A stretch of 64,000 nucleotides of DNA from assembly GCF_002155695.1 (NCBI RefSeq), contig NZ_MUYJ01000002.1, forward strand, positions 124,001 through 188,000, given 5' to 3'. Below, piece after piece: positions 1 through 64,000 of the stretch. Position numbers and translations under genes: made by a program. Source of the stretch: Erythrobacter tepidarius. Lineage in GTDB: Bacteria > Pseudomonadota > Alphaproteobacteria > Sphingomonadales > Sphingomonadaceae. The notes under the pieces are model-generated. The model saw only the letters and a program-made list of their open reading frames with translations. It searched no databases and was not told the origin of the DNA. Every line of letters starts with the position of its first letter. Positions within the stretch are counted from its first letter, which is position 1.

Positions 1-373
1 GCCGCACCCCCGGCACGCGCTGTTCGATGGCGGCACGATCGAGCCGTTCGATCGCCACTCCTGTCCCGGCAAAGGTGGCGAAGAATTGCGCGAGCGCGGC
101 GCTGTCCTGCGCGCGCGCGAGATGGAGCGCGCCGCGCGTGGTGAGAAAACCGTGCGTCCGCAGGAACGGCCCCGAGGCAAGCGTGAGCGGCACCACACCG
201 GGGCCGCCGTAGCATTCGTCCCAGAACGCCGCCGAGCGCCCGGTCGCATGATAGCCCGGCACGTCCTCCGCCTCGAGCAGCAGCACGCGGGCATGGGGGG
301 CAAGTTCGGCCGCCAGGCTTGCGCCGGCCATCCCGGCCCCGATGACGGCAAAGTCCCAGATTCTGGCGCTCAT
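1..373 (-). CDS. FAD-dependent oxidoreductase of the DAO (D-amino-acid oxidase/DadA) family, partial (N-terminal part)
   Basis: The minus strand reads from an ATG at 373 to the window edge without a stop, so only about 124 N-terminal residues are visible. They start with a Rossmann dinucleotide-binding motif (VIGAGMAGASLAAEL) ending in the acidic residue of the ADP-ribose loop (LLLEAE). A GYHATGRSAA segment follows, as in the DAO family of flavoenzymes. The start codon overlaps the stop of the upstream hydrolase gene by 4 bp (ATGA), so the two are probably translationally coupled. The substrate cannot be told from this fragment; a deaminating or dehydrogenating amine/amino-acid oxidase is the usual role. 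Confidence 0.75.
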   Translation of the reverse strand, partial: MSARIWDFAVIGAGMAGASLAAELAPHARVLLLEAEDVPGYHATGRSAAFWDECYGGPGVVPLTLASGPFLRTHGFLTTRGALHLARAQDSAALAQFFATFAGTGVAIERLDRAAIEQRVPGVR

Positions 374-1335
374 GCAGCAGGCACCACCCGATCAAGGAAG
401 GCCGCGATCGCCGCCATCGCGCGGCGGCGCACCGGATCGGACTCGCGCAGGATCTCGTGTGCCGCCTCCGGCCCGAAGGCGAAGATTTCGCCGCGCGGTA
501 GCCGTCGGGCGGTGCGCAGCGCGGCCGCGTGACTCACCAGCTTGTCGGCACTGGTGGACAGAATCAGCACCGGCACTGCCACTGCCTCGATGGCACCGGG
601 CGCTTCGAGCAGGCGCGCAGAGGCATAGGCCCGCTCGACCCAACGCCAGCTTGCCGGACCCATCACCAGCTCAGGCCGGGCATCGCGCCACCATTGCTCG
701 TCGGCATAGCGATCGGGATCGTGGGTGAGCAGCAGGGCGCGACCCGCAGGCAGTTCACCGGGTTTCTCGCTCCATTTCCATGCCGGCCGCGTCGGGTCGC
801 CCAAGCGACAGATCAGCCGGGCGACAAGGTGGAGCACCGGCAGTGGCAGTGGCGGTCCGTTCACGCCGATCATCGGCGCGCTCAAAACCACTGCATCGGG
901 ATTGACCCGCCGCTCGACCAATGCGCGCATCACCAGATGCCCGCCCATCGAATGCGCTGCAAGGACGTGCGGCCCGGGGGTTTCGCTCGCCCAGTCGCTC
1001 CAGAGGCGGGCAAGATCGGCAATCCAGATCGCGAAATCCTCGATGTGGCCGGTCACCGCATCCTTGCCGAGCCTTCCCGATCCTGCCTGCCCGCGCCAGT
1101 CTGCCGCCGTCACCCGCCAGCCGGCGCGGTGCCATTCCTCCAGCGTTTCGAGATATTTCTCGTAGGCATCACCGCGTCCGGGAAGGAACAGGATCGAACC
1201 GCGCGGCGTGGCGGCGTCGCCAGGCCAGTCGATCCGGCGGATCGCATGCCCGTCCGCCGCGCGCCAGATGCCTTCGCGCGCGGCTGGCGGAATGGCTCGG
1301 CGATCGATCGCCGCAATGTCGCGATGGTCGTGAAT
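370..1335 (-). CDS. alpha/beta hydrolase (serine aminopeptidase S33 / monoacylglycerol-lipase-like)
   Basis: An alpha/beta-hydrolase fold protein of the lysophospholipase/Hydrolase_4 group. Visible features are the oxyanion-side LPGRGDAYEKY, the nucleophile elbow AHSMGG (Ser near residue 129), an Asp in STSADKLVS and a His in PEAAHEIL near the C-terminus. These form the expected Ser-Asp-His triad. The start is uncertain. The open frame reaches an ATG at 1458, but that would overlap the divergent cpaA start at 1438. A clear GGAGG (1342-1346) lies six bases before an in-frame ATT at 1335, which I use here; a GTG at 1419 is another option. It sits in a two-gene unit with the FAD oxidoreductase (ATGA overlap). 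The substrate is unknown. Confidence 0.75.
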   Translation of the reverse strand: MHDHRDIAAIDRRAIPPAAREGIWRAADGHAIRRIDWPGDAATPRGSILFLPGRGDAYEKYLETLEEWHRAGWRVTAADWRGQAGSGRLGKDAVTGHIEDFAIWIADLARLWSDWASETPGPHVLAAHSMGGHLVMRALVERRVNPDAVVLSAPMIGVNGPPLPLPVLHLVARLICRLGDPTRPAWKWSEKPGELPAGRALLLTHDPDRYADEQWWRDARPELVMGPASWRWVERAYASARLLEAPGAIEAVAVPVLILSTSADKLVSHAAALRTARRLPRGEIFAFGPEAAHEILRESDPVRRRAMAAIAAFLDRVVPAA

Positions 1336-1437
1336 CTCAGGCCTCCGAGCTTGGTTACTTTTTGGTAAGCAAGTACCTGTAGCACCGCCCCAAGAAGCAC
1401 CGCGACGCGTCCCGCGCACGGCAACTTCGGGGGCACG

Positions 1438-1929
1438 ATGTTGACGACCACCCTTCACTACGGACTGCTGATTGCCTTGGCAATCGCGCTGGTTTTCGCG
1501 GCCTTTACCGACATTCGTCGCCGCCAGATCGACAACTGGCTGAACGGCGCGATCGCATTGGGCGCGCCGCTGTTCTGGTGGTCGAGCGGCCTGGCGCTGT
1601 GGCCCGACGTGGCGATGCAGCTGGGCGTGGCATTGGCCGCCTTCGTGCTGCTGGCCGGACTATTTGCACTCAGGATGATGGGCGGCGGAGACGTCAAGCT
1701 GCTGAGCGTGCTCGCGCTGTGGGTGCGGCCCGAAGCTTTTGCACAGCTGCTGGTGATCATGGCGCTGGCCGGCGGGGTGCTGACGATCGTCATGGGCTTG
1801 TGGCACGTCATGCGCCGCCAGCGCGACAAGCTGGCAATCCCTTACGGTGTCGCGATCGCTTTCGGCGGCCTGTGGGTGCTCGCCGCCAACTATCTGCCCG
1901 CTGCCGCCATGGCGGCAGTTGCGGCGTGA
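1438..1929 (+). CDS. cpaA: prepilin peptidase CpaA/TadV (A24 family)
   Basis: A 163-residue polytopic membrane aspartic peptidase that cleaves the leader of Flp-type prepilins at the cytoplasmic face of the inner membrane. Both catalytic aspartates can be placed: one in FTDIRRRQIDNW after the first helix, and one in the family signature MMGGGDVKLL. The length is typical of CpaA/TadV, which lack the N-methylase half of PilD. It is the first gene of the pilus cluster, 89 bp before cpaB. No pilin gene (flp/pilA) lies nearby in this window, so its substrate must be encoded elsewhere. Confidence 0.9.
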   Translation: MLTTTLHYGLLIALAIALVFAAFTDIRRRQIDNWLNGAIALGAPLFWWSSGLALWPDVAMQLGVALAAFVLLAGLFALRMMGGGDVKLLSVLALWVRPEAFAQLLVIMALAGGVLTIVMGLWHVMRRQRDKLAIPYGVAIAFGGLWVLAANYLPAAAMAAVAA

Positions 1930-2018
1930 ACTCGATTTTAACCAGTCGGGACCTACGCATCGAAAACATACCTGCCCGCTAACCAACCGAGGGCGACTAC
2001 GAGGGGGCTATTTCAGCC

Positions 2019-3113
2019 ATGGATAGGAAGAAACTGGTTCTGCTGATCGGCGCTCTGATCATCGCGATCGGAACGGCCTTTGCTGCACGGAGCATCTTCG
2101 CCGGAGGCGGAGCCCCTACAGCCGAAGCGGCGCAGCCCACCGGGCCGCGCGTGCTGGTCGCCAAGCGCGCCCTCACCGCCGGAACGATCATCACCGCCGA
2201 CGCGCTCAGCTTCCAGCCCTGGCCCAAGGAGCTGGTCAAGGACGCTTATTTCATCGACGGCGAAGCCGACATGAACAAGCTGATCGGCACGGTCGTGCGC
2301 TATCCGATCACGGCGGGCGAGCCGGTGACGCAAGGCTCGCTGGTGAGCCCGGGCGACCGCGGCTTCCTCGCAGCAGCGCTCGGGCCGGGGATGCGGGCGA
2401 TCACCGTGCCGGTGTCGGCGATGACAGGTGTGGCCGGCTTCGTCTTTCCGGGCGACCGTGTCGACCTGGTGCTGACCCAGACGGTCAGCGGCGACGGCGG
2501 CCAGGATCTCAAGACGGCCGAAACGGTGATCCGCAACCTGCGCGTGCTGGCCACCGACCAGACCACCGAAACCACCACCGACGAAAACGGCAAGACTGTC
2601 GTCAACGCGTTCCGCACCGTCACGCTCGAAGTGACGCCCAAAATCGCCGAGAAGGTCGCCGTCGCTCAGACTATCGGCACGCTCAGCCTCGCGCTGCGCT
2701 CGCTGGCAGACAGCGAAGCCGAACTCGAACGCGCGATTGCTGCGGGCGATATCACCATCCCCGACAACGCCACCCCCGAACAGGAGGAGCGTCTGCTCAA
2801 GGCGGCGATGTCCCGTCCGATCGACAAGGGCACGACCTTCGTGACCGGCGGCGATGTCTCGCGCTTCCAGCGCAAGACCATGCCCGTGCAGGAAAGCGCC
2901 CGGGCGCCGCAATACGCCCCGCCCTCGCCCAGCGTGCCGGCCAAGGTCGATAGCCAGCCGGTCTATCGTGGCCCGAGCGTCCGCGTCACCCGTGGCAAGG
3001 CGACCGAGGAAATCCCGGTCAGCCCGCAGGCCTCGGCGGGCGGCATGCTGCGCACCCAGGGCGAGGCCACCCGCCGCGGTGGCCAGGCCGTAACCTCGAC
3101 CCTGAGCTACTGA
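2019..3113 (+). CDS. cpaB: Flp pilus assembly protein CpaB/RcpC
   Basis: A 364-residue periplasmic, membrane-anchored component of the Tad/Flp pilus secretion system. It starts with a short positive segment and one hydrophobic helix (residues 4-22). A SAF domain follows around residues 44-110 (LVAKRALTAGTIITADAL and ITAGEPVTQGSLV are diagnostic), then the RcpC/CpaB domain with FPGDRVDLVLTQ. The C-terminal ~80 residues are Pro/Ser-rich and look disordered. It lies between cpaA and the secretin cpaC, in the order usual for Caulobacter and sphingomonads, where it is thought to stabilise the secretin channel. Confidence 0.92.
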   Translation: MDRKKLVLLIGALIIAIGTAFAARSIFAGGGAPTAEAAQPTGPRVLVAKRALTAGTIITADALSFQPWPKELVKDAYFIDGEADMNKLIGTVVRYPITAGEPVTQGSLVSPGDRGFLAAALGPGMRAITVPVSAMTGVAGFVFPGDRVDLVLTQTVSGDGGQDLKTAETVIRNLRVLATDQTTETTTDENGKTVVNAFRTVTLEVTPKIAEKVAVAQTIGTLSLALRSLADSEAELERAIAAGDITIPDNATPEQEERLLKAAMSRPIDKGTTFVTGGDVSRFQRKTMPVQESARAPQYAPPSPSVPAKVDSQPVYRGPSVRVTRGKATEEIPVSPQASAGGMLRTQGEATRRGGQAVTSTLSY

Positions 3114-3196
3114 AGGGAGTGATGATGGCCACGCGCAATCCGTTTCGTCCGCTGTCGCAAGCAACGGTCACAGGCCAACCCGAGGGGAGCCGGAGA

Positions 3197-4783
3197 ATGA
3201 AACTGAACCTGAAAGCCAAGCTGCTGCTCGCTGCCGTGATGGCCGCGCCGGTTGCAGCCGTGCCGACTGCCACCGCTACCGCGCAGCAGGTCGTCAAGCC
3301 CTCGCAGGAAATCGTCCTGTCGATCGGCCGCGGCGAACTGGTGACCGTGCCGGGTAACATGACCGATGTGTTCGTCGCCAACGAAGCGGTCGCCGATGTC
3401 CAGGTCAAGTCGCAGCGCCAGCTCTATGTGTTCGGCAAGGCCGGCGGGGAGACCACGATCTACGCCAGCAACGAACGCGGCGATGTGATCTTCTCGGCCA
3501 ATATCCGGGTCGGCTCGAACATCGGCAGCGTCGACCAGATGCTCGCCCTCGCCATGCCCGATGCCAAGATCAGCGTGTCGACCATGGGCACGAACACCGT
3601 GCTCTTGACCGGCACCGTGGGTGCGCCCGAAGATGCTGCCGAAGCTGAAAGGCTGGTGCAGGCCTTCACCGGCGAAGGCACCAACGTCATCAGCCGACTG
3701 CGCACCGCCACTCCGCTTCAGGTCAACCTCAAGGTGACCATCGCCGAAGTCAGCCGCTCGCTGCTGCGCGAGATCGGCGGCAACCTGACCTCCTTCGATG
3801 GCACCGGAGGCTTTCGCTTCGGTGTGGGCACGGGGCGTCCGATAACCGGCGACCCGAGCGGACCATCCGGCCCCCTGTTCGTCGGCAACGGCGTGGGCGA
3901 TGCTGCCTTCGTGCTGCCCGACGGGACCAAAATCCCCGGCTACTCGGTCAACTCCAACGGCGGCACCACGCTGTCGGGCCTCGGAAAGCTGTTCGGCATC
4001 GACATGCTCGGCGCGCTCGACCTGTCCGAGCGTCTCGGCCTCGTCAACACCCTGACCGAGCCCAATCTCACCGCGCTCTCGGGCGAAACCGCGACCTTTC
4101 TCGCGGGCGGCGAGTTCCCGATCCCGATCGCCCAGGGCCTCGGCCAGGTGACGGTGCAGTTCCGCCAGTTCGGGGTGAGCCTTGCCTACACGCCGACCGT
4201 GCTCTCGAACGGCCGGATCTCGATGCGGGTGCGTCCGGAAGTGTCCGAGCTGTCGACCCAGGGTTCGATCACGCTCAACGGCTTCCAGGTTCCTGCGCTG
4301 ACCACCCGCCGCACCGAAACCACGGTGGAGCTGGGTTCGGGTCAGAGCTTCATGATCGCCGGCCTTATGAGCGCCAACTCGCAGAACCTGCTCGACAAGG
4401 CTCCGGGCCTCGGTGACGTGCCGATACTCGGCAACCTGTTCCGCAGCCGCCAATTCCGCAAGGGCGAGACCGAACTGGTGATCATCGTCACCCCCTATCT
4501 GGTCAAGCCGGTCGACGCCAAGGACATCAAGCTTCCGACCGACGGCTATCATTCGTCGACCGAGCTTGAGCAGTTCCTCGGCTACCAGAGCAATTCGGGC
4601 CGCTCGGGCGAACAGCGCCCCGGCCCGGTTTCCGCGCAGCCGGAAGCCCCGCGCCCCGGCGTGAGCAATGCCGATCCGGCTGCGATCGTCCCGAACCAGC
4701 CGGAAAAGCCGCGTCGGGCCGACAAGGAAACCCGCAAGACCGAACGCGAGGCCCGCACTGCGGCCCCCGGTTTCAGCCTCTAA
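3197..4783 (+). CDS. cpaC: Tad/Flp pilus secretin CpaC/RcpA
   Basis: The outer-membrane secretin channel of the Flp pilus. I place the start at the ATG at 3197, which follows GAGGGGAG and begins a textbook signal peptide (MKLNLKAKLLLAAVMAAPVAA). An in-frame GTG/ATG cluster at 3119-3125 also has a Shine-Dalgarno (AAGGGAG) and would add 24-26 residues. An N-terminal pilus/BON-type domain (residues ~25-165) precedes the secretin core. The core ends in the signature VPILGNLFRSRQFRKGETEL and VTPYLVKP. The last ~70 residues are Pro- and charge-rich. The gene lies directly between cpaB and cpaD. Confidence 0.92.
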   Translation: MKLNLKAKLLLAAVMAAPVAAVPTATATAQQVVKPSQEIVLSIGRGELVTVPGNMTDVFVANEAVADVQVKSQRQLYVFGKAGGETTIYASNERGDVIFSANIRVGSNIGSVDQMLALAMPDAKISVSTMGTNTVLLTGTVGAPEDAAEAERLVQAFTGEGTNVISRLRTATPLQVNLKVTIAEVSRSLLREIGGNLTSFDGTGGFRFGVGTGRPITGDPSGPSGPLFVGNGVGDAAFVLPDGTKIPGYSVNSNGGTTLSGLGKLFGIDMLGALDLSERLGLVNTLTEPNLTALSGETATFLAGGEFPIPIAQGLGQVTVQFRQFGVSLAYTPTVLSNGRISMRVRPEVSELSTQGSITLNGFQVPALTTRRTETTVELGSGQSFMIAGLMSANSQNLLDKAPGLGDVPILGNLFRSRQFRKGETELVIIVTPYLVKPVDAKDIKLPTDGYHSSTELEQFLGYQSNSGRSGEQRPGPVSAQPEAPRPGVSNADPAAIVPNQPEKPRRADKETRKTEREARTAAPGFSL

Positions 4784-4799
4784 CGTGAGAAAGGTGAGT

Positions 4800-5501
4800 A
4801 TGATGCCTGTTGCACGACCCAATAGCATGGCGGGACGGCTGGGCCGCGCGCCTGCCCTCGCACTGGCGCTCACGCTTGGTCTGGGGCTCGCCGGCTGCGG
4901 CGGGATGCCGACCAACACGAGCCTGTACAGCATCAAGCAGCCGGTGGTCGATCGGACCAATTTCACGCTCGATGTGACCACCAGCTCGGCGGGCCTGCCG
5001 ATTTCCGAACAGCAGCGGCTAAACGGCTGGTTCGAGACGATGGACCTACGCTACGGCGATCGGATCGCGATCGAGAACCCTGGCCAGAACCCGGCCGTGA
5101 CCAACGCGATCCGCGAGATTGCCGGGCGCTATGGCCTGATGATCAGCGACGTGGCCCCGGCCACCCCAGGGATCCTCCAGCCCGGCCAGGCGCGCGTGGT
5201 TATCACTCGCAGCTCGGCTACGGTGCCCGGCTGCCCCGACTGGTCGGCCAAGTCGGACATGAACTACAACAATGCCACCAGCACCAACTATGGCTGCGCG
5301 ATCAACAGCAACCTTGCCGCGATGGTGGCTGATCCTCAGGATCTGCTCGAGGGCAAGAAAGGCTCGGGTGAGACCGTCATCGCCACCTCAAACAAGGCGA
5401 TCGCGACATTCCGCGAGGCCGAACCGACGGGTGCGGGCGGTCTGATGGATGCGAGCACCGGTGGCGGCGGCGGCGGTGCCGGCGGCGGAGGAGGTAACTA
5501 A
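4800..5501 (+). CDS. cpaD: pilus assembly lipoprotein CpaD
   Basis: A 233-residue outer-membrane lipoprotein of the Tad pilus, thought to assist the CpaC secretin. A signal peptide with lipobox LGLAGC precedes a CpaD-family domain carrying the conserved CPDW motif (VPGCPDWSAKS) and an asparagine-rich NYNNATSTNYGCAINSNLA segment. The C-terminal tail is almost pure glycine. I use the ATG at 4800 (AAGGTGAG just upstream); the open frame continues into cpaC but with no likely start. It is followed 3 bp later by cpaE. Confidence 0.88.
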   Translation: MMPVARPNSMAGRLGRAPALALALTLGLGLAGCGGMPTNTSLYSIKQPVVDRTNFTLDVTTSSAGLPISEQQRLNGWFETMDLRYGDRIAIENPGQNPAVTNAIREIAGRYGLMISDVAPATPGILQPGQARVVITRSSATVPGCPDWSAKSDMNYNNATSTNYGCAINSNLAAMVADPQDLLEGKKGSGETVIATSNKAIATFREAEPTGAGGLMDASTGGGGGGAGGGGGN

Positions 5502-5504
5502 GCC

Positions 5505-6791
5505 ATGAATGCTCCCTGGAAATCGGGCTTGCCCGGAAATCGTGATCCGTTTGCGGCCTATATCTGCGACGACAACGCGCTCGACGTGCTGCGTCCGGTG
5601 GTGGTCGAGCTCGGCTGGGCGCCGGAAAAATGCTACAAGGGCGGCCTGCGTAATGCGGTGCAATCGCTCTCGGTCAGCGCTTCCCCGGCGATCCTGATCG
5701 TCGACCTGTCGGAAAGCGGCGATCCGCTCAACGACATCAACGCGCTTGCCGAAGTGTGCGAGCCGGGCACGGTGGTGATCGCTATCGGCCAGGTCAACGA
5801 CGTGCGGCTCTACCGCGACCTGCTCTCGAGCGGGATCCAGGACTATCTGCTCAAGCCACTCTCGGCCCAGCAGGTGCATGATGCGCTCAACCAGGCGCTG
5901 GCGGTGTTCATGGCCCCTAGGGGGGGCGATGCGGATAGCGCGCGCCGTCATATCTCGACCGCGGTGGTCGGGACGCGGGGCGGGGTCGGGGCTTCGACCA
6001 TCGCGACCTCGCTTGCATGGCTGTTCAGCGAGAACCACAAGTCTTCGACCGCGCTGCTCGATCTTGACGTGCATTTCGGCACCGGCGCGCTGACCCTCGA
6101 TCTCGAACCAGGCCGCGGCCTGACCGACGCGATCGAAAACCCCAGCCGTATCGACCCGTTGTTCATCGAGCGCGCCATGGTGCGTGCGGGCGACAACCTC
6201 TCGATCCTCTCGGCCGAGGCCCCGATCAGCCAGCCGCTGATGACCGATGGTTCGGCCTTCGTGCAGCTGGAGGACGAGTTCCGCCAGGCGTTCGAGATGA
6301 CGGTGATCGATCTGCCGCGCAACATGCTGATCAACTTCCCGCAGTTGCTGGCCGACGTGAACATCGTCCTGCTGACCTGCGAGTTCACGCTCGCCTCGGC
6401 GCGCGACGCGATCCGGATCCTGTCGTGGCTCAAGACCAATGCCGCCCATGCCCATCCGATGATCGTCGTCAACAAGGCGCAACCGAACTTTGCGGAGATC
6501 AGCAAGGCCGATTTCGAGGCCTCGATCGAACGCAAGGTGGATTTCGTGATCCCCTACGACATCAAGGCGGCCTCGAATGCGGCGAAGCTGGGTCAGGTGT
6601 TCGTCGATGCCAACCGTTCCAGCAAGGCGACCGCAGCGATCCGCCAGATCGCCGAGCGGGTGATCGGAGCCAATGCGGACGATCTGGCGGCTGCGTCCGG
6701 CGCAGAGAAGAAGTCGTTGCTCGGCGGGTTCGACTTCAAGGCCCTGCTCACCAAGAAGGCCAAGCCCGAACCCGAGACGGCCGGGGAATGA
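5505..6791 (+). CDS. cpaE: pilus assembly ATPase-like protein CpaE/TadZ
   Basis: A 428-residue ParA/MinD-type protein that localises the Tad machine to the pole. The N-terminal ~130 residues form a receiver-like domain. The P-loop domain follows at about residue 150, with the deviant Walker A GTRGGVGASTIA, in which the usual lysine after GG is replaced, as is common in CpaE. Next come a DLDVHFG Walker A' strand and a DLPRN Walker B. A GGAGGAGGT Shine-Dalgarno formed by the glycine-coding end of cpaD drives the ATG. In Tad loci cpaE is normally followed by cpaF; here tadB follows after a 99-bp gap. Confidence 0.9.
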   Translation: MNAPWKSGLPGNRDPFAAYICDDNALDVLRPVVVELGWAPEKCYKGGLRNAVQSLSVSASPAILIVDLSESGDPLNDINALAEVCEPGTVVIAIGQVNDVRLYRDLLSSGIQDYLLKPLSAQQVHDALNQALAVFMAPRGGDADSARRHISTAVVGTRGGVGASTIATSLAWLFSENHKSSTALLDLDVHFGTGALTLDLEPGRGLTDAIENPSRIDPLFIERAMVRAGDNLSILSAEAPISQPLMTDGSAFVQLEDEFRQAFEMTVIDLPRNMLINFPQLLADVNIVLLTCEFTLASARDAIRILSWLKTNAAHAHPMIVVNKAQPNFAEISKADFEASIERKVDFVIPYDIKAASNAAKLGQVFVDANRSSKATAAIRQIAERVIGANADDLAAASGAEKKSLLGGFDFKALLTKKAKPEPETAGE

Positions 6792-6890
6792 TGCTGGCGG
6801 CGCGCGGAACCGGCTCGGTCCGGCCCCCGCGCGCCCCAACCAATGTGAACGAGCGCCGCAGCCGCGCGGCACAAGGCAGGACGTGACAAT
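6792..6890 (+). other. 99-bp gap where cpaF would be expected
   Basis: Between the cpaE stop and the tadB start there are only 99 bases. They are GC-rich with no open frame of note and no recognisable remnant of the VirB11-type ATPase gene cpaF that usually sits here. A weak Shine-Dalgarno (AGGACG) before the tadB ATG is the only element I can point to. Confidence 0.6.
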
Positions 6891-7862
6891 ATGGACATCC
6901 TCCAAACCCTGCTGATCACGCTGATGATCTTCTCCATGCTCGTGCTCGGCTACGTGCTGTTCAGCGGCTCGGGCGCGTCCAAGGCGCAGAAGCGCAGGAT
7001 GCAGGCGCTGCGCTATCGTCACTCGGAAAGCGTCGATGCCAAGGTCGATGCGCAGCTCAAGCGCGCAATCGCGGCGCGCAAGCCTAAGACCTACAAGCTC
7101 GCAGGCTCCGGCTCGCGTCTGGAAGCCCTCGCGGTGCGGCTCGACCGGACCGGCAAGGGCTGGACGGTGACCCAGTATTTCTACGCCTCGATCGGCCTTG
7201 CGCTGGCCGTGGCGGTGGTGATTTTCATCCAGACCGGCGCGCTGCTGCTCTCGCTGGGGGTCGGTGCGGCTGTCGGTGCAGGCGTCCCGCACCTGATTGT
7301 CAACTTCCAGATCAGCAAGCGCACCAATGCCTTCGTCAGCAAGTTTCCGGATGCGCTGGAGTTGCTGGTGCGCGGCCTGCGTTCGGGCCTGCCCGTTACC
7401 GAGACACTCAGCGTGGTGGCGCAGGAAGTGCCCGGGCCGGTCGGCATCGAGTTCCGCGGCGTGGTTGACCGGATCAAGGTCGGCAAGACCATGGAAGATG
7501 CGCTGCAGGATGCCGGTGACCGGCTCGGCATCCCCGAATTCAACTTCTTCACCATCACGCTGGCGATCCAGCGCGAGACCGGCGGCAACCTTGCCGAAAC
7601 GCTCTCGAACCTCGCCGACGTGCTGCGCAAACGCGGCCAGATGAAGCTCAAGATCAAGGCGATGAGTTCCGAATCCAAGGCCTCGGCCTATATCGTCGGC
7701 GCGCTGCCCTTCATCGTCTTCGCCATGATCATGTGGGTCAACCCCGAATATATCGGGGGCTTCTTTACCGACGACCGCCTGATCGTCGCGGGCCTGGGCG
7801 GCCTGTGCTGGATGGGCATCGGTGTGTTCATCATGGCCAAGATGGTCAACTTCGAGATCTGA
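6891..7862 (+). CDS. tadB: type II secretion system F family protein TadB
   Basis: A 323-residue inner-membrane platform protein of the Tad pilus. One N-terminal helix (residues ~4-22) is followed by a cytoplasmic basic stretch, two helices at ~95-135, a cytoplasmic GspF/T2SSF domain (KFPDALELLVRGLRSGLP and ETGGNLAETLSNLADVLR are diagnostic) and two C-terminal helices. It pairs with TadC encoded 15 bp downstream; together they form the platform on which the CpaF motor would act. Confidence 0.9.
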   Translation: MDILQTLLITLMIFSMLVLGYVLFSGSGASKAQKRRMQALRYRHSESVDAKVDAQLKRAIAARKPKTYKLAGSGSRLEALAVRLDRTGKGWTVTQYFYASIGLALAVAVVIFIQTGALLLSLGVGAAVGAGVPHLIVNFQISKRTNAFVSKFPDALELLVRGLRSGLPVTETLSVVAQEVPGPVGIEFRGVVDRIKVGKTMEDALQDAGDRLGIPEFNFFTITLAIQRETGGNLAETLSNLADVLRKRGQMKLKIKAMSSESKASAYIVGALPFIVFAMIMWVNPEYIGGFFTDDRLIVAGLGGLCWMGIGVFIMAKMVNFEI

Positions 7863-7877
7863 TCCGGGACAAAGACG

Positions 7878-8897
7878 ATGATCGAACAACCTTCCGGACC
7901 AACGCTGCTCGGCTTCGACGTGATCATGGTCGGGACCGTGCTCGCCGGTCTCGCCGCCTTCGCGATGATGCTGGCGATTTACGCCGCGATTACCATCCGC
8001 GATCCGATGGCCAAGCGCGTCAAGGTGCTCGAAGCCCGGCGCGAACAGCTCAAGGCGGGAATCGTCACCTCCTCGGCGAAGAAGCGCAACCGCCTGACGC
8101 GTCGCACCGGTTCGACCGACAAGGTCAAGGAAAACCTCAGCAAGCTCAACGTCCTTCAGGACAGCCAGATCAAGGCGATCCAGCAGAAGCTGGCCCATGC
8201 CGGCTACCGCAACAAGGAGCTGGCCTATTTCATCATCGTCGCCCGCGCGATTGCGCCGATCGTGCTCGGCGGGATTGCCGCGCTGCTGATCTACGGCATC
8301 GAGTTCTGGCCCGACTGGGGTCCGATGACCCGCTTCGGGGCCTTCGCTGCCACCCTCATCCTGTCGTACAAGGGCCCGGAAATCTACCTCAGCAACAAGG
8401 CCGCCAAGCGCACCAAGGAGATCCAGAAGGGCCTGCCCGACGCGCTCGACCTGCTGGTGATCTGCGCCGAGGCCGGCCTTACCGTCGATGCTGCCTTCAA
8501 CCGCGTCGCCAAGGAACTGGGCCGCGCCTATCCCGAACTCGGCGACGAATTCGCGCTCACCGCGATCGAGCTTTCGTTCCTCAACGAGCGCAAGATGGCG
8601 TTCAACAACCTTGCTTACCGCGTCAATCTGGAAGCGGTGAAGGGCGTTGTGACGACGATGATCCAGACCGAACGCTACGGGACCCCGCTGGCCTCGGCGC
8701 TGCGGGTGCTCTCGGCCGAATTTCGCAACGAACGCATGATGCGCGCCGAGGAGAAAGCGGCCCGTCTGCCGGCGATCATGACCGTGCCGCTGATCCTGTT
8801 CATTCTGCCCACGCTGTTTGTCGTCATTCTCGGCCCGGCGGCCTGCTCGATCAGCGACGCGCTGATGGGCCCCAACGGCGCCATGGCCGGCAAGTAG
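7878..8897 (+). CDS. tadC: type II secretion system F family protein TadC
   Basis: A 339-residue second platform protein with an N-terminal helix, a basic cytoplasmic linker, a pair of helices around residues 112-150, a T2SSF domain (KGLPDALDLLVICAEAGL, and LSFLNERKMAFNNLAYRVN) and C-terminal helices. It is the last gene of the cluster visible here. The usual tadD-type TPR gene does not follow; instead a convergent marR gene lies 63 bp away. Confidence 0.9.
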   Translation: MIEQPSGPTLLGFDVIMVGTVLAGLAAFAMMLAIYAAITIRDPMAKRVKVLEARREQLKAGIVTSSAKKRNRLTRRTGSTDKVKENLSKLNVLQDSQIKAIQQKLAHAGYRNKELAYFIIVARAIAPIVLGGIAALLIYGIEFWPDWGPMTRFGAFAATLILSYKGPEIYLSNKAAKRTKEIQKGLPDALDLLVICAEAGLTVDAAFNRVAKELGRAYPELGDEFALTAIELSFLNERKMAFNNLAYRVNLEAVKGVVTTMIQTERYGTPLASALRVLSAEFRNERMMRAEEKAARLPAIMTVPLILFILPTLFVVILGPAACSISDALMGPNGAMAGK

Positions 8898-8917
8898 CCC
8901 GCCTTCCGAGGCGTCAT

Positions 8918-8945
8918 CCCGCCGTGCTGGCTCCGGCGCGGCGGG
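8918..8945. terminator. inverted repeat between convergent tadC and marR
   Basis: Ten-base arms (8918-8927 and 8936-8945, one G-T pair) enclose an 8-base loop in the 63-bp gap between two converging genes. There is no T-tract, so termination would be weak or Rho-assisted. Its position suits a shared terminator. Confidence 0.45.
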
Positions 8946-8960
8946 GTGCGCCGTTCGGGG

Positions 8961-9422
8961 CTAGGATTGACCGCGCGCCAGCTCGCCCGCCCGCAGCCGG
9001 AGCGCCGCGAGCATCTCGCGCAGCATTGTCTGCTCCTGGGGCGCGAACCCGCTCAGCAAGTCGCGCTCGGTCGCCAGCGCCAGCGGCATCACCTCCTCGT
9101 GGATCGCCCTGCCCTCGCCGGTCAGTTCGAGCAGATAGGAGCGTCCATCCTCCGGGTTGGCCGCCCGCGCCACCAACCCGCGCTCCTCCAGCACCTTGAC
9201 CGCACGGTTGACCGCGACCTTGTCCATCAGCGTCGCCGCCGTCAGCGCACGCTGGGTCATGCTGCCTGCGTCACCGAGAATCGCCATCACCCGCCATTCG
9301 GGGATCTTGAGCGCGAAGCGCTTGCGATAGCGCTCGGCGATCAGATCGCTCACCGCATTGGACGCGATCGACAGCTGGTAAGGCAGAAACCCTGCGAGCC
9401 GCCCTGCCCCCGTATCATGCAT
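8961..9422 (-). CDS. MarR family transcriptional regulator
   Basis: A 153-residue winged-helix regulator. The MarR fold is seen as IPEWRVMAILGDAG, then the recognition helix region LMDKVAVNRAVKVLEERGLV and the wing RAANPEDGRSYLLELTGEGR. The ATG at 9422 lies inside the end of the upstream crotonase gene (8-bp overlap), so the two are co-transcribed and the regulator probably responds to an acyl-CoA or aromatic-CoA ligand. An upstream in-frame extension exists but would run deep into the crotonase gene. The target operator was not identified. Confidence 0.85.
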   Translation of the reverse strand: MHDTGAGRLAGFLPYQLSIASNAVSDLIAERYRKRFALKIPEWRVMAILGDAGSMTQRALTAATLMDKVAVNRAVKVLEERGLVARAANPEDGRSYLLELTGEGRAIHEEVMPLALATERDLLSGFAPQEQTMLREMLAALRLRAGELARGQS

Positions 9423-10287
9423 AGGGTCGCGCTTCCCACCACGGGTAGAAGTCGGGCATGTCGGCGCTGACCTTGCCCGGATAGGCTGGCCGCCGCTTCT
9501 CAAGGAAGCTGGCGATACCCTCCTTGGCATCGGCTCCGCGGCTGAGGCGATAGATCGCGCGGCTGTCGATCTTGTGCGCCTCCATCGGGTGATCGGCGGC
9601 AGACAGGCGCCACATCATCGCCCGCGTCATCGCCACCGAGATCGCCGAGGTGTTCTCGGCAATCTCGCTTGCCAGCGTGCGCGCGGCGATCAGCAAATCC
9701 TCGGGCGGATGGATCGACCGCACCAGCCCGCCCGCCTTGGCCTCTTCGGCATCGAAGATGCGGCCGGTATAGCACCATTCAAGCGCCTGGCTGATCCCGA
9801 CGATACGCGGCAGGAACCAGCTCGAAGCGGCCTCGGGCACGATCCCGCGCCGGGCGAAGACGAAGCCATAGCGCGCGGTGGCGCTGGCCAGACGGATGTC
9901 CATCGCCAGCTGCATCGTCGCGCCGACACCGACGGCCACGCCGTTGCAGGCGCAAATCAGCGGCTTCTTCGATTCAAACAGCCTGAGCGTCAGCAGGCCC
10001 CCGCCGTCACGCACCCTCGGGTCGGAAAGATCCTCGACCTCGGTCGGATCGGAAAACACCTGCCCTCCGCCCTCGGGCGTCAGGTCAGCACCGGCACAAA
10101 AGGCCCGCTCGCCGCTGCCGGTGAAGATCACCGCGCGCACCGCATCATCGGCGTCGATATCGTCCATCGCCGCGATGATCTCCTCACCCATCGTGCGGGT
10201 ATAGGCGTTCATCTTCTCCGGACGGTTGAGGGTGATGGTGGCGATGCCGCCCGCCTTGGTGACGATGATCTGGGTGTAATCGCTCAT
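9415..10287 (-). CDS. enoyl-CoA hydratase/isomerase (crotonase) family protein
   Basis: A 290-residue crotonase-fold enzyme acting on acyl-CoA thioesters. The CoA/oxyanion segments AFCAGADL and ACNGVAVGVGATMQLAMDIR are clear, and the catalytic Glu is found in RRGIVPEAASS. The start ATG at 10287 follows GAGAGG; a longer open frame upstream lacks support. The sequence resembles crotonase-family proteins annotated as 2-(1,2-epoxy-phenylacetyl)-CoA isomerase or plain enoyl-CoA hydratase; the exact substrate is not decidable here. It overlaps the marR gene downstream. Confidence 0.88.
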   Translation of the reverse strand: MSDYTQIIVTKAGGIATITLNRPEKMNAYTRTMGEEIIAAMDDIDADDAVRAVIFTGSGERAFCAGADLTPEGGGQVFSDPTEVEDLSDPRVRDGGGLLTLRLFESKKPLICACNGVAVGVGATMQLAMDIRLASATARYGFVFARRGIVPEAASSWFLPRIVGISQALEWCYTGRIFDAEEAKAGGLVRSIHPPEDLLIAARTLASEIAENTSAISVAMTRAMMWRLSAADHPMEAHKIDSRAIYRLSRGADAKEGIASFLEKRRPAYPGKVSADMPDFYPWWEARPYA

Positions 10288-10501
10288 GGGAATCCTCTCT
10301 GCACGCCGTTCATCTTCGGGGCTGTTGGAGACACATGAGACACTGTCCAGAACACGAAAACAAGCCTCGCGCAGGGGTGCGATTTTGACAGGGGACGAAA
10401 GCAGGAAGGGCCAGGCGCGCGGCATGGGGACATGCCAGAGGACGCGCCCGGATGTAGGAAAGCGGCCCTTCGCCTGGAAAACCTGCGAGCCGGAAAGGCA
10501 A

Positions 10502-10533
10502 CCGCCCCCCGCGCCGGGCGGCGCGGGGGGCGG
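10502..10533 (-). terminator. strong GC hairpin downstream of the SDR gene
   Basis: A perfect 14-base inverted repeat, CCGCCCCCCGCGCC and its complement, around a 4-base loop. It starts 25 bases past the stop of the minus-strand SDR gene. Only a short, weak pyrimidine run follows on that strand. It probably separates the SDR transcript from the crotonase/marR unit. Confidence 0.6.
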
Positions 10534-10557
10534 CAATTGGCTGATTGCGATATCGGC

Positions 10558-11343
10558 TCAGCGCGGCGCCATGCGGATGGCGCCGTCGAGGCGCACGTCC
10601 TCGCCGTTGAAATAGCCGGTTTCGATCATGCACAGCGCCAGCTTGGCATATTCCTCCGGCATCCCAAGGCGCTTGGGGAACGGCACCGACGCAGCCAGCG
10701 CATCGCGCACGTTCTGCGGCGCGGCGGCGAGCAGCGGGGTGTCGAAGATGCCAGGCAGGATGGTGTTGACGCGGATGCCTTCGGCCATCAGGTCGCGGGC
10801 GATCGGCAGGGTCATGCCGACCACGCCAGCCTTCGATGCCGAATAGGCGGCCTGGCCCATCTGACCGTCTTCGGCAGCGACCGAGGCGGTGTTGACGATC
10901 GCGCCACGCTCGCCGAACGCGTCGATCGGATCGAGAGTCAGCATCCCGGCAGCCGACTTAGCGATGCAGCGGAAGGTGCCGATCAGATTAACTTGGATCA
11001 CGAAATCGAAGGCCGAAATCGGGAAGTGCTTGATCGAGCCGTCTTCCTTCGAGCGGCTTGCGGTCTTGATCGCATTTCCGATCCCCGCGCAGTTGACGAG
11101 GATGCGCTCCTGCCCATGGGCTTCGCGCGCCTTGGCAAAACCGGCGTCAACTTCCGCATCGCTCGTCACGTTGACCTTGCAGAAGATGCCGCCGATTTCG
11201 GCAGCCACGGCGTTGCCCTTCTCCTCGTTCATATCGAAGATCGCAACCTTGGCGCCCTTCGCCGCCAGCGCACGGGCCGTGGCCGCGCCGAGGCCCGAGG
11301 CACCGCCGGTGACGACGGCAGGGGTATTGGCAGAAACTTCCAT
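10558..11343 (-). CDS. SDR family 3-hydroxyacyl-CoA dehydrogenase (type II, HSD17B10-like)
   Basis: A 261-residue classical short-chain dehydrogenase. Seen are the NAD-binding TGGASGLGAATA, an Asp after the second strand (FDMNEE, indicating NAD rather than NADP), NCAGIG, the catalytic Ser in NTASVAAEDG and the YSASK Tyr/Lys pair. The C-terminal FPKRLGMPEEYAKL and GYFNGEDVRLDGAIRM are typical of type II 3-hydroxyacyl-CoA dehydrogenases. It lies 88 bp downstream of a thiolase and upstream of a crotonase, so the three together cover the hydration, oxidation and thiolysis steps of acyl-CoA breakdown. Confidence 0.88.
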   Translation of the reverse strand: MEVSANTPAVVTGGASGLGAATARALAAKGAKVAIFDMNEEKGNAVAAEIGGIFCKVNVTSDAEVDAGFAKAREAHGQERILVNCAGIGNAIKTASRSKEDGSIKHFPISAFDFVIQVNLIGTFRCIAKSAAGMLTLDPIDAFGERGAIVNTASVAAEDGQMGQAAYSASKAGVVGMTLPIARDLMAEGIRVNTILPGIFDTPLLAAAPQNVRDALAASVPFPKRLGMPEEYAKLALCMIETGYFNGEDVRLDGAIRMAPR

Positions 11344-11431
11344 TGGCTTTCCTCTCAGATTGGGATGATCAATTCAGCCCGGGCGGCGCTTGAGCGAGGA
11401 TCCTGGCCGGCGAAGCGCAGGCAAAAACGCA

Positions 11432-12601
<1,170 letters not shown>

Positions 12602-13063
12602 GTCTTTCTCCATGCAATCCGAATGTCGGACCTTGTCAGGCCGGGCGCGGGCAGGCGGATAATCAGTTGCGTATCGCCACTTGCCTTGGGCCAACCGCCT
12701 ATTGAAGCCGCAGGCGCAAATCAAGCCAGCAAAATGATGGTACTGCGGGCGCCCAGCGGTGGTCGTGCCGGTCCGATCCGAGGGCACTGCATCCTTGCAT
12801 CACGAATCACCTGAAGCCGCCATAACGCACTGTTGCGTTCAAGTGACAATCGCAGCGTGAACGGCGTGCTGCGCGTCGGAAATGCTTGGCTTCCATGCGG
12901 GCATGGGACAAGGACAGCACTACGTGTGATCTCGCCTCGCAAGGGGTGAATTTTCGCACCTGATAAATGGCCGCTTTGGCGGGCCAGCTATCCGGCTCCG
13001 TCACTCGGTAACATCTTGGGTCGGCCTTTCCGGGCCGGACATGAGCAAAGGGAACGTAAAAAT
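12602..13063. other. 462-bp divergent intergenic region (thiolase / TonB receptor)
   Basis: This gap separates the minus-strand thiolase from the plus-strand TonB-dependent receptor and must hold both promoters. I found no gene in it (the short open frames have no Shine-Dalgarno and no protein-like composition) and no convincing -35/-10 pair or strong palindrome. A Shine-Dalgarno AAAGGGA precedes the receptor start at 13064. Confidence 0.5.
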
Positions 13064-16039
13064 ATGAAGATCTCGACCAATCTCAGGCTGGGCGTCGGCA
13101 CGATCGCGCTCGGCCTTGCCCTTTCGGCAACGCCTGCGTTCGCGCAGGATGCTGGAGAAGCCGAGACCGCGACCGATGAGCCCACTTCGGGTCAGACGAT
13201 CATCGTCACTGGTTCGCGCATCGAGAACCCCAACCTCAAGCTCTCGAGCCCGGTCGGCGTCGTCAGCGAGACCGAACTCCAGCTGCGCCAGATCAACAAC
13301 GCCGAACAGTTCCTGCGCGAACTTCCCTCGGCGGTGCCGAGCATCGGTTCGGCGGTGAACAACGGTAACGGCGGTGCGGCCTTCGTCAACCTGCGTGGCA
13401 TCGGCTCGCAGCGTAACCTCGTGCTGCTTGATGGTCGCCGCTTCGTCCCGGCGGACGAAACCGGCCGCGTCGACCTCAACAACATCCCGCTCGCCGTAAT
13501 CGAGCGCACCGAAGTCCTGACCGGTGGCGCCACCACCACCTATGGCGCTGACGCGATCTCGGGCGTGGTGAACTTCATCACCAAGAAGGATTTCGAAGGC
13601 GTCCAGGTTGATGCCAGCTCGCTCATCACCGAGCGTGGCGACGGCCTCACCCACCGTGTCGACGTGACCATGGGCGGCAACTTCGCTGACGGTCGTGGCA
13701 ACGCGGTGTTCAGCATCGGCTACCAGAAGGTCGACGAAGTCTTTCAGGGTGACCGTTCCTTCTCGGAATTCAACGTCGACTCCTTCACCGGCACTGCCGG
13801 CGGCTCGTCGAACGCGGTCCCGGCCGTTATCATCGGCCCTCCGGGCCCCGGGCCGGCCGTTGTCGGCCAGATCAACGAGGCCGGCACCGATATCGGGCCG
13901 TTCGACCGTCCGTTCAACTTCAACCCGTTCAACATCTTTCAGACCCCGTTCGAACGCTACAATATCTACGGTTCGGCAAACTACGAAGTGTCGGACGCGG
14001 TCGAACTGTTCACTCAAGGGGTGTTCTCCCGGCAGACCGTCTCGACGATCATCGCTCCGGGTGGTTCGTTCTTCAACACCTACAGGTTCAACCTCAACAA
14101 CCCGTTCATCCCGGAAGCCATCGCCCAGCGCTTCGGCAATCGTCTCGGTCTGACGCCGGCGCAGTATGCTGCCGCGCGCAACACGCCGTTTGGTCCGACC
14201 CTGCCCAACGGTGCGGCCAACCCGGACTACGTCGAGTTCGGCGCGCAGGTGCGTCGTCGTTCGGTCGAAGCGGGCGTTCGCTTCTCCGACTTCACCACCA
14301 CCCTGTTCAACCTGGTGGTCGGTGCCCGCGGCGGCATCACCGATGACATCAACTGGGAAGTGTCGGCCACCTATGGTGAATCCGAGCGTATCCAGCGTCA
14401 GGGCGGCTTTGCCCGTCTCGACCGCCTGCAGCAGGCGGTGCTGGCGATCCCTGATGGTTCGGGTGGCGTGCGCTGCATCGACACCTCACGTGGTTGCGCT
14501 CCCATCAACCTGTTCGGCACCGAAGGCAACCTCGGCTCGCCGGAGGCGATCGGCTTCGCCTTTAACCTGACCCAGCAGGTTGTGGACACCTCGGAAATCG
14601 GCACGGTCAGCGGCCTGATCTCGGGCGACCTGCCCTTCGCGATCTCGTCAACCCCGGTCGCCTTCGCGATCGGTGCAGACTACCGCCGCTACGCCACTGG
14701 CCAAGAGTCGGATGAAGCGTCGCAGACCCCGGGTGCGGTGGTCGGCGGCGGCGGTGCTGACCCGAACTTCACCGGTGAATACGAGAACATCGACCTGTTC
14801 GGGGAACTTATCGTTCCGCTGCTCGAAGGCGTGCCTTTCGCCGAAAGTCTGACCCTCGAACTGGGTGGCCGTTATTCCGACATCAACATCGTGGGTTCGG
14901 AATTCACCTGGAAGGCGGGCGGTTCGTGGGAGCCGGTCCAGGGTCTGCGTATCCGCGGCAACTACTCGCGCGCCGCGCGTGCGCCGAACATCGGCGAACT
15001 GTTCTTCCCGGCAACGACCGGGCTGGACAACCTCGCTGTTGACCCGTGCGCCGGTGCTGCGCCGCTCAGCAATCCCCAGCTTGCGGCGGTCTGCCAAGCG
15101 CAGGGCGCTCCGGCGGGGACGATCGGCAGCATTCTGCAACCCGCTGCCGGCCAGATCAACGTGACCACAGGTGGCAACATCGATCTGGACTTCGAGATCG
15201 CCAAGACCTGGACGGTCGGCTTCGTTGCGACTCCCGCGGCGCTTCCGCGTCTGTCGTTCTCGGTCGACTACTTCAACATCAAGCTTGACGGTGCGATCAA
15301 TTCGCCCGAGATCGGTGACATCATTGATGGCTGCTACGCCAGCGGCAACCTGAACTTCGGCTCCAACCCCTTCTGCCAGCTGATCGAACGTAACCCGCTC
15401 ACTGGCGGTCTTGACGGTGCGCCAAGCGAACTGCGCGGCCTGCTGCTGAACCTGACCAACCTCGGTCGGATCAAGACTGACGGGATCGACGTGTCGCTGA
15501 ACTGGGGCACCGATATCACCAGCTTGATCGGCTTCGATCTGTCGGTGAATGGCACATGGACCAACCAGAACCGCTTCCAAGCGATTGCCGGTTCGCCCAC
15601 CTCGCCGTTCCGTAACTGCGTCGGGTTCTACTCGGTCAACTGCGACTCGATCCAGCCGGAGTTCGTGTTCGACACCCGCGGGTCCTTCCGCTTCGATGAC
15701 GATGCGATGCTTTCGCTGCGCTGGCGCTATCTGAGCGGAACCGAGCAGGAGCCGCTGGACATCGCTTCGCAGGGTCCGGCCTTCTCGGGCAACTCGCCGG
15801 TGTTCGGTGACGTCGACTTCACGCAGATCCCCTCGGAAAGCTACTTCGACCTCACGGCGCAGTTCTATGCGATGGACAATCTGACGCTGACGCTGACCGT
15901 AACCAACCTGTTCGACAACCAGCCGACCGTTGTTGGTTCGACCATCGGCACCACCGCCTTCAACAGCGGTAACGTGTTCCCGTCGACCTACGACGCTCTG
16001 GGTCGTCGCTACTCAGCGGCGGTTCAGTTCCGCTTCTGA
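13064..16039 (+). CDS. TonB-dependent outer-membrane receptor
   Basis: A 991-residue TonB-dependent transporter with a signal peptide ending in ATPAFAQD. The TonB-box/plug start TIIVTGSRI follows, then the plug-domain motifs NLRGIGSQRNLVLLDGRR and EVLTGGATTTYGADAISG, a 22-strand-type barrel, and a terminal strand ending in YSAAVQFRF, whose final Phe is the outer-membrane insertion signal. Two Cys pairs occur in loops (RCIDTSRGCAP, and DPCAGAAPL with VCQAQG). It is of the Oar-like/peptide-type receptors abundant in sphingomonads; a peptidase gene lies just downstream, which hints at oligopeptide uptake, but the substrate is not determined. Confidence 0.9.
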   Translation: MKISTNLRLGVGTIALGLALSATPAFAQDAGEAETATDEPTSGQTIIVTGSRIENPNLKLSSPVGVVSETELQLRQINNAEQFLRELPSAVPSIGSAVNNGNGGAAFVNLRGIGSQRNLVLLDGRRFVPADETGRVDLNNIPLAVIERTEVLTGGATTTYGADAISGVVNFITKKDFEGVQVDASSLITERGDGLTHRVDVTMGGNFADGRGNAVFSIGYQKVDEVFQGDRSFSEFNVDSFTGTAGGSSNAVPAVIIGPPGPGPAVVGQINEAGTDIGPFDRPFNFNPFNIFQTPFERYNIYGSANYEVSDAVELFTQGVFSRQTVSTIIAPGGSFFNTYRFNLNNPFIPEAIAQRFGNRLGLTPAQYAAARNTPFGPTLPNGAANPDYVEFGAQVRRRSVEAGVRFSDFTTTLFNLVVGARGGITDDINWEVSATYGESERIQRQGGFARLDRLQQAVLAIPDGSGGVRCIDTSRGCAPINLFGTEGNLGSPEAIGFAFNLTQQVVDTSEIGTVSGLISGDLPFAISSTPVAFAIGADYRRYATGQESDEASQTPGAVVGGGGADPNFTGEYENIDLFGELIVPLLEGVPFAESLTLELGGRYSDINIVGSEFTWKAGGSWEPVQGLRIRGNYSRAARAPNIGELFFPATTGLDNLAVDPCAGAAPLSNPQLAAVCQAQGAPAGTIGSILQPAAGQINVTTGGNIDLDFEIAKTWTVGFVATPAALPRLSFSVDYFNIKLDGAINSPEIGDIIDGCYASGNLNFGSNPFCQLIERNPLTGGLDGAPSELRGLLLNLTNLGRIKTDGIDVSLNWGTDITSLIGFDLSVNGTWTNQNRFQAIAGSPTSPFRNCVGFYSVNCDSIQPEFVFDTRGSFRFDDDAMLSLRWRYLSGTEQEPLDIASQGPAFSGNSPVFGDVDFTQIPSESYFDLTAQFYAMDNLTLTLTVTNLFDNQPTVVGSTIGTTAFNSGNVFPSTYDALGRRYSAAVQFRF

Positions 16040-16056
16040 TCAAAGCCGGAAACGCA

Positions 16057-16094
16057 AAAAAGGGGGCGGGTCGCAAGGCCCGTCCTCTTTCTTT
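16057..16094 (+). terminator. Rho-independent terminator after the TonB receptor
   Basis: A 7-base stem (GGGCGGG at 16064-16070 with CCCGTCC at 16079-16085, one G-T pair) is preceded by an A-run and followed by TCTTTCTTTAT. It lies 18-55 bases after the receptor stop codon. Confidence 0.7.
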
Positions 16095-16144
16095 ATCTGC
16101 CTAACTCTGTATGCTGGATCCACCGCTTTTCAGGGAGAACTCTC

Positions 16145-16474
16145 ATGATCTTCACCCTCTCTACCGCGCTCCCTGCCGTGCTTCTCCTGCAGGCCACCGC
16201 GGCCGCGCCGCAACAAAAGGAGCCTGAACAGCAGCGGGCGACCGGCACCGCCGTGACGAACCAGGAAACGGCCAAACTCGCCGCAGCCGAAGAAATCACC
16301 GACAAGAATCACCCCGAATACGTGCGCTGCCGCAGCGAGCGAGTGATCGGTTCGCTCGCCAAGCGCAAGAAAACCTGCATGACCAACCGCGAATGGGAGA
16401 TTGCCGCCCGCACGGGCAATCGCGGTGCGCGTGACATCGTGGAAAGCCAGCAGGTCGGCATGAACGGCCAGTAA
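16145..16474 (+). CDS. small secreted protein of unknown function
   Basis: A 109-residue protein with an N-terminal hydrophobic signal sequence (MIFTLSTALPAVLLLQATA), a Gln/Glu/Ala-rich linker and a compact C-terminal part with two cysteines 18 residues apart (VRCRSERV and KKTCMTNREW). The pattern CR-x-E-x(2)-G-S-x(n)-C-M-T-x-x-E-W is one I associate with short periplasmic proteins of sphingomonads, but no function is known to me. The Shine-Dalgarno AGGGAGAA supports the start. It stands alone between two terminators. Confidence 0.7.
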   Translation: MIFTLSTALPAVLLLQATAAAPQQKEPEQQRATGTAVTNQETAKLAAAEEITDKNHPEYVRCRSERVIGSLAKRKKTCMTNREWEIAARTGNRGARDIVESQQVGMNGQ

Positions 16475-16514
16475 TCGCCGCTCGGCGCGACGTGGCCCTG
16501 TCCGGCACAAAACC

Positions 16515-16550
16515 AAAAGGGCCCAGCCTTGTTGCGGCCAGGCCCCTTTT
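16515..16550. terminator. bidirectional terminator between converging genes
   Basis: An inverted repeat with AAAAGGG at 16515-16521 and CCCCTTTT at 16543-16550 lies between the small plus-strand gene (ends 16474) and the minus-strand peptidase (ends 16575). The A- and T-runs at its two ends let it act in both directions. Confidence 0.65.
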
Positions 16551-16574
16551 GCTTTGGGCCTGAAGCCCGCCTTC

Positions 16575-18569
16575 CTACAGCCCGCCGGGGCCGCAGTCGT
16601 TGGCGAGGAAGTCGAGCATCTTGGTGTAGAGCTGCTGCTGGTGGCTGAACATCAGCGTGTTACCGAAGTGGTCCGCCCCCTTCAGCGTGATGAATTCGCC
16701 GGTCTTGCCCGCCGCCTCGAAAGCCTTCTGGTAGTCCTTGAGGTGGTAATACATCACCCGCCGGTCGACATCGCCGTGCACCATCAGCAGCGGAATGTTG
16801 ACCTTCGAAACCTCGTTTATCGGGTTGACGGTGGTTCCGCCGCGGTGGCGGTTCCAGTCGTCGAGCGTCTTGAGCGTGGGATCGCGCCGGCCGAGATACT
16901 GCTTCTCGGCATCGGCCACCGCCGCCACCGCGATCGCGCACTGGTAGAGCTGCTCCTCGCGGCTCAATGCGACCAGCGCGGCATAGCCACCATAAGACCA
17001 GCCGAAGAAGGCGACCCGGTTGGGATCGGCAAGCCCCTGTTCGATCAGGTACTTCACCCCGTCGTCCTTGTCGTCCTGCATGGCGAGACCGTGCTGCTTG
17101 TAGCCGGCATCGAAATGCCTCTGCCCCCATCCGGTCGAAATGCGGTTTTCGGGGTGGAACACCATGTAGCCAGCCGAGGCGAGCATCTGGCCCATCTCGT
17201 CATAGCTCACCATGCCGTTCACCGCCGGGCCGCCATTGTGCTGGACGATCAGCGGAAACGGCGGCTTGCCCTTGGGAATCGTCACGTAGCCGGGGATGAT
17301 CAGCCCGTCGCGGGCCTTGTAGCGGATATATTTCACGTCCGAGAGCTGTGCGGGATCGACCAGCGGATTGCGGCTGCCGAGCTTGGCGAGCTTGCCGTCC
17401 ATCACCAGCCAGAACGAGCCTGGATCGTGCGGCCCGCGATTGGTGACGATCATCGTCTTGCCGTCGAGCGAACGGCTGGAGATCGACACTTGCCAGGCGT
17501 AAGGGATCTGCTGTTCGAGCGCCTCGTGGAGCGCCTTTTCCTCCTCGTCGAACCAGAAACGTTCCATCTTCTGGCCGGGGTAGCGCGCGGCCACCAGCTT
17601 CTCGTTGCCGGGGATGGAGTGCAACTGGATGCCCATCACGTCGGCATCCTCGGCCTGGAATAGCTTTTTGCCGATCTGGCCCGTGGTGAAATCGAACTCG
17701 TAGAGGCCGGCCTTGTCTTCCCCGTTGGGATTGTCGATCAAGTAGCCGATATTAGGATTGTTCGGATCGAAGCCGGCGATCCCGTGGAACCCGCTCAGCA
17801 CGCGGTAGATGTTCTTGGGATCTTCGATGTCGAGCTCCTGGAACTTGGTCCAGTCGCTGTCGCCGGGCTTGCGGTAATAGTAGATATATTTGCCGGCATC
17901 GAGATCGGGCGAGACGGCGAAGCGCGGATTGCCTTCATTGTCCCAGGCGGATACCGAACGGATCTTGCCACCGGTGCGCAGCACCAGTTCGCGCGCGCCG
18001 GTCTTGAGGTTGAACTTGTAGTAGGAACGCGGTCGGAAGGCGGCGAGCGGATCGACGCCGGTCGGATCGGCCACTGCCGTGCCGGTGCTGATCAGCACGT
18101 GATCGGGATCGTTCGGCAGCGTGTTGACGATGCCGAAATTGCCATCGACGCGGGTGAACTTGTTGGCTTCGAGACTGTAGGAATAGGCAAGATAGTCGCG
18201 CACATCCTGTTCCGGCCCCTTCACCGTCGTGCGATTGACCTGCCATGCGCTGCCGAAGATGAAATCATTGCTGACCCACTGCGCGCTGATGATCTCCATC
18301 GGATCGGCGTTGAGGCGGCGGAACGGCTTGGACAGGTCGTTGGTCTTGTAGATCTCGAGGATATACTCGCCGTCCTTGCTCTCGATCTTGTGCACCAGCA
18401 CGTGCTTGCCATCGGGCGAGACCTGCACCGCATTGACGACTTCGCGCAGCGCCCAGACGTCGATCGGCACCGCGCTTTGCGCCTGCGTATCGGCAGGCGC
18501 GGCAAGCGACAGGCCGATGACGGACACACCTACCATCGCGGCCCAAAGGGGGGTCTTGAGAAATTTCAT
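16575..18569 (-). CDS. S9 family (prolyl oligopeptidase-type) serine peptidase, secreted
   Basis: A 664-residue exported peptidase with a signal peptide, then a beta-propeller-type N-terminal half (repeated strands such as SPDGKHVLVHKIESKDG) and a C-terminal alpha/beta-hydrolase domain. The nucleophile is in FFGWSYGGYAAL (Ser near residue 523), the Asp in VHGDVDRRV (~600) and the His in GADHFGN (~634). This is the dipeptidyl/acylaminoacyl-peptidase branch of S9. The ATG at 18569 heads the signal peptide. It is transcribed in the same direction as the TonB receptor gene upstream (stop at 18722) but separated from it by a terminator. Confidence 0.9.
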   Translation of the reverse strand: MKFLKTPLWAAMVGVSVIGLSLAAPADTQAQSAVPIDVWALREVVNAVQVSPDGKHVLVHKIESKDGEYILEIYKTNDLSKPFRRLNADPMEIISAQWVSNDFIFGSAWQVNRTTVKGPEQDVRDYLAYSYSLEANKFTRVDGNFGIVNTLPNDPDHVLISTGTAVADPTGVDPLAAFRPRSYYKFNLKTGARELVLRTGGKIRSVSAWDNEGNPRFAVSPDLDAGKYIYYYRKPGDSDWTKFQELDIEDPKNIYRVLSGFHGIAGFDPNNPNIGYLIDNPNGEDKAGLYEFDFTTGQIGKKLFQAEDADVMGIQLHSIPGNEKLVAARYPGQKMERFWFDEEEKALHEALEQQIPYAWQVSISSRSLDGKTMIVTNRGPHDPGSFWLVMDGKLAKLGSRNPLVDPAQLSDVKYIRYKARDGLIIPGYVTIPKGKPPFPLIVQHNGGPAVNGMVSYDEMGQMLASAGYMVFHPENRISTGWGQRHFDAGYKQHGLAMQDDKDDGVKYLIEQGLADPNRVAFFGWSYGGYAALVALSREEQLYQCAIAVAAVADAEKQYLGRRDPTLKTLDDWNRHRGGTTVNPINEVSKVNIPLLMVHGDVDRRVMYYHLKDYQKAFEAAGKTGEFITLKGADHFGNTLMFSHQQQLYTKMLDFLANDCGPGGL

Positions 18570-18659
18570 GCGTGCGACTCTACCCGTGTGAAGCCAAACC
18601 AAGCGATGAGACTATCGCAATCAGGTGCGGGTGTCTCGCCCACCTTGTACGCGAACAGA

Positions 18660-18697
18660 AAAACGGCCCCCCACATTGCGCGAGAGGCCGCTTTTCT
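18660..18697 (-). terminator. terminator of the minus-strand TonB receptor gene
   Basis: On the minus strand a CGGCC/GGCCG stem with a 17-base loop is followed by TTTTTC. It starts about 30 bases after the receptor stop at 18722 and lies upstream of the peptidase gene, so the two are probably separate transcripts. Confidence 0.5.
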
Positions 18698-18721
18698 TTG
18701 CCTTTTCAGGTCGTCCCTCGA

Positions 18722-21700
18722 TCAGAAGCGGTACAGGACCTGACCGAAGAATTCCCGGCCGTTGAGGTCGTAGCCGTTACCGATCGGCGTGTTGGAAACC
18801 TGAAGGATCCCCGAACGCGGCGAAACCTGCGGCGGAGCCTCGTCGAAGATGTTGCGGACCCCGAGGATCAGGCGCAGGTCACCATTATCCCAGCGCACCG
18901 AGGCGGTGTGCTCGAAATACTCGGGCGCCGTGCCGACCGGGCGGCAGAAGACGCCATCGCCGGGGACGACGCCATTGGCCGAACCGTTGCCGAGACAGGT
19001 CGGCGAGAATTCGCCGTTCGGACCACGGCTGAAGGCATCGCCAAAGCCGATGCGGTCACGCCAGCGCACGCCATTCGAGTCCGAGTTGCCGATCGCGTCG
19101 ATGTAGCGCACCTGATAGATGAACCGGAAATCGTTCCAGCTTGCGCCAAAGGTCGCAAGACCCGTCCAGTCGGGGAAGCCGAAGCGGTCGGTGAAATTGG
19201 TCGTCACAAAAGTGTCGACCCCGGTCCGCTGGACGTTGGAGCGCTCGATCAGGTGGTTGGCCTGAAGATTGAGCGACAGGCCAATGGTCTCGCCGCCGAC
19301 ATTCAGGTCATAGCCGAAGGTCGAGTTCAGGTCGATCCCGCGCACCGATTCCTGGTCACGGTTGAGGAAGCCGGCCTGCACCCCGCTGATCAGCGCACGA
19401 TCGGTCGGGTCGATCTCGATACGGTCGCAGAATTCGCTGCGTGCCGAATCCTCGCGCAGATAGCAGTCATTGATGATGAACTGTCCCGTCGGCTCGATGA
19501 TCGCGCCCTTGATCTTGATGTCGTAGTAATTGAAGTTGAAGGCAAAGCGGAAGCTGCTCGCCCAGTCCTCCTCGAAGGCAAAGCCAGCCGTGATCGAGCG
19601 CGAGGTTTCCGCCTCGATATCGAGCGAACCGCCTTGGGTTATCTCGCCGCTGACCGTCTGGATCGTGTTGAGGTTTTCCGAATCGATGCCGACGCGGGTC
19701 GGATCGCGGCCTTCCCGCCGGCAATTGGCGAGAACGAAGCTCTCACGCTGATCGAGCGTCGGATCATAGGCCCCGTTGACAAAGGCCGCATCCGGCACGG
19801 CGCAAGGATCGAACAGGGTGGTAAAGCCGGACTGGCCGCGCAGGAAGTTCTCGCGCAGGTTCGGTGCACGGAACGAAGTGCCATAGCTGAACTTGAGCAG
19901 GAGCGGAGCCACCGGACGCCAGCCGCCCTTGAGCGAGAAGGTGCCGTTGGTGCCGTAGAACTCCTCGTCGGTCAGACGGCCCGAAATGTTGACGGTCAGC
20001 TCTTCGACCATCGGCTCACCCGCGATCAGCGGCACGTCGATTTCGCCGAACAGCTCGCGGATCCACTTCGAACCCGAAGCACCGCCATCGGCAAAGAAGC
20101 CGAACAGCAGGCCGTTCGAGGCAATGAAGCTCGGCTGGGAGTTGATCGTATCCTCCCGCCATTCACCGCCGAACGACACCCCGACCGAGCCGGCCGGCAG
20201 TTCGAACAGATCACCGGTGACGTAGGCCGAGAGCATGATCTGCTCGTAGGTGGTCCTGAAGCTGCGGTTGTCGAACAGGTAATCGCGTTCGGCCTGCGAG
20301 GCAAAATCGCCGACCGCACCGGTCATCACGCTCGGCGCGAACAGGTTGACCGGCACGCACCCTTCGGTCAGCCCCGGCGCCGCAGCGCCCGGATTGGCAA
20401 GGCCGGCGACGTTGCACTCCCCGATGTAGAGCGGGTTGCCGAAGAAGACATCGATGCCGTCGTTGTAGTCGTCGGCAATGCCATCGCCGTCATTGTCGAA
20501 CACGCCATCGCCGTCATAATCGGCCGTCGGATCGAGACCGATCGCGAGCGCGAGGCGATCCTCGCGGATCCCGAAGCGCGACGATTTGCCGACCGAACGC
20601 GAGTAGGTCCCGGCCACTTCGAAGGTCCAGCTCGAACCGATGAAGGGCAGGTCGCCGCGCACGCCGAGCACACCGCGATACTGTTCCTGCGTGACCTCGA
20701 AATTGTTGCGGTCGCCGATGATCGACACGATCGGAATGGTCGGCAGCGGAATGCCGACCGACAGCGCCGGCGGCCTGCCATTGGTAAGGCCGTTCAGCGC
20801 GTTGTCGACCGAGCGGCAGTCGACACCACTGGCGTTGGTCACGAAGTTGCACGGGTTGAAGATGTTCTGGGCGGGGACCGAGGGGAAGATCTGCGGCAGG
20901 CCAGCGCCGGTGTTCTTGATTTCCGCGCGGGTATAGGCGGCCTCGAAGAACGGGGTGATGTTGGCATCGCCGGGGAAGGTGTATTCCCCGTAGGCAAAGA
21001 CGTTGATCAGCTCCTGGCCCGAAACGATGGTGCGATCGAGTTCTTCCGGGCTCGCGTTGGTGTTGACGTTCTGGAAGTCGACGTCACGGATGCCGTCGCC
21101 GTTGGTGTCCAGTTCACGGCCGAAAGCATTGGTGTTTTCCGCCCAGTTGAAAGGACGGCCCGTGCGCGGATCGATCGGGAAGTTGGCGATATTTCCGTTG
21201 GCCGGGAAATAGACCGAACCGAAACGGGCGTAAGGCTGGAAGATCCGCCCCCCGATCCCGGAAATGATGCATTCGCTTTCCGAAACGCGAATGGTGTTGT
21301 TGGAGCGCGAGCGCACCAAGGCGTTGTCGGAGATGCCGAGGCGGTAGATGTTTCCGTCGGCATCCTCTTCGAGATTGGTGGTGCATCCGCGCAGGAAATC
21401 GCGGTCGCGCAATTTCCACTCCTCGCGCACCTGGTACTCGGCGCCGATGCCGAACACGCCGCGATCGAAATTCTTACCCCAGGCCGCCGAGATGGTGTAA
21501 TCTTCGCCTTCGCCCTGCGGGTTGACATCCCCCACGGCCTGAAGTTCGAGGCCATCGAAATCCTTGCGCAGGATGATGTTGATCACCCCCGCGACCGCAT
21601 CCGAACCATAGATCGAGGAAGCGCCGTCGGTGAGGATGTCGAAGCGATCCACGAGCGTGGCAGGGATCAGGTTGACCGAGGGGCTGGTCGGCGCACCCTC

Positions 21701-22150
21701 CACGCCCGCCGGGGCGAGGCGGCGGCCGTTGACCAGCAGCAGCGTACGGCTGGGATCGAGGCCGCGCAGGTTGACGGTCTGCGAACCCGGACCGTTATCG
21801 AGCACGAAACCGTTGAAGGTCGCGTCGATCTGGGTGCCCGCAGCCGCCGCCGAACGCTGGAGAATCTGCGCCGGATCGAAGGCACCGACCGCCTGCTGGT
21901 TTTCGGTGGTGAGCACCTGAAGCGGCGAGATCGAGCTATAGGTGTCGCGCACGATGCGCGAACCGGTCACGGTGATGTTGCCGCCCGTAACCGGCTTGCC
22001 TTCGGCGTCGGTGGTGACGGAAGCCGGCTCTTCCTTTTCCTTTTCCTGCGCGGCCTCATCCTGCGCCAAAACGGGGCCTGCCGCAAGGAAAGCAAGGGCC
22101 GAGGCCGAGAAGGCCAGCGCCTTCAGCGAATTGCTCTGAAATTTCTTCAT
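18722..22150 (-). CDS. TonB-dependent outer-membrane receptor with calcium-type DxDGDG loops
   Basis: A 1142-residue receptor. After a signal peptide (ending GPVLAQDE) come the plug motifs ITVTGSRI, VNLRGLDPSRTLLLVNGRR and DILTDGASSIYGSDAVAG, then a long barrel ending in REFFGQVLYRF with the terminal Phe. Within the barrel there are two Asp/Gly-rich inserts: DTNGDGIRDVD near residue 345 and DYDGDGVFDNDGDGIADD near residue 540. They match EF-hand/thrombospondin-type-3 calcium loops. Several Cys pairs are spaced as disulphide-closed extracellular loops. The ATG at 22150 heads the signal peptide. Substrate unknown; the S9 peptidase downstream suggests peptides. Confidence 0.9.
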   Translation of the reverse strand: MKKFQSNSLKALAFSASALAFLAAGPVLAQDEAAQEKEKEEPASVTTDAEGKPVTGGNITVTGSRIVRDTYSSISPLQVLTTENQQAVGAFDPAQILQRSAAAAGTQIDATFNGFVLDNGPGSQTVNLRGLDPSRTLLLVNGRRLAPAGVEGAPTSPSVNLIPATLVDRFDILTDGASSIYGSDAVAGVINIILRKDFDGLELQAVGDVNPQGEGEDYTISAAWGKNFDRGVFGIGAEYQVREEWKLRDRDFLRGCTTNLEEDADGNIYRLGISDNALVRSRSNNTIRVSESECIISGIGGRIFQPYARFGSVYFPANGNIANFPIDPRTGRPFNWAENTNAFGRELDTNGDGIRDVDFQNVNTNASPEELDRTIVSGQELINVFAYGEYTFPGDANITPFFEAAYTRAEIKNTGAGLPQIFPSVPAQNIFNPCNFVTNASGVDCRSVDNALNGLTNGRPPALSVGIPLPTIPIVSIIGDRNNFEVTQEQYRGVLGVRGDLPFIGSSWTFEVAGTYSRSVGKSSRFGIREDRLALAIGLDPTADYDGDGVFDNDGDGIADDYNDGIDVFFGNPLYIGECNVAGLANPGAAAPGLTEGCVPVNLFAPSVMTGAVGDFASQAERDYLFDNRSFRTTYEQIMLSAYVTGDLFELPAGSVGVSFGGEWREDTINSQPSFIASNGLLFGFFADGGASGSKWIRELFGEIDVPLIAGEPMVEELTVNISGRLTDEEFYGTNGTFSLKGGWRPVAPLLLKFSYGTSFRAPNLRENFLRGQSGFTTLFDPCAVPDAAFVNGAYDPTLDQRESFVLANCRREGRDPTRVGIDSENLNTIQTVSGEITQGGSLDIEAETSRSITAGFAFEEDWASSFRFAFNFNYYDIKIKGAIIEPTGQFIINDCYLREDSARSEFCDRIEIDPTDRALISGVQAGFLNRDQESVRGIDLNSTFGYDLNVGGETIGLSLNLQANHLIERSNVQRTGVDTFVTTNFTDRFGFPDWTGLATFGASWNDFRFIYQVRYIDAIGNSDSNGVRWRDRIGFGDAFSRGPNGEFSPTCLGNGSANGVVPGDGVFCRPVGTAPEYFEHTASVRWDNGDLRLILGVRNIFDEAPPQVSPRSGILQVSNTPIGNGYDLNGREFFGQVLYRF

Positions 22151-22200
22151 GATCACTCCAGTTGCCCAAACCGGAGACAGCAAAAACAACCCCGGTACCC

Positions 22201-22223
22201 GTCACATCATTGCCCCATGTGAC
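22201..22223. promoter_or_regulatory. perfect palindrome upstream of the TonB receptor
   Basis: GTCACAT-N9-ATGTGAC, a perfect 7-base inverted repeat 51-73 bases before the minus-strand receptor start at 22150. Its arms contain TCACA/TGTGA, the half-sites of CRP-type regulators, but in the everted order, so it is not a standard CRP box. It could be an operator or an mRNA leader hairpin. Confidence 0.4.
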
Positions 22224-22410
22224 AGGACTTCGGATCGATGGTTGTCTAAATCAGTCCCCGCAGTGCCCGATTTGTGCAATAGCGTTACATTGATGTCAAA
22301 GCGCTGGCCACGCAGGGGGCACTTTTCCTGACGGTGTTGCGTCAATCCCACATTCAGGGGCCGACACGGGCCATGATCGAAATTTTGTTAATTTGTGACT
22401 TTTTGAATGT
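22224..22410. other. upstream region of the TonB receptor, no gene
   Basis: With the palindrome at 22201-22223 and the clpB terminator at 22411-22447 this forms a 355-bp gap without a gene (22151-22505). It is AT-richer than the rest of the window. A minus-strand TTGACA (22299 to 22294) could be the -35 of the receptor promoter, but I see no well-spaced -10. Confidence 0.35.
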
Positions 22411-22447
22411 TAAAAAATAGGGCGGCTTGCACGCAACAAACCGCCCT
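22411..22447 (-). terminator. Rho-independent terminator of clpB
   Basis: On the minus strand the stem AGGGCGG/CCGCCCT (22419-22425 with 22441-22447, 15-base loop) is followed by ATTTTTTA. It lies 60-95 bases past the clpB stop and is the clearest intrinsic terminator in the window. Confidence 0.8.
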
Positions 22448-22505
22448 GCTTGCCGAATGAGGCCAAGGCTTGCAATAATCTTACGCAAGGCGTTTCGGCC
22501 CGTGA

Positions 22506-25082
<2,577 letters not shown>

Positions 25083-25111
25083 CTGCTCTAACCCCTCCAA
25101 AGGTTGCCCCG

Positions 25112-25142
25112 TCCAAATAGTGTTGCTTTTTTGCAACACAAG
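25112..25142 (-). promoter_or_regulatory. sigma-32 (RpoH)-like promoter of clpB with a palindromic spacer
   Basis: Reading the minus strand, CTTG (25142-25139), a 17-base spacer, and ACTATTTGGA (25121-25112). The alphaproteobacterial heat-shock consensus is CTTG, 17-18 bp, CYTATNTNNG; this -10 fits 8 of 10 positions. The spacer is almost entirely a perfect inverted repeat, GTTGC-A6-GCAAC, which is not part of the consensus. The element ends 30 bases before the clpB start codon. Confidence 0.6.
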
Positions 25143-25297
25143 GCGCGCCCTGAAAAAACGGCCCGGCACATGTCTTGCCCGGCTAAGTGGTTTCGTCCTT
25201 GACGCAAAACAAGGGCCGGCACGACAAATGGCGCCGTGCTTGACCTCTCCCCCCGCGCGGGCGATGAAGCGGCCCGCCGAGGCAGGAGAGAAGTGGC

Positions 25298-27517
25298 ATG
25301 AAGTGGTTGAAGCACGGCGCGATTGCGCTGGTGGCGCTGTGCGTTCTGGTCTTCGCGGTGCTGGCCACATGGGAACCGCACTTCGCCAGCGCGGCCAATC
25401 CGCCCAGGGGCCGGGACTATTCGGCCGAGATCATCCGCGACGAATGGGGCGTGCCGCATATCTACGGCAAGACCGACGCCGACGCCGCCTTCGGGATCGC
25501 GGTTGCCCATGCCGAGGACGATTTCTTCACCCTGCAGGATGTCGTCGCCATGGCGCGCGGACGATATGGCGCGATTGCGGGCGAGGACGGGGCCAAGATC
25601 GATTACGTCTATCACCTGATCGACGCACGCGGCACCGCCGAGGCCAATTACCCCAAGCTGCCCGAGGACACCCGCGCGCTGTTCGAAGCCTATGCCGCGG
25701 GCCTCAACCACTATGCCGCCAGGCATCCGGACGAAGTCAAGCTTGCCAACCTGTTCCCGATCAGCGGGATCGATGTGGCCGCCGGTTTCGCGCTGCGCCA
25801 GCCATTCTTCTTCGGCCTGGACGGGGTGATCGGCCCGCTGGTGGCAGGCGAGAACCTGCGCCGCGAGCACGGCCCCGACATACCCGGCTTCCCGCGTCCG
25901 CCGCTGCCGGTCGCCGCGCCGCCCGAACCTGCCGTTGCACCAAGGCAGGCCCGCCGTCTGGTGCTGCCGCTGGGCGAGGATGCCGAACAGCTTGGCTCCA
26001 ACGCCTTTGCCGTCGCGCCGCGGAAGGGCGGCGGGACGACGACGCTGATTTCCAATTCGCACCAGCCGCTGCGCGGCGGGGTGGCGTGGTATGAACTCGT
26101 CGTCGAAAGCGGTGAGGGCTGGCATTTTGCCGGTGCGAACTTCCCCGGCTCGCCGTTCCCCTTCCTGGGCCACAACGAGCATCTCGGCTGGACCAACACG
26201 GTCAACACGCCCGACATGATCGATGTCTACAGTCTCGAACTCGACGCGAGCGGCACCCGCTACCGGCTCGACGGGCGATGGCACGACCTAGAGAGCACGT
26301 GGGTAACGCTGCCGGTCAAGATAGGGCCGGTGGTGCTGCCGGTCCGGCGCGAGGTGCTGCGCTCGGTCCACGGCCCGGTCATCCGCAACGACAAGGGCGC
26401 CTTTGCCATCCGTTACGGCGGAATCGGGCGGCTCGAACAGCTCGATGCCTATTACCGCCTCAACAAGGCCACCAGCTTTGCCGAGTGGGAGGCGCAGATC
26501 GCCCGCCTCGCGATCCCCTCCACCAACTTCATCTATGCCGATGAAAAGGGCACCATCGCCTATGTCTATAATGCCGCGATCCCCGATCGACCCGAGAATG
26601 TGAAGGCCGACTGGCGCAATGTCCTGCCCGGCAACCGTTCGGACCTGATCTGGCAGGGCGCGGTCGATTACGAGGCGCTGCCGCGGATCGTGAACCCGGC
26701 CAGCGGCTGGCTCTACAATTCCAACAACACCCCCTTCACCGCAGCAGGCCGCGGGAGCGATCTTGATCCTGCGGCCTTCTCGCCGCTGCTGGGCATCGAA
26801 CTCAAGCAGACCAACCGCTCGTGGCGCGCCTACCGGCTGCTGTCGCAGGCCAGCGTGCTCGACCGCAAGGCGCTCGAGGCGATCAAATACGATACCGGCT
26901 ACGAGCGCCGGGGTTATGTCGCGCGGCTGTTCGACGAACTGGCCGCACTCAAGGCCAAGGGCAGGCTTGCCGAGGCGCGCGATCTGCTGCTGAGCTGGGA
27001 TTTCACCGCCGACGGCAGGGGCCGCGCCGATGCGCTGGCGCTGCTGGTGATCCGCGACTTCATGTCAGCCGACTACAACAACAAGCCTTTCCCCAACGTG
27101 GCCGAAAAGCTGGCCGCGGCCGGCGCGCACCTGCTCACCCATTTCGGTCGGCTCGATCCGCCGATGGGGGAGCTTTTGCGCCTCAGGCAGGGCGGGCTCG
27201 ACCTGCCGCTCGACGGCGGCTCGGACACCCTGCGCGCCTCGACCACCTGGGATATCGACGATGACGGCCGCCTCAGCCTCAAGCATGGCGACAGCTTCAT
27301 CCAGTGGGTCGAATGGCAGCCGGGCAAGCGGGTGTTCTCGCGCTCGATCCAGCCCTTCGGTTCGGCCAGCACCCGGCCGCAGAGTCGGCATTACACCGAC
27401 CAGATGAAGCTGTTTGTCGAACATCGGCTGAAGCCGGTGCATTTCTGGCGCGAGGATGTGCTGGCGCATGCCAGCAAACGCCTGCGCGTCACCAACGCCG
27501 GCAGCCGCGTGCGCTGA
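25298..27517 (+). CDS. penicillin acylase family protein (S45 Ntn-hydrolase; possible acyl-homoserine-lactone acylase)
   Basis: A 739-residue periplasmic amidohydrolase precursor. A signal/anchor helix (residues ~6-25) is followed by the alpha-chain with RDEWGVPHIYGKTDADAAFG, a linker, and then the Gly-Ser autoprocessing site LGSNAFAVAPRKG, where Ser234 becomes the N-terminal nucleophile of the beta-chain. Downstream, SNSHQPLR, FPGSPFPFLGHNEHLGWTNT and the catalytic Asn region YNSNNTP agree with the S45 family. The family cleaves amide bonds of penicillins, cephalosporins or acyl-homoserine lactones; the substrate cannot be chosen from sequence. It is followed 46 bp later by an M16 peptidase in the same direction. 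Confidence 0.9.
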   Translation: MKWLKHGAIALVALCVLVFAVLATWEPHFASAANPPRGRDYSAEIIRDEWGVPHIYGKTDADAAFGIAVAHAEDDFFTLQDVVAMARGRYGAIAGEDGAKIDYVYHLIDARGTAEANYPKLPEDTRALFEAYAAGLNHYAARHPDEVKLANLFPISGIDVAAGFALRQPFFFGLDGVIGPLVAGENLRREHGPDIPGFPRPPLPVAAPPEPAVAPRQARRLVLPLGEDAEQLGSNAFAVAPRKGGGTTTLISNSHQPLRGGVAWYELVVESGEGWHFAGANFPGSPFPFLGHNEHLGWTNTVNTPDMIDVYSLELDASGTRYRLDGRWHDLESTWVTLPVKIGPVVLPVRREVLRSVHGPVIRNDKGAFAIRYGGIGRLEQLDAYYRLNKATSFAEWEAQIARLAIPSTNFIYADEKGTIAYVYNAAIPDRPENVKADWRNVLPGNRSDLIWQGAVDYEALPRIVNPASGWLYNSNNTPFTAAGRGSDLDPAAFSPLLGIELKQTNRSWRAYRLLSQASVLDRKALEAIKYDTGYERRGYVARLFDELAALKAKGRLAEARDLLLSWDFTADGRGRADALALLVIRDFMSADYNNKPFPNVAEKLAAAGAHLLTHFGRLDPPMGELLRLRQGGLDLPLDGGSDTLRASTTWDIDDDGRLSLKHGDSFIQWVEWQPGKRVFSRSIQPFGSASTRPQSRHYTDQMKLFVEHRLKPVHFWREDVLAHASKRLRVTNAGSRVR

Positions 27518-27563
27518 TCCTGCCTTCCCGTAACCAAGGTTTTTCCCATAGGGAGAGAATTCC

Positions 27564-30419
27564 ATGAGCTATCGTTTTGCCACCGCGAGCCGTGCCGCGC
27601 TTGCCCTTGCGCTGGCTGCGCCGCTGACGCCTGCGCTGGCGGATAGCCATGCCGCAGGCGCAACCGCGCAGCAGGCCGGGGCGGACCTTTCCGCGCTGGT
27701 GGCGCAGGTCAAGATTCCCTACGAGGAGTTCCGGCTCGCCAACGGCCTCACCGTGCTGGTACACGAGGACCGCAAGGCACCGATCGTCAACGTCACGGTG
27801 TGGTACAATGTCGGCTCCAAGGACGAGCCCGAGGGCAAGACCGGCTTTGCCCACCTGTTCGAACACCTGATGTTCAACGGCTCGGAAAACGCGCCCAACG
27901 ACTACTTCCAGTATCTCTCCGAGATGGGTGCGACCGATTACAATGGCACCACCTGGTTCGATCGCACCAACTACTTCCAGACCGTGCCGCGCCCCGCGCT
28001 CGAACGCGCCTTGTGGCTGGAAAGCGACCGGATGGGCTACCTGCTCGGCGCGGTGACCCAGGAGAAACTCGATAACCAGCGCGGCGTGGTGCAGAACGAG
28101 AAGCGCCAGGGCGACAACCAGCCGGGCGGGCTGGTCTATTACGAGGTGCTCGAAACGCTGTTTCCCGAAGGCCACCCCTATCGCCACAGCACGATCGGCT
28201 CGATGGCTGATCTCGACGCGGCTTCGATGGAGGACGTGCGCCAGTGGTTCCGCGACAATTACGGCCCCAACAATGCGACGCTGGTGCTTGCCGGCGACAT
28301 TTCCGCTGCCGAGGCGCGGCCGCTGGTGGAGAAGTATTTCGGCCCGATCGCGCGCGGGCCGGTGAACGATCCGGCCGAGGCCGAGGTGCCGACCCTGGCC
28401 GCGCCGGTGCGCAAGACCTTCAAGGATCAGGTCGCGGCCACCAGCGTCACCCGCTACTGGGCGGTCGAAGGCATCACCGGCAAGGATCGCATCGCGCTCG
28501 ACGTGGGCGCGGCGATCCTCGGCGGGCTGGCATCGAGCCGGCTCGACCGGGAACTGGTGCGCGAGGCGCAGCTCGCCGTCAATGTCTCGGCGGGCAATTC
28601 CGCCTTCCAGCGGGTCGGGATGCTCGAAGTCGGGGCGACCGCCAAGGATGGTGTCGATCCGGCCGTGCTGGAGGCGCGGATGGATGCAGTGATCAAGCAG
28701 ATGATCGCCGAAGGCCCGACCGAGGACGAGGTGCGCCGCGCCGTCACCAGCACGCTGGCCCGCACGATCCGCGGCCTGGAGCAGGTCGGCGGCTTCAGCG
28801 GCAAGGCTCAGACGCTCGCCGAGGGCAAGGTGCTGGCCGGCGATCCGGCCTTCTACGCGCGCGAGTTCGAAGCCCTCGCCCGGCTTACCCCGGCCGACGT
28901 CAAGGCAGCGATGGCGCGCTGGTTGACCCGCCCGGCAATGACCGTGGTGCTCGAACCCGGCCCGCGCGATGCCGCCTACGCGGAAGCCGCCTCGGTCAAG
29001 GCCGAAGGCAACGCCTCCGAGCGTGACCGTACAGCCGAGACCATCAACGTCTCGGTACAGCGCCCGGCCCCGCCGATCGCCACCATCGCCAAGCTCGACT
29101 TTCCCGACATCGAGCGCGCCACGCTCGCCAACGGGATGAAGGTGACCTACGCCCGCCGCAACGCGGTGCCGGCGACCTATGTGACGCTGTCCTTCAACGC
29201 CGGCAGCGCGGCCGATCCGGCCAACCTGCCGGGCCTGCAGGGCATGACCATGGGCCTGTTCCAGGAAGGCACCGCAATGCTCAGCGCGCAGCAGATCGCC
29301 GAGGCGCGGGAACGGCTGGGCGTCTCGATAACGGCCGGAGGCAGCGCCGATCGTTCGAGCTTCACGCTCTCGGCGCTGTCGAGCAACCTTGCCCCCTCGC
29401 TCGATCTGCTGCGCCAGATCGTGCGCGAGCCGGCTTTCAACCAGAGCGATATCGACCGCGTCAAGGCGCAGACCATCACCGCCATCCGCCAGCAGATGCG
29501 CTCGCCGCAAGGGATTGCCAGCCGCGCGATCGGCACCGAACTGTTCGGCCCGGCTGCGCCCTATGGCCGGGTATCAACCATCGCCAGCGTCGCGGCGATC
29601 AGCCGCGAGGATGTGATCGCGTTCAAGGAGCGCTGGATCCGTCCTGACAACGGCGAGGTATTCGTGATTTCCGATCGTCCGCTGGGCGAGATCCTTGCCG
29701 CGCTCAACACCGCCTTCGGCGACTGGGCCGCACCCGCCACGTCCAAGGGCACCAAGGATTTTGCAGCACTCGCCGCAGGCCAGCCCGCGGGTAAGCGCGT
29801 GGTGCTGATCAACCGCCCCAATTCGCCGCAAAGCTTCATCCTCGGCGCACAGCGCGCCAATCTCGATCCACGCGATCCGGCCTGGGAGGATTTCACCAAC
29901 GCCAACAATGCGCTGGGTGGCAACTTCCTTGCGCGGCTCAACATGAACCTGCGCGAGACCAAGGGCTGGAGCTATGGTGTGCGCGGCGCGCCGCAGACCT
30001 ACGAAAACGCGGTGGTCTATGCCATCAGCGGCGGTGTGCAGGCCGACCGCACCGGAGATTCGCTTGCCGAGATGATCAGGGAAACCCGCGAGTTCCTGAC
30101 CGTCAAAGGCGTGACCGAGGAAGAACTGACCCGCAATGTCGCCGCTGAGATCGGCGAGCTGCCGGGCAGCTTCGAAACCTCGCCCGCCGTGCTTGGCGCG
30201 ATGCAGAGCAATGCGCTCTACGGCCGCCCCAACAACTACTACGAAACGCTGGTCGCGCGCTACGAAGGCCAGACCCGCCAATCGCTCGATGCCGCAGCGC
30301 GCGCGGCGCTCGATGTCGATGATTTCGTGTGGGTCGTGGTGGGCGATGCGGCCAAGGTCGCGCCCCAGCTCGAAGCGGTCGGCCTGCCGGTGGAAGTGCG
30401 CGAGATGGAACGGGAGTAA
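27564..30419 (+). CDS. M16 family zinc metallopeptidase (two-domain, secreted)
   Basis: A 951-residue exported pitrilysin-type peptidase with a signal peptide ending near LTPALADS. The N-terminal M16 half carries the inverted zinc motif HxxEH in FAHLFEHLMFNG (His97, Glu100, His101), with the third ligand in VVQNEKRQ about 75 residues later. The C-terminal half repeats the fold without a zinc site, as usual for the family. The Shine-Dalgarno AGGGAGAG supports the start. Secreted M16 proteins of this size clear peptides in the periplasm; it may act with the acylase gene just upstream. Confidence 0.93.
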   Translation: MSYRFATASRAALALALAAPLTPALADSHAAGATAQQAGADLSALVAQVKIPYEEFRLANGLTVLVHEDRKAPIVNVTVWYNVGSKDEPEGKTGFAHLFEHLMFNGSENAPNDYFQYLSEMGATDYNGTTWFDRTNYFQTVPRPALERALWLESDRMGYLLGAVTQEKLDNQRGVVQNEKRQGDNQPGGLVYYEVLETLFPEGHPYRHSTIGSMADLDAASMEDVRQWFRDNYGPNNATLVLAGDISAAEARPLVEKYFGPIARGPVNDPAEAEVPTLAAPVRKTFKDQVAATSVTRYWAVEGITGKDRIALDVGAAILGGLASSRLDRELVREAQLAVNVSAGNSAFQRVGMLEVGATAKDGVDPAVLEARMDAVIKQMIAEGPTEDEVRRAVTSTLARTIRGLEQVGGFSGKAQTLAEGKVLAGDPAFYAREFEALARLTPADVKAAMARWLTRPAMTVVLEPGPRDAAYAEAASVKAEGNASERDRTAETINVSVQRPAPPIATIAKLDFPDIERATLANGMKVTYARRNAVPATYVTLSFNAGSAADPANLPGLQGMTMGLFQEGTAMLSAQQIAEARERLGVSITAGGSADRSSFTLSALSSNLAPSLDLLRQIVREPAFNQSDIDRVKAQTITAIRQQMRSPQGIASRAIGTELFGPAAPYGRVSTIASVAAISREDVIAFKERWIRPDNGEVFVISDRPLGEILAALNTAFGDWAAPATSKGTKDFAALAAGQPAGKRVVLINRPNSPQSFILGAQRANLDPRDPAWEDFTNANNALGGNFLARLNMNLRETKGWSYGVRGAPQTYENAVVYAISGGVQADRTGDSLAEMIRETREFLTVKGVTEEELTRNVAAEIGELPGSFETSPAVLGAMQSNALYGRPNNYYETLVARYEGQTRQSLDAAARAALDVDDFVWVVVGDAAKVAPQLEAVGLPVEVREMERE

Positions 30420-30576
30420 GCACGCCATGACCTCAGCGTGGCCGCAACCAAATCCGGTTGATGCGCGCTGACATTGCTGTAAATAACAGTGCAGCCGCGT
30501 GGTCGGGAGGGCCCTGCCACATCGAGATGTCAGGCGTGCGCGGCCGATGCTTCGCGCGCAAATCAGGAGTTGAAAA
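30420..30576 (+). other. 157-bp intergenic region, nothing recognised
   Basis: Between the M16 peptidase and the 99-residue protein. It ends in the Shine-Dalgarno CAGGAGTTG. No terminator or promoter that I would defend. Confidence 0.3.
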
Positions 30577-30876
30577 ATGTCTGTTGCAGGTACCTACAAG
30601 ACCATCGTCAAGAGCCCGATGGGCGATCAGACCGGCACCCTCACCGTGGTGCCGGACGGCGATACCTTCAGCGGTTCGCTGGTCGGCAGCCTCGGCTCGA
30701 TGGACATCACCGGCGGCACCATCAGCGGCAATACCATCAAGTGGCAGATGAACATGACCGTGCCGATGCCGATGACGCTTGATTGCGAAGCGACCATCGA
30801 CGGCGACAATCTGACGGGCACCGTCAACGCCGGCGCTTTCGGCGCGATGCCGCTGTCGGGCACCCGCGAAGCCTGA
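30577..30876 (+). CDS. small beta-rich protein of unknown function
   Basis: A 99-residue protein without a signal peptide, made almost wholly of short alternating strands and turns ([52 protein letters not shown]). It looks like a small lipocalin- or jelly-roll-type barrel. One cysteine. The good Shine-Dalgarno and dedicated terminator show a real single-gene transcript. I do not recognise a characterised family. Confidence 0.7.
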
Positions 30877-30902
30877 TCGCGCTTCCCCTGCGGGGGATAG
30901 GC

Positions 30903-30932
30903 AAAGGCCGCTGGCGCTCCGGCGGCCTTTTT
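30903..30932 (+). terminator. Rho-independent terminator after the 99-residue protein
   Basis: AAAGGCCGC (30903-30911) pairs with GCGGCCTTT (30922-30930) around a 10-base loop, and the run continues as TTTTT. It starts 27 bases after the stop codon at 30876. Confidence 0.8.
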
Positions 30933-31018
30933 CGCACGCGCCAAATGCTGCTTGTCGGCAAGGGGCGGCGCAGGTTACTCTCGCCTGCCCAGACAAGGGA
31001 GGGAGGGAGAGACCCAGA

Positions 31019-31423
31019 ATGAACCACAAGACTATTTTCATCGCCGCCGGCGTGCTCGCACTCGCCGCCTGCAGCGGCAACACCGCCAAGGGCAATGCCG
31101 AGCGTGCCGCGGCTGCCGAGGCCGCCGCCAATCCGCCCGCGCCCGAGGCGAGCGCCACGCCTGCCGCTTTCCCCGAAAGCCTCGCCGCCTTTGGCGAGGG
31201 CTATCCCAAGGCTGGCGATCCGTGCCGCAACCTTGGCGAGTCCGAGGCAACCGTGAACTTCCTCGATGACAGCGCGGTGCTGGTCGGCTGCCCGGACAAG
31301 GCCTCGGCCGAGGCGCTTGGCGGCAAGGTGCTCGAAACCATCGAGGGCATCACGCTGGTGAGCGTGCCGAAAGGCGATACCATGGCGCCCCCGGCCGAAG
31401 CCGCCGCCCCGGCGGCCGAATAG
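31019..31423 (+). CDS. putative lipoprotein of unknown function
   Basis: A 134-residue protein with a lipoprotein signal (VLALAAC lipobox), a low-complexity Ala/Pro/Glu linker, a small conserved-looking core ([33 protein letters not shown], two Cys likely paired) and an Ala/Pro-rich tail. The acidic [12 protein letters not shown] segment resembles small periplasmic lipoproteins of sphingomonads, function unknown. The start has GGGAGGGAGAGA upstream. The META-domain gene starts 2 bp after its stop, so they form an operon. Confidence 0.75.
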
Positions 31424-31425
31424 GC

Positions 31426-31857
31426 ATGGCGTTCAAGACCCTGGTGGCGGGCGGCGCGCTGATGATGCTCGCCGCCTGCGTCTCCCCCGGCAATCCGCAT
31501 CCGCTGGAAGGGAGCGAATGGCAGCTCACCGAGATCCACACCTCGGGTAGCACCACGACGCTCACCCCTGCGCTGCAGGCGCGCCATAGGCTCGCCTTCG
31601 GCCCCGATGGGGCGCTCGCGCTCCAGCTCGACTGCAACCGCGGGCGTGCCAGCTGGGCCGCGGGCAAACCGCGCAATGGGGCCGGGACGCTCTCCATCGG
31701 CCCCGTCGCCAGCACCCGGATGCTGTGCCCCGAGCCGAGCTTCGGCAACCAGGTTGCCAGTCTCGCCGAGGCGCGCAGCTATGTCCTGACCGCCGATGCC
31801 CGCGAACTGGTGATCGAGACCGGCACGCTGCGCTTCACCTTCGCCGCCATCAGATGA
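31426..31857 (+). CDS. META domain-containing lipoprotein
   Basis: A 143-residue protein with lipobox MLAAC and one META domain. The domain is seen as LEGSEWQLTEI near the start, then LAFGPDGALALQLDCNRGRASW, the characteristic GTLSIGPVASTRMLCP, and a final IETGTLRFTF strand. META/HslJ domains occur in small envelope stress proteins (HslJ in E. coli affects novobiocin resistance). Second gene of a two-lipoprotein operon. Confidence 0.82.
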   Translation: MAFKTLVAGGALMMLAACVSPGNPHPLEGSEWQLTEIHTSGSTTTLTPALQARHRLAFGPDGALALQLDCNRGRASWAAGKPRNGAGTLSIGPVASTRMLCPEPSFGNQVASLAEARSYVLTADARELVIETGTLRFTFAAIR

Positions 31858-32399
31858 GCGCGGCGCCGCGGGCGCAAGAGGGGCGCATGTTTGGCGGCGC
31901 CAGCCGACGGCGACCTGCCCAGGCACCACGCGGCAAGCGCAATGGCGAAGCGCATCGTCCCGGCTTGGTCGCCGGGCGCGGTGTTCGCGTGGGATGATTT
32001 TAACCTCTGCCGCCTGCGGGCGCCGATCATTTTGGCCCTGCTCTTTGCCGCGGTGAACGAGGCCACCGCAATGAACATCGCGCCCGCTGCCTTTGCCGCC
32101 GGCCGCGAAGATGGCGATTGGACAGGCGATCTGCCTGTTGCGCAGGCCCTGCCGGAACCCGCCGAGAATGCGGCGCTGCGGCGAGGAGCGACTGACGATG
32201 CGGGCCGCACATCGTCCGCGCCGCTGTCATCGCCAGCCGGGCATCACCCGTCGCCGTCGCAAACGGCGGCGAGCCCTTCGCGCATCGGACCACGGCTCGC
32301 GGGACTTGGGAATGAACCCTGCCGCACCCCGCCTGCGGCGCAGCCGGGGTGCGGTATGGCGGATGATCCTCGGCGATGATGATGCAGCCGATGATGGCG
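31858..32399. other. 542-bp region between META gene and acs, no supported gene
   Basis: Two genes converge here with a long spacer. The open frames present on both strands have low-complexity Ala/Pro/Arg composition, no Shine-Dalgarno and no domain I know, so I do not call them. The only clear structure is a 10-base inverted repeat (CCGCACCCCG at 32322-32331 and its complement at 32345-32354) near the acs end, which may serve as terminator for either gene though it has no T-run. Confidence 0.5.
32322..32354. terminator. inverted repeat 46 bp past the acs stop
   Basis: Perfect 10-base arms with a 13-base loop, lying between the META-protein gene and the converging acs gene. No T-tract on either strand; termination function is an inference from position. 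Confidence 0.4.
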
Positions 32400-34331
32400 T
32401 CAGCGGTTCTGTCGGCCTTCGATGAGCCGGTCGACCAGCGAAGGATCGGCCAGCGTCGAGGTGTCGCCCAGCGATCCGAAATCGTTCTCGGCGATTTTGC
32501 GCAGGATGCGGCGCATGATCTTGCCGGAGCGGGTCTTGGGCAACCCGTCGGTGAAGTGGATCACGTCGGGCGTGGCGATCGGGCCGATTTCCTTGCGGAC
32601 ATGGGCCTTCAACTCGCCCAGCAGGGCCTCGCTCCCCTCCTCGCCGGCGTTGAGAGTGACATAGCAATAGATGCCCTGGCCCTTGATGTCGTGCGGAAAG
32701 CCGACCACCGCCGCCTCGGCCACCTTGGGGTGGAGCACCAGCGCGCTTTCGACCTCGGCGGTGCCCATGCGGTGGCCCGAAACGTTGATCACGTCATCGA
32801 CCCGGCCGGTGATCCAGTAATAGCCGTCCGCGTCGCGCTTGCAGCCATCGCCAGTGAAATACTTGCCAGCATAGGTGCTGAAATAGGTCTGCACGAAGCG
32901 GTCATGATCGCCATAGACGGTGCGCGCCTGGCCCGGCCAGCTATGGGTGATGCACAGGTTGCCCTCGGCCGCGCCTTCAAGCACTCCGCCCTCGTTGTCG
33001 ACCAGTTGCGGGCGGATGCCGAAGAACGGCAGGCCCGCACTGCCCGGCTTCATGTCGTGCGCGCCGGGCAGGGTGGTGATCATGCAGCCACCGGTTTCGG
33101 TCTGCCACCAGGTGTCGACGATCGGGCAGCGGCCCTCGCCCACCACGTCGAAATACCAGCGCCAGGCTTCGGGGTTGATCGGCTCGCCAACCGACCCGAG
33201 CAGCCGCAGCGAGGCGCGCGAGCGGCGCTTCACATGATTATCGCCTTCACGCATCAGCGCGCGGATAGCGGTGGGGGCAGTGTAGATGATGTTGACCTGG
33301 TGCTTGTCGACCACGTCCCAGAACCTTCCGTGATCGGGATAGTTGGGCACGCCTTCAAACACCATCGCGGTGGCCGCGTTGATCAGCGGGCCATAGACGA
33401 CATAGGAATGGCCCGTGACCCAGCCGATATCGGCCGTGCACCAGAACACCTCGCCTTGCCTGTAGTCGAAGATGTAGTGAAAGGTTGTCGCGGTCCACAC
33501 CCCGTAACCGCCGGTGGTGTGGAGCACGCCCTTGGGCTTGCCGGTCGAACCGGAGGTGTAGAGGATGAACAGCGGGTCTTCCGCATTCATCACTTCGCAG
33601 GGGCAGTCGGCATCGCTGGCAAGGCTTTCCAGCCAGTGATCGCGGCCTTCCTGCATCGAAATCGCGCCGCCGGTATGGCGGATCACCAGAACACCTTCGA
33701 CCGGGGTGGCATGCGCCGCTAGCGCAAGCGCAGCATCGACATTGGCCTTCAAGGGCACATGCTTTCCCCCCCTCAGGCCTTCGTCCGCGGTGATCACGAA
33801 CCGGCTGGCGCAATCCTCGATCCGGCCGGCCAGCGCCTCGGGCGAAAAGCCGCCGAACACCACCGAATGCACCGCCCCCAGCCGTGCGCAGGCGAGCATC
33901 GCAACCACGCCTTCGAGGATCATCGGCAGGTAGATTGTCACGCGATCACCGCGCGCCACGCCGAGCGCCTTGAGCGCATTGGCCATGCGCACCACCTCGC
34001 GATGCAGTTCGCCATAGGTCAGGCTGCGGCCATCCGCTGCCGGATCATCGGGCTCGAAGATCAGCGCGGTGCGGTCGGCATGGGTGGCAAGGTGCCGGTC
34101 GACGGCGTTGTGGCACAGGTTGAGCTGGCCGTCCTCGAACCACTTGATCGCCACCGGATCATAGGACCAATCCCCGGCGATGGTGGGCGCGGTGAACCAG
34201 TCGAGCCGCTGTGCCTGTTCAAGCCAGAAGGCATCGGGCGTTTCCACCGAGGCGCGATACATCGCTTCATACTGCTCGGAAGTGCAATGGGTGGGGATAT
34301 GGGCAATGGGCCGCTCGACGGCGTGGATCAT
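32400..34331 (-). CDS. acs: acetate--CoA ligase (acetyl-CoA synthetase)
   Basis: A 643-residue AMP-forming ligase that activates acetate to acetyl-CoA in the cytoplasm. The N-terminal Acs domain ([19 protein letters not shown]), the P-loop-like [14 protein letters not shown], the adenylate motif [29 protein letters not shown] and the C-terminal lysine region [11 protein letters not shown] (the acetylation-regulated Lys) are all present. The length is standard. The ATG at 34331 follows GGGAGA. It is monocistronic; an OmpW gene upstream is separated by a strong terminator. Confidence 0.96.
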
Positions 34332-34582
34332 CTCGACTCTCCCTTTTCTGGCCCCCTTGTTACACCAGGCTACCAGCCCCGCGCCCTCAGACAAAGGTCT
34401 TACAGACGTCTGCTGGCTGGCGCACAATAACCGCCGGCCTGATGGGCCATTGCGGTATGTCTTGATGAAAACCCTTGCCAAACTGGTACAGTTAGCCCGG
34501 CAATGATCGGTCTATCACCCGCGCATGGCCGGTATTGGCGGCATCACCCCGCCGCGCCATCGCGCATCGGGCGCGGCCAAGC
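34332..34582. other. acs upstream region, no gene
   Basis: About 250 bp between the acs start and the ompW terminator. It must carry the acs promoter. I see no FNR box, no strong dyad and no convincing sigma-70 promoter; short open frames are not gene-like. Confidence 0.35.
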
Positions 34583-34614
34583 AAAACCCCGCCGGCCGCA
34601 TCCGGCCAGCGGGG
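34583..34614 (-). terminator. Rho-independent terminator of ompW
   Basis: On the minus strand a 12-base stem with one mismatch (34587-34598 with 34603-34614, 4-base loop) is followed by TTTTGC. It starts 24 bases after the ompW stop. Confidence 0.75.
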
Positions 34615-34637
34615 ACTGTTCCGCATCTTGCCCTGCC

Positions 34638-35336
34638 TCAGAAACGATAGGTGACCCCGGCGCTCAGCACCCAGGGATCGAGCTTGTGCTCGGTCTCGAT
34701 CGCCAAGGTGTTGCCGACGTACCAGCGGGCGGTGGTGTCGATGAAGTAGCGCTTGGCATCGAAGCTGAGGCCAAAGCCATCATCCCCGAGCGGCACGTCG
34801 AAGCCGGCCTGCAGCGCGAAGCCGAATTCGTCCGAAAGGTCGGTATCGGTGACGCCCAGCGGCAGGGTGGCCGCGCCCGGATCGTCCTTGAGCCAGATGA
34901 AATAGGCCACGCCCCCGCCGACATAGGGCTTCACCCCGTCCAGATCGAAGTGATACTTGGCGGTAACGGTAGCCGGCAGCAGCAGCGCGTCCGACACCAG
35001 TTCGGCACCTACCGGCAGGCCGGCGGTGGCGTCGACGTCATGCTGGGTCACCCCGGCAATGGTCTCGATCGAGACATTGCCGTTGAGGTAATATTCGACG
35101 GCGATGGTCGGCACGAAATTGTCGCTCGCCCTGGTCTGGGTGGTGGCGGGCAGACCCGGCAGGTTAACGTTGATGTCGGTGATCTTGCCGTCGGGCAGCA
35201 CCGCGGTGCCAAACACCTTGAACTGGATGTCTCCGGCGCGGTCGGTGTCACCTTCCTGAGCCATCGCCGGAGTGGCGGCGAGCCCCAACGCCGCCCCGCC
35301 CAAGACAAGATTGGCAAGTATCGCAAACGTCCTCAT
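34638..35336 (-). CDS. ompW: OmpW family outer-membrane protein
   Basis: A 232-residue small beta-barrel porin. A signal peptide ending ATPAMAQE precedes an eight-strand barrel with the OmpW features TTIAVEYYLNGNVSIETIAG-like strands, a KPYVGGGVAYFIW strand, FALQAGFDVPLGDDGFGLSFD and the terminal LSAGVTYRF with C-terminal Phe. OmpW proteins let small hydrophobic compounds through the outer membrane and are often FNR-controlled. A perfect FNR box lies 97 bases upstream, shared with the divergent regulator gene. Confidence 0.88.
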   Translation of the reverse strand: MRTFAILANLVLGGAALGLAATPAMAQEGDTDRAGDIQFKVFGTAVLPDGKITDINVNLPGLPATTQTRASDNFVPTIAVEYYLNGNVSIETIAGVTQHDVDATAGLPVGAELVSDALLLPATVTAKYHFDLDGVKPYVGGGVAYFIWLKDDPGAATLPLGVTDTDLSDEFGFALQAGFDVPLGDDGFGLSFDAKRYFIDTTARWYVGNTLAIETEHKLDPWVLSAGVTYRF

Positions 35337-35432
35337 TCTATTCGTCCTCGTCAGCAGCAGTGGCCGCCCTCCGCGGCCCAGGATGATTGCTGCCTGTGCG
35401 GGCCCGTTAGCCACCGCTGACGGCTTCGCTCA

Positions 35433-35446
35433 TTGATCGGGATCAA
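35433..35446. promoter_or_regulatory. perfect FNR box between ompW and the FNR-type regulator
   Basis: TTGAT-CGGG-ATCAA, an exact match to the FNR/FixK/Anr consensus TTGAT-N4-ATCAA. It lies 97 bp before the ompW start and 38 bp before the regulator ATG, so it can control both, including autoregulation. Its first TTG is also an in-frame possible start codon for the regulator, which I take as coincidence. Confidence 0.8.
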
Positions 35447-35483
35447 AGACCTTTGCCGTGACACACGGCATTGCCGCATCATC

Positions 35484-36239
35484 ATGGCAACGATCAGCAC
35501 CTCTTACGGGCAGCAATGCTTGGAGGCCTTCCGTGACGTTCTGCCCCCCGGAACCGGCGGCGGGCTGACAGCCGACAGGCTGTGTGCGATCGGTTTCTGT
35601 CTGCATCTCGCCAAGGGGGAGGAACTGGCGCCCGACGGGCACGAGGACAGGCTGGTCTACATCGCCGCCGGTTCGGCCAAGCTCGCCGCGCAACCGCTTG
35701 CCGACACGCCGAGCCGGCAGGTGTTGGCCTTCCATTTCGCCGGGGACATGATCTCGGTGCTGCGCCAAAGCGCCCGGGAGGCGTGGGGCGATTTCCGCCT
35801 CGTGGCGCTCACCGACTGCGATCTCGTCGTGTTCCCGGCGGAACGCTTTCTCGACATTGCCCAGAGCGATCCGGCGGTGCTGCGCTCGGTGCTCGCCCGC
35901 AGCCTGCAGGCGCTGCACCGCAGCCGCTCGCGGATGATGCAAATGGGCCACAAAACCGCACAACAGCGGATCGCCGACTTCCTTGTCTCGATGGCCGAGC
36001 GGCTGGCGGGCTGCACCTCGGGTGCCTGCGCCTTTGCCCTGCCGATGAGCCGCAGGGATATCGGCGACAGTCTGGGCCTGACGATCGAGACGGTGAGCCG
36101 CCAGCTCACCGAACTGCGCGAAGCCGGACTGGTGGAGACCGAGGGACGATCGAAAGTCTGCCTCTCGGATGTCGATGCGCTGGCCAGACTGGCCGGACTG
36201 AAAAACAGTCAATCAGGCGCGACACCCAAAACCTCCTGA
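35484..36239 (+). CDS. Crp/FNR-family transcriptional regulator (FNR/FixK type)
   Basis: A 251-residue regulator with an N-terminal cyclic-nucleotide-type beta-roll (LVYIAAGSAKLAAQPL; FHFAGDMISVL), a long dimer helix (LARSLQALHRSRSRMMQMGHKTAQQRIADFL) and a C-terminal HTH. The recognition helix TIETVSRQL contains the E-x-x-S-R set that reads TTGAT half-sites. The N-terminus lacks the usual closely spaced FNR cysteines (only C12, C34, C39 are present). It precedes ccoNOQP and is flanked by two perfect FNR boxes, so it very likely controls this block. Start chosen at the ATG at 35484; no strong Shine-Dalgarno is visible. Confidence 0.88.
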   Translation: MATISTSYGQQCLEAFRDVLPPGTGGGLTADRLCAIGFCLHLAKGEELAPDGHEDRLVYIAAGSAKLAAQPLADTPSRQVLAFHFAGDMISVLRQSAREAWGDFRLVALTDCDLVVFPAERFLDIAQSDPAVLRSVLARSLQALHRSRSRMMQMGHKTAQQRIADFLVSMAERLAGCTSGACAFALPMSRRDIGDSLGLTIETVSRQLTELREAGLVETEGRSKVCLSDVDALARLAGLKNSQSGATPKTS

Positions 36240-36246
36240 CGCAATT

Positions 36247-36260
36247 TTGATCTCAATCAA
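36247..36260. promoter_or_regulatory. perfect FNR box upstream of ccoN
   Basis: TTGAT-CTCA-ATCAA, an exact FNR-type palindrome centred about 60 bases before the ccoN ATG. It should place the eight-gene cco operon under low-oxygen control by the regulator encoded just upstream. Confidence 0.85.
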
Positions 36261-36277
36261 CAACAGGGATCACGCGA

Positions 36278-36293
36278 GCCTGCTAGAGCAGGC
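36278..36293 (+). promoter_or_regulatory. hairpin in the ccoN leader
   Basis: GCCTGC-TAGA-GCAGGC, a perfect 6-base stem with a tetraloop, between the FNR box and the Shine-Dalgarno (AAAGGGA) of ccoN. It may stabilise the leader mRNA or simply be a terminator remnant of the regulator gene. Confidence 0.35.
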
Positions 36294-36313
36294 CGACGAA
36301 AGGGACACATATC

Positions 36314-37978
36314 ATGGAAGCAGTCGTAAGACGGTTGGGGCTTTGGGCGCTTGTCCTGCTCGCAGCCATTTGTGCCATCGCCCTGACCCCGGACAGCGGT
36401 TTCGCGATCCACATGGGCATCGTCGCGCTGGTGGCGGCGATCCTGATCATCGCCACGCTGGGCACCTATGATCCGCTGGCCAAGGCCCAGAGCCTCTTCC
36501 GGATGCCCCCGGGGCCGAGCCGCTACGACGATGACGTGATCCGCTGGGGCGTGATCGCAACCATGTTCTGGGGGCTTGCCGGGCTGCTGGCGGGGGTGTT
36601 CGTCGCCGCCCAGCTCGCCTTTCCCTGGCTCAATTTCGAGCCTTACCTCAATTTCGGGCGGCTGCGCCCGCTGCACACCAGCGCGGTGATCTTCGCCTTT
36701 GGCGGCAATGCGCTGCTCGCGACCAGCTTCTACGTGGTGCAGCGCACCTGCCGCACCACGCTGGCCCTACCCGGCGTGGCCCGCTTCGTGTTCTGGGGCT
36801 ACCAGCTGTTCATCGTGCTGGCGGCGACCGGCTACCTGCTCGGCATCACCCAGAGCCGCGAATATGCCGAACCCGAATGGTATGTCGATCTGTGGCTGAC
36901 GATCGTGTGGGTGGCCTATCTGGCGGTCTTCGTCGCAACCATCCTGCGCCGCCACGAACCGCATATCTACGTCGCCAACTGGTTCTACCTCGCCTTCATC
37001 GTCACCATCGCGATGCTGCACGTGGTCAACAACCTCGCACTGCCGGTCAGCCTGCTTGGGGCAAAGAGCTACAGCGCCTTCGCGGGCGTGCAGGACGCGC
37101 TGACCCAGTGGTGGTACGGCCATAACGCGGTGGGCTTCTTCCTCACCGCCGGCTTTCTGGCGATGATGTATTACTTCGTGCCCAAACAGGCCGCGCGGCC
37201 GGTCTATTCCTACCGCCTGTCGATCATCCACTTCTGGTCGCTGATCTTCCTCTACATCTGGGCCGGCCCGCACCACCTCCATTACACCGCCCTGCCCGAC
37301 TGGGCGCAGACGCTGGGGATGGTGTTCTCGATCATGCTGTGGATGCCCAGCTGGGGTGGGATGATCAACGGTCTGATGACGCTGAACGGCGCGTGGGACA
37401 AAGTGCGCACCGATCCGATCATCCGCATGATGGTGCTGGCGCTCGCCTTCTACGGGATGAGCACCTTCGAAGGCCCGATGCTTTCGATCAAGGCCGTAAA
37501 CTCGCTCTCGCACTACACCGACTGGACGATCGGCCACGTGCACTCCGGCGCGCTGGGGTGGAACGGGATGATCACCTTCGCCTGCGTGTACTACCTCGTG
37601 CCGCGCCTGTGGCAGAAGGAGCGGCTCTACAGCCTGCGGATGGTCAACTGGCACTTCTGGCTCGCGACGCTGGGGATCGTTTTTTACGCCGCTTCGATGT
37701 GGGTGGCGGGCATCACCCAGGGCCTGATGTGGCGCGAATATGGCTCGGATGGCTATCTGGTGAACAGCTTCGTCGACACCGTCGCCGCGCTCCACCCGAT
37801 GTATGTCCTGCGCATGGTGGGCGGCCTGATGTATCTCGGTGGCGCAATCATCATGGCCTACAACATCGCCATGACCATCGCCGGCAGGCAGCGCGCCGAA
37901 GCGCCACTGGGCGACACCCCGCATGACCCGGTCGCCGACCATCCGATCTTCGCCCAGCAAGCCCAGCCCGCTGAATAG
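36314..37978 (+). CDS. ccoN: cytochrome c oxidase, cbb3-type, subunit I
   Basis: The 554-residue catalytic subunit of the high-affinity cbb3 oxidase in the inner membrane. Haem and copper ligands can be placed: [15 protein letters not shown] (low-spin haem b), [15 protein letters not shown] (CuB/Tyr region), [15 protein letters not shown] (two CuB His) and [14 protein letters not shown] (haem b3 and low-spin haem b). About 70 N-terminal residues with two extra hydrophobic helices precede the core, making it longer than the ~480-530 residues of classical CcoN. First gene of the operon under an FNR box; ccoO follows after 27 bp. Confidence 0.95.
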
Positions 37979-38005
37979 GCGCGCGGCGCAAAGGAAACGC
38001 GAAAA

Positions 38006-38773
38006 ATGAGCAAGAATGCACAACCCAGCCGGATCTTCGACAGCCACAAGCGGCTGGAAAAGAACATAACCCTGCTGGCCGCGGCGACCCTGGTGGTGGT
38101 GGCGGCCGGGGGGATCGTGGAAATCGCGCCGCTGTTCTGGATCGACAACACGATCGAGAAGGTGGAGGGGATGCGCCCCTACACCCCGCTCGAACAGGCG
38201 GGTCGCGATATCTACATTCGCGAAGGTTGCTATGTCTGCCACAGCCAGATGATCCGTCCCTTCAGGGACGAGGTCGAACGCTACGGCCATTACAGCCTCG
38301 CCGCAGAATCGATGTATGATCACCCCTTCCAGTGGGGATCAAAGCGCACCGGGCCGGACCTGGCACGGGTGGGCGGGCGCTATTCGGACGCCTGGCACGT
38401 CCAGCATCTCAAGGCCCCGCGCAGCGTGGTGCCCGAAAGCATCATGCCGAGTTACAGCTTCCTTGCCGAAACCGAGCTCAAGGTGGCCGATCCGGCCGCG
38501 ACGCTGACGGCGCTGCGGCGGGTCGGGGTGCCCTACAGCGATACCGACATTGCCAAGGCGGCCGACGATCTAATGGCACAGGCCAATCCCGATGCCGATG
38601 CCGGCGATCTGGCGGAGCGTTATCCCAAGGCGCAGATCCGCGACTATGACGGCGATCCCACCCGCGTGACCGAGATGGACGCGCTGGTCGCCTATCTCCA
38701 GATGCTCGGCACGCTGGTCGATGTCGAAAGCGCCGCGGCGCAGGAGGTACTCGCCGGGGAGAAGGGACGGTGA
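38006..38773 (+). CDS. ccoO: cytochrome c oxidase, cbb3-type, subunit II
   Basis: A 255-residue membrane-anchored monohaem cytochrome c. One N-terminal helix (residues ~18-40) is followed by the haem-binding [12 protein letters not shown] and the family block [35 protein letters not shown]. The distal Met ligand is probably in the SIMPSYSFL region. The stop overlaps the GTG start of ccoQ (GTGA). Confidence 0.95.
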
Positions 38774-38943
38774 GCGCCTACGAAACCTTTCGCCACTTTG
38801 CCGACAGCTACGGGCTGGCGGTGATCTTCGCGCTCTATCTGACGCTGTGCCTGTGGCACTTCCGCCCCGGCGCCAAACGCCACGTGGACGCCGCCAAGCA
38901 TTCGATTTTCAAGGACGAAGACCATGGCCAACAAGCGGATTGA
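38770..38943 (+). CDS. ccoQ: cbb3-type cytochrome oxidase subunit CcoQ (GTG start)
   Basis: A 57-residue single-helix protein that stabilises the cbb3 complex. It begins with GTG overlapping the ccoO stop, and reads [15 protein letters not shown] then a membrane helix ([16 protein letters not shown]) and a basic/polar tail ([20 protein letters not shown]). The YE-x-F-R-x-FADS-x-G-L start is typical of CcoQ. Its 3' end overlaps the ccoP start by 20 bases. Confidence 0.88.
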
Positions 38944-39853
38944 CCAACCCACCGGCACCGAGACCGTCGGCCATGAATGGGACGGCATCGAGGAACTCAA
39001 CACGCCGCTGCCGCGCTGGTGGCTGTGGACCTTTTACACGACGATCCTTTTCGCGCTGGTCTATGTGGTGCTCTATCCGGCCTGGCCAATGATCGATCGG
39101 GCCACGGCCGGCGTGCTCGGCTGGTCGAGCCGTGGCCAGCTCGCCAGCGAAATGAGCGCCGCCCAGGCCGCGCGGGCAGCCGTGGTGCGCAAGATCGCCG
39201 CAACCGACATCGAACAGCTCCCCGCTTCGCCCGAACTGATGCAGGCCGCGATTGCCGGGGGCGCCGCAGCGTTCAAGGTCAACTGCGTGCAATGCCACGG
39301 CGCGGGCGCGGCGGGTTCGCCGGGCTATCCCAACCTCAATGATGATGACTGGATCTGGGGCGGCACGCTCAGCGACATCGAATACACCATCACCCACGGC
39401 ATCCGCTGGGAAAGTTCCGATGCAACCCGCGCCAACTTCATGCCTGCTTTTGCGGGCGTGATCGAGAGCGCACAGGTGGACGCGCTGGCAGGCCATGTGC
39501 TCTCGCTCTCGGGCAAGGCCAAGCCCAACGCCGCAGGCGCGCAGCTGTTCGCCGACAACTGCGCGGCCTGCCACGGCGCGGGCGGGGAAGGCATGGTGGC
39601 GATGGGCGCGCCCGCGCTCAACGATGCGATCTGGCTGTACGGCGGCACGGCTGCCGATGTGAAGAGGCAGATCCTCAGCCCCAAGCACGGCGTCATGCCG
39701 GCGTGGAACGAGCGGCTCGATCCGGTGACGATCAAGATGCTGGCGGCCTATGTCCATTCGCGCGGCGGGGGCCAGCAGGCCGCCCCAGCCGTCCCCGCAG
39801 GCGAAGCGACGGGCGATGTCGCCCACAGCCCGAAGGCCGAAAATGATGGCTGA
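38924..39853 (+). CDS. ccoP: cytochrome c oxidase, cbb3-type, subunit III (dihaem)
   Basis: A 309-residue membrane-anchored dihaem cytochrome c that feeds electrons to CcoN. N-terminal motif VGHEWDGIEELNTPLPRWWLW leads into the helix, then two periplasmic c-domains with CVQCHGAGAAG and CAACHGAGGEG. The axial Met residues are in ANFMPAFAG and HGVMPAWN. The gene overlaps ccoQ upstream and ccoG downstream. Confidence 0.95.
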   Translation: MANKRIDQPTGTETVGHEWDGIEELNTPLPRWWLWTFYTTILFALVYVVLYPAWPMIDRATAGVLGWSSRGQLASEMSAAQAARAAVVRKIAATDIEQLPASPELMQAAIAGGAAAFKVNCVQCHGAGAAGSPGYPNLNDDDWIWGGTLSDIEYTITHGIRWESSDATRANFMPAFAGVIESAQVDALAGHVLSLSGKAKPNAAGAQLFADNCAACHGAGGEGMVAMGAPALNDAIWLYGGTAADVKRQILSPKHGVMPAWNERLDPVTIKMLAAYVHSRGGGQQAAPAVPAGEATGDVAHSPKAENDG

Positions 39854-41399
39854 CCAGCAGGACATCGAGCGCCCCGCCGCGCAGGCGGACACCCCTCCCG
39901 ACTGGGCCAGTGCGCTCGGTTCCGATGCCCAAACCCCGCGCCTCGCCGCGGTGGCGGAGGACGTGGGCTTCATGGGTTCGGCGCTCTACGAGAAGGGCAA
40001 GACGATCCACAACAAGCGGATCAACGGCCCCTTCCGGCGCTTCAAGTGGCTGGTGATGCTCGTTACGCTGACGATCTATTACGCCACCCCGTGGATCCGC
40101 TGGGACCGCGGGCCCTATGCCCCCGATCAGGCCGTGCTGATCGATCTCGCCAACCGCCGCTTCTACATGTTCGACATCGAGATATGGCCGCACGAATTCT
40201 ACTTCGTCGCCGGGATGCTGATCATGGCGGGCATCGGCCTGTTCCTCGTCACCACCGCCGTTGGCCGGGCGTGGTGCGGTTATGCCTGCCCGCAGACGGT
40301 TTGGACCGACCTGTTCCAGCATGTCGACCGCTTCTTCGACGGGGATCGCAACGCCCGCATCAAGCTCGACAAGGCCCCGTGGACCGCCTCCAAGATCGCC
40401 CGGCGCACCGCCAAGTGGGCGGTCTACCTCGCGATCGCCTTCTGGACGGGCGGCGCGTGGATCATGTATTTCGCCGACGCGCCGACGCTGACGGTGGATT
40501 TCTGGACCGGCAACGCCGCGCCGGTCGCCTATGCCACGGTCGCGATCCTCACCGGCACCACCTTCTGGCTTGGCGGCTTCATGCGCGAACAGGTGTGCAT
40601 CTACATGTGCCCCTGGCCGCGCATCCAGACCGCGATGCTCGATGAAAAGAGCCTCATCGTCACCTACAAGGACTGGCGCGGGGAACCGCGCGGGAGCCTC
40701 AAGAAGGCAGCCAAGAACCCTGACCAATACGGCGACTGCATCGACTGCAACATGTGCGTGGCTGTGTGCCCGACGGGCGTGGACATCCGTGAAGGCCAGC
40801 AGATCGGCTGCATCACCTGCGGGCTGTGCATCGATGCCTGCGACAAGGTGATGAAGGAAGTCGGCCGCCCGCGCGGGCTGATCGACTACGCCACGCTCGA
40901 ACAGTGCAAGGCCGAAGCCGCCGGTGCGCCCGCCACCCCGGCGTGGAAAGCCCTGTTGCGGCCGCGCATCTTCATCTATTTCAGCGTCTGGGCGGCGATC
41001 GGCGCGGGGCTGCTGTTCGCGCTCGGCACCCGCACCCATACCGATCTCACCGTCTCGCCCGATCGCAACCCGCCGTTCATGCTGCTCAAGGATGGATCGG
41101 TGCGCAACGCCTACACCCTGCGCCTGCGCAACATGGAAGCCCGCCCGCGCGAGATGGAAGTGGCGCTCGAAGGAATGCCGCAGGGCGCGGTGATGTGGAC
41201 CGAGGCGGTCAGCATGGAAAATGCCGCGCCCAAGCAGGTAATCAAAGTGCCCGCCAACGCCACCAAGCTGGTGCGCGCCTATGTCATGCTGCCGCCGGGC
41301 GAGGCCGCGAACAGCTTCCGCTTCCGCCTCACCAGCCTTGACGAACAAAGGGAAAGCGATCTCGCCGAAACCACCTTTGCCATGCCGGGGAACGAATGA
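39843..41399 (+). CDS. ccoG: cytochrome c oxidase accessory protein CcoG (FixG/RdxA)
   Basis: A polytopic membrane ferredoxin-like protein, known to reduce Cu(II) during cbb3 assembly. It has helices around residues 62-80, 113-135, 190-215 and a later one near 380. Between them sits the dicluster ferredoxin block CIDCNMCVAVCPTGVDI and CITCGLCIDACDKVM, and a C-terminal Ig-like FixG domain. Further Cys motifs WCGYACPQTVW and CIYMCPW lie at membrane edges. Start at ATG 39843 (or 39846), overlapping the ccoP stop by about 10 bases. Confidence 0.92.
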   Translation: MMADQQDIERPAAQADTPPDWASALGSDAQTPRLAAVAEDVGFMGSALYEKGKTIHNKRINGPFRRFKWLVMLVTLTIYYATPWIRWDRGPYAPDQAVLIDLANRRFYMFDIEIWPHEFYFVAGMLIMAGIGLFLVTTAVGRAWCGYACPQTVWTDLFQHVDRFFDGDRNARIKLDKAPWTASKIARRTAKWAVYLAIAFWTGGAWIMYFADAPTLTVDFWTGNAAPVAYATVAILTGTTFWLGGFMREQVCIYMCPWPRIQTAMLDEKSLIVTYKDWRGEPRGSLKKAAKNPDQYGDCIDCNMCVAVCPTGVDIREGQQIGCITCGLCIDACDKVMKEVGRPRGLIDYATLEQCKAEAAGAPATPAWKALLRPRIFIYFSVWAAIGAGLLFALGTRTHTDLTVSPDRNPPFMLLKDGSVRNAYTLRLRNMEARPREMEVALEGMPQGAVMWTEAVSMENAAPKQVIKVPANATKLVRAYVMLPPGEAANSFRFRLTSLDEQRESDLAETTFAMPGNE

Positions 41400-41851
41400 T
41401 GCGCAAATCGGGCACCTTCACCGGCAAGCACATGGCGCTGGCGCTGGCCGGCGGGTTCGGTATCGTGATCGCGGTCAATCTGGCAATGGCGCGCATTGCG
41501 GTCGGCAGCTTCCACGGCACGGTGGTCGAAAATTCCTACGTCGCCAGCCAGAATTACAACGACTGGTTGGCCAAGGCCGAAGCCTCGCGCCGGCTCGGAT
41601 GGCAAGTGCAGGCATCGCAGCGCGCCGATGGCCGGGTGGTGCTCGACACCGCCGGGGTTCCTACGGCCGCACGGGTCACCGCCGAGGCCGAGCGCCCGCT
41701 CGGCGACTGCGAGGCGAGGCTGCTTGCCTTTGCCCGCGCGGGCGAAGGCCGGTGGATTTCCGACAAGGCTCTGGCGGACGGACGCTGGCGGATGCGCATC
41801 GCCATTGTCGCACCGCAAGGGGCCTGGGCCGAGGAGCGCACCCTGCCATGA
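41396..41851 (+). CDS. ccoH: FixH family protein CcoH
   Basis: A 151-residue protein with one N-terminal membrane helix (MALALAGGFGIVIAVNLAMA) and a periplasmic domain carrying the FixH features VVENSYVASQNYNDWLA and GRWISDKAL. CcoH helps assemble or stabilise cbb3 oxidase together with CcoI copper delivery. It overlaps the stop of ccoG by 4 bp and shares ATGA with ccoI. Confidence 0.88.
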   Translation: MMRKSGTFTGKHMALALAGGFGIVIAVNLAMARIAVGSFHGTVVENSYVASQNYNDWLAKAEASRRLGWQVQASQRADGRVVLDTAGVPTAARVTAEAERPLGDCEARLLAFARAGEGRWISDKALADGRWRMRIAIVAPQGAWAEERTLP

Positions 41852-43971
41852 ACGCGCCCTCGCCTGCCCCCGTTGGCGAGACCTCCGCGCTCGTCTCCAC
41901 CCGTTTTACCGTGCCGGGAATGCGCTGCGCCGGGTGCATCGCCAAGATCGAGCGAGAATTGCCCAAGCTTGCCGGCATCGCCGCCGCGCGTGCCAATTTC
42001 TCGGCCAAGCGCGTGGCGATCCGGCACGATCCGGCAATGGACGAAAGCCGCCTCGTCGAAGCCCTGCGCGATCTCGGCTTCGAAGCCCAGCCGGTGGCCG
42101 ACAACCCGATGGGGATCGAGGACAAGGAGCGCAAGCGCCTGACCCGCGCGCTGGGCGTGGCGGGCTTTGGCATGATGAACATCATGCTGCTCTCGGTCAG
42201 CATCTGGTCGGGCGCGGACGGCGCGACGCGCGATCTGTTCCACTGGCTCAGCGCGCTGATCGCCCTGCCGGTGATCGCCTATTCGGGCCGCCCGTTCTTT
42301 GCCAGCGCATGGATGGCGCTGCGCCACCGCCGCACCAACATGGACGTGCCGATCTCGATCGGGGTGATCCTCGCTACGGCGCTCAGCCTCTACGAAACCG
42401 TCGCCGGGGGCGGGCACGCCTATTTCGAAAGCGCGGTGATGCTGCTGTTCTTCCTGCTCGCGGGCCGCACGCTCGATGCGGCGATGCGCGACCGCACGCG
42501 TGCCGAGATTGGCGCGCTGCTCGGGCGGATGGGCAAGAGCGCCAGCGTGATCGGCCCCGATGGCACAACCCGCCGGATGGCCGCCGCCGAACTTGATCCG
42601 GGAATGCTTGTGCTGGTCGCGGCCGGCGAGGCGCTGGCCGCCGATGGCGAGGTGGTGGACGGCACCAGCGCGATCGACAATGCGATGCTCACCGGCGAAA
42701 GCGCGCCCGAGCCGGTCGGGCCGGGCAGCATCGTCCATGCCGGGGCGATCAACCTTTCCGCTCCCTTGCGCATCCGCCTGACCCATGTGGCCGAGGACAC
42801 CGCGCTCGCCGAAATCGCCCGGCTGATGGACGAGGCGGGGCAATCGCGCAGTTCCTATGTCCGCATCGCCGACCGCGCCTCGCGCCTTTACGCCCCGGTG
42901 GTGCACAGCCTTGCGGCGCTGGCCTTCGCCGGATGGATGATCGCGGGCGCGGGCTGGCACCAGTCGCTCGTCATCGCCATCGCGGTGCTGATCATCACCT
43001 GCCCCTGCGCGATGGGCCTTGCGGTGCCCGCCGCACAGGTGGTGGCGTCGGGCGCGCTGCTGCGGCGCGGCCTGCTGGTGAAGGACGGAAGCGCGCTCGA
43101 ACGCCTTGCCGAATGCGATATCGCCCTGCTCGACAAAACCGGCACGCTTACGCTTGGAAGCCCACGCGCCGATGTGGGAGCGCTCACGCAGAACCAGCGC
43201 GCGATCGCGCTGGGGTTGGCGCAGACGAGCCGCCATCCGCTCAGCCGTGGCCTCGCCGCCACGCTGGTGCGCGAAGGGGTCGAGCCTGCCGCGGTGGGCG
43301 CTATCCGCGAAGTCAGCGGTGCCGGGTTGACGGGGCGCTGGGAGGGCATCGAGGTTGCCCTCGAACGACCGGAGGATGCAGGCCAGGGCCTCGCCACCTG
43401 CCTCAGGATCGGTAGCGAGCGTCACATCATCGCCTTCACCGATCCGCTGCGCTGCGATGCCGCCGCGACGCTCGCCGCGCTCGCGGCACAAGGCGTGTCC
43501 GCCAGCATCCTGTCGGGCGATCGCGCCGCGCCGGTCGAGACCCTCGCCCGCGAGCTGGGCCTAGCCGCCACGGCCGAGGCCAGCCCGCAAGCCAAGCTCG
43601 CCGCGCTTGAGGCTCTGAAAGCCCAAGGCCGCCGCCCGCTGATGGTGGGCGATGGGCTTAACGATGGCCCCGCGCTTGCCGCCGCCCACGCCTCGATCGC
43701 GCCCGGCACGGCCTCGGATGCCAGCCAGCAGGCCGCCGATGCGGTGTTCATCGGCGAAAAGCTGATGCCGGTGGCTCTGGCAGTGCAGGTCGCGCGAAAG
43801 ACGATGCGGATCGTGCGCGAGAACTTCGCCTTCGCGATCGCCTATAACCTGATCGCGGTGCCGCTCGCCTTGTTTGGCCTCGTTACCCCGCTGATTGCGG
43901 CGATTGCCATGTCGGTGAGCTCGCTGGTGGTGGTCGCCAATTCGCTGCGCCTTGCGAAAGCGGCACAATGA
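41848..43971 (+). CDS. ccoI: Cu(+)-exporting P-type ATPase CcoI (FixI/CopA2 type)
   Basis: A 707-residue P1B-type ATPase that supplies periplasmic copper for cbb3 assembly. It has an N-terminal heavy-metal domain with MRCAGC, the phosphatase region LTGESAPEPVG, the membrane copper motif CPCAMG, the phosphorylation site DKTGTLT and the hinge GDGLNDGPAL. The start at 41848 is set by the ATGA overlap with ccoH and the HMA domain right after. The CPC/MxxSS-type ends place it in the copper subgroup. Confidence 0.93.
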   Translation: MNAPSPAPVGETSALVSTRFTVPGMRCAGCIAKIERELPKLAGIAAARANFSAKRVAIRHDPAMDESRLVEALRDLGFEAQPVADNPMGIEDKERKRLTRALGVAGFGMMNIMLLSVSIWSGADGATRDLFHWLSALIALPVIAYSGRPFFASAWMALRHRRTNMDVPISIGVILATALSLYETVAGGGHAYFESAVMLLFFLLAGRTLDAAMRDRTRAEIGALLGRMGKSASVIGPDGTTRRMAAAELDPGMLVLVAAGEALAADGEVVDGTSAIDNAMLTGESAPEPVGPGSIVHAGAINLSAPLRIRLTHVAEDTALAEIARLMDEAGQSRSSYVRIADRASRLYAPVVHSLAALAFAGWMIAGAGWHQSLVIAIAVLIITCPCAMGLAVPAAQVVASGALLRRGLLVKDGSALERLAECDIALLDKTGTLTLGSPRADVGALTQNQRAIALGLAQTSRHPLSRGLAATLVREGVEPAAVGAIREVSGAGLTGRWEGIEVALERPEDAGQGLATCLRIGSERHIIAFTDPLRCDAAATLAALAAQGVSASILSGDRAAPVETLARELGLAATAEASPQAKLAALEALKAQGRRPLMVGDGLNDGPALAAAHASIAPGTASDASQQAADAVFIGEKLMPVALAVQVARKTMRIVRENFAFAIAYNLIAVPLALFGLVTPLIAAIAMSVSSLVVVANSLRLAKAAQ

Positions 43972-44120
43972 CCGGCCTCGCCTTCCTTATCCCGATCGCG
44001 CTCGGCATGGGGCTGCTGGGGCTTGTCGCCTTCCTGTGGTCGATGAAGGACGGGCAGTATGACGACCTGGAAGGCGCAGCCAACCGCATCCTGATCGATG
44101 AGGAGGAGGAGGACGCATGA
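43968..44120 (+). CDS. ccoS: cbb3-type cytochrome oxidase assembly protein CcoS
   Basis: A 50-residue single-helix protein needed for cofactor insertion into cbb3 oxidase. It reads MTGLAFLIPIALGMGLLGLVAFLWSM as one membrane helix, then the CcoS hallmark KDGQYDDLEGAANRIL and an acidic end (DEEEEDA). The ATG overlaps the ccoI stop (ATGA), and its own stop overlaps the next gene in the same way. Confidence 0.9.
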   Translation: MTGLAFLIPIALGMGLLGLVAFLWSMKDGQYDDLEGAANRILIDEEEEDA

Positions 44121-44350
44121 ACGCCGCCCTGCTCCCCTTTGCCCTTGCCGCGCTGGTGCCGGTGATGATCGGGCCGCTCCCGGCACAAGGCGCCACGATC
44201 ACCGCGCGGCTGTGCAACGGCGGGACGATTACCATTCCGGTCGGCGACGGCGCCCCGGAGCAAGACCGCAACTGCCACCCCAAGGGCTGCCACGCCGGCA
44301 CCTGTCGTAAGGACAAATCGGGCAAATTGATCTCGCGCAAAGACGCCTGA
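44117..44350 (+). CDS. small Cys/His-containing periplasmic protein at the end of the cco operon
   Basis: A 77-residue protein with a signal peptide (MNAALLPFALAALVPVMIG; likely cleavage after AQGA) and a ~50-residue mature part. That part has four cysteines: LCNGGTITIPVG, then NCHPKGCHAGTC. The C-x(3)-C-H-x(3)-C arrangement with an extra His looks metal-binding, but the haem CxxCH spacing is absent. It overlaps ccoS by ATGA, so it is translated with the cco assembly genes. Function unknown to me; copper handling for cbb3 is a guess from context. Confidence 0.75.
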   Translation: MNAALLPFALAALVPVMIGPLPAQGATITARLCNGGTITIPVGDGAPEQDRNCHPKGCHAGTCRKDKSGKLISRKDA

Positions 44351-44429
44351 CGGCGTTGCCTTATCGAGGGTTTGCTGGCGCGAACCGCGGGGCGGGCGGT
44401 CTGCCGCAAAGAGGGAGCGCCCGACAAAA

Positions 44430-45740
44430 ATGTGGACCTATCACCCCGAACTGCTCGCCACGCCGGTGCCGCGCTACACCAGCTATCCCACCGCCGCGGA
44501 TTTCGGGCCGCTTGCACAAGGTGCGATCGAACGCGCGATTGCCGGGGCCGAGGGCGATGTCTCGCTCTACCTCCACATCCCGTTCTGCGAGAAGATCTGC
44601 TACTATTGCGGCTGCAACACCGGCGCATCGGGCAAGCGGGCGCGGGTTGAGGCTTATCTTGCAGCGCTACATCAGGAACTCGCCACGGTCGCCAGCCTGC
44701 TGCCGCAAGCTGCACGTGTGCGACGCATCGCCTTTGGCGGCGGCAGCCCCAATGCGATTGAGCCGCGCGAATTCATGGCGCTTGTGGAAGCGCTGCACGC
44801 TCACTTCCCGCTGGTCGCGCCCGAATGGTCGATCGAACTCGATCCGCGCAGCCTGACGGCCGAGTGGAGCCATCTGGTGCGCGAGGCCGGGATCACCCGG
44901 GCGAGCATGGGGGTGCAGACCTTCGCCGCCCATTGCCAGAAGGCAATCGGGCGCGAACAGCCCATCGGCATGATCTGCCGCAGCATCGACTGGCTGCGCA
45001 GCGGCGGGGTCACCTCGCTCAATTTCGATTTGATGTACGGTTTACCGCACCAGACCATGGTCGATTTGCTCGACAGTCTGGAACATACACGAATGCTCGG
45101 CGCGGACCGGGTGGCGGTGTTCGGCTATGCCCATGTGCCGCACATGGTGCCGCGCCAGACGATGATCCCCGAAGACGCCCTGCCGGGTGCCGAAGCGCGC
45201 TTTGCCATGGCCGCCAAGGCGCATGAATTCCTCACTGCAGGCGGCTATGCGGCGGTCGGCTTCGATCACTTCGCCCTGCCCCATGACGCGCTGGCCAAGG
45301 CAACGCACGACGGCACGCTTAGGCGCAATTTTCAGGGCTTCACCGATGATTGCGCCGAAGTGCTGATCGGCATGGGCGCCACCGCGATCAGTGGCTTTCC
45401 CGGTCTGCTCGCGCAGAACGAGAAGCACAATGGCCGCTACCGCGCGCTGTCAGCCGAGGGGCGGCTTTCGGCCAGTCACGGCATCATCCGCTCACCCGAA
45501 GACCGTTTGCGCGGCGAGGTGATTACGGCGCTCCTATGCCGCCATGAAGCGGCGCTTTCGCCCTGCCTCATCGCCGAGGCGCGTCCGCGGCTCGCGCCCT
45601 ACATTGCCCGCGGCCTTGCTAGCCTCGATGGCAACATCTTGCGGATCATGCCAGGCGGCCTGCCCTATGCGCGCGGCATCGCCGCGCTGTTCGACAGCTA
45701 TCGTGCCGTCACCCGGCGCCGCTTCAGTTCGGCCATCTAA
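44430..45740 (+). CDS. hemN: oxygen-independent coproporphyrinogen III oxidase (radical SAM)
   Basis: A 436-residue radical-SAM enzyme that decarboxylates coproporphyrinogen III in anaerobic/microaerobic haem synthesis. The SAM cluster motif is HIPFCEKICYYCGCNT (C53, C57, C60), followed by AFGGGSPNAI, the NFDLMYGLPHQT block and the C-terminal HemN domain (FGYAHVPHMVPRQ). It lies 79 bp after the cco operon in the same direction, consistent with haem supply for cbb3 oxidase at low oxygen. The gap holds a Shine-Dalgarno but no FNR box that I can see. Confidence 0.95.
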   Translation: MWTYHPELLATPVPRYTSYPTAADFGPLAQGAIERAIAGAEGDVSLYLHIPFCEKICYYCGCNTGASGKRARVEAYLAALHQELATVASLLPQAARVRRIAFGGGSPNAIEPREFMALVEALHAHFPLVAPEWSIELDPRSLTAEWSHLVREAGITRASMGVQTFAAHCQKAIGREQPIGMICRSIDWLRSGGVTSLNFDLMYGLPHQTMVDLLDSLEHTRMLGADRVAVFGYAHVPHMVPRQTMIPEDALPGAEARFAMAAKAHEFLTAGGYAAVGFDHFALPHDALAKATHDGTLRRNFQGFTDDCAEVLIGMGATAISGFPGLLAQNEKHNGRYRALSAEGRLSASHGIIRSPEDRLRGEVITALLCRHEAALSPCLIAEARPRLAPYIARGLASLDGNILRIMPGGLPYARGIAALFDSYRAVTRRRFSSAI

Positions 45741-45855
45741 ACCTGCCCCGACACCCTCCCGAAACCCGCTTGCAGGAATCTCGCCTTGCGCTGATAATTT
45801 GCCGCATAACGACAAGCGGAGTTTCCATCGATCGCATAATCAGATCTATTCGAGA

Positions 45856-45864
45856 GGGGGGGGG
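45856..45864 (+). repeat. run of nine G in the gdhA leader
   Basis: A G9 homopolymer sits 6 bases before the gdhA ATG and forms its Shine-Dalgarno region (GAG then nine G). Such tracts are prone to slippage and would change the spacing to the start codon; a sequencing artefact is also possible. Confidence 0.5.
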
Positions 45865-45870
45865 AATCTC

Positions 45871-47226
45871 ATGGCGGTTACTGATCACGTCGACTTGAAC
45901 GGCTTCATGGAGGGCGTGAAGAAGCGCAATCCGCATCAGCCGGAATTCGTCCAGGCCGTGCAGGAAGTGGCCGAGGACATTTTCGAATTCATCCAGGACA
46001 AGGAGGAGTATCACGCGCAGCAGATCCTGCGCCGCATCGCTGAGCCTGATCGCGTGGTCTCGTTCCGGGTGTGCTGGGAGGACGACAACGGCAACATCCG
46101 CGTGCAGCGCGGCTGGCGCGTGCAGAACAACAATGCGATCGGCCCCTACAAGGGCGGCATCCGCTTCCACCCCTCGGTGAACGAGTCGGTGCTGAAGTTT
46201 CTGGCCTTCGAACAGACCTTCAAGAACGCGCTCACCGGCCTGCCGATGGGCGGCGGAAAGGGCGGGGCCAACTTCAATCCCAAGGGCAAGTCGGTGCGCG
46301 AGATCATGCGCTTCTGCCAGTCCTTCATGACCGAGCTCTATCGCCACATCGGCGCCGATGTCGACGTTCCGGCGGGCGACATCGGCGTGGGCGCGCGCGA
46401 GATCGGCTTCATGTTCGGCCAGTACAAGCGCATCACCAACCACTTCACCGGCGTGCTCACCGGCAAGGGGCTGGAATGGGGCGGCTCGCTGATCCGCACC
46501 GAAGCGACCGGCTACGGCGCGGTCTATTTCCTCGAAAACATGCTGGCGACCAAGGGCGAGGGCGTGGCCGGCAAGACCGCGGTGATCTCAGGATCGGGCA
46601 ATGTCGCCACCCATGCGGCGGAAAAGATCGTGCAGCTCGGCGGCAAGGTGCTGACCCTTTCGGACAGCGGTGGCTTCATCCACGATCCCGACGGTATCGA
46701 CCAGGAAAAGATCGACTGGGTGAAAACCCACAAGACCCACCGTCGCGGCCGGATCGAGGAATATGTCGAGGCCTTCCCCAGGGCGACTTTCCACCCCGGC
46801 AAGACCCCATGGGGCGTGCCCTGCGACGTCGCCCTGCCCTGCGCCACGCAGAACGAATTGCTGGGAGAGGATGCCAAGACACTGATCGCCAACGGCTGCA
46901 AGGCAGTTTCGGAAGGCGCGAACATGCCGACCGACCTCGACGGGGTGCACGTCTTCAAGCACCACAAGATCCTCTACGCCCCGGGCAAGGCCTCGAACGC
47001 GGGCGGCGTGGCGGTTTCGGGCCTCGAAATGAGCCAGAACTCCGAACGCCGCTCGTGGAAGGAGGAAGAGCTCCAGCAGATGCTCAAGGACATCATGAAG
47101 GGCATCCATGACAGCTGCATCCGCTATGGCGATCAGGGCGACGGTTACATCGACTACGTCAAGGGCGCGAATATTGCCGGCTTCAAGAAGGTTGCCGACG
47201 CGATGCTGGCGTTTGGCGTCGTGTAG
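45871..47226 (+). CDS. gdhA: glutamate dehydrogenase (hexameric, NADP-type likely)
   Basis: A 451-residue enzyme interconverting glutamate and 2-oxoglutarate plus ammonia. The dimerisation/substrate part includes GWRVQNNNAIGPYKGGIRF, the catalytic Lys block GLPMGGGKGGANFNPKGKS, and PAGDIGVGAREIGFMFGQYK. The Rossmann part has SGSGNVATHAAEKI and a Ser (DSGG) after the second strand rather than an acidic residue, which favours NADP(H). Length and motifs match the 450-residue bacterial GdhA family. I start it at the ATG at 45871; the longer open frame overlaps hemN out of frame. Confidence 0.95.
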   Translation: MAVTDHVDLNGFMEGVKKRNPHQPEFVQAVQEVAEDIFEFIQDKEEYHAQQILRRIAEPDRVVSFRVCWEDDNGNIRVQRGWRVQNNNAIGPYKGGIRFHPSVNESVLKFLAFEQTFKNALTGLPMGGGKGGANFNPKGKSVREIMRFCQSFMTELYRHIGADVDVPAGDIGVGAREIGFMFGQYKRITNHFTGVLTGKGLEWGGSLIRTEATGYGAVYFLENMLATKGEGVAGKTAVISGSGNVATHAAEKIVQLGGKVLTLSDSGGFIHDPDGIDQEKIDWVKTHKTHRRGRIEEYVEAFPRATFHPGKTPWGVPCDVALPCATQNELLGEDAKTLIANGCKAVSEGANMPTDLDGVHVFKHHKILYAPGKASNAGGVAVSGLEMSQNSERRSWKEEELQQMLKDIMKGIHDSCIRYGDQGDGYIDYVKGANIAGFKKVADAMLAFGVV

Positions 47227-47292
47227 GGAACGCAGGCGACCGGCCCGGGCGGGCGGCCCCCGGCCAGAGCGCAGCGCCTAGCGACCTCGGGC

Positions 47293-47673
47293 CTACCGAA
47301 CCTCGAAGCTCACGGTTCCCGTCATCATGTGCCCGTCGGCGGCAGAAGCCTGCCAGCGCACCTCGTAGGTGCCGGCCGGCAGCGGCTTGGGCAGCGCCAA
47401 AGTCAGTGTGTGACCGTCCTGCGACCAGCGCGGCGTGAAGTTGCGGATCGGCATCTCGCCGTGGTTCGCCATGCCCGGCATCGCAGTCATGATGATGCTT
47501 GCCGCCGCAGTGGCGGGATCAACCGGCATGTCGAAGATCAGGGTGACGGTTCTGGGAGCCTTGGCCTCGCTGCCGGCAGCAGGCGTCGATCCGGCCAGTT
47601 TGACATGGGCGAGCAGCGCCGAGGGCGTGAGCGCGGCAAGGGCGAGAGCGGCAAGCACGGCAGGGATACGCAT
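47293..47673 (-). CDS. copC: copper resistance protein CopC
   Basis: A small periplasmic copper-binding protein. The start at 47673 is preferred over 47688: an AAGGA sits at the right distance. A signal peptide (MRIPAVLAALALAALTPSALLA) is cleaved to leave an N-terminal His (HVKLAGSTPA), the CopC copper ligand. The immunoglobulin-like core has VTLIFDMPVD, a Met-rich MTAMPGMANHGEMPI loop and TYEVRWQASAADGHMMTG near the end. Last gene of the merR-copA-copB-copC operon. Confidence 0.9.
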   Translation of the reverse strand: MRIPAVLAALALAALTPSALLAHVKLAGSTPAAGSEAKAPRTVTLIFDMPVDPATAAASIIMTAMPGMANHGEMPIRNFTPRWSQDGHTLTLALPKPLPAGTYEVRWQASAADGHMMTGTVSFEVR

Positions 47674-47691
47674 AGGAATGTCCTTCATCGT

Positions 47692-48636
47692 TCAGAACCA
47701 GAAACGGATGCCCGCCACAAGGCTGGTGGAAGAGGAAGCCTGTCCGGCAGCGCGCGCGAAATCCGCGCCCTTGCCGGTCCGCCATGATTGCTCGATGCCG
47801 ATATAGGGCGCGAATTCGCGACGAAATTCATAGCGCAGCCGCGCGCCGGCCTCGATCTGGTCGATCCCCGCCCCGATGCCGAGTTCGGGCACGTCCTGCG
47901 CGGACAGATTGGCCTCGATGCGCGGCTGGAGGATCAGGCGCTGGGTGATGCGCTGGTCGACCTCGCCTTCGATCCGCGCGGTCAGGTCGCCGCGATGAGA
48001 GAGGAACAGCGCGGCGTCGATCTCGAACATGTAGGGTGCAAGGCCCTGCACGCCGATCACCGCATGGGTGGTGTCGGGCCCGGCGATATCTTGGCGGATG
48101 CCTGCCTGCATGTCCCAGAAGGGCGCGAAGGCGCGGGCATAAAGCGCCTGGACTTCGGCATCCTCGGGCGAGGCGCCCCACTCGCCCTCGCCCTCGCTCT
48201 TGAACCACAGGCGGCTGGTGGGGCCGCCGTAATAGCCTTGGATATCCCACAGATAGAGGTCCTGGCCCTCGCGCAGCTGCGTCTCCAGCCGGTCACCCTG
48301 AAGCCAGAACACCGGAAAATCGCCATGGGTGCGGCGCAGTTCCTCGCGCGAGGCGGCCATTGCCGCGCTGCCCCAGATCGCGTCGGCGGCGCGCGGCGGC
48401 CCGCTTCCGGCGGATGCGGGAGGAGGGGTTTCCATGCTCGGCCCCGGAGAGGCTGGCTCGGCTGCATCGTTCATCGCGTGCCCTGCGTGCAGGTCGTGGC
48501 CGGCGTCCGGATCCTGTGCGCCGACAGCCTCATGCGCGGCATGATCTTTCTGCTCCCCGGCAGGCGCGTGTTGCCGGTGCTGCGCGGCGAGCGGCGAGCC
48601 GGTCGCCAGAAGCGCGAAAGCGATCGCAATCCTCAC
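47692..48636 (-). CDS. copB: copper resistance protein CopB (outer membrane)
   Basis: A 314-residue outer-membrane copper-resistance protein. After a signal peptide there is a His/Met-rich segment (AAQHRQHAPAGEQKDHAAHE; DAGHDLHAGHAMND) likely to bind copper, then the CopB beta-barrel domain (FWLQGDRLETQLREGQDLYLWD; RYEFRREFAPYIGIEQSWRTG) ending in VAGIRFWF with terminal Phe. Its ATG overlaps the copA stop (ATGA). Confidence 0.92.
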   Translation of the reverse strand: MRIAIAFALLATGSPLAAQHRQHAPAGEQKDHAAHEAVGAQDPDAGHDLHAGHAMNDAAEPASPGPSMETPPPASAGSGPPRAADAIWGSAAMAASREELRRTHGDFPVFWLQGDRLETQLREGQDLYLWDIQGYYGGPTSRLWFKSEGEGEWGASPEDAEVQALYARAFAPFWDMQAGIRQDIAGPDTTHAVIGVQGLAPYMFEIDAALFLSHRGDLTARIEGEVDQRITQRLILQPRIEANLSAQDVPELGIGAGIDQIEAGARLRYEFRREFAPYIGIEQSWRTGKGADFARAAGQASSSTSLVAGIRFWF

Positions 48637-50351
48637 GTGCCGCTCTCCGGCGGGCCCATGACGGTGACGGTCTGCATCATGCCGCCATGCATGTGGTAGA
48701 GCAGGTGGCAGTGGAACGCCCAGTCACCAGGCTCGTTGGCGGTGAGATCGAACTGCACGGATGCGCCAGGCTGGACGATCACCACGTTCTTGCGCGGCTG
48801 GTGGGCGGCGTCCTCGCCGTTGACCAGCTCGAAGAACATCCCGTGCAGGTGGATGGGGTGCGCCATCATGGTGTTGTTGACGAGCTTCACCCGCACCCGT
48901 TCGTTCCAGGCAAAGCGGATCGGCCTGTCATGGACTGCGGAATACATTTCGCCGTCGAACGACCACATGTAGCGTTCCATGTTGCCGGTGAGGTGCAATT
49001 CGAGCAGGCGCGACGGTTCGCGGGTGTCGGCATTGGGTTCGAGCGCCGAGAGCATCCGGTAATTGAGCACCCGGTGCTCCACGTCGCGCAGGCCGAGGCC
49101 AGGGTCGCCCAGCTTGTCGACCGGAGCCATCGAAACCATGTCGATCCCCGGCCCCACCTTCACGTCGGGCGGCAAGAGCAGGGTGTCGCGCATTTTCATG
49201 CCGTCCATGCTGTGCGCGCCATGTCCCCCGTCGCCATGGTTCATGCCCATGTCGCCCATGTCGAGCAGCGGCGGCTGGCGAAGCGGCGGGATGGCTGCGC
49301 GGGCGCCGGGACGGCTTGCCAGCGTGGCCAGCGCCATGCCGGAGCGGTCCATGCTTTCCGCGACGATGCTATAGGCTTCGGCGCGTGGTTCCACGATCAC
49401 GTCGTAGGTTTCCGCCGTGCCGATCTGGAACTCGTCGACTTCGACCGGCTTCACGTTCTGGCCGTCGGCGGCGATCACCGTCATCGGCAGGCCGGGGATG
49501 CGCAGGTTGAAGAAGGTCATCGCCGCGCCGTTGATGACGCGCAGGCGGACGCGCTCGCCAGGGCGGAACAGATATTCCAGCCCCTCTTGCGGCCCGCGCC
49601 CGTTGGCCAGGTAGGTGTAGGTCGAACCCGTCACGTCCGCGATATCCGTCGCAGGCATCCGCATTTCAGCCCACATCCGGCGATCCTCGGCGGAGAGCGG
49701 GTAATCATCGCTCCAACTGGTCTGCTGGAAGTTGAAATAGCCCTTGCCGGTGCGCAACCGATGCATGATCTTGTGCGGGTCGAGCGGGGTGAACTCGCTC
49801 AACAGCAGGATGTAGTCGCGGTCATACTCCGCCGGTTCCTCGCCTGCCGGATCGATGACCAGCGGGCCATAATGGCCAGCCTGTTCCTGCAAGCCCGAAT
49901 GGCTGTGATACCAGTAGGTGCCAGACTGCCGCACCGGGAATTCGTAGGTGAAGGTCTGCCCCGGCTTGATGCCCGGAAAGCTGATTCCCGGCACCCCGTC
50001 CATGTGGAACGGCACCAGCAGCCCGTGCCAGTGGATCGAGGTGTCTTCGGCGAGGTGGTTGGTGACGTTGAGGCGGACGCTATCGCCTTGCTTGAGGCGG
50101 AGGAGTGGGCCGGGAACGCTCCCGTTTATGGCGATGCCATGCCCTTTGCGACCCTGCACGATGCGCGGGCCATGGCCCACCGAAAGGTCGATCACCGGGC
50201 CTGCAAGCTCGTCAAAGCCGGGGCGGATGGGCGTGCCGCCGCGCTGCCGGTGGATCGAGTGGCCCCGCGCCCATGCGGGCAAGGCGGCAAGGGCCGAGGC
50301 GACACCGGCGGCACGGAAAAGGCCGCGACGGGAAAGCGGGGGCACGGTCAT
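48633..50351 (-). CDS. copA: copper resistance multicopper oxidase CopA (PcoA type, Tat-exported)
   Basis: A 572-residue periplasmic multicopper oxidase that oxidises Cu(I). It starts with a twin-arginine signal (LSRRGLFRAAG). Three cupredoxin domains carry the copper sites: SIHWHGLLVP and YWYHSHSGLQ in domain 1, and HPIHLHGMFFEL and WAFHCHLLYHMHGGM in domain 3. A Met/His-rich stretch (MDGMKMRDTL; MGDMGMNHGDGGHG) in between is typical of PcoA/CopA. It follows the merR gene by only 6 bp and is therefore in its operon. Confidence 0.94.
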   Translation of the reverse strand: MTVPPLSRRGLFRAAGVASALAALPAWARGHSIHRQRGGTPIRPGFDELAGPVIDLSVGHGPRIVQGRKGHGIAINGSVPGPLLRLKQGDSVRLNVTNHLAEDTSIHWHGLLVPFHMDGVPGISFPGIKPGQTFTYEFPVRQSGTYWYHSHSGLQEQAGHYGPLVIDPAGEEPAEYDRDYILLLSEFTPLDPHKIMHRLRTGKGYFNFQQTSWSDDYPLSAEDRRMWAEMRMPATDIADVTGSTYTYLANGRGPQEGLEYLFRPGERVRLRVINGAAMTFFNLRIPGLPMTVIAADGQNVKPVEVDEFQIGTAETYDVIVEPRAEAYSIVAESMDRSGMALATLASRPGARAAIPPLRQPPLLDMGDMGMNHGDGGHGAHSMDGMKMRDTLLLPPDVKVGPGIDMVSMAPVDKLGDPGLGLRDVEHRVLNYRMLSALEPNADTREPSRLLELHLTGNMERYMWSFDGEMYSAVHDRPIRFAWNERVRVKLVNNTMMAHPIHLHGMFFELVNGEDAAHQPRKNVVIVQPGASVQFDLTANEPGDWAFHCHLLYHMHGGMMQTVTVMGPPESGT

Positions 50352-50357
50352 GCGTTC

Positions 50358-50780
50358 CTACACGCGGCGGGCGCGGTTCGGGGTGCCTTGCGACTGGCCT
50401 TGCTCGGGAATGCGGAAGGCGGCCAGGATCGGGCACGGACCCTTCGCGCCTTTCGCGCAGTCGTCAACCAGCTCCTTGAGCGCGGCACGCATCCTTGTGA
50501 GGGTCGCGATTTTTTCGTCAATCGCGATGATGCGGGCTTCGGCAAGCGCGCGGGCGGCAGCGCGGTCGTCGCTTTCGAGGCCGAGCAGGATGGCGATCTC
50601 CTCAAGCGTGAAGCCCGCTGTCTGCGCCGCCCGGATCGAGCGCAGCCGCTCCAGATCCGCTGCCGTGTAGCGCCGCACTCCCTTTGCGCGCGGCGGCTCG
50701 GCAAGCAGTCCGCGGCGCTGATAGAAGCGGATCGTCTCGACCGAGACACCGCCGGCACTCGCCAGATCACCAATCTTCAT
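50358..50780 (-). CDS. MerR family metal-responsive regulator
   Basis: A 140-residue MerR-type activator/repressor. The winged HTH (MKIGDLASAGGVSVETIRFYQRRGLL) and dimerisation helix are standard. The C-terminal metal loop CAKGAKGPCPIL has two Cys seven residues apart; C-x(7)-C is found in CueR-type Cu(I) sensors, while MerR uses a different set, so a monovalent metal is plausible. It is the first gene of the merR-copABC operon and faces a MerR-type promoter that points the other way. Confidence 0.88.
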   Translation of the reverse strand: MKIGDLASAGGVSVETIRFYQRRGLLAEPPRAKGVRRYTAADLERLRSIRAAQTAGFTLEEIAILLGLESDDRAAARALAEARIIAIDEKIATLTRMRAALKELVDDCAKGAKGPCPILAAFRIPEQGQSQGTPNRARRV

Positions 50781-50789
50781 TTCAAACTC

Positions 50790-50820
50790 TTGAAACCGTA
50801 CTATGATACAGGAGCTATGT
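50790..50820 (+). promoter_or_regulatory. MerR-type promoter/operator (19-bp spacer)
   Basis: TTGAAA (50790-50795), a 19-base spacer starting CCGTAC, and CTATGT (50815-50820). An over-long 19-bp spacer holding an imperfect dyad is the hallmark of promoters activated by MerR-family proteins. A wider dyad with CCGTAC/GTACGG arms spans 50796-50824. It points to the right, toward the decayed glutaredoxin-type gene, and overlaps the merR upstream region, so it probably also controls the cop operon. Confidence 0.65.
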
Positions 50821-50856
50821 ACGGATTCTCCTCGCTTGGCTCAAGGTTGATCCGAC

Positions 50857-51248
50857 ATGGCATCGCAACCCATGATGGGCCTTCGCTACCGCATGGTGAT
50901 GCAGGCCATGCCTGGCCCTAGGGGCTCAAGTCGCGCCACCTGCTGGAATCCAGAAGCTATGTGGTGGAAGATCACCATCTCGCCACGCGCAAGGAGACCG
51001 ATCGCTTCAGGGCTCAAAACGGGGTGGCCAACACACCCCAAACCATCATCGATGGCGTGCAGATCGGCGGCTATGACGATCTGCCCCGCTTCCTTGGCCT
51101 GAAAGTCGCCGATCTTTCAGCCACCACCTGTCGCCCGGTGTTAGCCCTGTTCGCAATGAGCGCGCAGATGGCGATGGCGCGCGGACAGGACGCTGACCTG
51201 CGCGATCCGGCGCTCTGGGCACGCTTCGTCTTCGTCGGACGCTGGCGC
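50857..51248 (+). pseudogene. decayed glutaredoxin-like/MauE-type redox membrane protein gene
   Basis: Fragments in two frames match the glutaredoxin-MauE fusion proteins found near mer/cop regulators. Frame 1 has YRMVMQ. After a one-base loss the next frame reads GHAWP-stop-GLKSRHLLES, where an intact gene would have HTCP-x-GLK: the active-site Cys is now Trp and the following codon is TAG. The reading frame then runs on cleanly as VVEDHHLATRKETDRF, then GVANTPQTIIDGVQIGGYDD and PRFLGLKVADLSATTCRPVLALFAMSAQMAMA. The membrane half is cut off near 51190-51248, where the neighbouring converging gene ends. The MerR-type promoter upstream still looks intact. Confidence 0.7.
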
Positions 51249-52199
51249 CTAGCTGATCCCCAGCACCGCTGCCTGGCGCTTGAGCTCGGCGGCCTCGTCC
51301 GGATTGGCCTTGATCGCCGCTTCCAGCGCAGCCCTGGCCTTGGCCGGTTCGCCCAAGGTCATGCGGCTGCGCATCAGCATCACCCAGCCGTCAGGGTTTC
51401 GGGGTTGCCTCCTCAGCCGCTCCTCGAGCCGGGCGACCATGCCTTCGGCCATCTGGCGCTGTTCGGACGGCTTCAGGCTGCTTGCTGCGGCGACCTCGGC
51501 CGCGCTCGGCCCGCGGACATTGGGCGAGGCGGCATCGCCGGCTATGCTGCCCGAACCTGGGGCGAGGATCGCGGGCTTGCGGCCCTCCCGCGCCTTGGCG
51601 AGGCGCGCGGCGACATCGATCTGGTTCATCTTCCCGACCTGTTCGATCGTGCGCACCAGATCTGCCTCCCACGGCGCGCCTGGCGGGGTGTCGGCGAGAA
51701 GATCGAGCCAAGCGGCGATCGCGCCTTCATGATCCTTGTCGAGATCCTTCTTGGCGGCAAGAAAATAGCGCGCCCGCGGGTCTTGCGGATCGAGCGCCAC
51801 CGCCTTCTCGAACGCGGCCAGCGCCTCGGGGGGGAGCGGATCGCGCTTCGAGGCCATCACCAGCGCCTCACCCAGCGCCGACCACAGCACCGCCGCAGCC
51901 GGATCGATTGCGACCGCGCGGCGGTAGGCTCCGGCCGCCTCGCCGAATTCCCCCGCCTGGAAATAGGCAAAGGCGAGGTCCGCCCATGGCCCGGCGTCGT
52001 CCTTCGACGCCTCGGCAGCGGCGCGCAACTCTTCGATTGTCTGCGGCGCATCAGTCGCAGCGGCTTCATCCGATCCGCCACCCGCACCTTGGGAAAGATT
52101 GTAGCCGATCGAGCCCGCGGCGAGCAGCAGCGCCGCCCCCAGCAATATCCATCCCGCCTTCGATGACCCGCCCCTGGCGGACTGTTCGCTCGTTCCCAT
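51249..52199 (-). CDS. TPR protein, CycH/CcmI-like (c-type cytochrome biogenesis)
   Basis: A 316-residue protein with one N-terminal membrane helix (GWILLGAALLLAAGSIGYNL) and periplasmic TPR repeats (WADLAFAYFQAGEFGEAAGAYRRAV; LWSALGEALVM; ALAAFEKAVALDPQDPRARYFLA). The C-terminal part MAEGMVARLEERLRRQP then PDGWVMLMRSRMTLGEPAKA resembles CcmI/CycH, which presents apocytochrome c to the haem lyase. It stands alone, divergent from the multihaem locus, and would fit a dedicated maturation helper for its ~20 haem sites. The CcmI assignment is by resemblance, not certain. Confidence 0.72.
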   Translation of the reverse strand: MGTSEQSARGGSSKAGWILLGAALLLAAGSIGYNLSQGAGGGSDEAAATDAPQTIEELRAAAEASKDDAGPWADLAFAYFQAGEFGEAAGAYRRAVAIDPAAAVLWSALGEALVMASKRDPLPPEALAAFEKAVALDPQDPRARYFLAAKKDLDKDHEGAIAAWLDLLADTPPGAPWEADLVRTIEQVGKMNQIDVAARLAKAREGRKPAILAPGSGSIAGDAASPNVRGPSAAEVAAASSLKPSEQRQMAEGMVARLEERLRRQPRNPDGWVMLMRSRMTLGEPAKARAALEAAIKANPDEAAELKRQAAVLGIS

Positions 52200-52310
52200 C
52201 CTGCCTCGCTAGCATCGCGCGCAAAAACGGGCAATTCGCTCTGGCATCCAAGGCGCAATTGGGTATGGTGTGCATGAAGGTGCGATCTATCCACGAAGGG
52301 GGGAGGATAG
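52200..52310. promoter_or_regulatory. divergent promoter region of the multihaem locus
   Basis: 111 bp between the minus-strand TPR gene and the plus-strand FAD/cNMP/ferredoxin gene. A strong Shine-Dalgarno (GGGGGGAGGAT) precedes the GTG at 52311. No FNR box or clear dyad is visible. Confidence 0.4.
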
Positions 52311-54848
52311 GTGACCGGGGTGTTCAAGGTCGCGATCATCGGATCTGGCCCTGCGGGCCTGAGCGCCGCCGCACGAGCCGCGGCGCTCGGCATCAGCCAC
52401 GTGCTGCTCGAAAAGACCGATCACCTCTCGGATACGATCTACAAATACCAGAAGGGCAAGCACGTCATGGCGACGCCCTCCAATCTGGTGCTGCGCTCGG
52501 ACATCGATTTCGACGCAGGCAAGCGCGAGACGATCCTCGCCATCTGGGAAGAGCAGATCGCCGGCCACAAGGTCAATGTGAAGTATCATGCCGAAGCCAA
52601 GGCGATCCGCGGCACCGGCGCTCCGATCCCTGGCTCGGTGCAGCAGATTGTCACCCGCGCGCGCGACGGCACCAGGAACGTCAAGGAAATCCAGCGCCAC
52701 GCCCCGCCCTATGCCATCGAGCTGACCAATGGCGAGACGGTGATGGCCGAGAACGTGGTCCTCGCCATCGGGACGCAGGGCAACCCCAACCGGATGCGCT
52801 GCCCGGGCGCTGATCTGCCGCATGTGCAGTACCAGCTCGACGATCCGACCGAATATGTCGACGAACATATCGTGGTTGTCGGCACGGGTGACGCGGGGAT
52901 CGAAAACGCCCGCGGGCTTGCCGAGGATCCGGCGCAGCGCAACACCGTCTCGATCCTCAACCGCGGCACCGAATTCCCGACCGCCAAACCGGCCAATGTC
53001 AGCGCGCTGATGGCCGATCACGAAGCGGGCAAGCTCACGATCCGCTTTGAAAGCGAGACCAAGGCGATCGAGCCGGGGTGGATCACGCTCGCAACCCGCG
53101 ACGGCGAGATCCGCATTCGCTGCGACCGGGTGATCGCGCGGATCGGTTCGGCCCCGCCCCGCGCCTTTGTCGAGGAATGCGGGATCGAGTTCACCAGCGA
53201 GGATCGCGGCGCCTTCCCCAAGCTTTCGCCGGTGTTCGAATCGACCGCGCCGGGCATCTTCGTGATTGGCGCCCTGGCGGGCTATCCGCTGATCAAGCAC
53301 TGCATGAACCAGGGCCACGACGTCATCGAGTTCATCAACGGCAACACCGACTTGAAGCCCGCCGACGAACCGATCATCGCCGCCAAGTTCGCAAATCTCC
53401 CCGGCAAGCGCAGCACCGAGGAATGGCTCGAGTTCCTGCGCGCCAACGTGTCGATTCTGAACGGCATGAACCCGCTCCAGATGCGCGAGTTCATGCTCGA
53501 CAGCGAAGTGAAATATTATGCTCCTGGCGAAGTGATCTTCGAGCGCAATGCGCCCGGCTCCTCTTTGTTCGGGATCGCCAGCGGCTCGGTTGCGGTGGAA
53601 GTGAACCCCGCCGATCCCTCGGTCACCATCCCGATCGAGACCGGCTCGATCTTCGGCGAGGTGGGCCTGATTTCCGGACGCCGCCGCGGGGCGACCATCC
53701 GTGCGGCGGAAGACACCATCGTGGTCGAAATCTCGCGCCTTGCCGCGCTCAAACTGCAATCGCAGGTGCCATCCGCGAAGAATGCCATCGAACGCATCTC
53801 GATCGAGCGCCAGCTGCTGCAGATGTTCGGATCGGGGCTGACGCGCGAGGATGTCGCACCACTGGTCGAGGCCGCCCAGGTCGAGGAAAAGCGAGCAGGC
53901 GAAGTGGTTGTGGCCGAAGGCGCGGACGACAAGGATGTGTTCATCATCCGCCGCGGCTCGATGATCGTCGAAAAGCAAATCGGCGACAGGCCGGTGTTCC
54001 TCTCCTACTTGCCCGCCGGATCATACTTTGGCGAAATGGCGGTGATCGACGGGTCGAAGCGTACCGCGACGGTCAAGGCGGCGATCAAGTCGGAAGTGAT
54101 CCGCCTGCCGGGCGAGGGCTTCCTCCGACTGCTCGACAGGAACCCGCGGCTGCGCGAGCGCGCACTCAAGGACATGGAGGGCCGGCGCGCCACCAATGCC
54201 TTCATCGAAGCGCAGAAGGACAGCTTCTCCGGCGCGGTCGATCTCTATTCCAAGACCGCGCAGTTCCTCGTCGACAACGGCATCGGCGAGGCGACCGACG
54301 TGCTGCTGATCGACGAGAAGCTGTGCATCGGCTGCGACAACTGCGAAAGGGCCTGCGCCGATAGCCATGACGGACTCTCGCGGCTCGATCGCGAGGCAGG
54401 CAAGACCTACGCCCACCTGCATGTGCCGACCTCGTGCCGCCATTGTGAGCACCCGCACTGCATGGCCGACTGCCCGCCAAACGCGATCAAGCGCGGGCCG
54501 GACGGCGAGGTGTTCATCGACGAGACCTGCATCGGCTGCGGCAATTGCCAGCGCAACTGCCCCTACGGCGTGATCCGCATGGATGCCAAGCCGCCCAAGA
54601 AGCCAAGCCTCTTGCAATGGATGCTGTTCGGCAAGGGCCCCGGGCCGGGCGAGCCCTCCTACAGCTGGCGCAAGAAGGCCATCGAGGCCGAGGGCGTGCA
54701 GAAGCCGAAGCAGGCGATAAAGTGCGACATGTGCTCCGGCATCGATGGTGGCCCGGCCTGCGTGCGCGCCTGCCCGACCGGGGCGGCGATCCGCGTCAGC
54801 CCAGACAAGTTCCTGACCTTCACCAAGCTCACCGAGGACGCCGAGTAA
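52311..54848 (+). CDS. fusion protein: FAD/NAD(P) oxidoreductase + two cyclic-nucleotide-binding domains + four-cluster ferredoxin
   Basis: An 845-residue protein without a signal peptide or membrane helix. Residues 1-330 form a thioredoxin-reductase-like flavoprotein: FAD motif GSGPAG (11-16), NAD(P) motif VVVGTGDAG (~190) and the FAD-closing FVIGALAG. It lacks the redox CxxC of thioredoxin reductase. Residues ~400-510 and ~525-640 are two cNMP domains, each with the phosphate-binding cassette (FGEVGLISGRRRGATI; FGEMAVIDGSKRTATV). Residues ~670-835 hold 16 Cys in DmsB/NrfC order: CIGCDNCERAC, CRHCEHPHCMADC, CIGCGNCQRNC, CDMCSGIDGGPACVRAC, i.e. four [4Fe-4S] clusters. GTG start at 52311. The stop overlaps the next gene (TAATG). 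Probably a cytoplasmic, cAMP/cGMP-gated NAD(P)H-to-ferredoxin-type electron gate; the function is inferred. Confidence 0.85.
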   Translation: MTGVFKVAIIGSGPAGLSAAARAAALGISHVLLEKTDHLSDTIYKYQKGKHVMATPSNLVLRSDIDFDAGKRETILAIWEEQIAGHKVNVKYHAEAKAIRGTGAPIPGSVQQIVTRARDGTRNVKEIQRHAPPYAIELTNGETVMAENVVLAIGTQGNPNRMRCPGADLPHVQYQLDDPTEYVDEHIVVVGTGDAGIENARGLAEDPAQRNTVSILNRGTEFPTAKPANVSALMADHEAGKLTIRFESETKAIEPGWITLATRDGEIRIRCDRVIARIGSAPPRAFVEECGIEFTSEDRGAFPKLSPVFESTAPGIFVIGALAGYPLIKHCMNQGHDVIEFINGNTDLKPADEPIIAAKFANLPGKRSTEEWLEFLRANVSILNGMNPLQMREFMLDSEVKYYAPGEVIFERNAPGSSLFGIASGSVAVEVNPADPSVTIPIETGSIFGEVGLISGRRRGATIRAAEDTIVVEISRLAALKLQSQVPSAKNAIERISIERQLLQMFGSGLTREDVAPLVEAAQVEEKRAGEVVVAEGADDKDVFIIRRGSMIVEKQIGDRPVFLSYLPAGSYFGEMAVIDGSKRTATVKAAIKSEVIRLPGEGFLRLLDRNPRLRERALKDMEGRRATNAFIEAQKDSFSGAVDLYSKTAQFLVDNGIGEATDVLLIDEKLCIGCDNCERACADSHDGLSRLDREAGKTYAHLHVPTSCRHCEHPHCMADCPPNAIKRGPDGEVFIDETCIGCGNCQRNCPYGVIRMDAKPPKKPSLLQWMLFGKGPGPGEPSYSWRKKAIEAEGVQKPKQAIKCDMCSGIDGGPACVRACPTGAAIRVSPDKFLTFTKLTEDAE

Positions 54849-55717
54849 TGGCAACCAAGGCAACCGGTGGCATCGGACGGTTCGCGCAGGACGAGCGGCG
54901 GCGCGATTCCGATCACGTCAGCTTTCTGAAGCACAAGGGCTTTCGCTGGTTGTGGATCGCGCTCGGCCTGTGTCTGGCTGCGATTGCGGGCTATCTGCTG
55001 ATCGATCAGGAGCCGCGCCCCAACGGCGGATCGTGGTACGGCTATACGCTGGGCACCATCGGCTTTGCGCTGATCCTGTGGCTCTCGCTGCTGGGAGTGA
55101 GGAAGCGGCGCATCAATCCGGGGGCGTGGAGCCTCAAGGCGTGGACCTCGGCCCATGTCTATCTCGGTCTATCATTGCTTGTCATCGGCACGCTGCACAC
55201 GGGCTTCCAGATCGGCTGGAACGTCCACACGCTCGCCTATGTGCTGATGCTGCTGGTGATCTTCTCCGGGATCTACGGTGTCTATGTCTATGCCACGCTG
55301 CCGCAGAGCCTGTCGGCCAATCGCAAGGAAATGACCCGCAAGCAGATGCTGGAGGCGCTGACCGCGATCGACCGCCAGCTCGAAAGCGCGGCCCAGCCGC
55401 TCGGGCGGGCCGAGGCCGATATGGTGATCGCGGCGCTGGAACAGGACGTCTTTGCCGGCGGGCCGGTCGCGCGGCTTACCGGCAGCTATCCGGGCTGTGC
55501 AACGGCACGGGCGCTGAGGGCCATCGGCACCGGCTCGCAAGCCGCCACCCGTGTCACGGCGCTGCTCGAAAAGCGCAGCGAACAGCTCGCCCAGATCCGC
55601 GGGCAATTGCGCATCCGCGCGATGCTGGAGATCTGGCTGTTCATCCACATCCCGCTGACCATCGCACTGCTCGCCGCGCTCACCGCGCACGTCATCAGCG
55701 TGTTTTACTACTGGTGA
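54848..55717 (+). CDS. five-helix membrane protein with dihaem cytochrome b histidine pattern
   Basis: A 289-residue inner-membrane protein. Helices are at about 32-52, 66-84, 101-120, 127-148 and 263-288, with a ~110-residue hydrophilic loop before the last. His103 and His117 lie 14 apart in helix 3, and His267 and His281 14 apart in helix 5: the spacing used by bis-His dihaem cytochromes b. I know no named family for it. Coupled to the upstream FAD/FeS gene by TAATG and 10 bp before the FHA-decahaem gene, it is the obvious membrane link between cytoplasmic FeS clusters (or quinol) and the periplasmic haems. Confidence 0.75.
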   Translation: MATKATGGIGRFAQDERRRDSDHVSFLKHKGFRWLWIALGLCLAAIAGYLLIDQEPRPNGGSWYGYTLGTIGFALILWLSLLGVRKRRINPGAWSLKAWTSAHVYLGLSLLVIGTLHTGFQIGWNVHTLAYVLMLLVIFSGIYGVYVYATLPQSLSANRKEMTRKQMLEALTAIDRQLESAAQPLGRAEADMVIAALEQDVFAGGPVARLTGSYPGCATARALRAIGTGSQAATRVTALLEKRSEQLAQIRGQLRIRAMLEIWLFIHIPLTIALLAALTAHVISVFYYW

Positions 55718-55727
55718 GGAACGGGCG

Positions 55728-57524
55728 ATGGCATTCCTGATCCGCACCATTGATTTGACCGCCGCCGGGCGCGAAATCGTCCGCGACCGCATGGTCGATC
55801 AGGCCAGCCTGACGATCGGGCGTGCAGCAGAAAACGATATCCACCTGCCCGACCTGGCAGTCGAGCAGAACCACGTCCGTCTTGTTCTTCAGTCCGACGG
55901 CACCTTGCTCGCCGCCGCGCTCGGTACGCTGGGGTTCGGGCTCGACGGGCGCACCGTCACCCAAGGCGTGATCGACCCGCGCACCGGAGGCGAGATCGCG
56001 CTGGGGACCGCACGCCTTGCCGTGGCGCGCGAGAGCGACGGCAATATCTCGATCACCATCCGCCAGATCATCCCGGACGAGGGCAAGGACGATGCGCTGC
56101 GCGGCTTCGCGCTCGCCAGCGTGCTGCCGTCCAAGCGCGCGATGAGCTGGATCTTCGCCGGCGCGATTGCGCTGTTGCTGCTGCTCGTTCCGATCGGCAG
56201 CCACCTGCTGCGCACGCCGGCCAAGAACGATCCAGAGGGCAAGACCCCTGGTCAGGTGCTGATGGATGCCGCCTGGTCGACCGGCGATCTCTCGCTCCGG
56301 CACCACAGCCTTGAGGACAATTGCGAGAGCTGCCACGTCAAGGCTTTCGAGAGCGTGCAGGATGAAACCTGCATCTCGTGCCACAAGGACACCGCCGCTC
56401 ACGCTGCGATGCCGCGTCAGACCAAGGGGATGCCGGCCTTGTCCGTCGGTGATGCGCTGCAATGGAACATCGCCCAAAGCCTCGGCAAGGAAGGCCCGCT
56501 GGGCTGCGTCTCGTGCCACAGCGAGCATGAAGGCAAGGTCCGCCAGCAGCCGGCCAGCGAAGCCTTCTGCGCGGACTGCCACGACAATCTCGACAGTCGC
56601 CTGACCGACACCAAACTGGCCGACGCGCATGATTTCGGCAAAGCGCACCCGCAGTTCCGCCCGGTATTCTACGCCAGCTTCGGTGCGACCAAGCCGGTGC
56701 GCGCCTCGCTCGACACCAGACCGGTCGAACGTAGCGGGCTGAAGTTCCCGCATGATGTCCACATGAATGCCCGCGGCGGCGCGGCGCGGATGGCGGTGAG
56801 CCTTCCCCGCTATGGCAAACCGCTCGAATGCAAGGACTGCCACAACCTCAACGCCGACAAGATCGGCTTCAAGCAGGTGAAGATGGAGGACGCCTGCGAG
56901 AGCTGCCACAGCCTCGTTTCCGGGCGCACGGCCGGAGGCGGCTTCAGCAAGCTGCGCCACGGCAATGTCAAGCATCTGGCGGAAGACCTTGCGCGCATCA
57001 GCACCGGTCCGCGCGCCACGCCGGCCTCAAGCCGCAAGCGCCCCGGCCAGTTCGCGCGCGGCGGGACCTATGCTGCCGATTTCGGTCGGCCGGTGCGCGC
57101 CTATATCGGCCTGTCCAACGCGCTTTCGGAAGGCGGGATTTGCACCGAGTGCCACATTCCCACCCGCAAGGCCGGGCAGGCCGATCTGATTCCGGTCAAC
57201 CTGCCCGATCGCTTCCTCGTCAGCGGTTTTTTCAGCCACGAGGCGCACAAAAAAGAGAAATGCACCGATTGCCACGCCGCCGACACCTCGAAACAGGCTA
57301 GCGACCTGCTGATCCCCGATCTCAAGTCTTGCCGCGATTGCCACCTCGGAGCGACGGCAGTGAAAACCAGGAAGATCGTGCCCTCGTCCTGCGCGATGTG
57401 TCATTCCTATCACGTCCCTTCGGGCCAGTGGTCGCCCAAGGGACCCGAACCGCACTACCAGCCCGCCGCCCCGCCCCTGGTGAGAGCGCGGGTTGCAGCA
57501 ATCGCAGGGACCGCTAGAAATTGA
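55728..57524 (+). CDS. FHA domain - transmembrane helix - decahaem cytochrome c fusion
   Basis: A 598-residue protein. Residues ~20-110 form an FHA domain (LTIGRAAENDIHLPD, then VEQNHVRL, where the usual S-R-x-H is altered to E-Q-N-H). One membrane helix follows at ~141-160 (WIFAGAIALLLLLVPIG). The C-terminal ~400 residues carry ten CxxCH motifs: CESCH, CISCH, CVSCH, CADCH, CKDCH, CESCH, CTECH, CTDCH, CRDCH and CAMCH. By topology the FHA part is cytoplasmic and the haems periplasmic. Multihaem c3-like domains and FHA domains are each common; this combination is not one I know. It likely takes electrons from the cytochrome b encoded upstream and passes them on in the periplasm. Confidence 0.85.
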   Translation: MAFLIRTIDLTAAGREIVRDRMVDQASLTIGRAAENDIHLPDLAVEQNHVRLVLQSDGTLLAAALGTLGFGLDGRTVTQGVIDPRTGGEIALGTARLAVARESDGNISITIRQIIPDEGKDDALRGFALASVLPSKRAMSWIFAGAIALLLLLVPIGSHLLRTPAKNDPEGKTPGQVLMDAAWSTGDLSLRHHSLEDNCESCHVKAFESVQDETCISCHKDTAAHAAMPRQTKGMPALSVGDALQWNIAQSLGKEGPLGCVSCHSEHEGKVRQQPASEAFCADCHDNLDSRLTDTKLADAHDFGKAHPQFRPVFYASFGATKPVRASLDTRPVERSGLKFPHDVHMNARGGAARMAVSLPRYGKPLECKDCHNLNADKIGFKQVKMEDACESCHSLVSGRTAGGGFSKLRHGNVKHLAEDLARISTGPRATPASSRKRPGQFARGGTYAADFGRPVRAYIGLSNALSEGGICTECHIPTRKAGQADLIPVNLPDRFLVSGFFSHEAHKKEKCTDCHAADTSKQASDLLIPDLKSCRDCHLGATAVKTRKIVPSSCAMCHSYHVPSGQWSPKGPEPHYQPAAPPLVRARVAAIAGTARN

Positions 57525-57526
57525 CG

Positions 57527-58411
57527 ATGGGCGGGAACGCTACAACTTCATCTCAGGCGGTGCTGATCGCGCAGATGACCGACATTCATGTCGGCTTCGC
57601 CCCCGATGACAAGCCCGAGGAACTGAACCTCACCCGGTTCCGCGCCACGCTGGAGCGGCTGCGGTCAGGCCCCAACATGCCCGATATGCTGGTTCTGTCG
57701 GGCGACATCACCGACCACGGCGATGCGGAAAGCTTCGCCAAGGCCGCCGATCTGCTGCGTGAGATGCCTTTCCCGATCGCACCGATGGTCGGCAATCACG
57801 ACAGCCGTGCAGGCCTTTTGGGGGCCTTCCCGCAGGTGACCCCGGCTGACGGTGGCTTTCTGCACTATGTCATCGAGGCGCGGCTTGGGCTTCGTATCAT
57901 CTGTCTCGATACGCTGGAAGAAGGTCGCCACGGGGGCGCCTTCTGCGAAGCGCGGGCGCGCTGGCTAGCCGATCGGCTCGGCGAGGCGCCCGAGCAGCCG
58001 ACGCTGATCTTCATGCACCACCCGCCGGTGGTCGCCGGGATAGAATGGATGGATCCGGGCCAGCACGAGCCGTGGATGGAGCGCCTGCGCGAAGTGCTCA
58101 CCGGACAGTCGCAGGTGCAGGCAATCCATTGCGGGCATCTGCATCGCCCGATCACCACCCGTTTCGCCGGCATCCCACTGGGCGTCACGCCTTCGGTCGC
58201 GCCGCTGGTAGCGATGGACCTCACCCCGATCGACCAGAAAGTGCCCGATGACCGCGAGCTGATCGTCACCGAACCCCCGACCTATGCCTTGCACCGGTGG
58301 GACGGCACCAGCCTCGTATCGCATTACGAAAGCGTGGGCGACTGGCAGATACTGGCGCGCTTTCACGCCGGCTTGCAGCCGATGATCGAAGGCATGTTCG
58401 CCGAGCGCTGA
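57527..58411 (+). CDS. metallophosphoesterase, CpdA/Icc-type cyclic-nucleotide phosphodiesterase-like
   Basis: A 294-residue calcineurin-like phosphoesterase with the full class III cNMP-phosphodiesterase motif set: TDIHVG, LSGDITDHGD, GNHDSR, MHHPPV and HCGHLHR. No signal peptide, so cytoplasmic. I use the ATG at 57527; a TTG at 57521 overlapping the previous stop is possible. It is the last gene of the operon, directly after the FHA-decahaem gene. Together with the two cNMP domains in the first gene it suggests that the locus has its own cyclic-nucleotide turnover. Other substrates of the fold cannot be excluded. Confidence 0.82.
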   Translation: MGGNATTSSQAVLIAQMTDIHVGFAPDDKPEELNLTRFRATLERLRSGPNMPDMLVLSGDITDHGDAESFAKAADLLREMPFPIAPMVGNHDSRAGLLGAFPQVTPADGGFLHYVIEARLGLRIICLDTLEEGRHGGAFCEARARWLADRLGEAPEQPTLIFMHHPPVVAGIEWMDPGQHEPWMERLREVLTGQSQVQAIHCGHLHRPITTRFAGIPLGVTPSVAPLVAMDLTPIDQKVPDDRELIVTEPPTYALHRWDGTSLVSHYESVGDWQILARFHAGLQPMIEGMFAER

Positions 58412-58528
58412 GCAGCGCACATCGCTTCCCGCAAGGCATCATCGCAAGGCCAGGATGGCTGATGATCGTCCACCCCGTCTCGATCGCGGCTTGCCGCGTT
58501 TCGGCTTGGCTTCGCCTCGAGCAAGCGC
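58412..58528. other. 117-bp convergent gap, nothing recognised
   Basis: Between the phosphoesterase and the converging decahaem gene. No T-tracted hairpin is visible. Confidence 0.35.
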
Positions 58529-61500
58529 CTAGTTGCGCGCGCTGGCCCGTTGCGCTCCCCCCGGGCTGCGGCCAACCCAGCGGTTCATGTCGACATCGTC
58601 GCTCACCTTCCACGGCACGCCGCTGCGGGTCATGAACAGCCGCTCCATCTCAGGCCGGGTGAAGGGGCGCGAGCCGAGCCGCCCGAAAACCGCGATCTGC
58701 CCACCGGTCTCATCCACCGCACGGTCGCGATCGAGGCCCTTGCTGAGCGCGATGGCCGGTGTTGGCGTCTTCGCCCAGGCAATCAGTTCGGGCACTGGTG
58801 CAGGGCTGAAGCCGTAGAAATTGCGCTGGCTTGCAGGGCTGGTGAGTTGCAGCACCTTGATCCCGTTCCTCCCGTCCGCGACGTAAGCGAAGAGCGAGGC
58901 ATTGGTGGAGGCGACGATCACGTCCTCGGCATCGTTGAGCAGACCATCGAAGGTCACCTTCTGGAAGATCCGCGGGCGCGTGGGGTTCTTGACATCGAGG
59001 ATCACCAGACCATCGGCCTTGGCCGCGACATAGGCATAGGTGCGCGCAATATAGATGCGCCGCGCATCGGCGAGCGGCACACTCGCCTCGGGCACGGCGA
59101 CCGGATTGCGCAGGGAGGTGACATCGAACAGCTTTACCCCGTCGGCATCGCTCACCCACAGGTAGCGGAACTGCACCGCGCTTGCCCGGGCATCGCGAAG
59201 CGCGCGCACCGCGGCCAGCCGCGGCGCGTCAGGATTGGCGAGGTCGACCACCACCAGCCCCTTGTCCGCAGTGATGTAGGCCACTTCGCCCGCCAGCACG
59301 ATGTGCCGTGCTCCATTGAGCACCCCGTCCGGGTTCCACGCGGTCGTACCGTCGGCATAGACCTTGCGACGCAGCTGGTTGTTGCGGAATTCACCATCCG
59401 CCAGCGTGTTGACGTCGACGAGGATCAGACCTTCCACGCTGTCGGTCACCGCGGCGTAGTTGTAGATCGGCAGGAACGGCTGTTCCTGGTTCATCTCACG
59501 CATCTTTTCGGTGTTGCGCGCGGGCGCGACCGGCTGATTGGTGGCCAGCGCCATGCAGGTGGCATTGGTGGTCTTGACCTGCGTGTCATGGCCCAGAGCT
59601 GAGAACGGCCCCTTGAGGATGCGCTCCGAGGTGCCCTTGTTGGCGATGCTGGCAACGTCATAGACGACAAAGCCGCCCTTGCCCTCGGCCACGAACATAT
59701 ATTCGCCGCGCAGCTGGAGGCAGCCCACGCGGTCCGGCGTGCCCTCGTGGATGTTGACGAATTCCTCCATCGGATGGGTCTCGCCCGAGAGGTTCTTGTC
59801 GAAGGTCTTGCCGCGCACCCAGTTCTTCAATTCGCGGCCGTTCTGTTCGACGTGGAGCTTCCAGTAATCGGGATAGGCATAGCGGTGAAGGTAGGATCCG
59901 ATCACCGCTTGCGGCTCATCATATTCGGTCACGCGCGTGGCCTGGAACCCGCCTTCGAGCCCGGCCCATGCATTGAGCCCGACGAAATTGACATAGTTCG
60001 TGCCCAGCAACAGCAGCTGCGCCATGATTGCGTTGTTGTCATCCTTGGCCGACAGGTGGCAATCGGTGCAGGTCTTGGTCTCGGTCTTGCGCACGGTGTG
60101 CGGAAAGTGCGGCGCGAAGGCTTGCGAGGAAAAGCCGATCGCGGAAATCGGCGGCTGCTGCACATAGATTCGTTCGCGGTTTATGTTGGTCGAGGAGAGC
60201 ACCAGCGCCGAGGACGAACGCACGGGCGCAATCTGGCCGCCCTTGGTGGTCATGTGCTTGCCGAGCTGGAACATTTCATCGCGCGCAACCTGCGGGTTAT
60301 AGGTCGCGAAATTGCGCGTCTCGCCGCCTTCGTAGCGGTGGACCTTGCTCTTCCAGTTGGCCTCGATTGGCAGGTGGCAGCCGCCGCAGCTGGTCGTCCA
60401 GGAGAGGTGACAGGTGAAGCACGCCATGTCCGGATCGCGGTGCGCGCGCTCGTCTGCCGGGATACCGGTGCCAAATTCGAAATTGCCGGTTTCCGCGCCA
60501 TACCGGCTGACGAGCTTGGCGCGCGCCGCCTTGGCGTTGAATTCCGGCGTGGCCGGATCGACGCTGTCCTTGACGAGGCTCATCTCCCATTCGAGATTGG
60601 GATCGACGATCGAGCGTTGGATCAGCTTGCGCCGGCCATCGGCACCTTCCATCCATTCGAACCGCCGCTTGCCATCGGGATTGCGCAGCAGCAACAGGTT
60701 GTGGCCTTCGGGCGGCGCCGCCGGGCCGCTGGTGCGCAGCGTCGGGTAGGCGTCGGGCGTGCCGTGGCAGTCCTTGCAGGTTATCTCGATCGCATTGGCG
60801 ACTTCGCCATAGATCAGCCCGTTGCCGTGGCTATCCTGCTCGAAGTGGCAATCGGCGCACTGCATCCCGACTTCGGCGTGGATGTCCATCAAGTGAACCG
60901 CCTTGCCCGGATTCTTGCCGGGCCCGACGAACTGGCCCTCGTCCTTGCGGCGCCACTTCTCCGGATCTTCGGGATCGATGATATTGCCTTCGGCGTCGAG
61001 CAGGTTGCCCTCACGGTCACGCTTGAAGATCGCGCGGAAGTTCCAGCCGTGGCCGTGGTAGTCGGCGAACTGGGTGTCCTTGAGCTTGGGGTTCAGGTCA
61101 TACACGTTGCGCAGGAAGTCGAGATCGGCCCACTTGCCGCGCGGCGCGGCGCCTTCGGGATTGCGATCATTAACAGCGCGCACTTCCTCGGCGGTGGGAT
61201 ATTTCTGCTGTTCCGGCCACATGAAGGGCGCGTCGGACTCATAATCCCACATGGTGTAGCCGAGGAACGAGTTCAGGAAGATGTTGGGCTGGTGCATGTG
61301 GCAGTTCATGCACTGGCTGGTGGGAATGGCGCGGGTGAAGACGTGCTGGAGCGGGTGGCCCTTCTCCTTCTGCTGCCCGTTATAGGTGAGCGTGTCGTCG
61401 GCATCCTTGCCCGGCCCGCTCGCCCCGCCGTGAGCATCGTCTCGGCTCTGGCCCGGTTCCTTGACCGCCCCATGGCGGCGCTTGCCCTTGCCATAGCCGG

Positions 61501-62656
61501 CTGCGTGCTCGAGCTTGGCAGCGATGGTCGGATCGACCGAGATCGACTGACCGTCGCGCCCATATTGCGCATAGATCAGCGAATGGCGCGGCTCGCGGTC
61601 GTTGGCGTAGATCACGTGGCACGAAGCGCAGCCCGAATGGCGATAGTCACCCGGCTGGTCATTGGTGCCCATGAACCAGGTGAAGGGATCATTGAGGCGG
61701 GTCTTGTGGATATTGAGCACCGGAATCGCGACGCGCAAGCCCGTGCCGGGGCCGCGGTTCGACTGCTTGAGATCGGGCCGCCCCGGCTCTTCCAGACGCT
61801 GGATCTGGCCGGTCGGATTGGGCAGGCCGATTTCCGGAAACTGCGAGTTGATCGTGCGCCCGCCGCGCTCGAACACGCGGAAGATATCGCCCGGCGGGAT
61901 CACGTGCCAGGTCGGCAGCGGATACATTTCCGCAAGGACACCGCGCGCGATCTGGTCTTGCGAGAGCTTGCCGTCTGGCCCGGCGCCCGGTGTGGTGATC
62001 TTCGCGGCCTTGCCGTCGCGGGTATAGGCCTCGCCCAGCAGGTAGTTCTTGAAGGGCAGGATGCCGTTGTTGTAGCTCGCCCCACCCCACAGCATGGCGC
62101 CGGTCGCCATGATCGAGCGTTCGGCGCTCTCGATCGCCTGGATATGGCACGCCCCACAGGCATCGCGCGCGACCCGGTAGTCCGACGGGTTCACGAACTT
62201 GATGAATTCCGGGCTTTCCTTGTTGAGCAGCGCGTAGGAACGCTTGGGGTTGGCCGAAGACGGATAGTGCCAGCTGTCGGGATACTTGGGCAGCACGTGC
62301 GCCTTGTCGCGCGCGGCGACGTAGTCGGGATGGTCATGCGGCAGCTCGGGATTGCCGCGCACCGTGGCATCACCCCCGTGGCAATCGGTGCAGCCCAGCC
62401 GCACCGCCGGGGTCAGGTGCATGGTCGGCGCGTCGGTCTTGACGTGACAGGTGTTGCAGCCTTCCGACTTGGCCTCCATCTCCGCTACGGACTGACGCGC
62501 TGGAGCCGGCGGCGCGATCACCCGGGAATAGTCCCGCTTGACGGGCTTTTCCTTGTCCGCCGCCATGGTGTCACCAGCGAAGAGCGCCAGAGCGAGCAAC
62601 AGCGCCGACATCAGCAAGGCGATATGACGAACGAGGGGTTGGCCGAGCTTGAGCAT
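58529..62656 (-). CDS. giant secreted decahaem cytochrome c with C-terminal LVIVD-type beta-propeller
   Basis: A 1375-residue exported protein. The signal peptide is around residues 8-32 (ending TMAADK). Ten CxxCH motifs lie between residues ~67 and ~867: CNTCH, CTDCH, CGACH, CASCH, CMNCH, CADCH, CKDCH, CFTCH, CGGCH and CTDCH. From ~970 to ~1290 the chain repeats LVIVD-type blades (KGGFVVYDV; EGLILVDVNTL; KGLVVVDLANPDAPRL; DGVKLFDVTSLRNPV; DGLVILDVKNPTRPRI; NGIKVLQLTSP), a cell-surface propeller fold. Its ATG overlaps the stop of the upstream porin gene (TGATG). Placement at the outer membrane as the exit cytochrome of a porin-cytochrome conduit is an inference. Confidence 0.85.
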   Translation of the reverse strand: MLKLGQPLVRHIALLMSALLLALALFAGDTMAADKEKPVKRDYSRVIAPPAPARQSVAEMEAKSEGCNTCHVKTDAPTMHLTPAVRLGCTDCHGGDATVRGNPELPHDHPDYVAARDKAHVLPKYPDSWHYPSSANPKRSYALLNKESPEFIKFVNPSDYRVARDACGACHIQAIESAERSIMATGAMLWGGASYNNGILPFKNYLLGEAYTRDGKAAKITTPGAGPDGKLSQDQIARGVLAEMYPLPTWHVIPPGDIFRVFERGGRTINSQFPEIGLPNPTGQIQRLEEPGRPDLKQSNRGPGTGLRVAIPVLNIHKTRLNDPFTWFMGTNDQPGDYRHSGCASCHVIYANDREPRHSLIYAQYGRDGQSISVDPTIAAKLEHAAGYGKGKRRHGAVKEPGQSRDDAHGGASGPGKDADDTLTYNGQQKEKGHPLQHVFTRAIPTSQCMNCHMHQPNIFLNSFLGYTMWDYESDAPFMWPEQQKYPTAEEVRAVNDRNPEGAAPRGKWADLDFLRNVYDLNPKLKDTQFADYHGHGWNFRAIFKRDREGNLLDAEGNIIDPEDPEKWRRKDEGQFVGPGKNPGKAVHLMDIHAEVGMQCADCHFEQDSHGNGLIYGEVANAIEITCKDCHGTPDAYPTLRTSGPAAPPEGHNLLLLRNPDGKRRFEWMEGADGRRKLIQRSIVDPNLEWEMSLVKDSVDPATPEFNAKAARAKLVSRYGAETGNFEFGTGIPADERAHRDPDMACFTCHLSWTTSCGGCHLPIEANWKSKVHRYEGGETRNFATYNPQVARDEMFQLGKHMTTKGGQIAPVRSSSALVLSSTNINRERIYVQQPPISAIGFSSQAFAPHFPHTVRKTETKTCTDCHLSAKDDNNAIMAQLLLLGTNYVNFVGLNAWAGLEGGFQATRVTEYDEPQAVIGSYLHRYAYPDYWKLHVEQNGRELKNWVRGKTFDKNLSGETHPMEEFVNIHEGTPDRVGCLQLRGEYMFVAEGKGGFVVYDVASIANKGTSERILKGPFSALGHDTQVKTTNATCMALATNQPVAPARNTEKMREMNQEQPFLPIYNYAAVTDSVEGLILVDVNTLADGEFRNNQLRRKVYADGTTAWNPDGVLNGARHIVLAGEVAYITADKGLVVVDLANPDAPRLAAVRALRDARASAVQFRYLWVSDADGVKLFDVTSLRNPVAVPEASVPLADARRIYIARTYAYVAAKADGLVILDVKNPTRPRIFQKVTFDGLLNDAEDVIVASTNASLFAYVADGRNGIKVLQLTSPASQRNFYGFSPAPVPELIAWAKTPTPAIALSKGLDRDRAVDETGGQIAVFGRLGSRPFTRPEMERLFMTRSGVPWKVSDDVDMNRWVGRSPGGAQRASARN

Positions 62657-64000
62657 CAGTAGGTCAGCACCACGTTGGCAAGGACGGAATAGAAATTCCG
62701 GTCATTATCGAGCGTGTCGAACAGATCCTTGAAGCCGTCACCGGCCAGCAGCGTCGCCGCCGAAAGACGCAGGACGATGTTCTGGGTCGCCTTGGGCCGC
62801 CAGATCGCCGCGGCGGAAAGATCGAAACCGATCTCCTTGGGAATCGACCCTTCGTTGCGCAGCGCCTCGAGGTTGGAGGTGTTCTCGAACCACAGGTGGT
62901 TGGCATTGGCAGAAAGACGGAACTGCGGCGTCAGATCGAAATCCGCGCCCACGCCCAGCAGCATCAGGCCGGGATTGTTGAAGTTGCTCTGCCCCTGCTC
63001 CTTCGACGAGCGCAGCGAATTGAGCAGGCCATTGCGACCATTGACGCCGATCGCCCGGCCACCACCGGCGAAGGGAATGGTTTGGCGGATCCAGTAGGAG
63101 GTATCGGCCCCGGCAAAGACCGGGTTCTCGAAGATCGCGTCAAACCCACCTTCCTTGTCGTCATAGGGATCGCTGTCGCCGCTGGCATAGGCGCCCGACA
63201 GGCGGAAGCGCATCCAGTCCTTGTCATAGCTCGCCTCGATCGCGGCGAACTGGGCATTGATGTCGGCCGGACGGTCGGTGAAGAAGGAATTGCGGTCTTC
63301 GCCCAGCGCCCAGTAGAAGCTGCCCGTCAGATTGACCCGGCCAATCCGACCATCGACATTGTAGCCGAGATAGACCACGTCATATTCGCGCCCCCTCAGC
63401 GTCCCCAAAAGCGCCGGGCGCACCGGGAAGCCGTTGGTGTCGATCTGGATGTCGTCGGCCTCGCGGTTCATGTTGTAGACCACGGTGAACTGGCTGGTTA
63501 GCGCCGGGATCAGGAAGTCCTGCCGGTAGGCATTGGCGACGAAGACGAAATCGTCGCGCGGGGAGCGCAGGATCGCGTTGAGGCCGGAATTGGTGTCCTT
63601 CTCCAGCCGCCAGAAGGCGCCGAGGTTGAACTGGAAGCGGTTGTTGTCGCGCGATCCGAACAGCCGCACGCCCAATTGTTGGTCGTTGAACAGGAAGCCG
63701 CGGAAGTCCGACTGGAACGGCTGGATGCCGGCGCGGACCGAGATGAAATCGAAGCGGTCGCTGTCGAACTGGCTGAAGTGGTAATCGATGAAGGCTTCCT
63801 GCACCCCGAGGAATTGGTCCAGCCTATGGCTCGGCTTCGAGGGCTCGACGAACAGCACGCGCCGTTCAGGCACGTCGACATAGTTGACGTTGTAGGCCAG
63901 CGTCAGACGATATTCGATCGTTGGCGGCTTGAAGGTGGTTGAACCCTTGAGCAGCGCGAAACCCGCGATGAAAGTCTGGCTGAAGACCTGCGAGAAATCA
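62656..64000 (-). CDS. outer-membrane beta-barrel protein, partial (N-terminus beyond the window)
   Basis: The frame is open from the window edge to the stop at 62656, giving ~448 C-terminal residues. They consist of alternating amphipathic strands rich in aromatic ends (FDFISVRAGIQPFQSDFRG; FQFNLGAFWRLEKD; RVNLTGSFYWALGED; RFRLSGAYASGD) and finish in SVLANVVLTY, as in barrel proteins. Acidic, Asn/Asp-rich loops are frequent. It is coupled by TGATG to the decahaem-propeller gene, as porins are to cytochromes in MtrAB/PioAB-type conduits; I see no direct similarity to MtrB that would fix the family. Confidence 0.75.
   Translation of the reverse strand, partial: DFSQVFSQTFIAGFALLKGSTTFKPPTIEYRLTLAYNVNYVDVPERRVLFVEPSKPSHRLDQFLGVQEAFIDYHFSQFDSDRFDFISVRAGIQPFQSDFRGFLFNDQQLGVRLFGSRDNNRFQFNLGAFWRLEKDTNSGLNAILRSPRDDFVFVANAYRQDFLIPALTSQFTVVYNMNREADDIQIDTNGFPVRPALLGTLRGREYDVVYLGYNVDGRIGRVNLTGSFYWALGEDRNSFFTDRPADINAQFAAIEASYDKDWMRFRLSGAYASGDSDPYDDKEGGFDAIFENPVFAGADTSYWIRQTIPFAGGGRAIGVNGRNGLLNSLRSSKEQGQSNFNNPGLMLLGVGADFDLTPQFRLSANANHLWFENTSNLEALRNEGSIPKEIGFDLSAAAIWRPKATQNIVLRLSAATLLAGDGFKDLFDTLDNDRNFYSVLANVVLTY

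Follow-up and report, generated by a model that had tools for sequence, protein, structure and literature searches.

The window, a 64,000-nucleotide stretch of Erythrobacter tepidarius DNA, carries at positions 51249-64000 most of a gene set that is widely conserved in bacteria yet uncharacterised and that, judged from its protein sequences, appears to be a variant of a predicted kind of electron conduit. We read the locus as a candidate transenvelope electron-transfer chain with an entry step controlled by a cyclic nucleotide, a reading for which we consider the chances evenly balanced. Seven genes form the core set, namely B, C, D, H (HbpS-like), G, F and I (pentahaem), and the features lying within the window are as follows.

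45871..47226, plus strand: glutamate dehydrogenase, a recurrent neighbour outside the coordinates of the conduit finding
51249..52199, minus strand: gene A, CcmI/CycH-like TPR protein (316 aa; PF23914), divergent from B
52311..54848, plus strand: gene B, FAD/NAD(P) reductase fold, two cNMP-binding domains and four [4Fe-4S] (845 aa; GTG start; Pfam)
54848..55717, plus strand: gene C, membrane protein with two WX3HX13H motifs and SGXXG (289 aa)
55728..57524, plus strand: gene D, degenerate FHA/YscD-like fold at about residues 22-101, followed by a single TM helix (by eye) and ten CXXCH
57527..58411, plus strand: gene E, class III cyclic-nucleotide phosphodiesterase-like metallophosphoesterase, a relative of SpdA/CpdA (Pfam)
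58529..62656, minus strand: gene F, decahaem protein, export signal seen by eye, LVIVD repeats at the C-terminus (1375 aa)
62656..64000, minus strand: gene G, outer-membrane barrel with 18 predicted strands, cut by the window (full gene 624 aa, L002:757-2631)

These open reading frames lie where a first-pass annotation had placed them, and its two decahaem proteins (ten CXXCH each in D and F), its outer-membrane barrel and its domain calls were borne out, the last by Pfam matches to FAD/NAD(P), two cNMP and 4Fe-4S domains in B (PF13247 among them), LVIVD repeats, a metallophosphoesterase and a CcmH/CycH-type TPR. The coupling that it described is present as a TAATG overlap between B and C and a TGATG overlap between G and F, while D and E do not overlap (TGA-CG-ATG). 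All the genes that it named are present, but its set was incomplete, as the minus-strand gene run is truncated at the window end and continues for about 18.5 kb beyond it, where it adds H, I, a CHASE2 cyclase, CHAT and secretion genes. Gene A is a second CcmI-like gene, since a further one lies beside CcmH on contig 11 of the same genome.

The distribution of the set within the family Sphingomonadaceae is all or nothing. F was found in 72 of 199 family genomes (E 0.001), or about a third, which overturns the earlier expectation that such systems are rare in sphingomonads. B (E 1e-100) and D (E 1e-30) each occur in 71 of the 72 F-positive genomes and in no F-negative one, the sole disagreement being a single genome that is 67% complete, and this co-occurrence holds even where the gene blocks stand apart. 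The multi-layer redox set proposed from the window is thus co-inherited as one within the family, and the collinear set is also present in other bacterial classes. Of 80 named loci, 51 show the collinear order B-C-D-H-G-F and seven C-D-H-G-F-I-B; among 30 genomes fetched, G adjoins F in all and H adjoins G in 29, with a distance of about 3 kb in the remaining one (G047). Relatives of F number at least 585 in public species genomes, plasmid copies exist, and the carriers include Sphingobium herbicidovorans MH, Steroidobacter agaridevorans SA29-B and Limnobacter alexandrii LZ-4. Independent occurrence of the genes, named at the outset as evidence against a single locus, was not seen in the family but does arise beyond it: of 15 genomes outside the family that match C strongly, four (G579, G604, G709 and G710) lack an F match, and the front end B-C-D is therefore not always linked to F. 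In G604, B-C and D stand alone, and in G710 and G579 a contig end is close by.

Glutamate dehydrogenase emerged as an unexpected partner of the F gene set. It was detected (E 1e-100) in 61 of 67 F-positive versus 15 of 108 F-negative genomes, in a tool-drawn sample of 175 in which kinship is ignored and F status rests on an identity with G000-G174 inferred from size and handles. The corresponding counts in a hand-picked sample of 41 genomes, taking only matches below E 1e-160, are 19 of 21 and 2 of 20. A relative of this enzyme on plasmid pMC4 is annotated as NADP-specific.

Residue conservation was counted in alignments filtered by row length, which retained 78 of 83 rows for B, 67 of 71 for C, all 81 for D, 88 of 93 for H, 77 of 78 for I and 103 of 107 for F. 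The 16 Fe-S cysteines of B, which would be the cytoplasmic entry point for electrons, are kept in at least 95% of 78 sequences. Both WX3HX13H motifs, with the histidine pairs for b haems, and SGXXG are likewise kept in at least 95% of 67 sequences of C, a protein that may accordingly be assigned two haems b from its sequence. The cNMP domains of B are similarly well preserved: R459 and R584 are each present in 78 of 78 sequences, with a CRP-type cassette (G-E...R), while E450 is present in 77 of 78 and E575 in 66 of 78, four residues that we take to belong to the cNMP phosphate-binding cassette. Cyclic-nucleotide sensing by B is therefore likely, and two domains so preserved suggest that a cell signal may switch the current on and off. 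A CRP-box account of the cNMP link was rejected, as the whole window holds 10 matches versus 14 expected and none upstream of B.

The sensing modules attributed to the locus from the window fared unevenly. Alongside the cNMP residues, the phosphodiesterase is retained, as E adjoins D in all eight loci where the B-C-D block has moved; it exceeds the cut-off of its superfamily match, PF00149, and falls below the NCBIfam equivalog cut-offs for both CpdA (80.9 bits, cut-off 225) and SpdA (129.4 bits, cut-off 400). The FHA fold of D, in contrast, keeps Arg32 in 61 of 78 rows and Ser at position 46 in only 6 of 71, both being positions that presumably contact pThr in FHA receptors. With the usual pThr-binding Ser lost by these residue counts, phosphothreonine sensing by the protein's own FHA domain was rejected. 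Separate FHA and PP2C genes, and kinase-like genes too, are found near some copies of the locus. Among the 80 named loci, query loci included, PP2C was detected in 21, FHA in 19 and a CHASE2 cyclase in 6, with kinase-like genes close by in 3; most have none of the first three detected. The CHASE2 cyclase (K) lies upstream in the source genome and on the I-H-G strand in 8 of 18 family genomes fetched, but it is not universal: the first queries found it in 0 of the 80 loci, and the 6 found with wider queries include two query loci and three partial matches.

The multihaem proteins differ in how strongly they are conserved. All ten CXXCH of F are kept in 103 of 103 sequences and those of D in 78 of 81, at about 137 (F, gene of 4128 bp) and 60 (D) residues per haem, while I has four CXXCH and one CX4CH in 77 of 77. 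F is the most conserved member, far above D, C and I (median 63% versus 29% for D), and 329 of its 1375 positions keep the window residue in at least 98% of the 103 rows having a residue there; these positions include 12 histidines outside CXXCH, more than ten bis-His haems need. Because its Sec-type signal, recognised by eye, lacks a lipobox, we infer rather than observe the surface location of F. The structure alignments comprised the query row plus 38 of 39 or 34 of 35 selected relatives. Prediction of F residues 40-925 from a 39-row alignment was poor (mean pLDDT 50), neither F nor G has a PDB relative by sequence, and a Pfam search with full-length G found nothing up to E 0.1. The model of G is a barrel of 18 predicted strands, counted by hand, and is most like AlgE/OprD; a barrel of this predicted kind need not hold a haem chain.

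In the chain that we envisage, B would take electrons from NAD(P)H, in the family perhaps from NADPH made by the partner glutamate dehydrogenase, and pass them through FAD and four [4Fe-4S] to the two putative haems b of C. From C they would pass through the inner membrane to the membrane-anchored D with its ten haems. D, the pentahaem I or both would then relay them to G, the barrel, and to F, the exported decahaem protein, whose target would lie beyond the inner membrane and probably on the cell surface. Cyclic nucleotide bound to the two domains between the flavin and Fe-S parts of B would act as the on/off switch, with the signal set in sphingomonads by E and, in some of them, by the CHASE2 adenylate cyclase of the same gene run too.

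The strong conservation of F bears directly on whether it is a wire at all. Surface conduit cytochromes usually diverge faster, and conservation far above that of D, C and I would be no less expected of an enzyme with a specific substrate than of a wire; the surplus conserved histidines and the wide haem spacing with an added propeller point the same way. F might thus be a multihaem enzyme of the periplasm or cell exterior, a reductase specific for one substrate, with B-C-D as its NAD(P)H-driven supply and not a general mineral or electrode conduit. We regard this as possible though doubtful, given that the barrel gene adjoins F in every genome fetched and that B-C-D relatives serve other multihaem sets, so that one type of front end supplies several kinds of outer end.

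The outward direction of flow is similarly a matter of weighing. C has the full motif set of the inner-membrane proteins (IMPs) of the predicted clusters PCC3 and PCC4, which He et al. modelled as taking up electrons (PMC5566968), and a record apparently from a biocathode metagenome, 'Haliea sp. isolate Biocath_Gamma_022', is among the carriers; F could accordingly be reduced by an external donor, Fe(II) or Mn(II) for example, and the chain would pass the electrons inward to the quinone pool or NAD(P)+. However, the flavin NAD(P) domain fused to B and the co-occurring glutamate dehydrogenase suggest an NAD(P)H donor. Reduction of NAD(P)+ by Fe(II) is also uphill at neutral pH and the named hosts, Colwellia, Steroidobacter and Sphingobium among them, are presumably mostly heterotrophs, and we consider inward flow improbable. 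Least probable, and in our judgement very unlikely, is that the set passes little net flux and gauges electron back-up or the outside redox state, reporting through its cyclic-nucleotide, FHA/PP2C and CHASE2 partners. The recurrence of such signalling neighbours speaks for a sensor of this kind, as does a relative (L212) in which fused B-C adjoins D and genes that by eye resemble chemotaxis receptors, but some 25 haems c, two haems b, four clusters and a barrel would be a heavy outlay for it, and signalling genes went undetected in most of the 80 loci.

Returning to the outward, cyclic-nucleotide-controlled chain, a more specific version may be advanced tentatively, although we hold it more likely wrong than right. 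NADPH from glutamate dehydrogenase would supply electrons that cross the envelope only when cAMP binds the CRP-type domains of the entry protein, with cyclase, phosphodiesterase and receptor encoded at one locus; such a second-messenger-gated chain would be widespread in largely aerobic Pseudomonadota as a means of dumping or using electrons outside, and the same gating module would operate in at least some PCC4-type conduits. We know of no earlier respiratory-type chain with cyclic-nucleotide receptors in its own entry protein, and regulation would here act by direct gating and not by transcription. Should the conduit reading as a whole be right, extracellular or surface electron transfer would be common in soil, freshwater and marine Pseudomonadota not suspected of it. 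The patchy, all-or-nothing distribution in the family, the plasmid copies and the named carrier strains make these proposals directly testable.

Comparison with characterised conduits distinguishes the locus from the best known of them. The MtrB barrel has 26 strands and G, with 18 predicted, is smaller; as G has no Pfam match and D scores 24.9 bits against the DmsE-type decahaem model (cut-off 192.2), a plain MtrCAB, MtoAB or PioAB reading was rejected. A plain Ext reading was set aside likewise, since F matches Geobacter ExtM at 56.9 bits against an equivalog cut-off of 800, with the better of two stretches covering about 50 residues round haem motifs.

The closest likenesses are instead to predicted porin-cytochrome clusters, and C is, on its sequence, homologous to the IMPs of both PCC3 and PCC4. 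PCC3 shares with this locus a barrel, an exported and a periplasmic multihaem cytochrome (MHC) and an IMP with the same His and SGXXG motifs, but its MHCs have a median of 34 and 21 haems, one per 22-39 residues, versus 10 and 10 at the wider spacings of F and D, and the PCC3 section mentions no cNMP/Fe-S protein of the kind of B (PMC5566968). Homology of this IMP to C extends to L216, termed PCC3-like because its neighbour carries 21 CXXCH.

PCC4, predicted in 2017 by He et al. (PMC5566968), is the nearest kin. As it is set out there, a PF13247 Fe-S gene lies upstream of the IMP (subgroup II), as B here overlaps C; the IMP has two WX3HX13H and SGXXG; and both systems have a decahaem cytochrome and a porin, PCC4 also having a tetrahaem protein. 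C aligns with a PCC4-like IMP in hhalign at 99.2% (E 2e-19), and the PCC4-like loci L213, L215, L218 and L219 contain relatives of C, D and I as well as an Fe-S protein that matches B over its cNMP/Fe-S part. The earlier claim that the system is undescribed was consequently only partly right. The two nonetheless differ: the PCC4 MHCs have 4, 5 and 10 haems versus 10, 10 and 5 here (D, F and I). PCC4 is described without an extracellular MHC (PMC5566968), and F, with its export signal by eye, may be either periplasmic or extracellular. L213 has a separate NAD/2Fe-2S protein where the FAD/NAD(P) domain is fused to B here, and the FHA-like N-terminus of D is a further difference from PCC4. F, G and H gave no tblastn match at E 1e-3 in the four PCC4-like stretches, and the L213 frame at 2-1447, called a porin by position only and without a Pfam match, aligned with the G alignment at a probability of 0.2%. 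On the haem counts and the lack of F, G and H matches in those four stretches, a plain PCC4 reading was rejected.

A further fit comes from metagenome-assembled genomes of the Sterkfontein karst, in which an unnamed 'first group' of 11 porin-cytochrome clusters was reported (PMC13264449, June 2026). In this group a 4-5 kb decahaem gene adjoins a porin with about 20 strands, where F is 4.1 kb and G has 18 predicted strands, and a ferredoxin-NADP reductase lies nearby in 7 of the 11, where B has an NAD(P)/FAD reductase fold; the words 'cyclic' and 'LVIVD' are absent from the main text of that report (PMC13264449). Matched by description and not by sequence, the Sterkfontein 'first group' is probably this same gene set.

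Open reading frame analysis of the window, which spans bases 124001-188000 of contig 22 in a draft genome of 3.2 Mb, reproduced the layout described in the first-pass annotation, namely two converging runs of genes with a divergent CcmI-like gene. Gene A on the minus strand diverges from B-C-D-E on the plus strand, which in turn converge on F and G on the minus strand. The reported TAATG and TGATG overlaps are found at B/C and G/F, respectively, and only two bases separate D from E. The minus-strand run goes on past the window end into the final 16 kb of a fetched stretch (L002), where the complete G encodes 624 residues and is followed by H, I, J, K and L.

Features of the locus and its surroundings (window coordinates unless L002 is named)
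45871-47226: glutamate dehydrogenase, about 4 kb from A
51249-52199, minus: A, CcmI/CycH-like TPR protein
52311-54848, plus: B, FAD/NAD(P), cNMP and 4Fe-4S protein
54848-55717, plus: C, dihaem-b type membrane protein
55728-57524, plus: D, decahaem protein
57527-58411, plus: E, phosphodiesterase-like protein
58529-62656, minus: F, decahaem protein with LVIVD repeats
62656-64000, minus, cut by the window end: G, predicted barrel
L002, minus: H, HbpS-like, lipobox by eye
L002, minus: I, c554-like
L002, minus: J, 247 residues, no Pfam match, FecR-like by eye
L002, minus: K, CHASE2 and class III cyclase
L002, minus: L, CHAT

Pfam searches identified a Pyr_redox fold and 4Fe-4S domains in B together with the two cNMP domains that had been called by inspection, weak b-type cytochrome matches in C, cytochrome c7/c3 domains and a weak FHA/YscD fold in D, a calcineurin-type phosphoesterase in E, and LVIVD repeats with cytochrome c7 in F. 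The window copies of D and F each contain ten CXXCH motifs. Conservation of the cofactor sites was observed directly among homologues: at least 95% of 78 B sequences keep the 16 Fe-S cysteines and the dinucleotide-motif glycines (G11, G13, G16, G191 and G193), and at least 95% of 67 C sequences, as well as an alignment of 24, keep SGxxG and two copies of W-x3-H-x13-H. The cNMP cassette of B is intact, with the phosphate-binding Arg present in 78/78 sequences in both domains and the Glu in 77/78 and 66/78. Ten CXXCH motifs occur in 103/103 F sequences, where 12 His outside the haem motifs are kept in at least 98% of rows, and in 78 of 81 D sequences, the other three having nine. All 77 I sequences have four CXXCH and one CX4CH, and I thus probably carries five haems. 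The FHA sensing initially attributed to D fared less well, as its FHA fold retains the Gly, and the Arg in 61/78 sequences, but the phosphothreonine-contacting Ser in only 6/71, making a docking module more likely. Sequence searches of the PDB gave no relative for either F or G, and the haem part of F modeled poorly. The G model (mean pLDDT 77; 18 long strands by our own count) has AlgE and OprD-type barrels as its best PDB matches.

Within the host's family, F is present in 72/199 genomes spanning 40/96 genera (68-100% identity for the best piece of each match), and B and D are each present in 71/199 at the thresholds used. The three lists differ in a single genome, G022 (67% complete), which carries F alone; the F list was compared with that of B by computation and with that of D by eye. 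Thus, 0/127 F-negative genomes carry B or D at these thresholds. This co-inheritance holds even where the two blocks lie apart: of 18 fetched family genomes, nine have the converging layout, eight have B-C-D elsewhere, and in the remaining one B-C-D-E precedes I on a shared strand. In the eight with B-C-D elsewhere, E directly follows D in 8/8 and the distance from A to B is under 4 kb in 7/8; in the family, A and E therefore belong to the B-C-D block. A is a second CcmI-like gene in the genome, another (34% identical) adjoining CcmH on contig 11. At least seven genera (g1, g15, g29, g35, g38, g78 and g79) mix species with F, B and D and species with none.

The glutamate dehydrogenase is an unexpected partner of the conduit. 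Among 175 family genomes (the tool's own draw), it occurs in 61/67 F-positive versus 15/108 F-negative genomes, and at 76% identity or above in 60/67 versus 1/108, counts that are uncorrected for phylogeny, with identity to the window's copy partly following relatedness. It is missing from six F-positive genomes (G022, G071, G075, G135, G147 and G171), and in the mixed genera it varies with F in three (g15, g35 and g78) and not in four (g1, g29, g38 and g79). It is distant from the conduit in most F-positive genomes and a neighbor in some Alpha- and Gammaproteobacteria, with relatives (54-92% identical) inside the fetched regions of 10/30 further genomes and in 3/80 of the loci described below, one a contig-end fragment; the relative on plasmid pMC4 is annotated as NADP-specific. 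A copper-resistance-like cluster also lies beside the locus (47293-50780), its CopC-like, CopB-like, multicopper oxidase and MerR regulator genes being assigned by eye. In 151 fetched regions, neither the multicopper oxidase nor the CopB-like protein had a match at E 1e-20, and the cluster is thus probably not part of the conduit locus.

Beyond the family, strong F matches were found in 29/385 genomes of a class sample (one match is a contig-end fragment; weak local hits in five more genomes bring the total to 34) and in 11/398 genomes of a phylum sample (21 with any match), and a scan of species genomes returned at least 585 relatives. The best 80 of these, many in loci cut by contig ends, are labeled mostly Alpha-, Beta- or Gammaproteobacteria, apart from some odd MAG labels. 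The system also occurs in three MAGs titled 'Bordetella parapertussis' or 'Klebsiella pneumoniae' (L155, L168 and L172), which are apparently environmental bins with the wrong label. Gene order is conserved: B-C-D-H-G-F runs in one direction in 51/80 loci, followed by I in 30 of those 51, and C-D-H-G-F-I-B occurs in seven, mostly with betaproteobacterial labels. In 30/30 further fetched genomes G adjoins F, and H adjoins G in 29/30. A small exported-looking protein (about 160 residues, no Pfam match) lies between D and H in 8/80 loci, for example L153:5729-6208.

The coupling of the genes, tight in the family, loosens across the phylum. Of 15 strong C matches (E 1e-66 or better) in the same 398 genomes, 11 accompany F and four do not (G579, G604, G709 and G710). 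This argues against strict coupling and shows that B-C-D also serves without F. In G604, D and a fused B-C are present with no F, G or H in the vicinity, and G579 and G710 both have a contig end near the C-bearing region. A natural B-C fusion of 1118 residues (L212:6850-10206) adjoins a D relative, with downstream genes chemotaxis-receptor-like by eye; F, G and H have no match in the 19.9 kb of L212.

Regulatory neighbors are less constant. Among the 80 loci, query loci included, a PP2C phosphatase occurs in 21, an FHA protein in 19, a CHASE2-cyclase in six and a kinase in three, with Pfam checks, and K lies on the strand of I-H-G in 8/18 fetched family genomes. Thus, the cyclic-nucleotide receptor residues of B are near-universal while the enzymes making or breaking the nucleotide vary. 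By eye, K shows the metal Asp, Lys and Thr that we take to be the adenylate cyclase signature. Upstream of the CHAT and CHASE2 genes on the same strand is a two-partner-secretion-like pair, comprising a protein of more than 2000 residues with a filamentous-haemagglutinin look by eye (L002:12079-18099), next after L, and a ShlB-type transporter (L175:1167-3053). Plasmid pMSHV of Sphingobium herbicidovorans has an almost identical layout, in which the counterpart pair between J and I (L093:2515-10668) consists of a ShlB-type gene together with one of 6.3 kb whose annotation is hypothetical.

The best-supported reading is a chain in which NAD(P)H would drive B, electrons would pass from B to C and on to D (and I), these would hand them to G/F, and a cyclic nucleotide acting at B would be the gate. 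The topology of this chain is read from sequence, and we infer electron flow, its direction, surface exposure and cAMP as the ligand. In the main rival reading, this chain would supply F as a substrate-specific enzyme. That reading is favored by the high conservation of F, which at 63% has the highest median pairwise identity of the seven core genes (G 52%, H 51%, B 50%, C 42%, I 37% and D 29%; 37 genomes with all seven, window included). The four phylum genomes with C and without F fit the view that B-C-D may serve several outer ends. Distances for F correlate with those of the other six genes at 0.88-0.93 in the 37 genomes, as expected for shared descent, a value that species phylogeny alone can also give.

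Comparison with known systems places this gene set near the porin-cytochrome clusters PCC3 and PCC4, predicted from gene content by He et al. 2017 (PMC5566968), and C holds the complete inner-membrane motif set given there. Searches with C also returned weak relatives, four of which (L213, L215, L218 and L219) have a PCC4-like neighborhood, with an Fe-S gene before the inner-membrane protein, a decahaem gene after it and a relative of I with three or four CXXCH (5, 4 and 10 CXXCH in L215). The Fe-S proteins of L213, L215 and L219, all three scanned with Pfam, contain cNMP domains, which the sections consulted do not mention (PMC5566968); by pattern, the canonical cassette is seen in L213 and L215 and not in L218 or L219. 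C aligns by hhalign with a PCC4-like inner-membrane protein (E 2e-19) and with that of L216 (E 2.5e-14), which is PCC3-like by its 21-CXXCH neighbor, and the presumed L213 porin, a porin by position only, does not match G. By these relationships PCC4 shares the B-C-D front end, and the outer end formed by F, G and H looks different. The open-licence literature consulted yielded no functional study of the gene set. In a metagenomic report (PMC13264449, June 2026), 11 clusters form a 'first group' in which a 4-5 kb decahaem gene adjoins a porin of about 20 strands, with a ferredoxin-NADP reductase in 7/11, and by this description, rather than by sequence, that group is probably the present gene set. 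The locus is real, conserved and under-studied, and represents a new variant of a predicted type rather than a new category.
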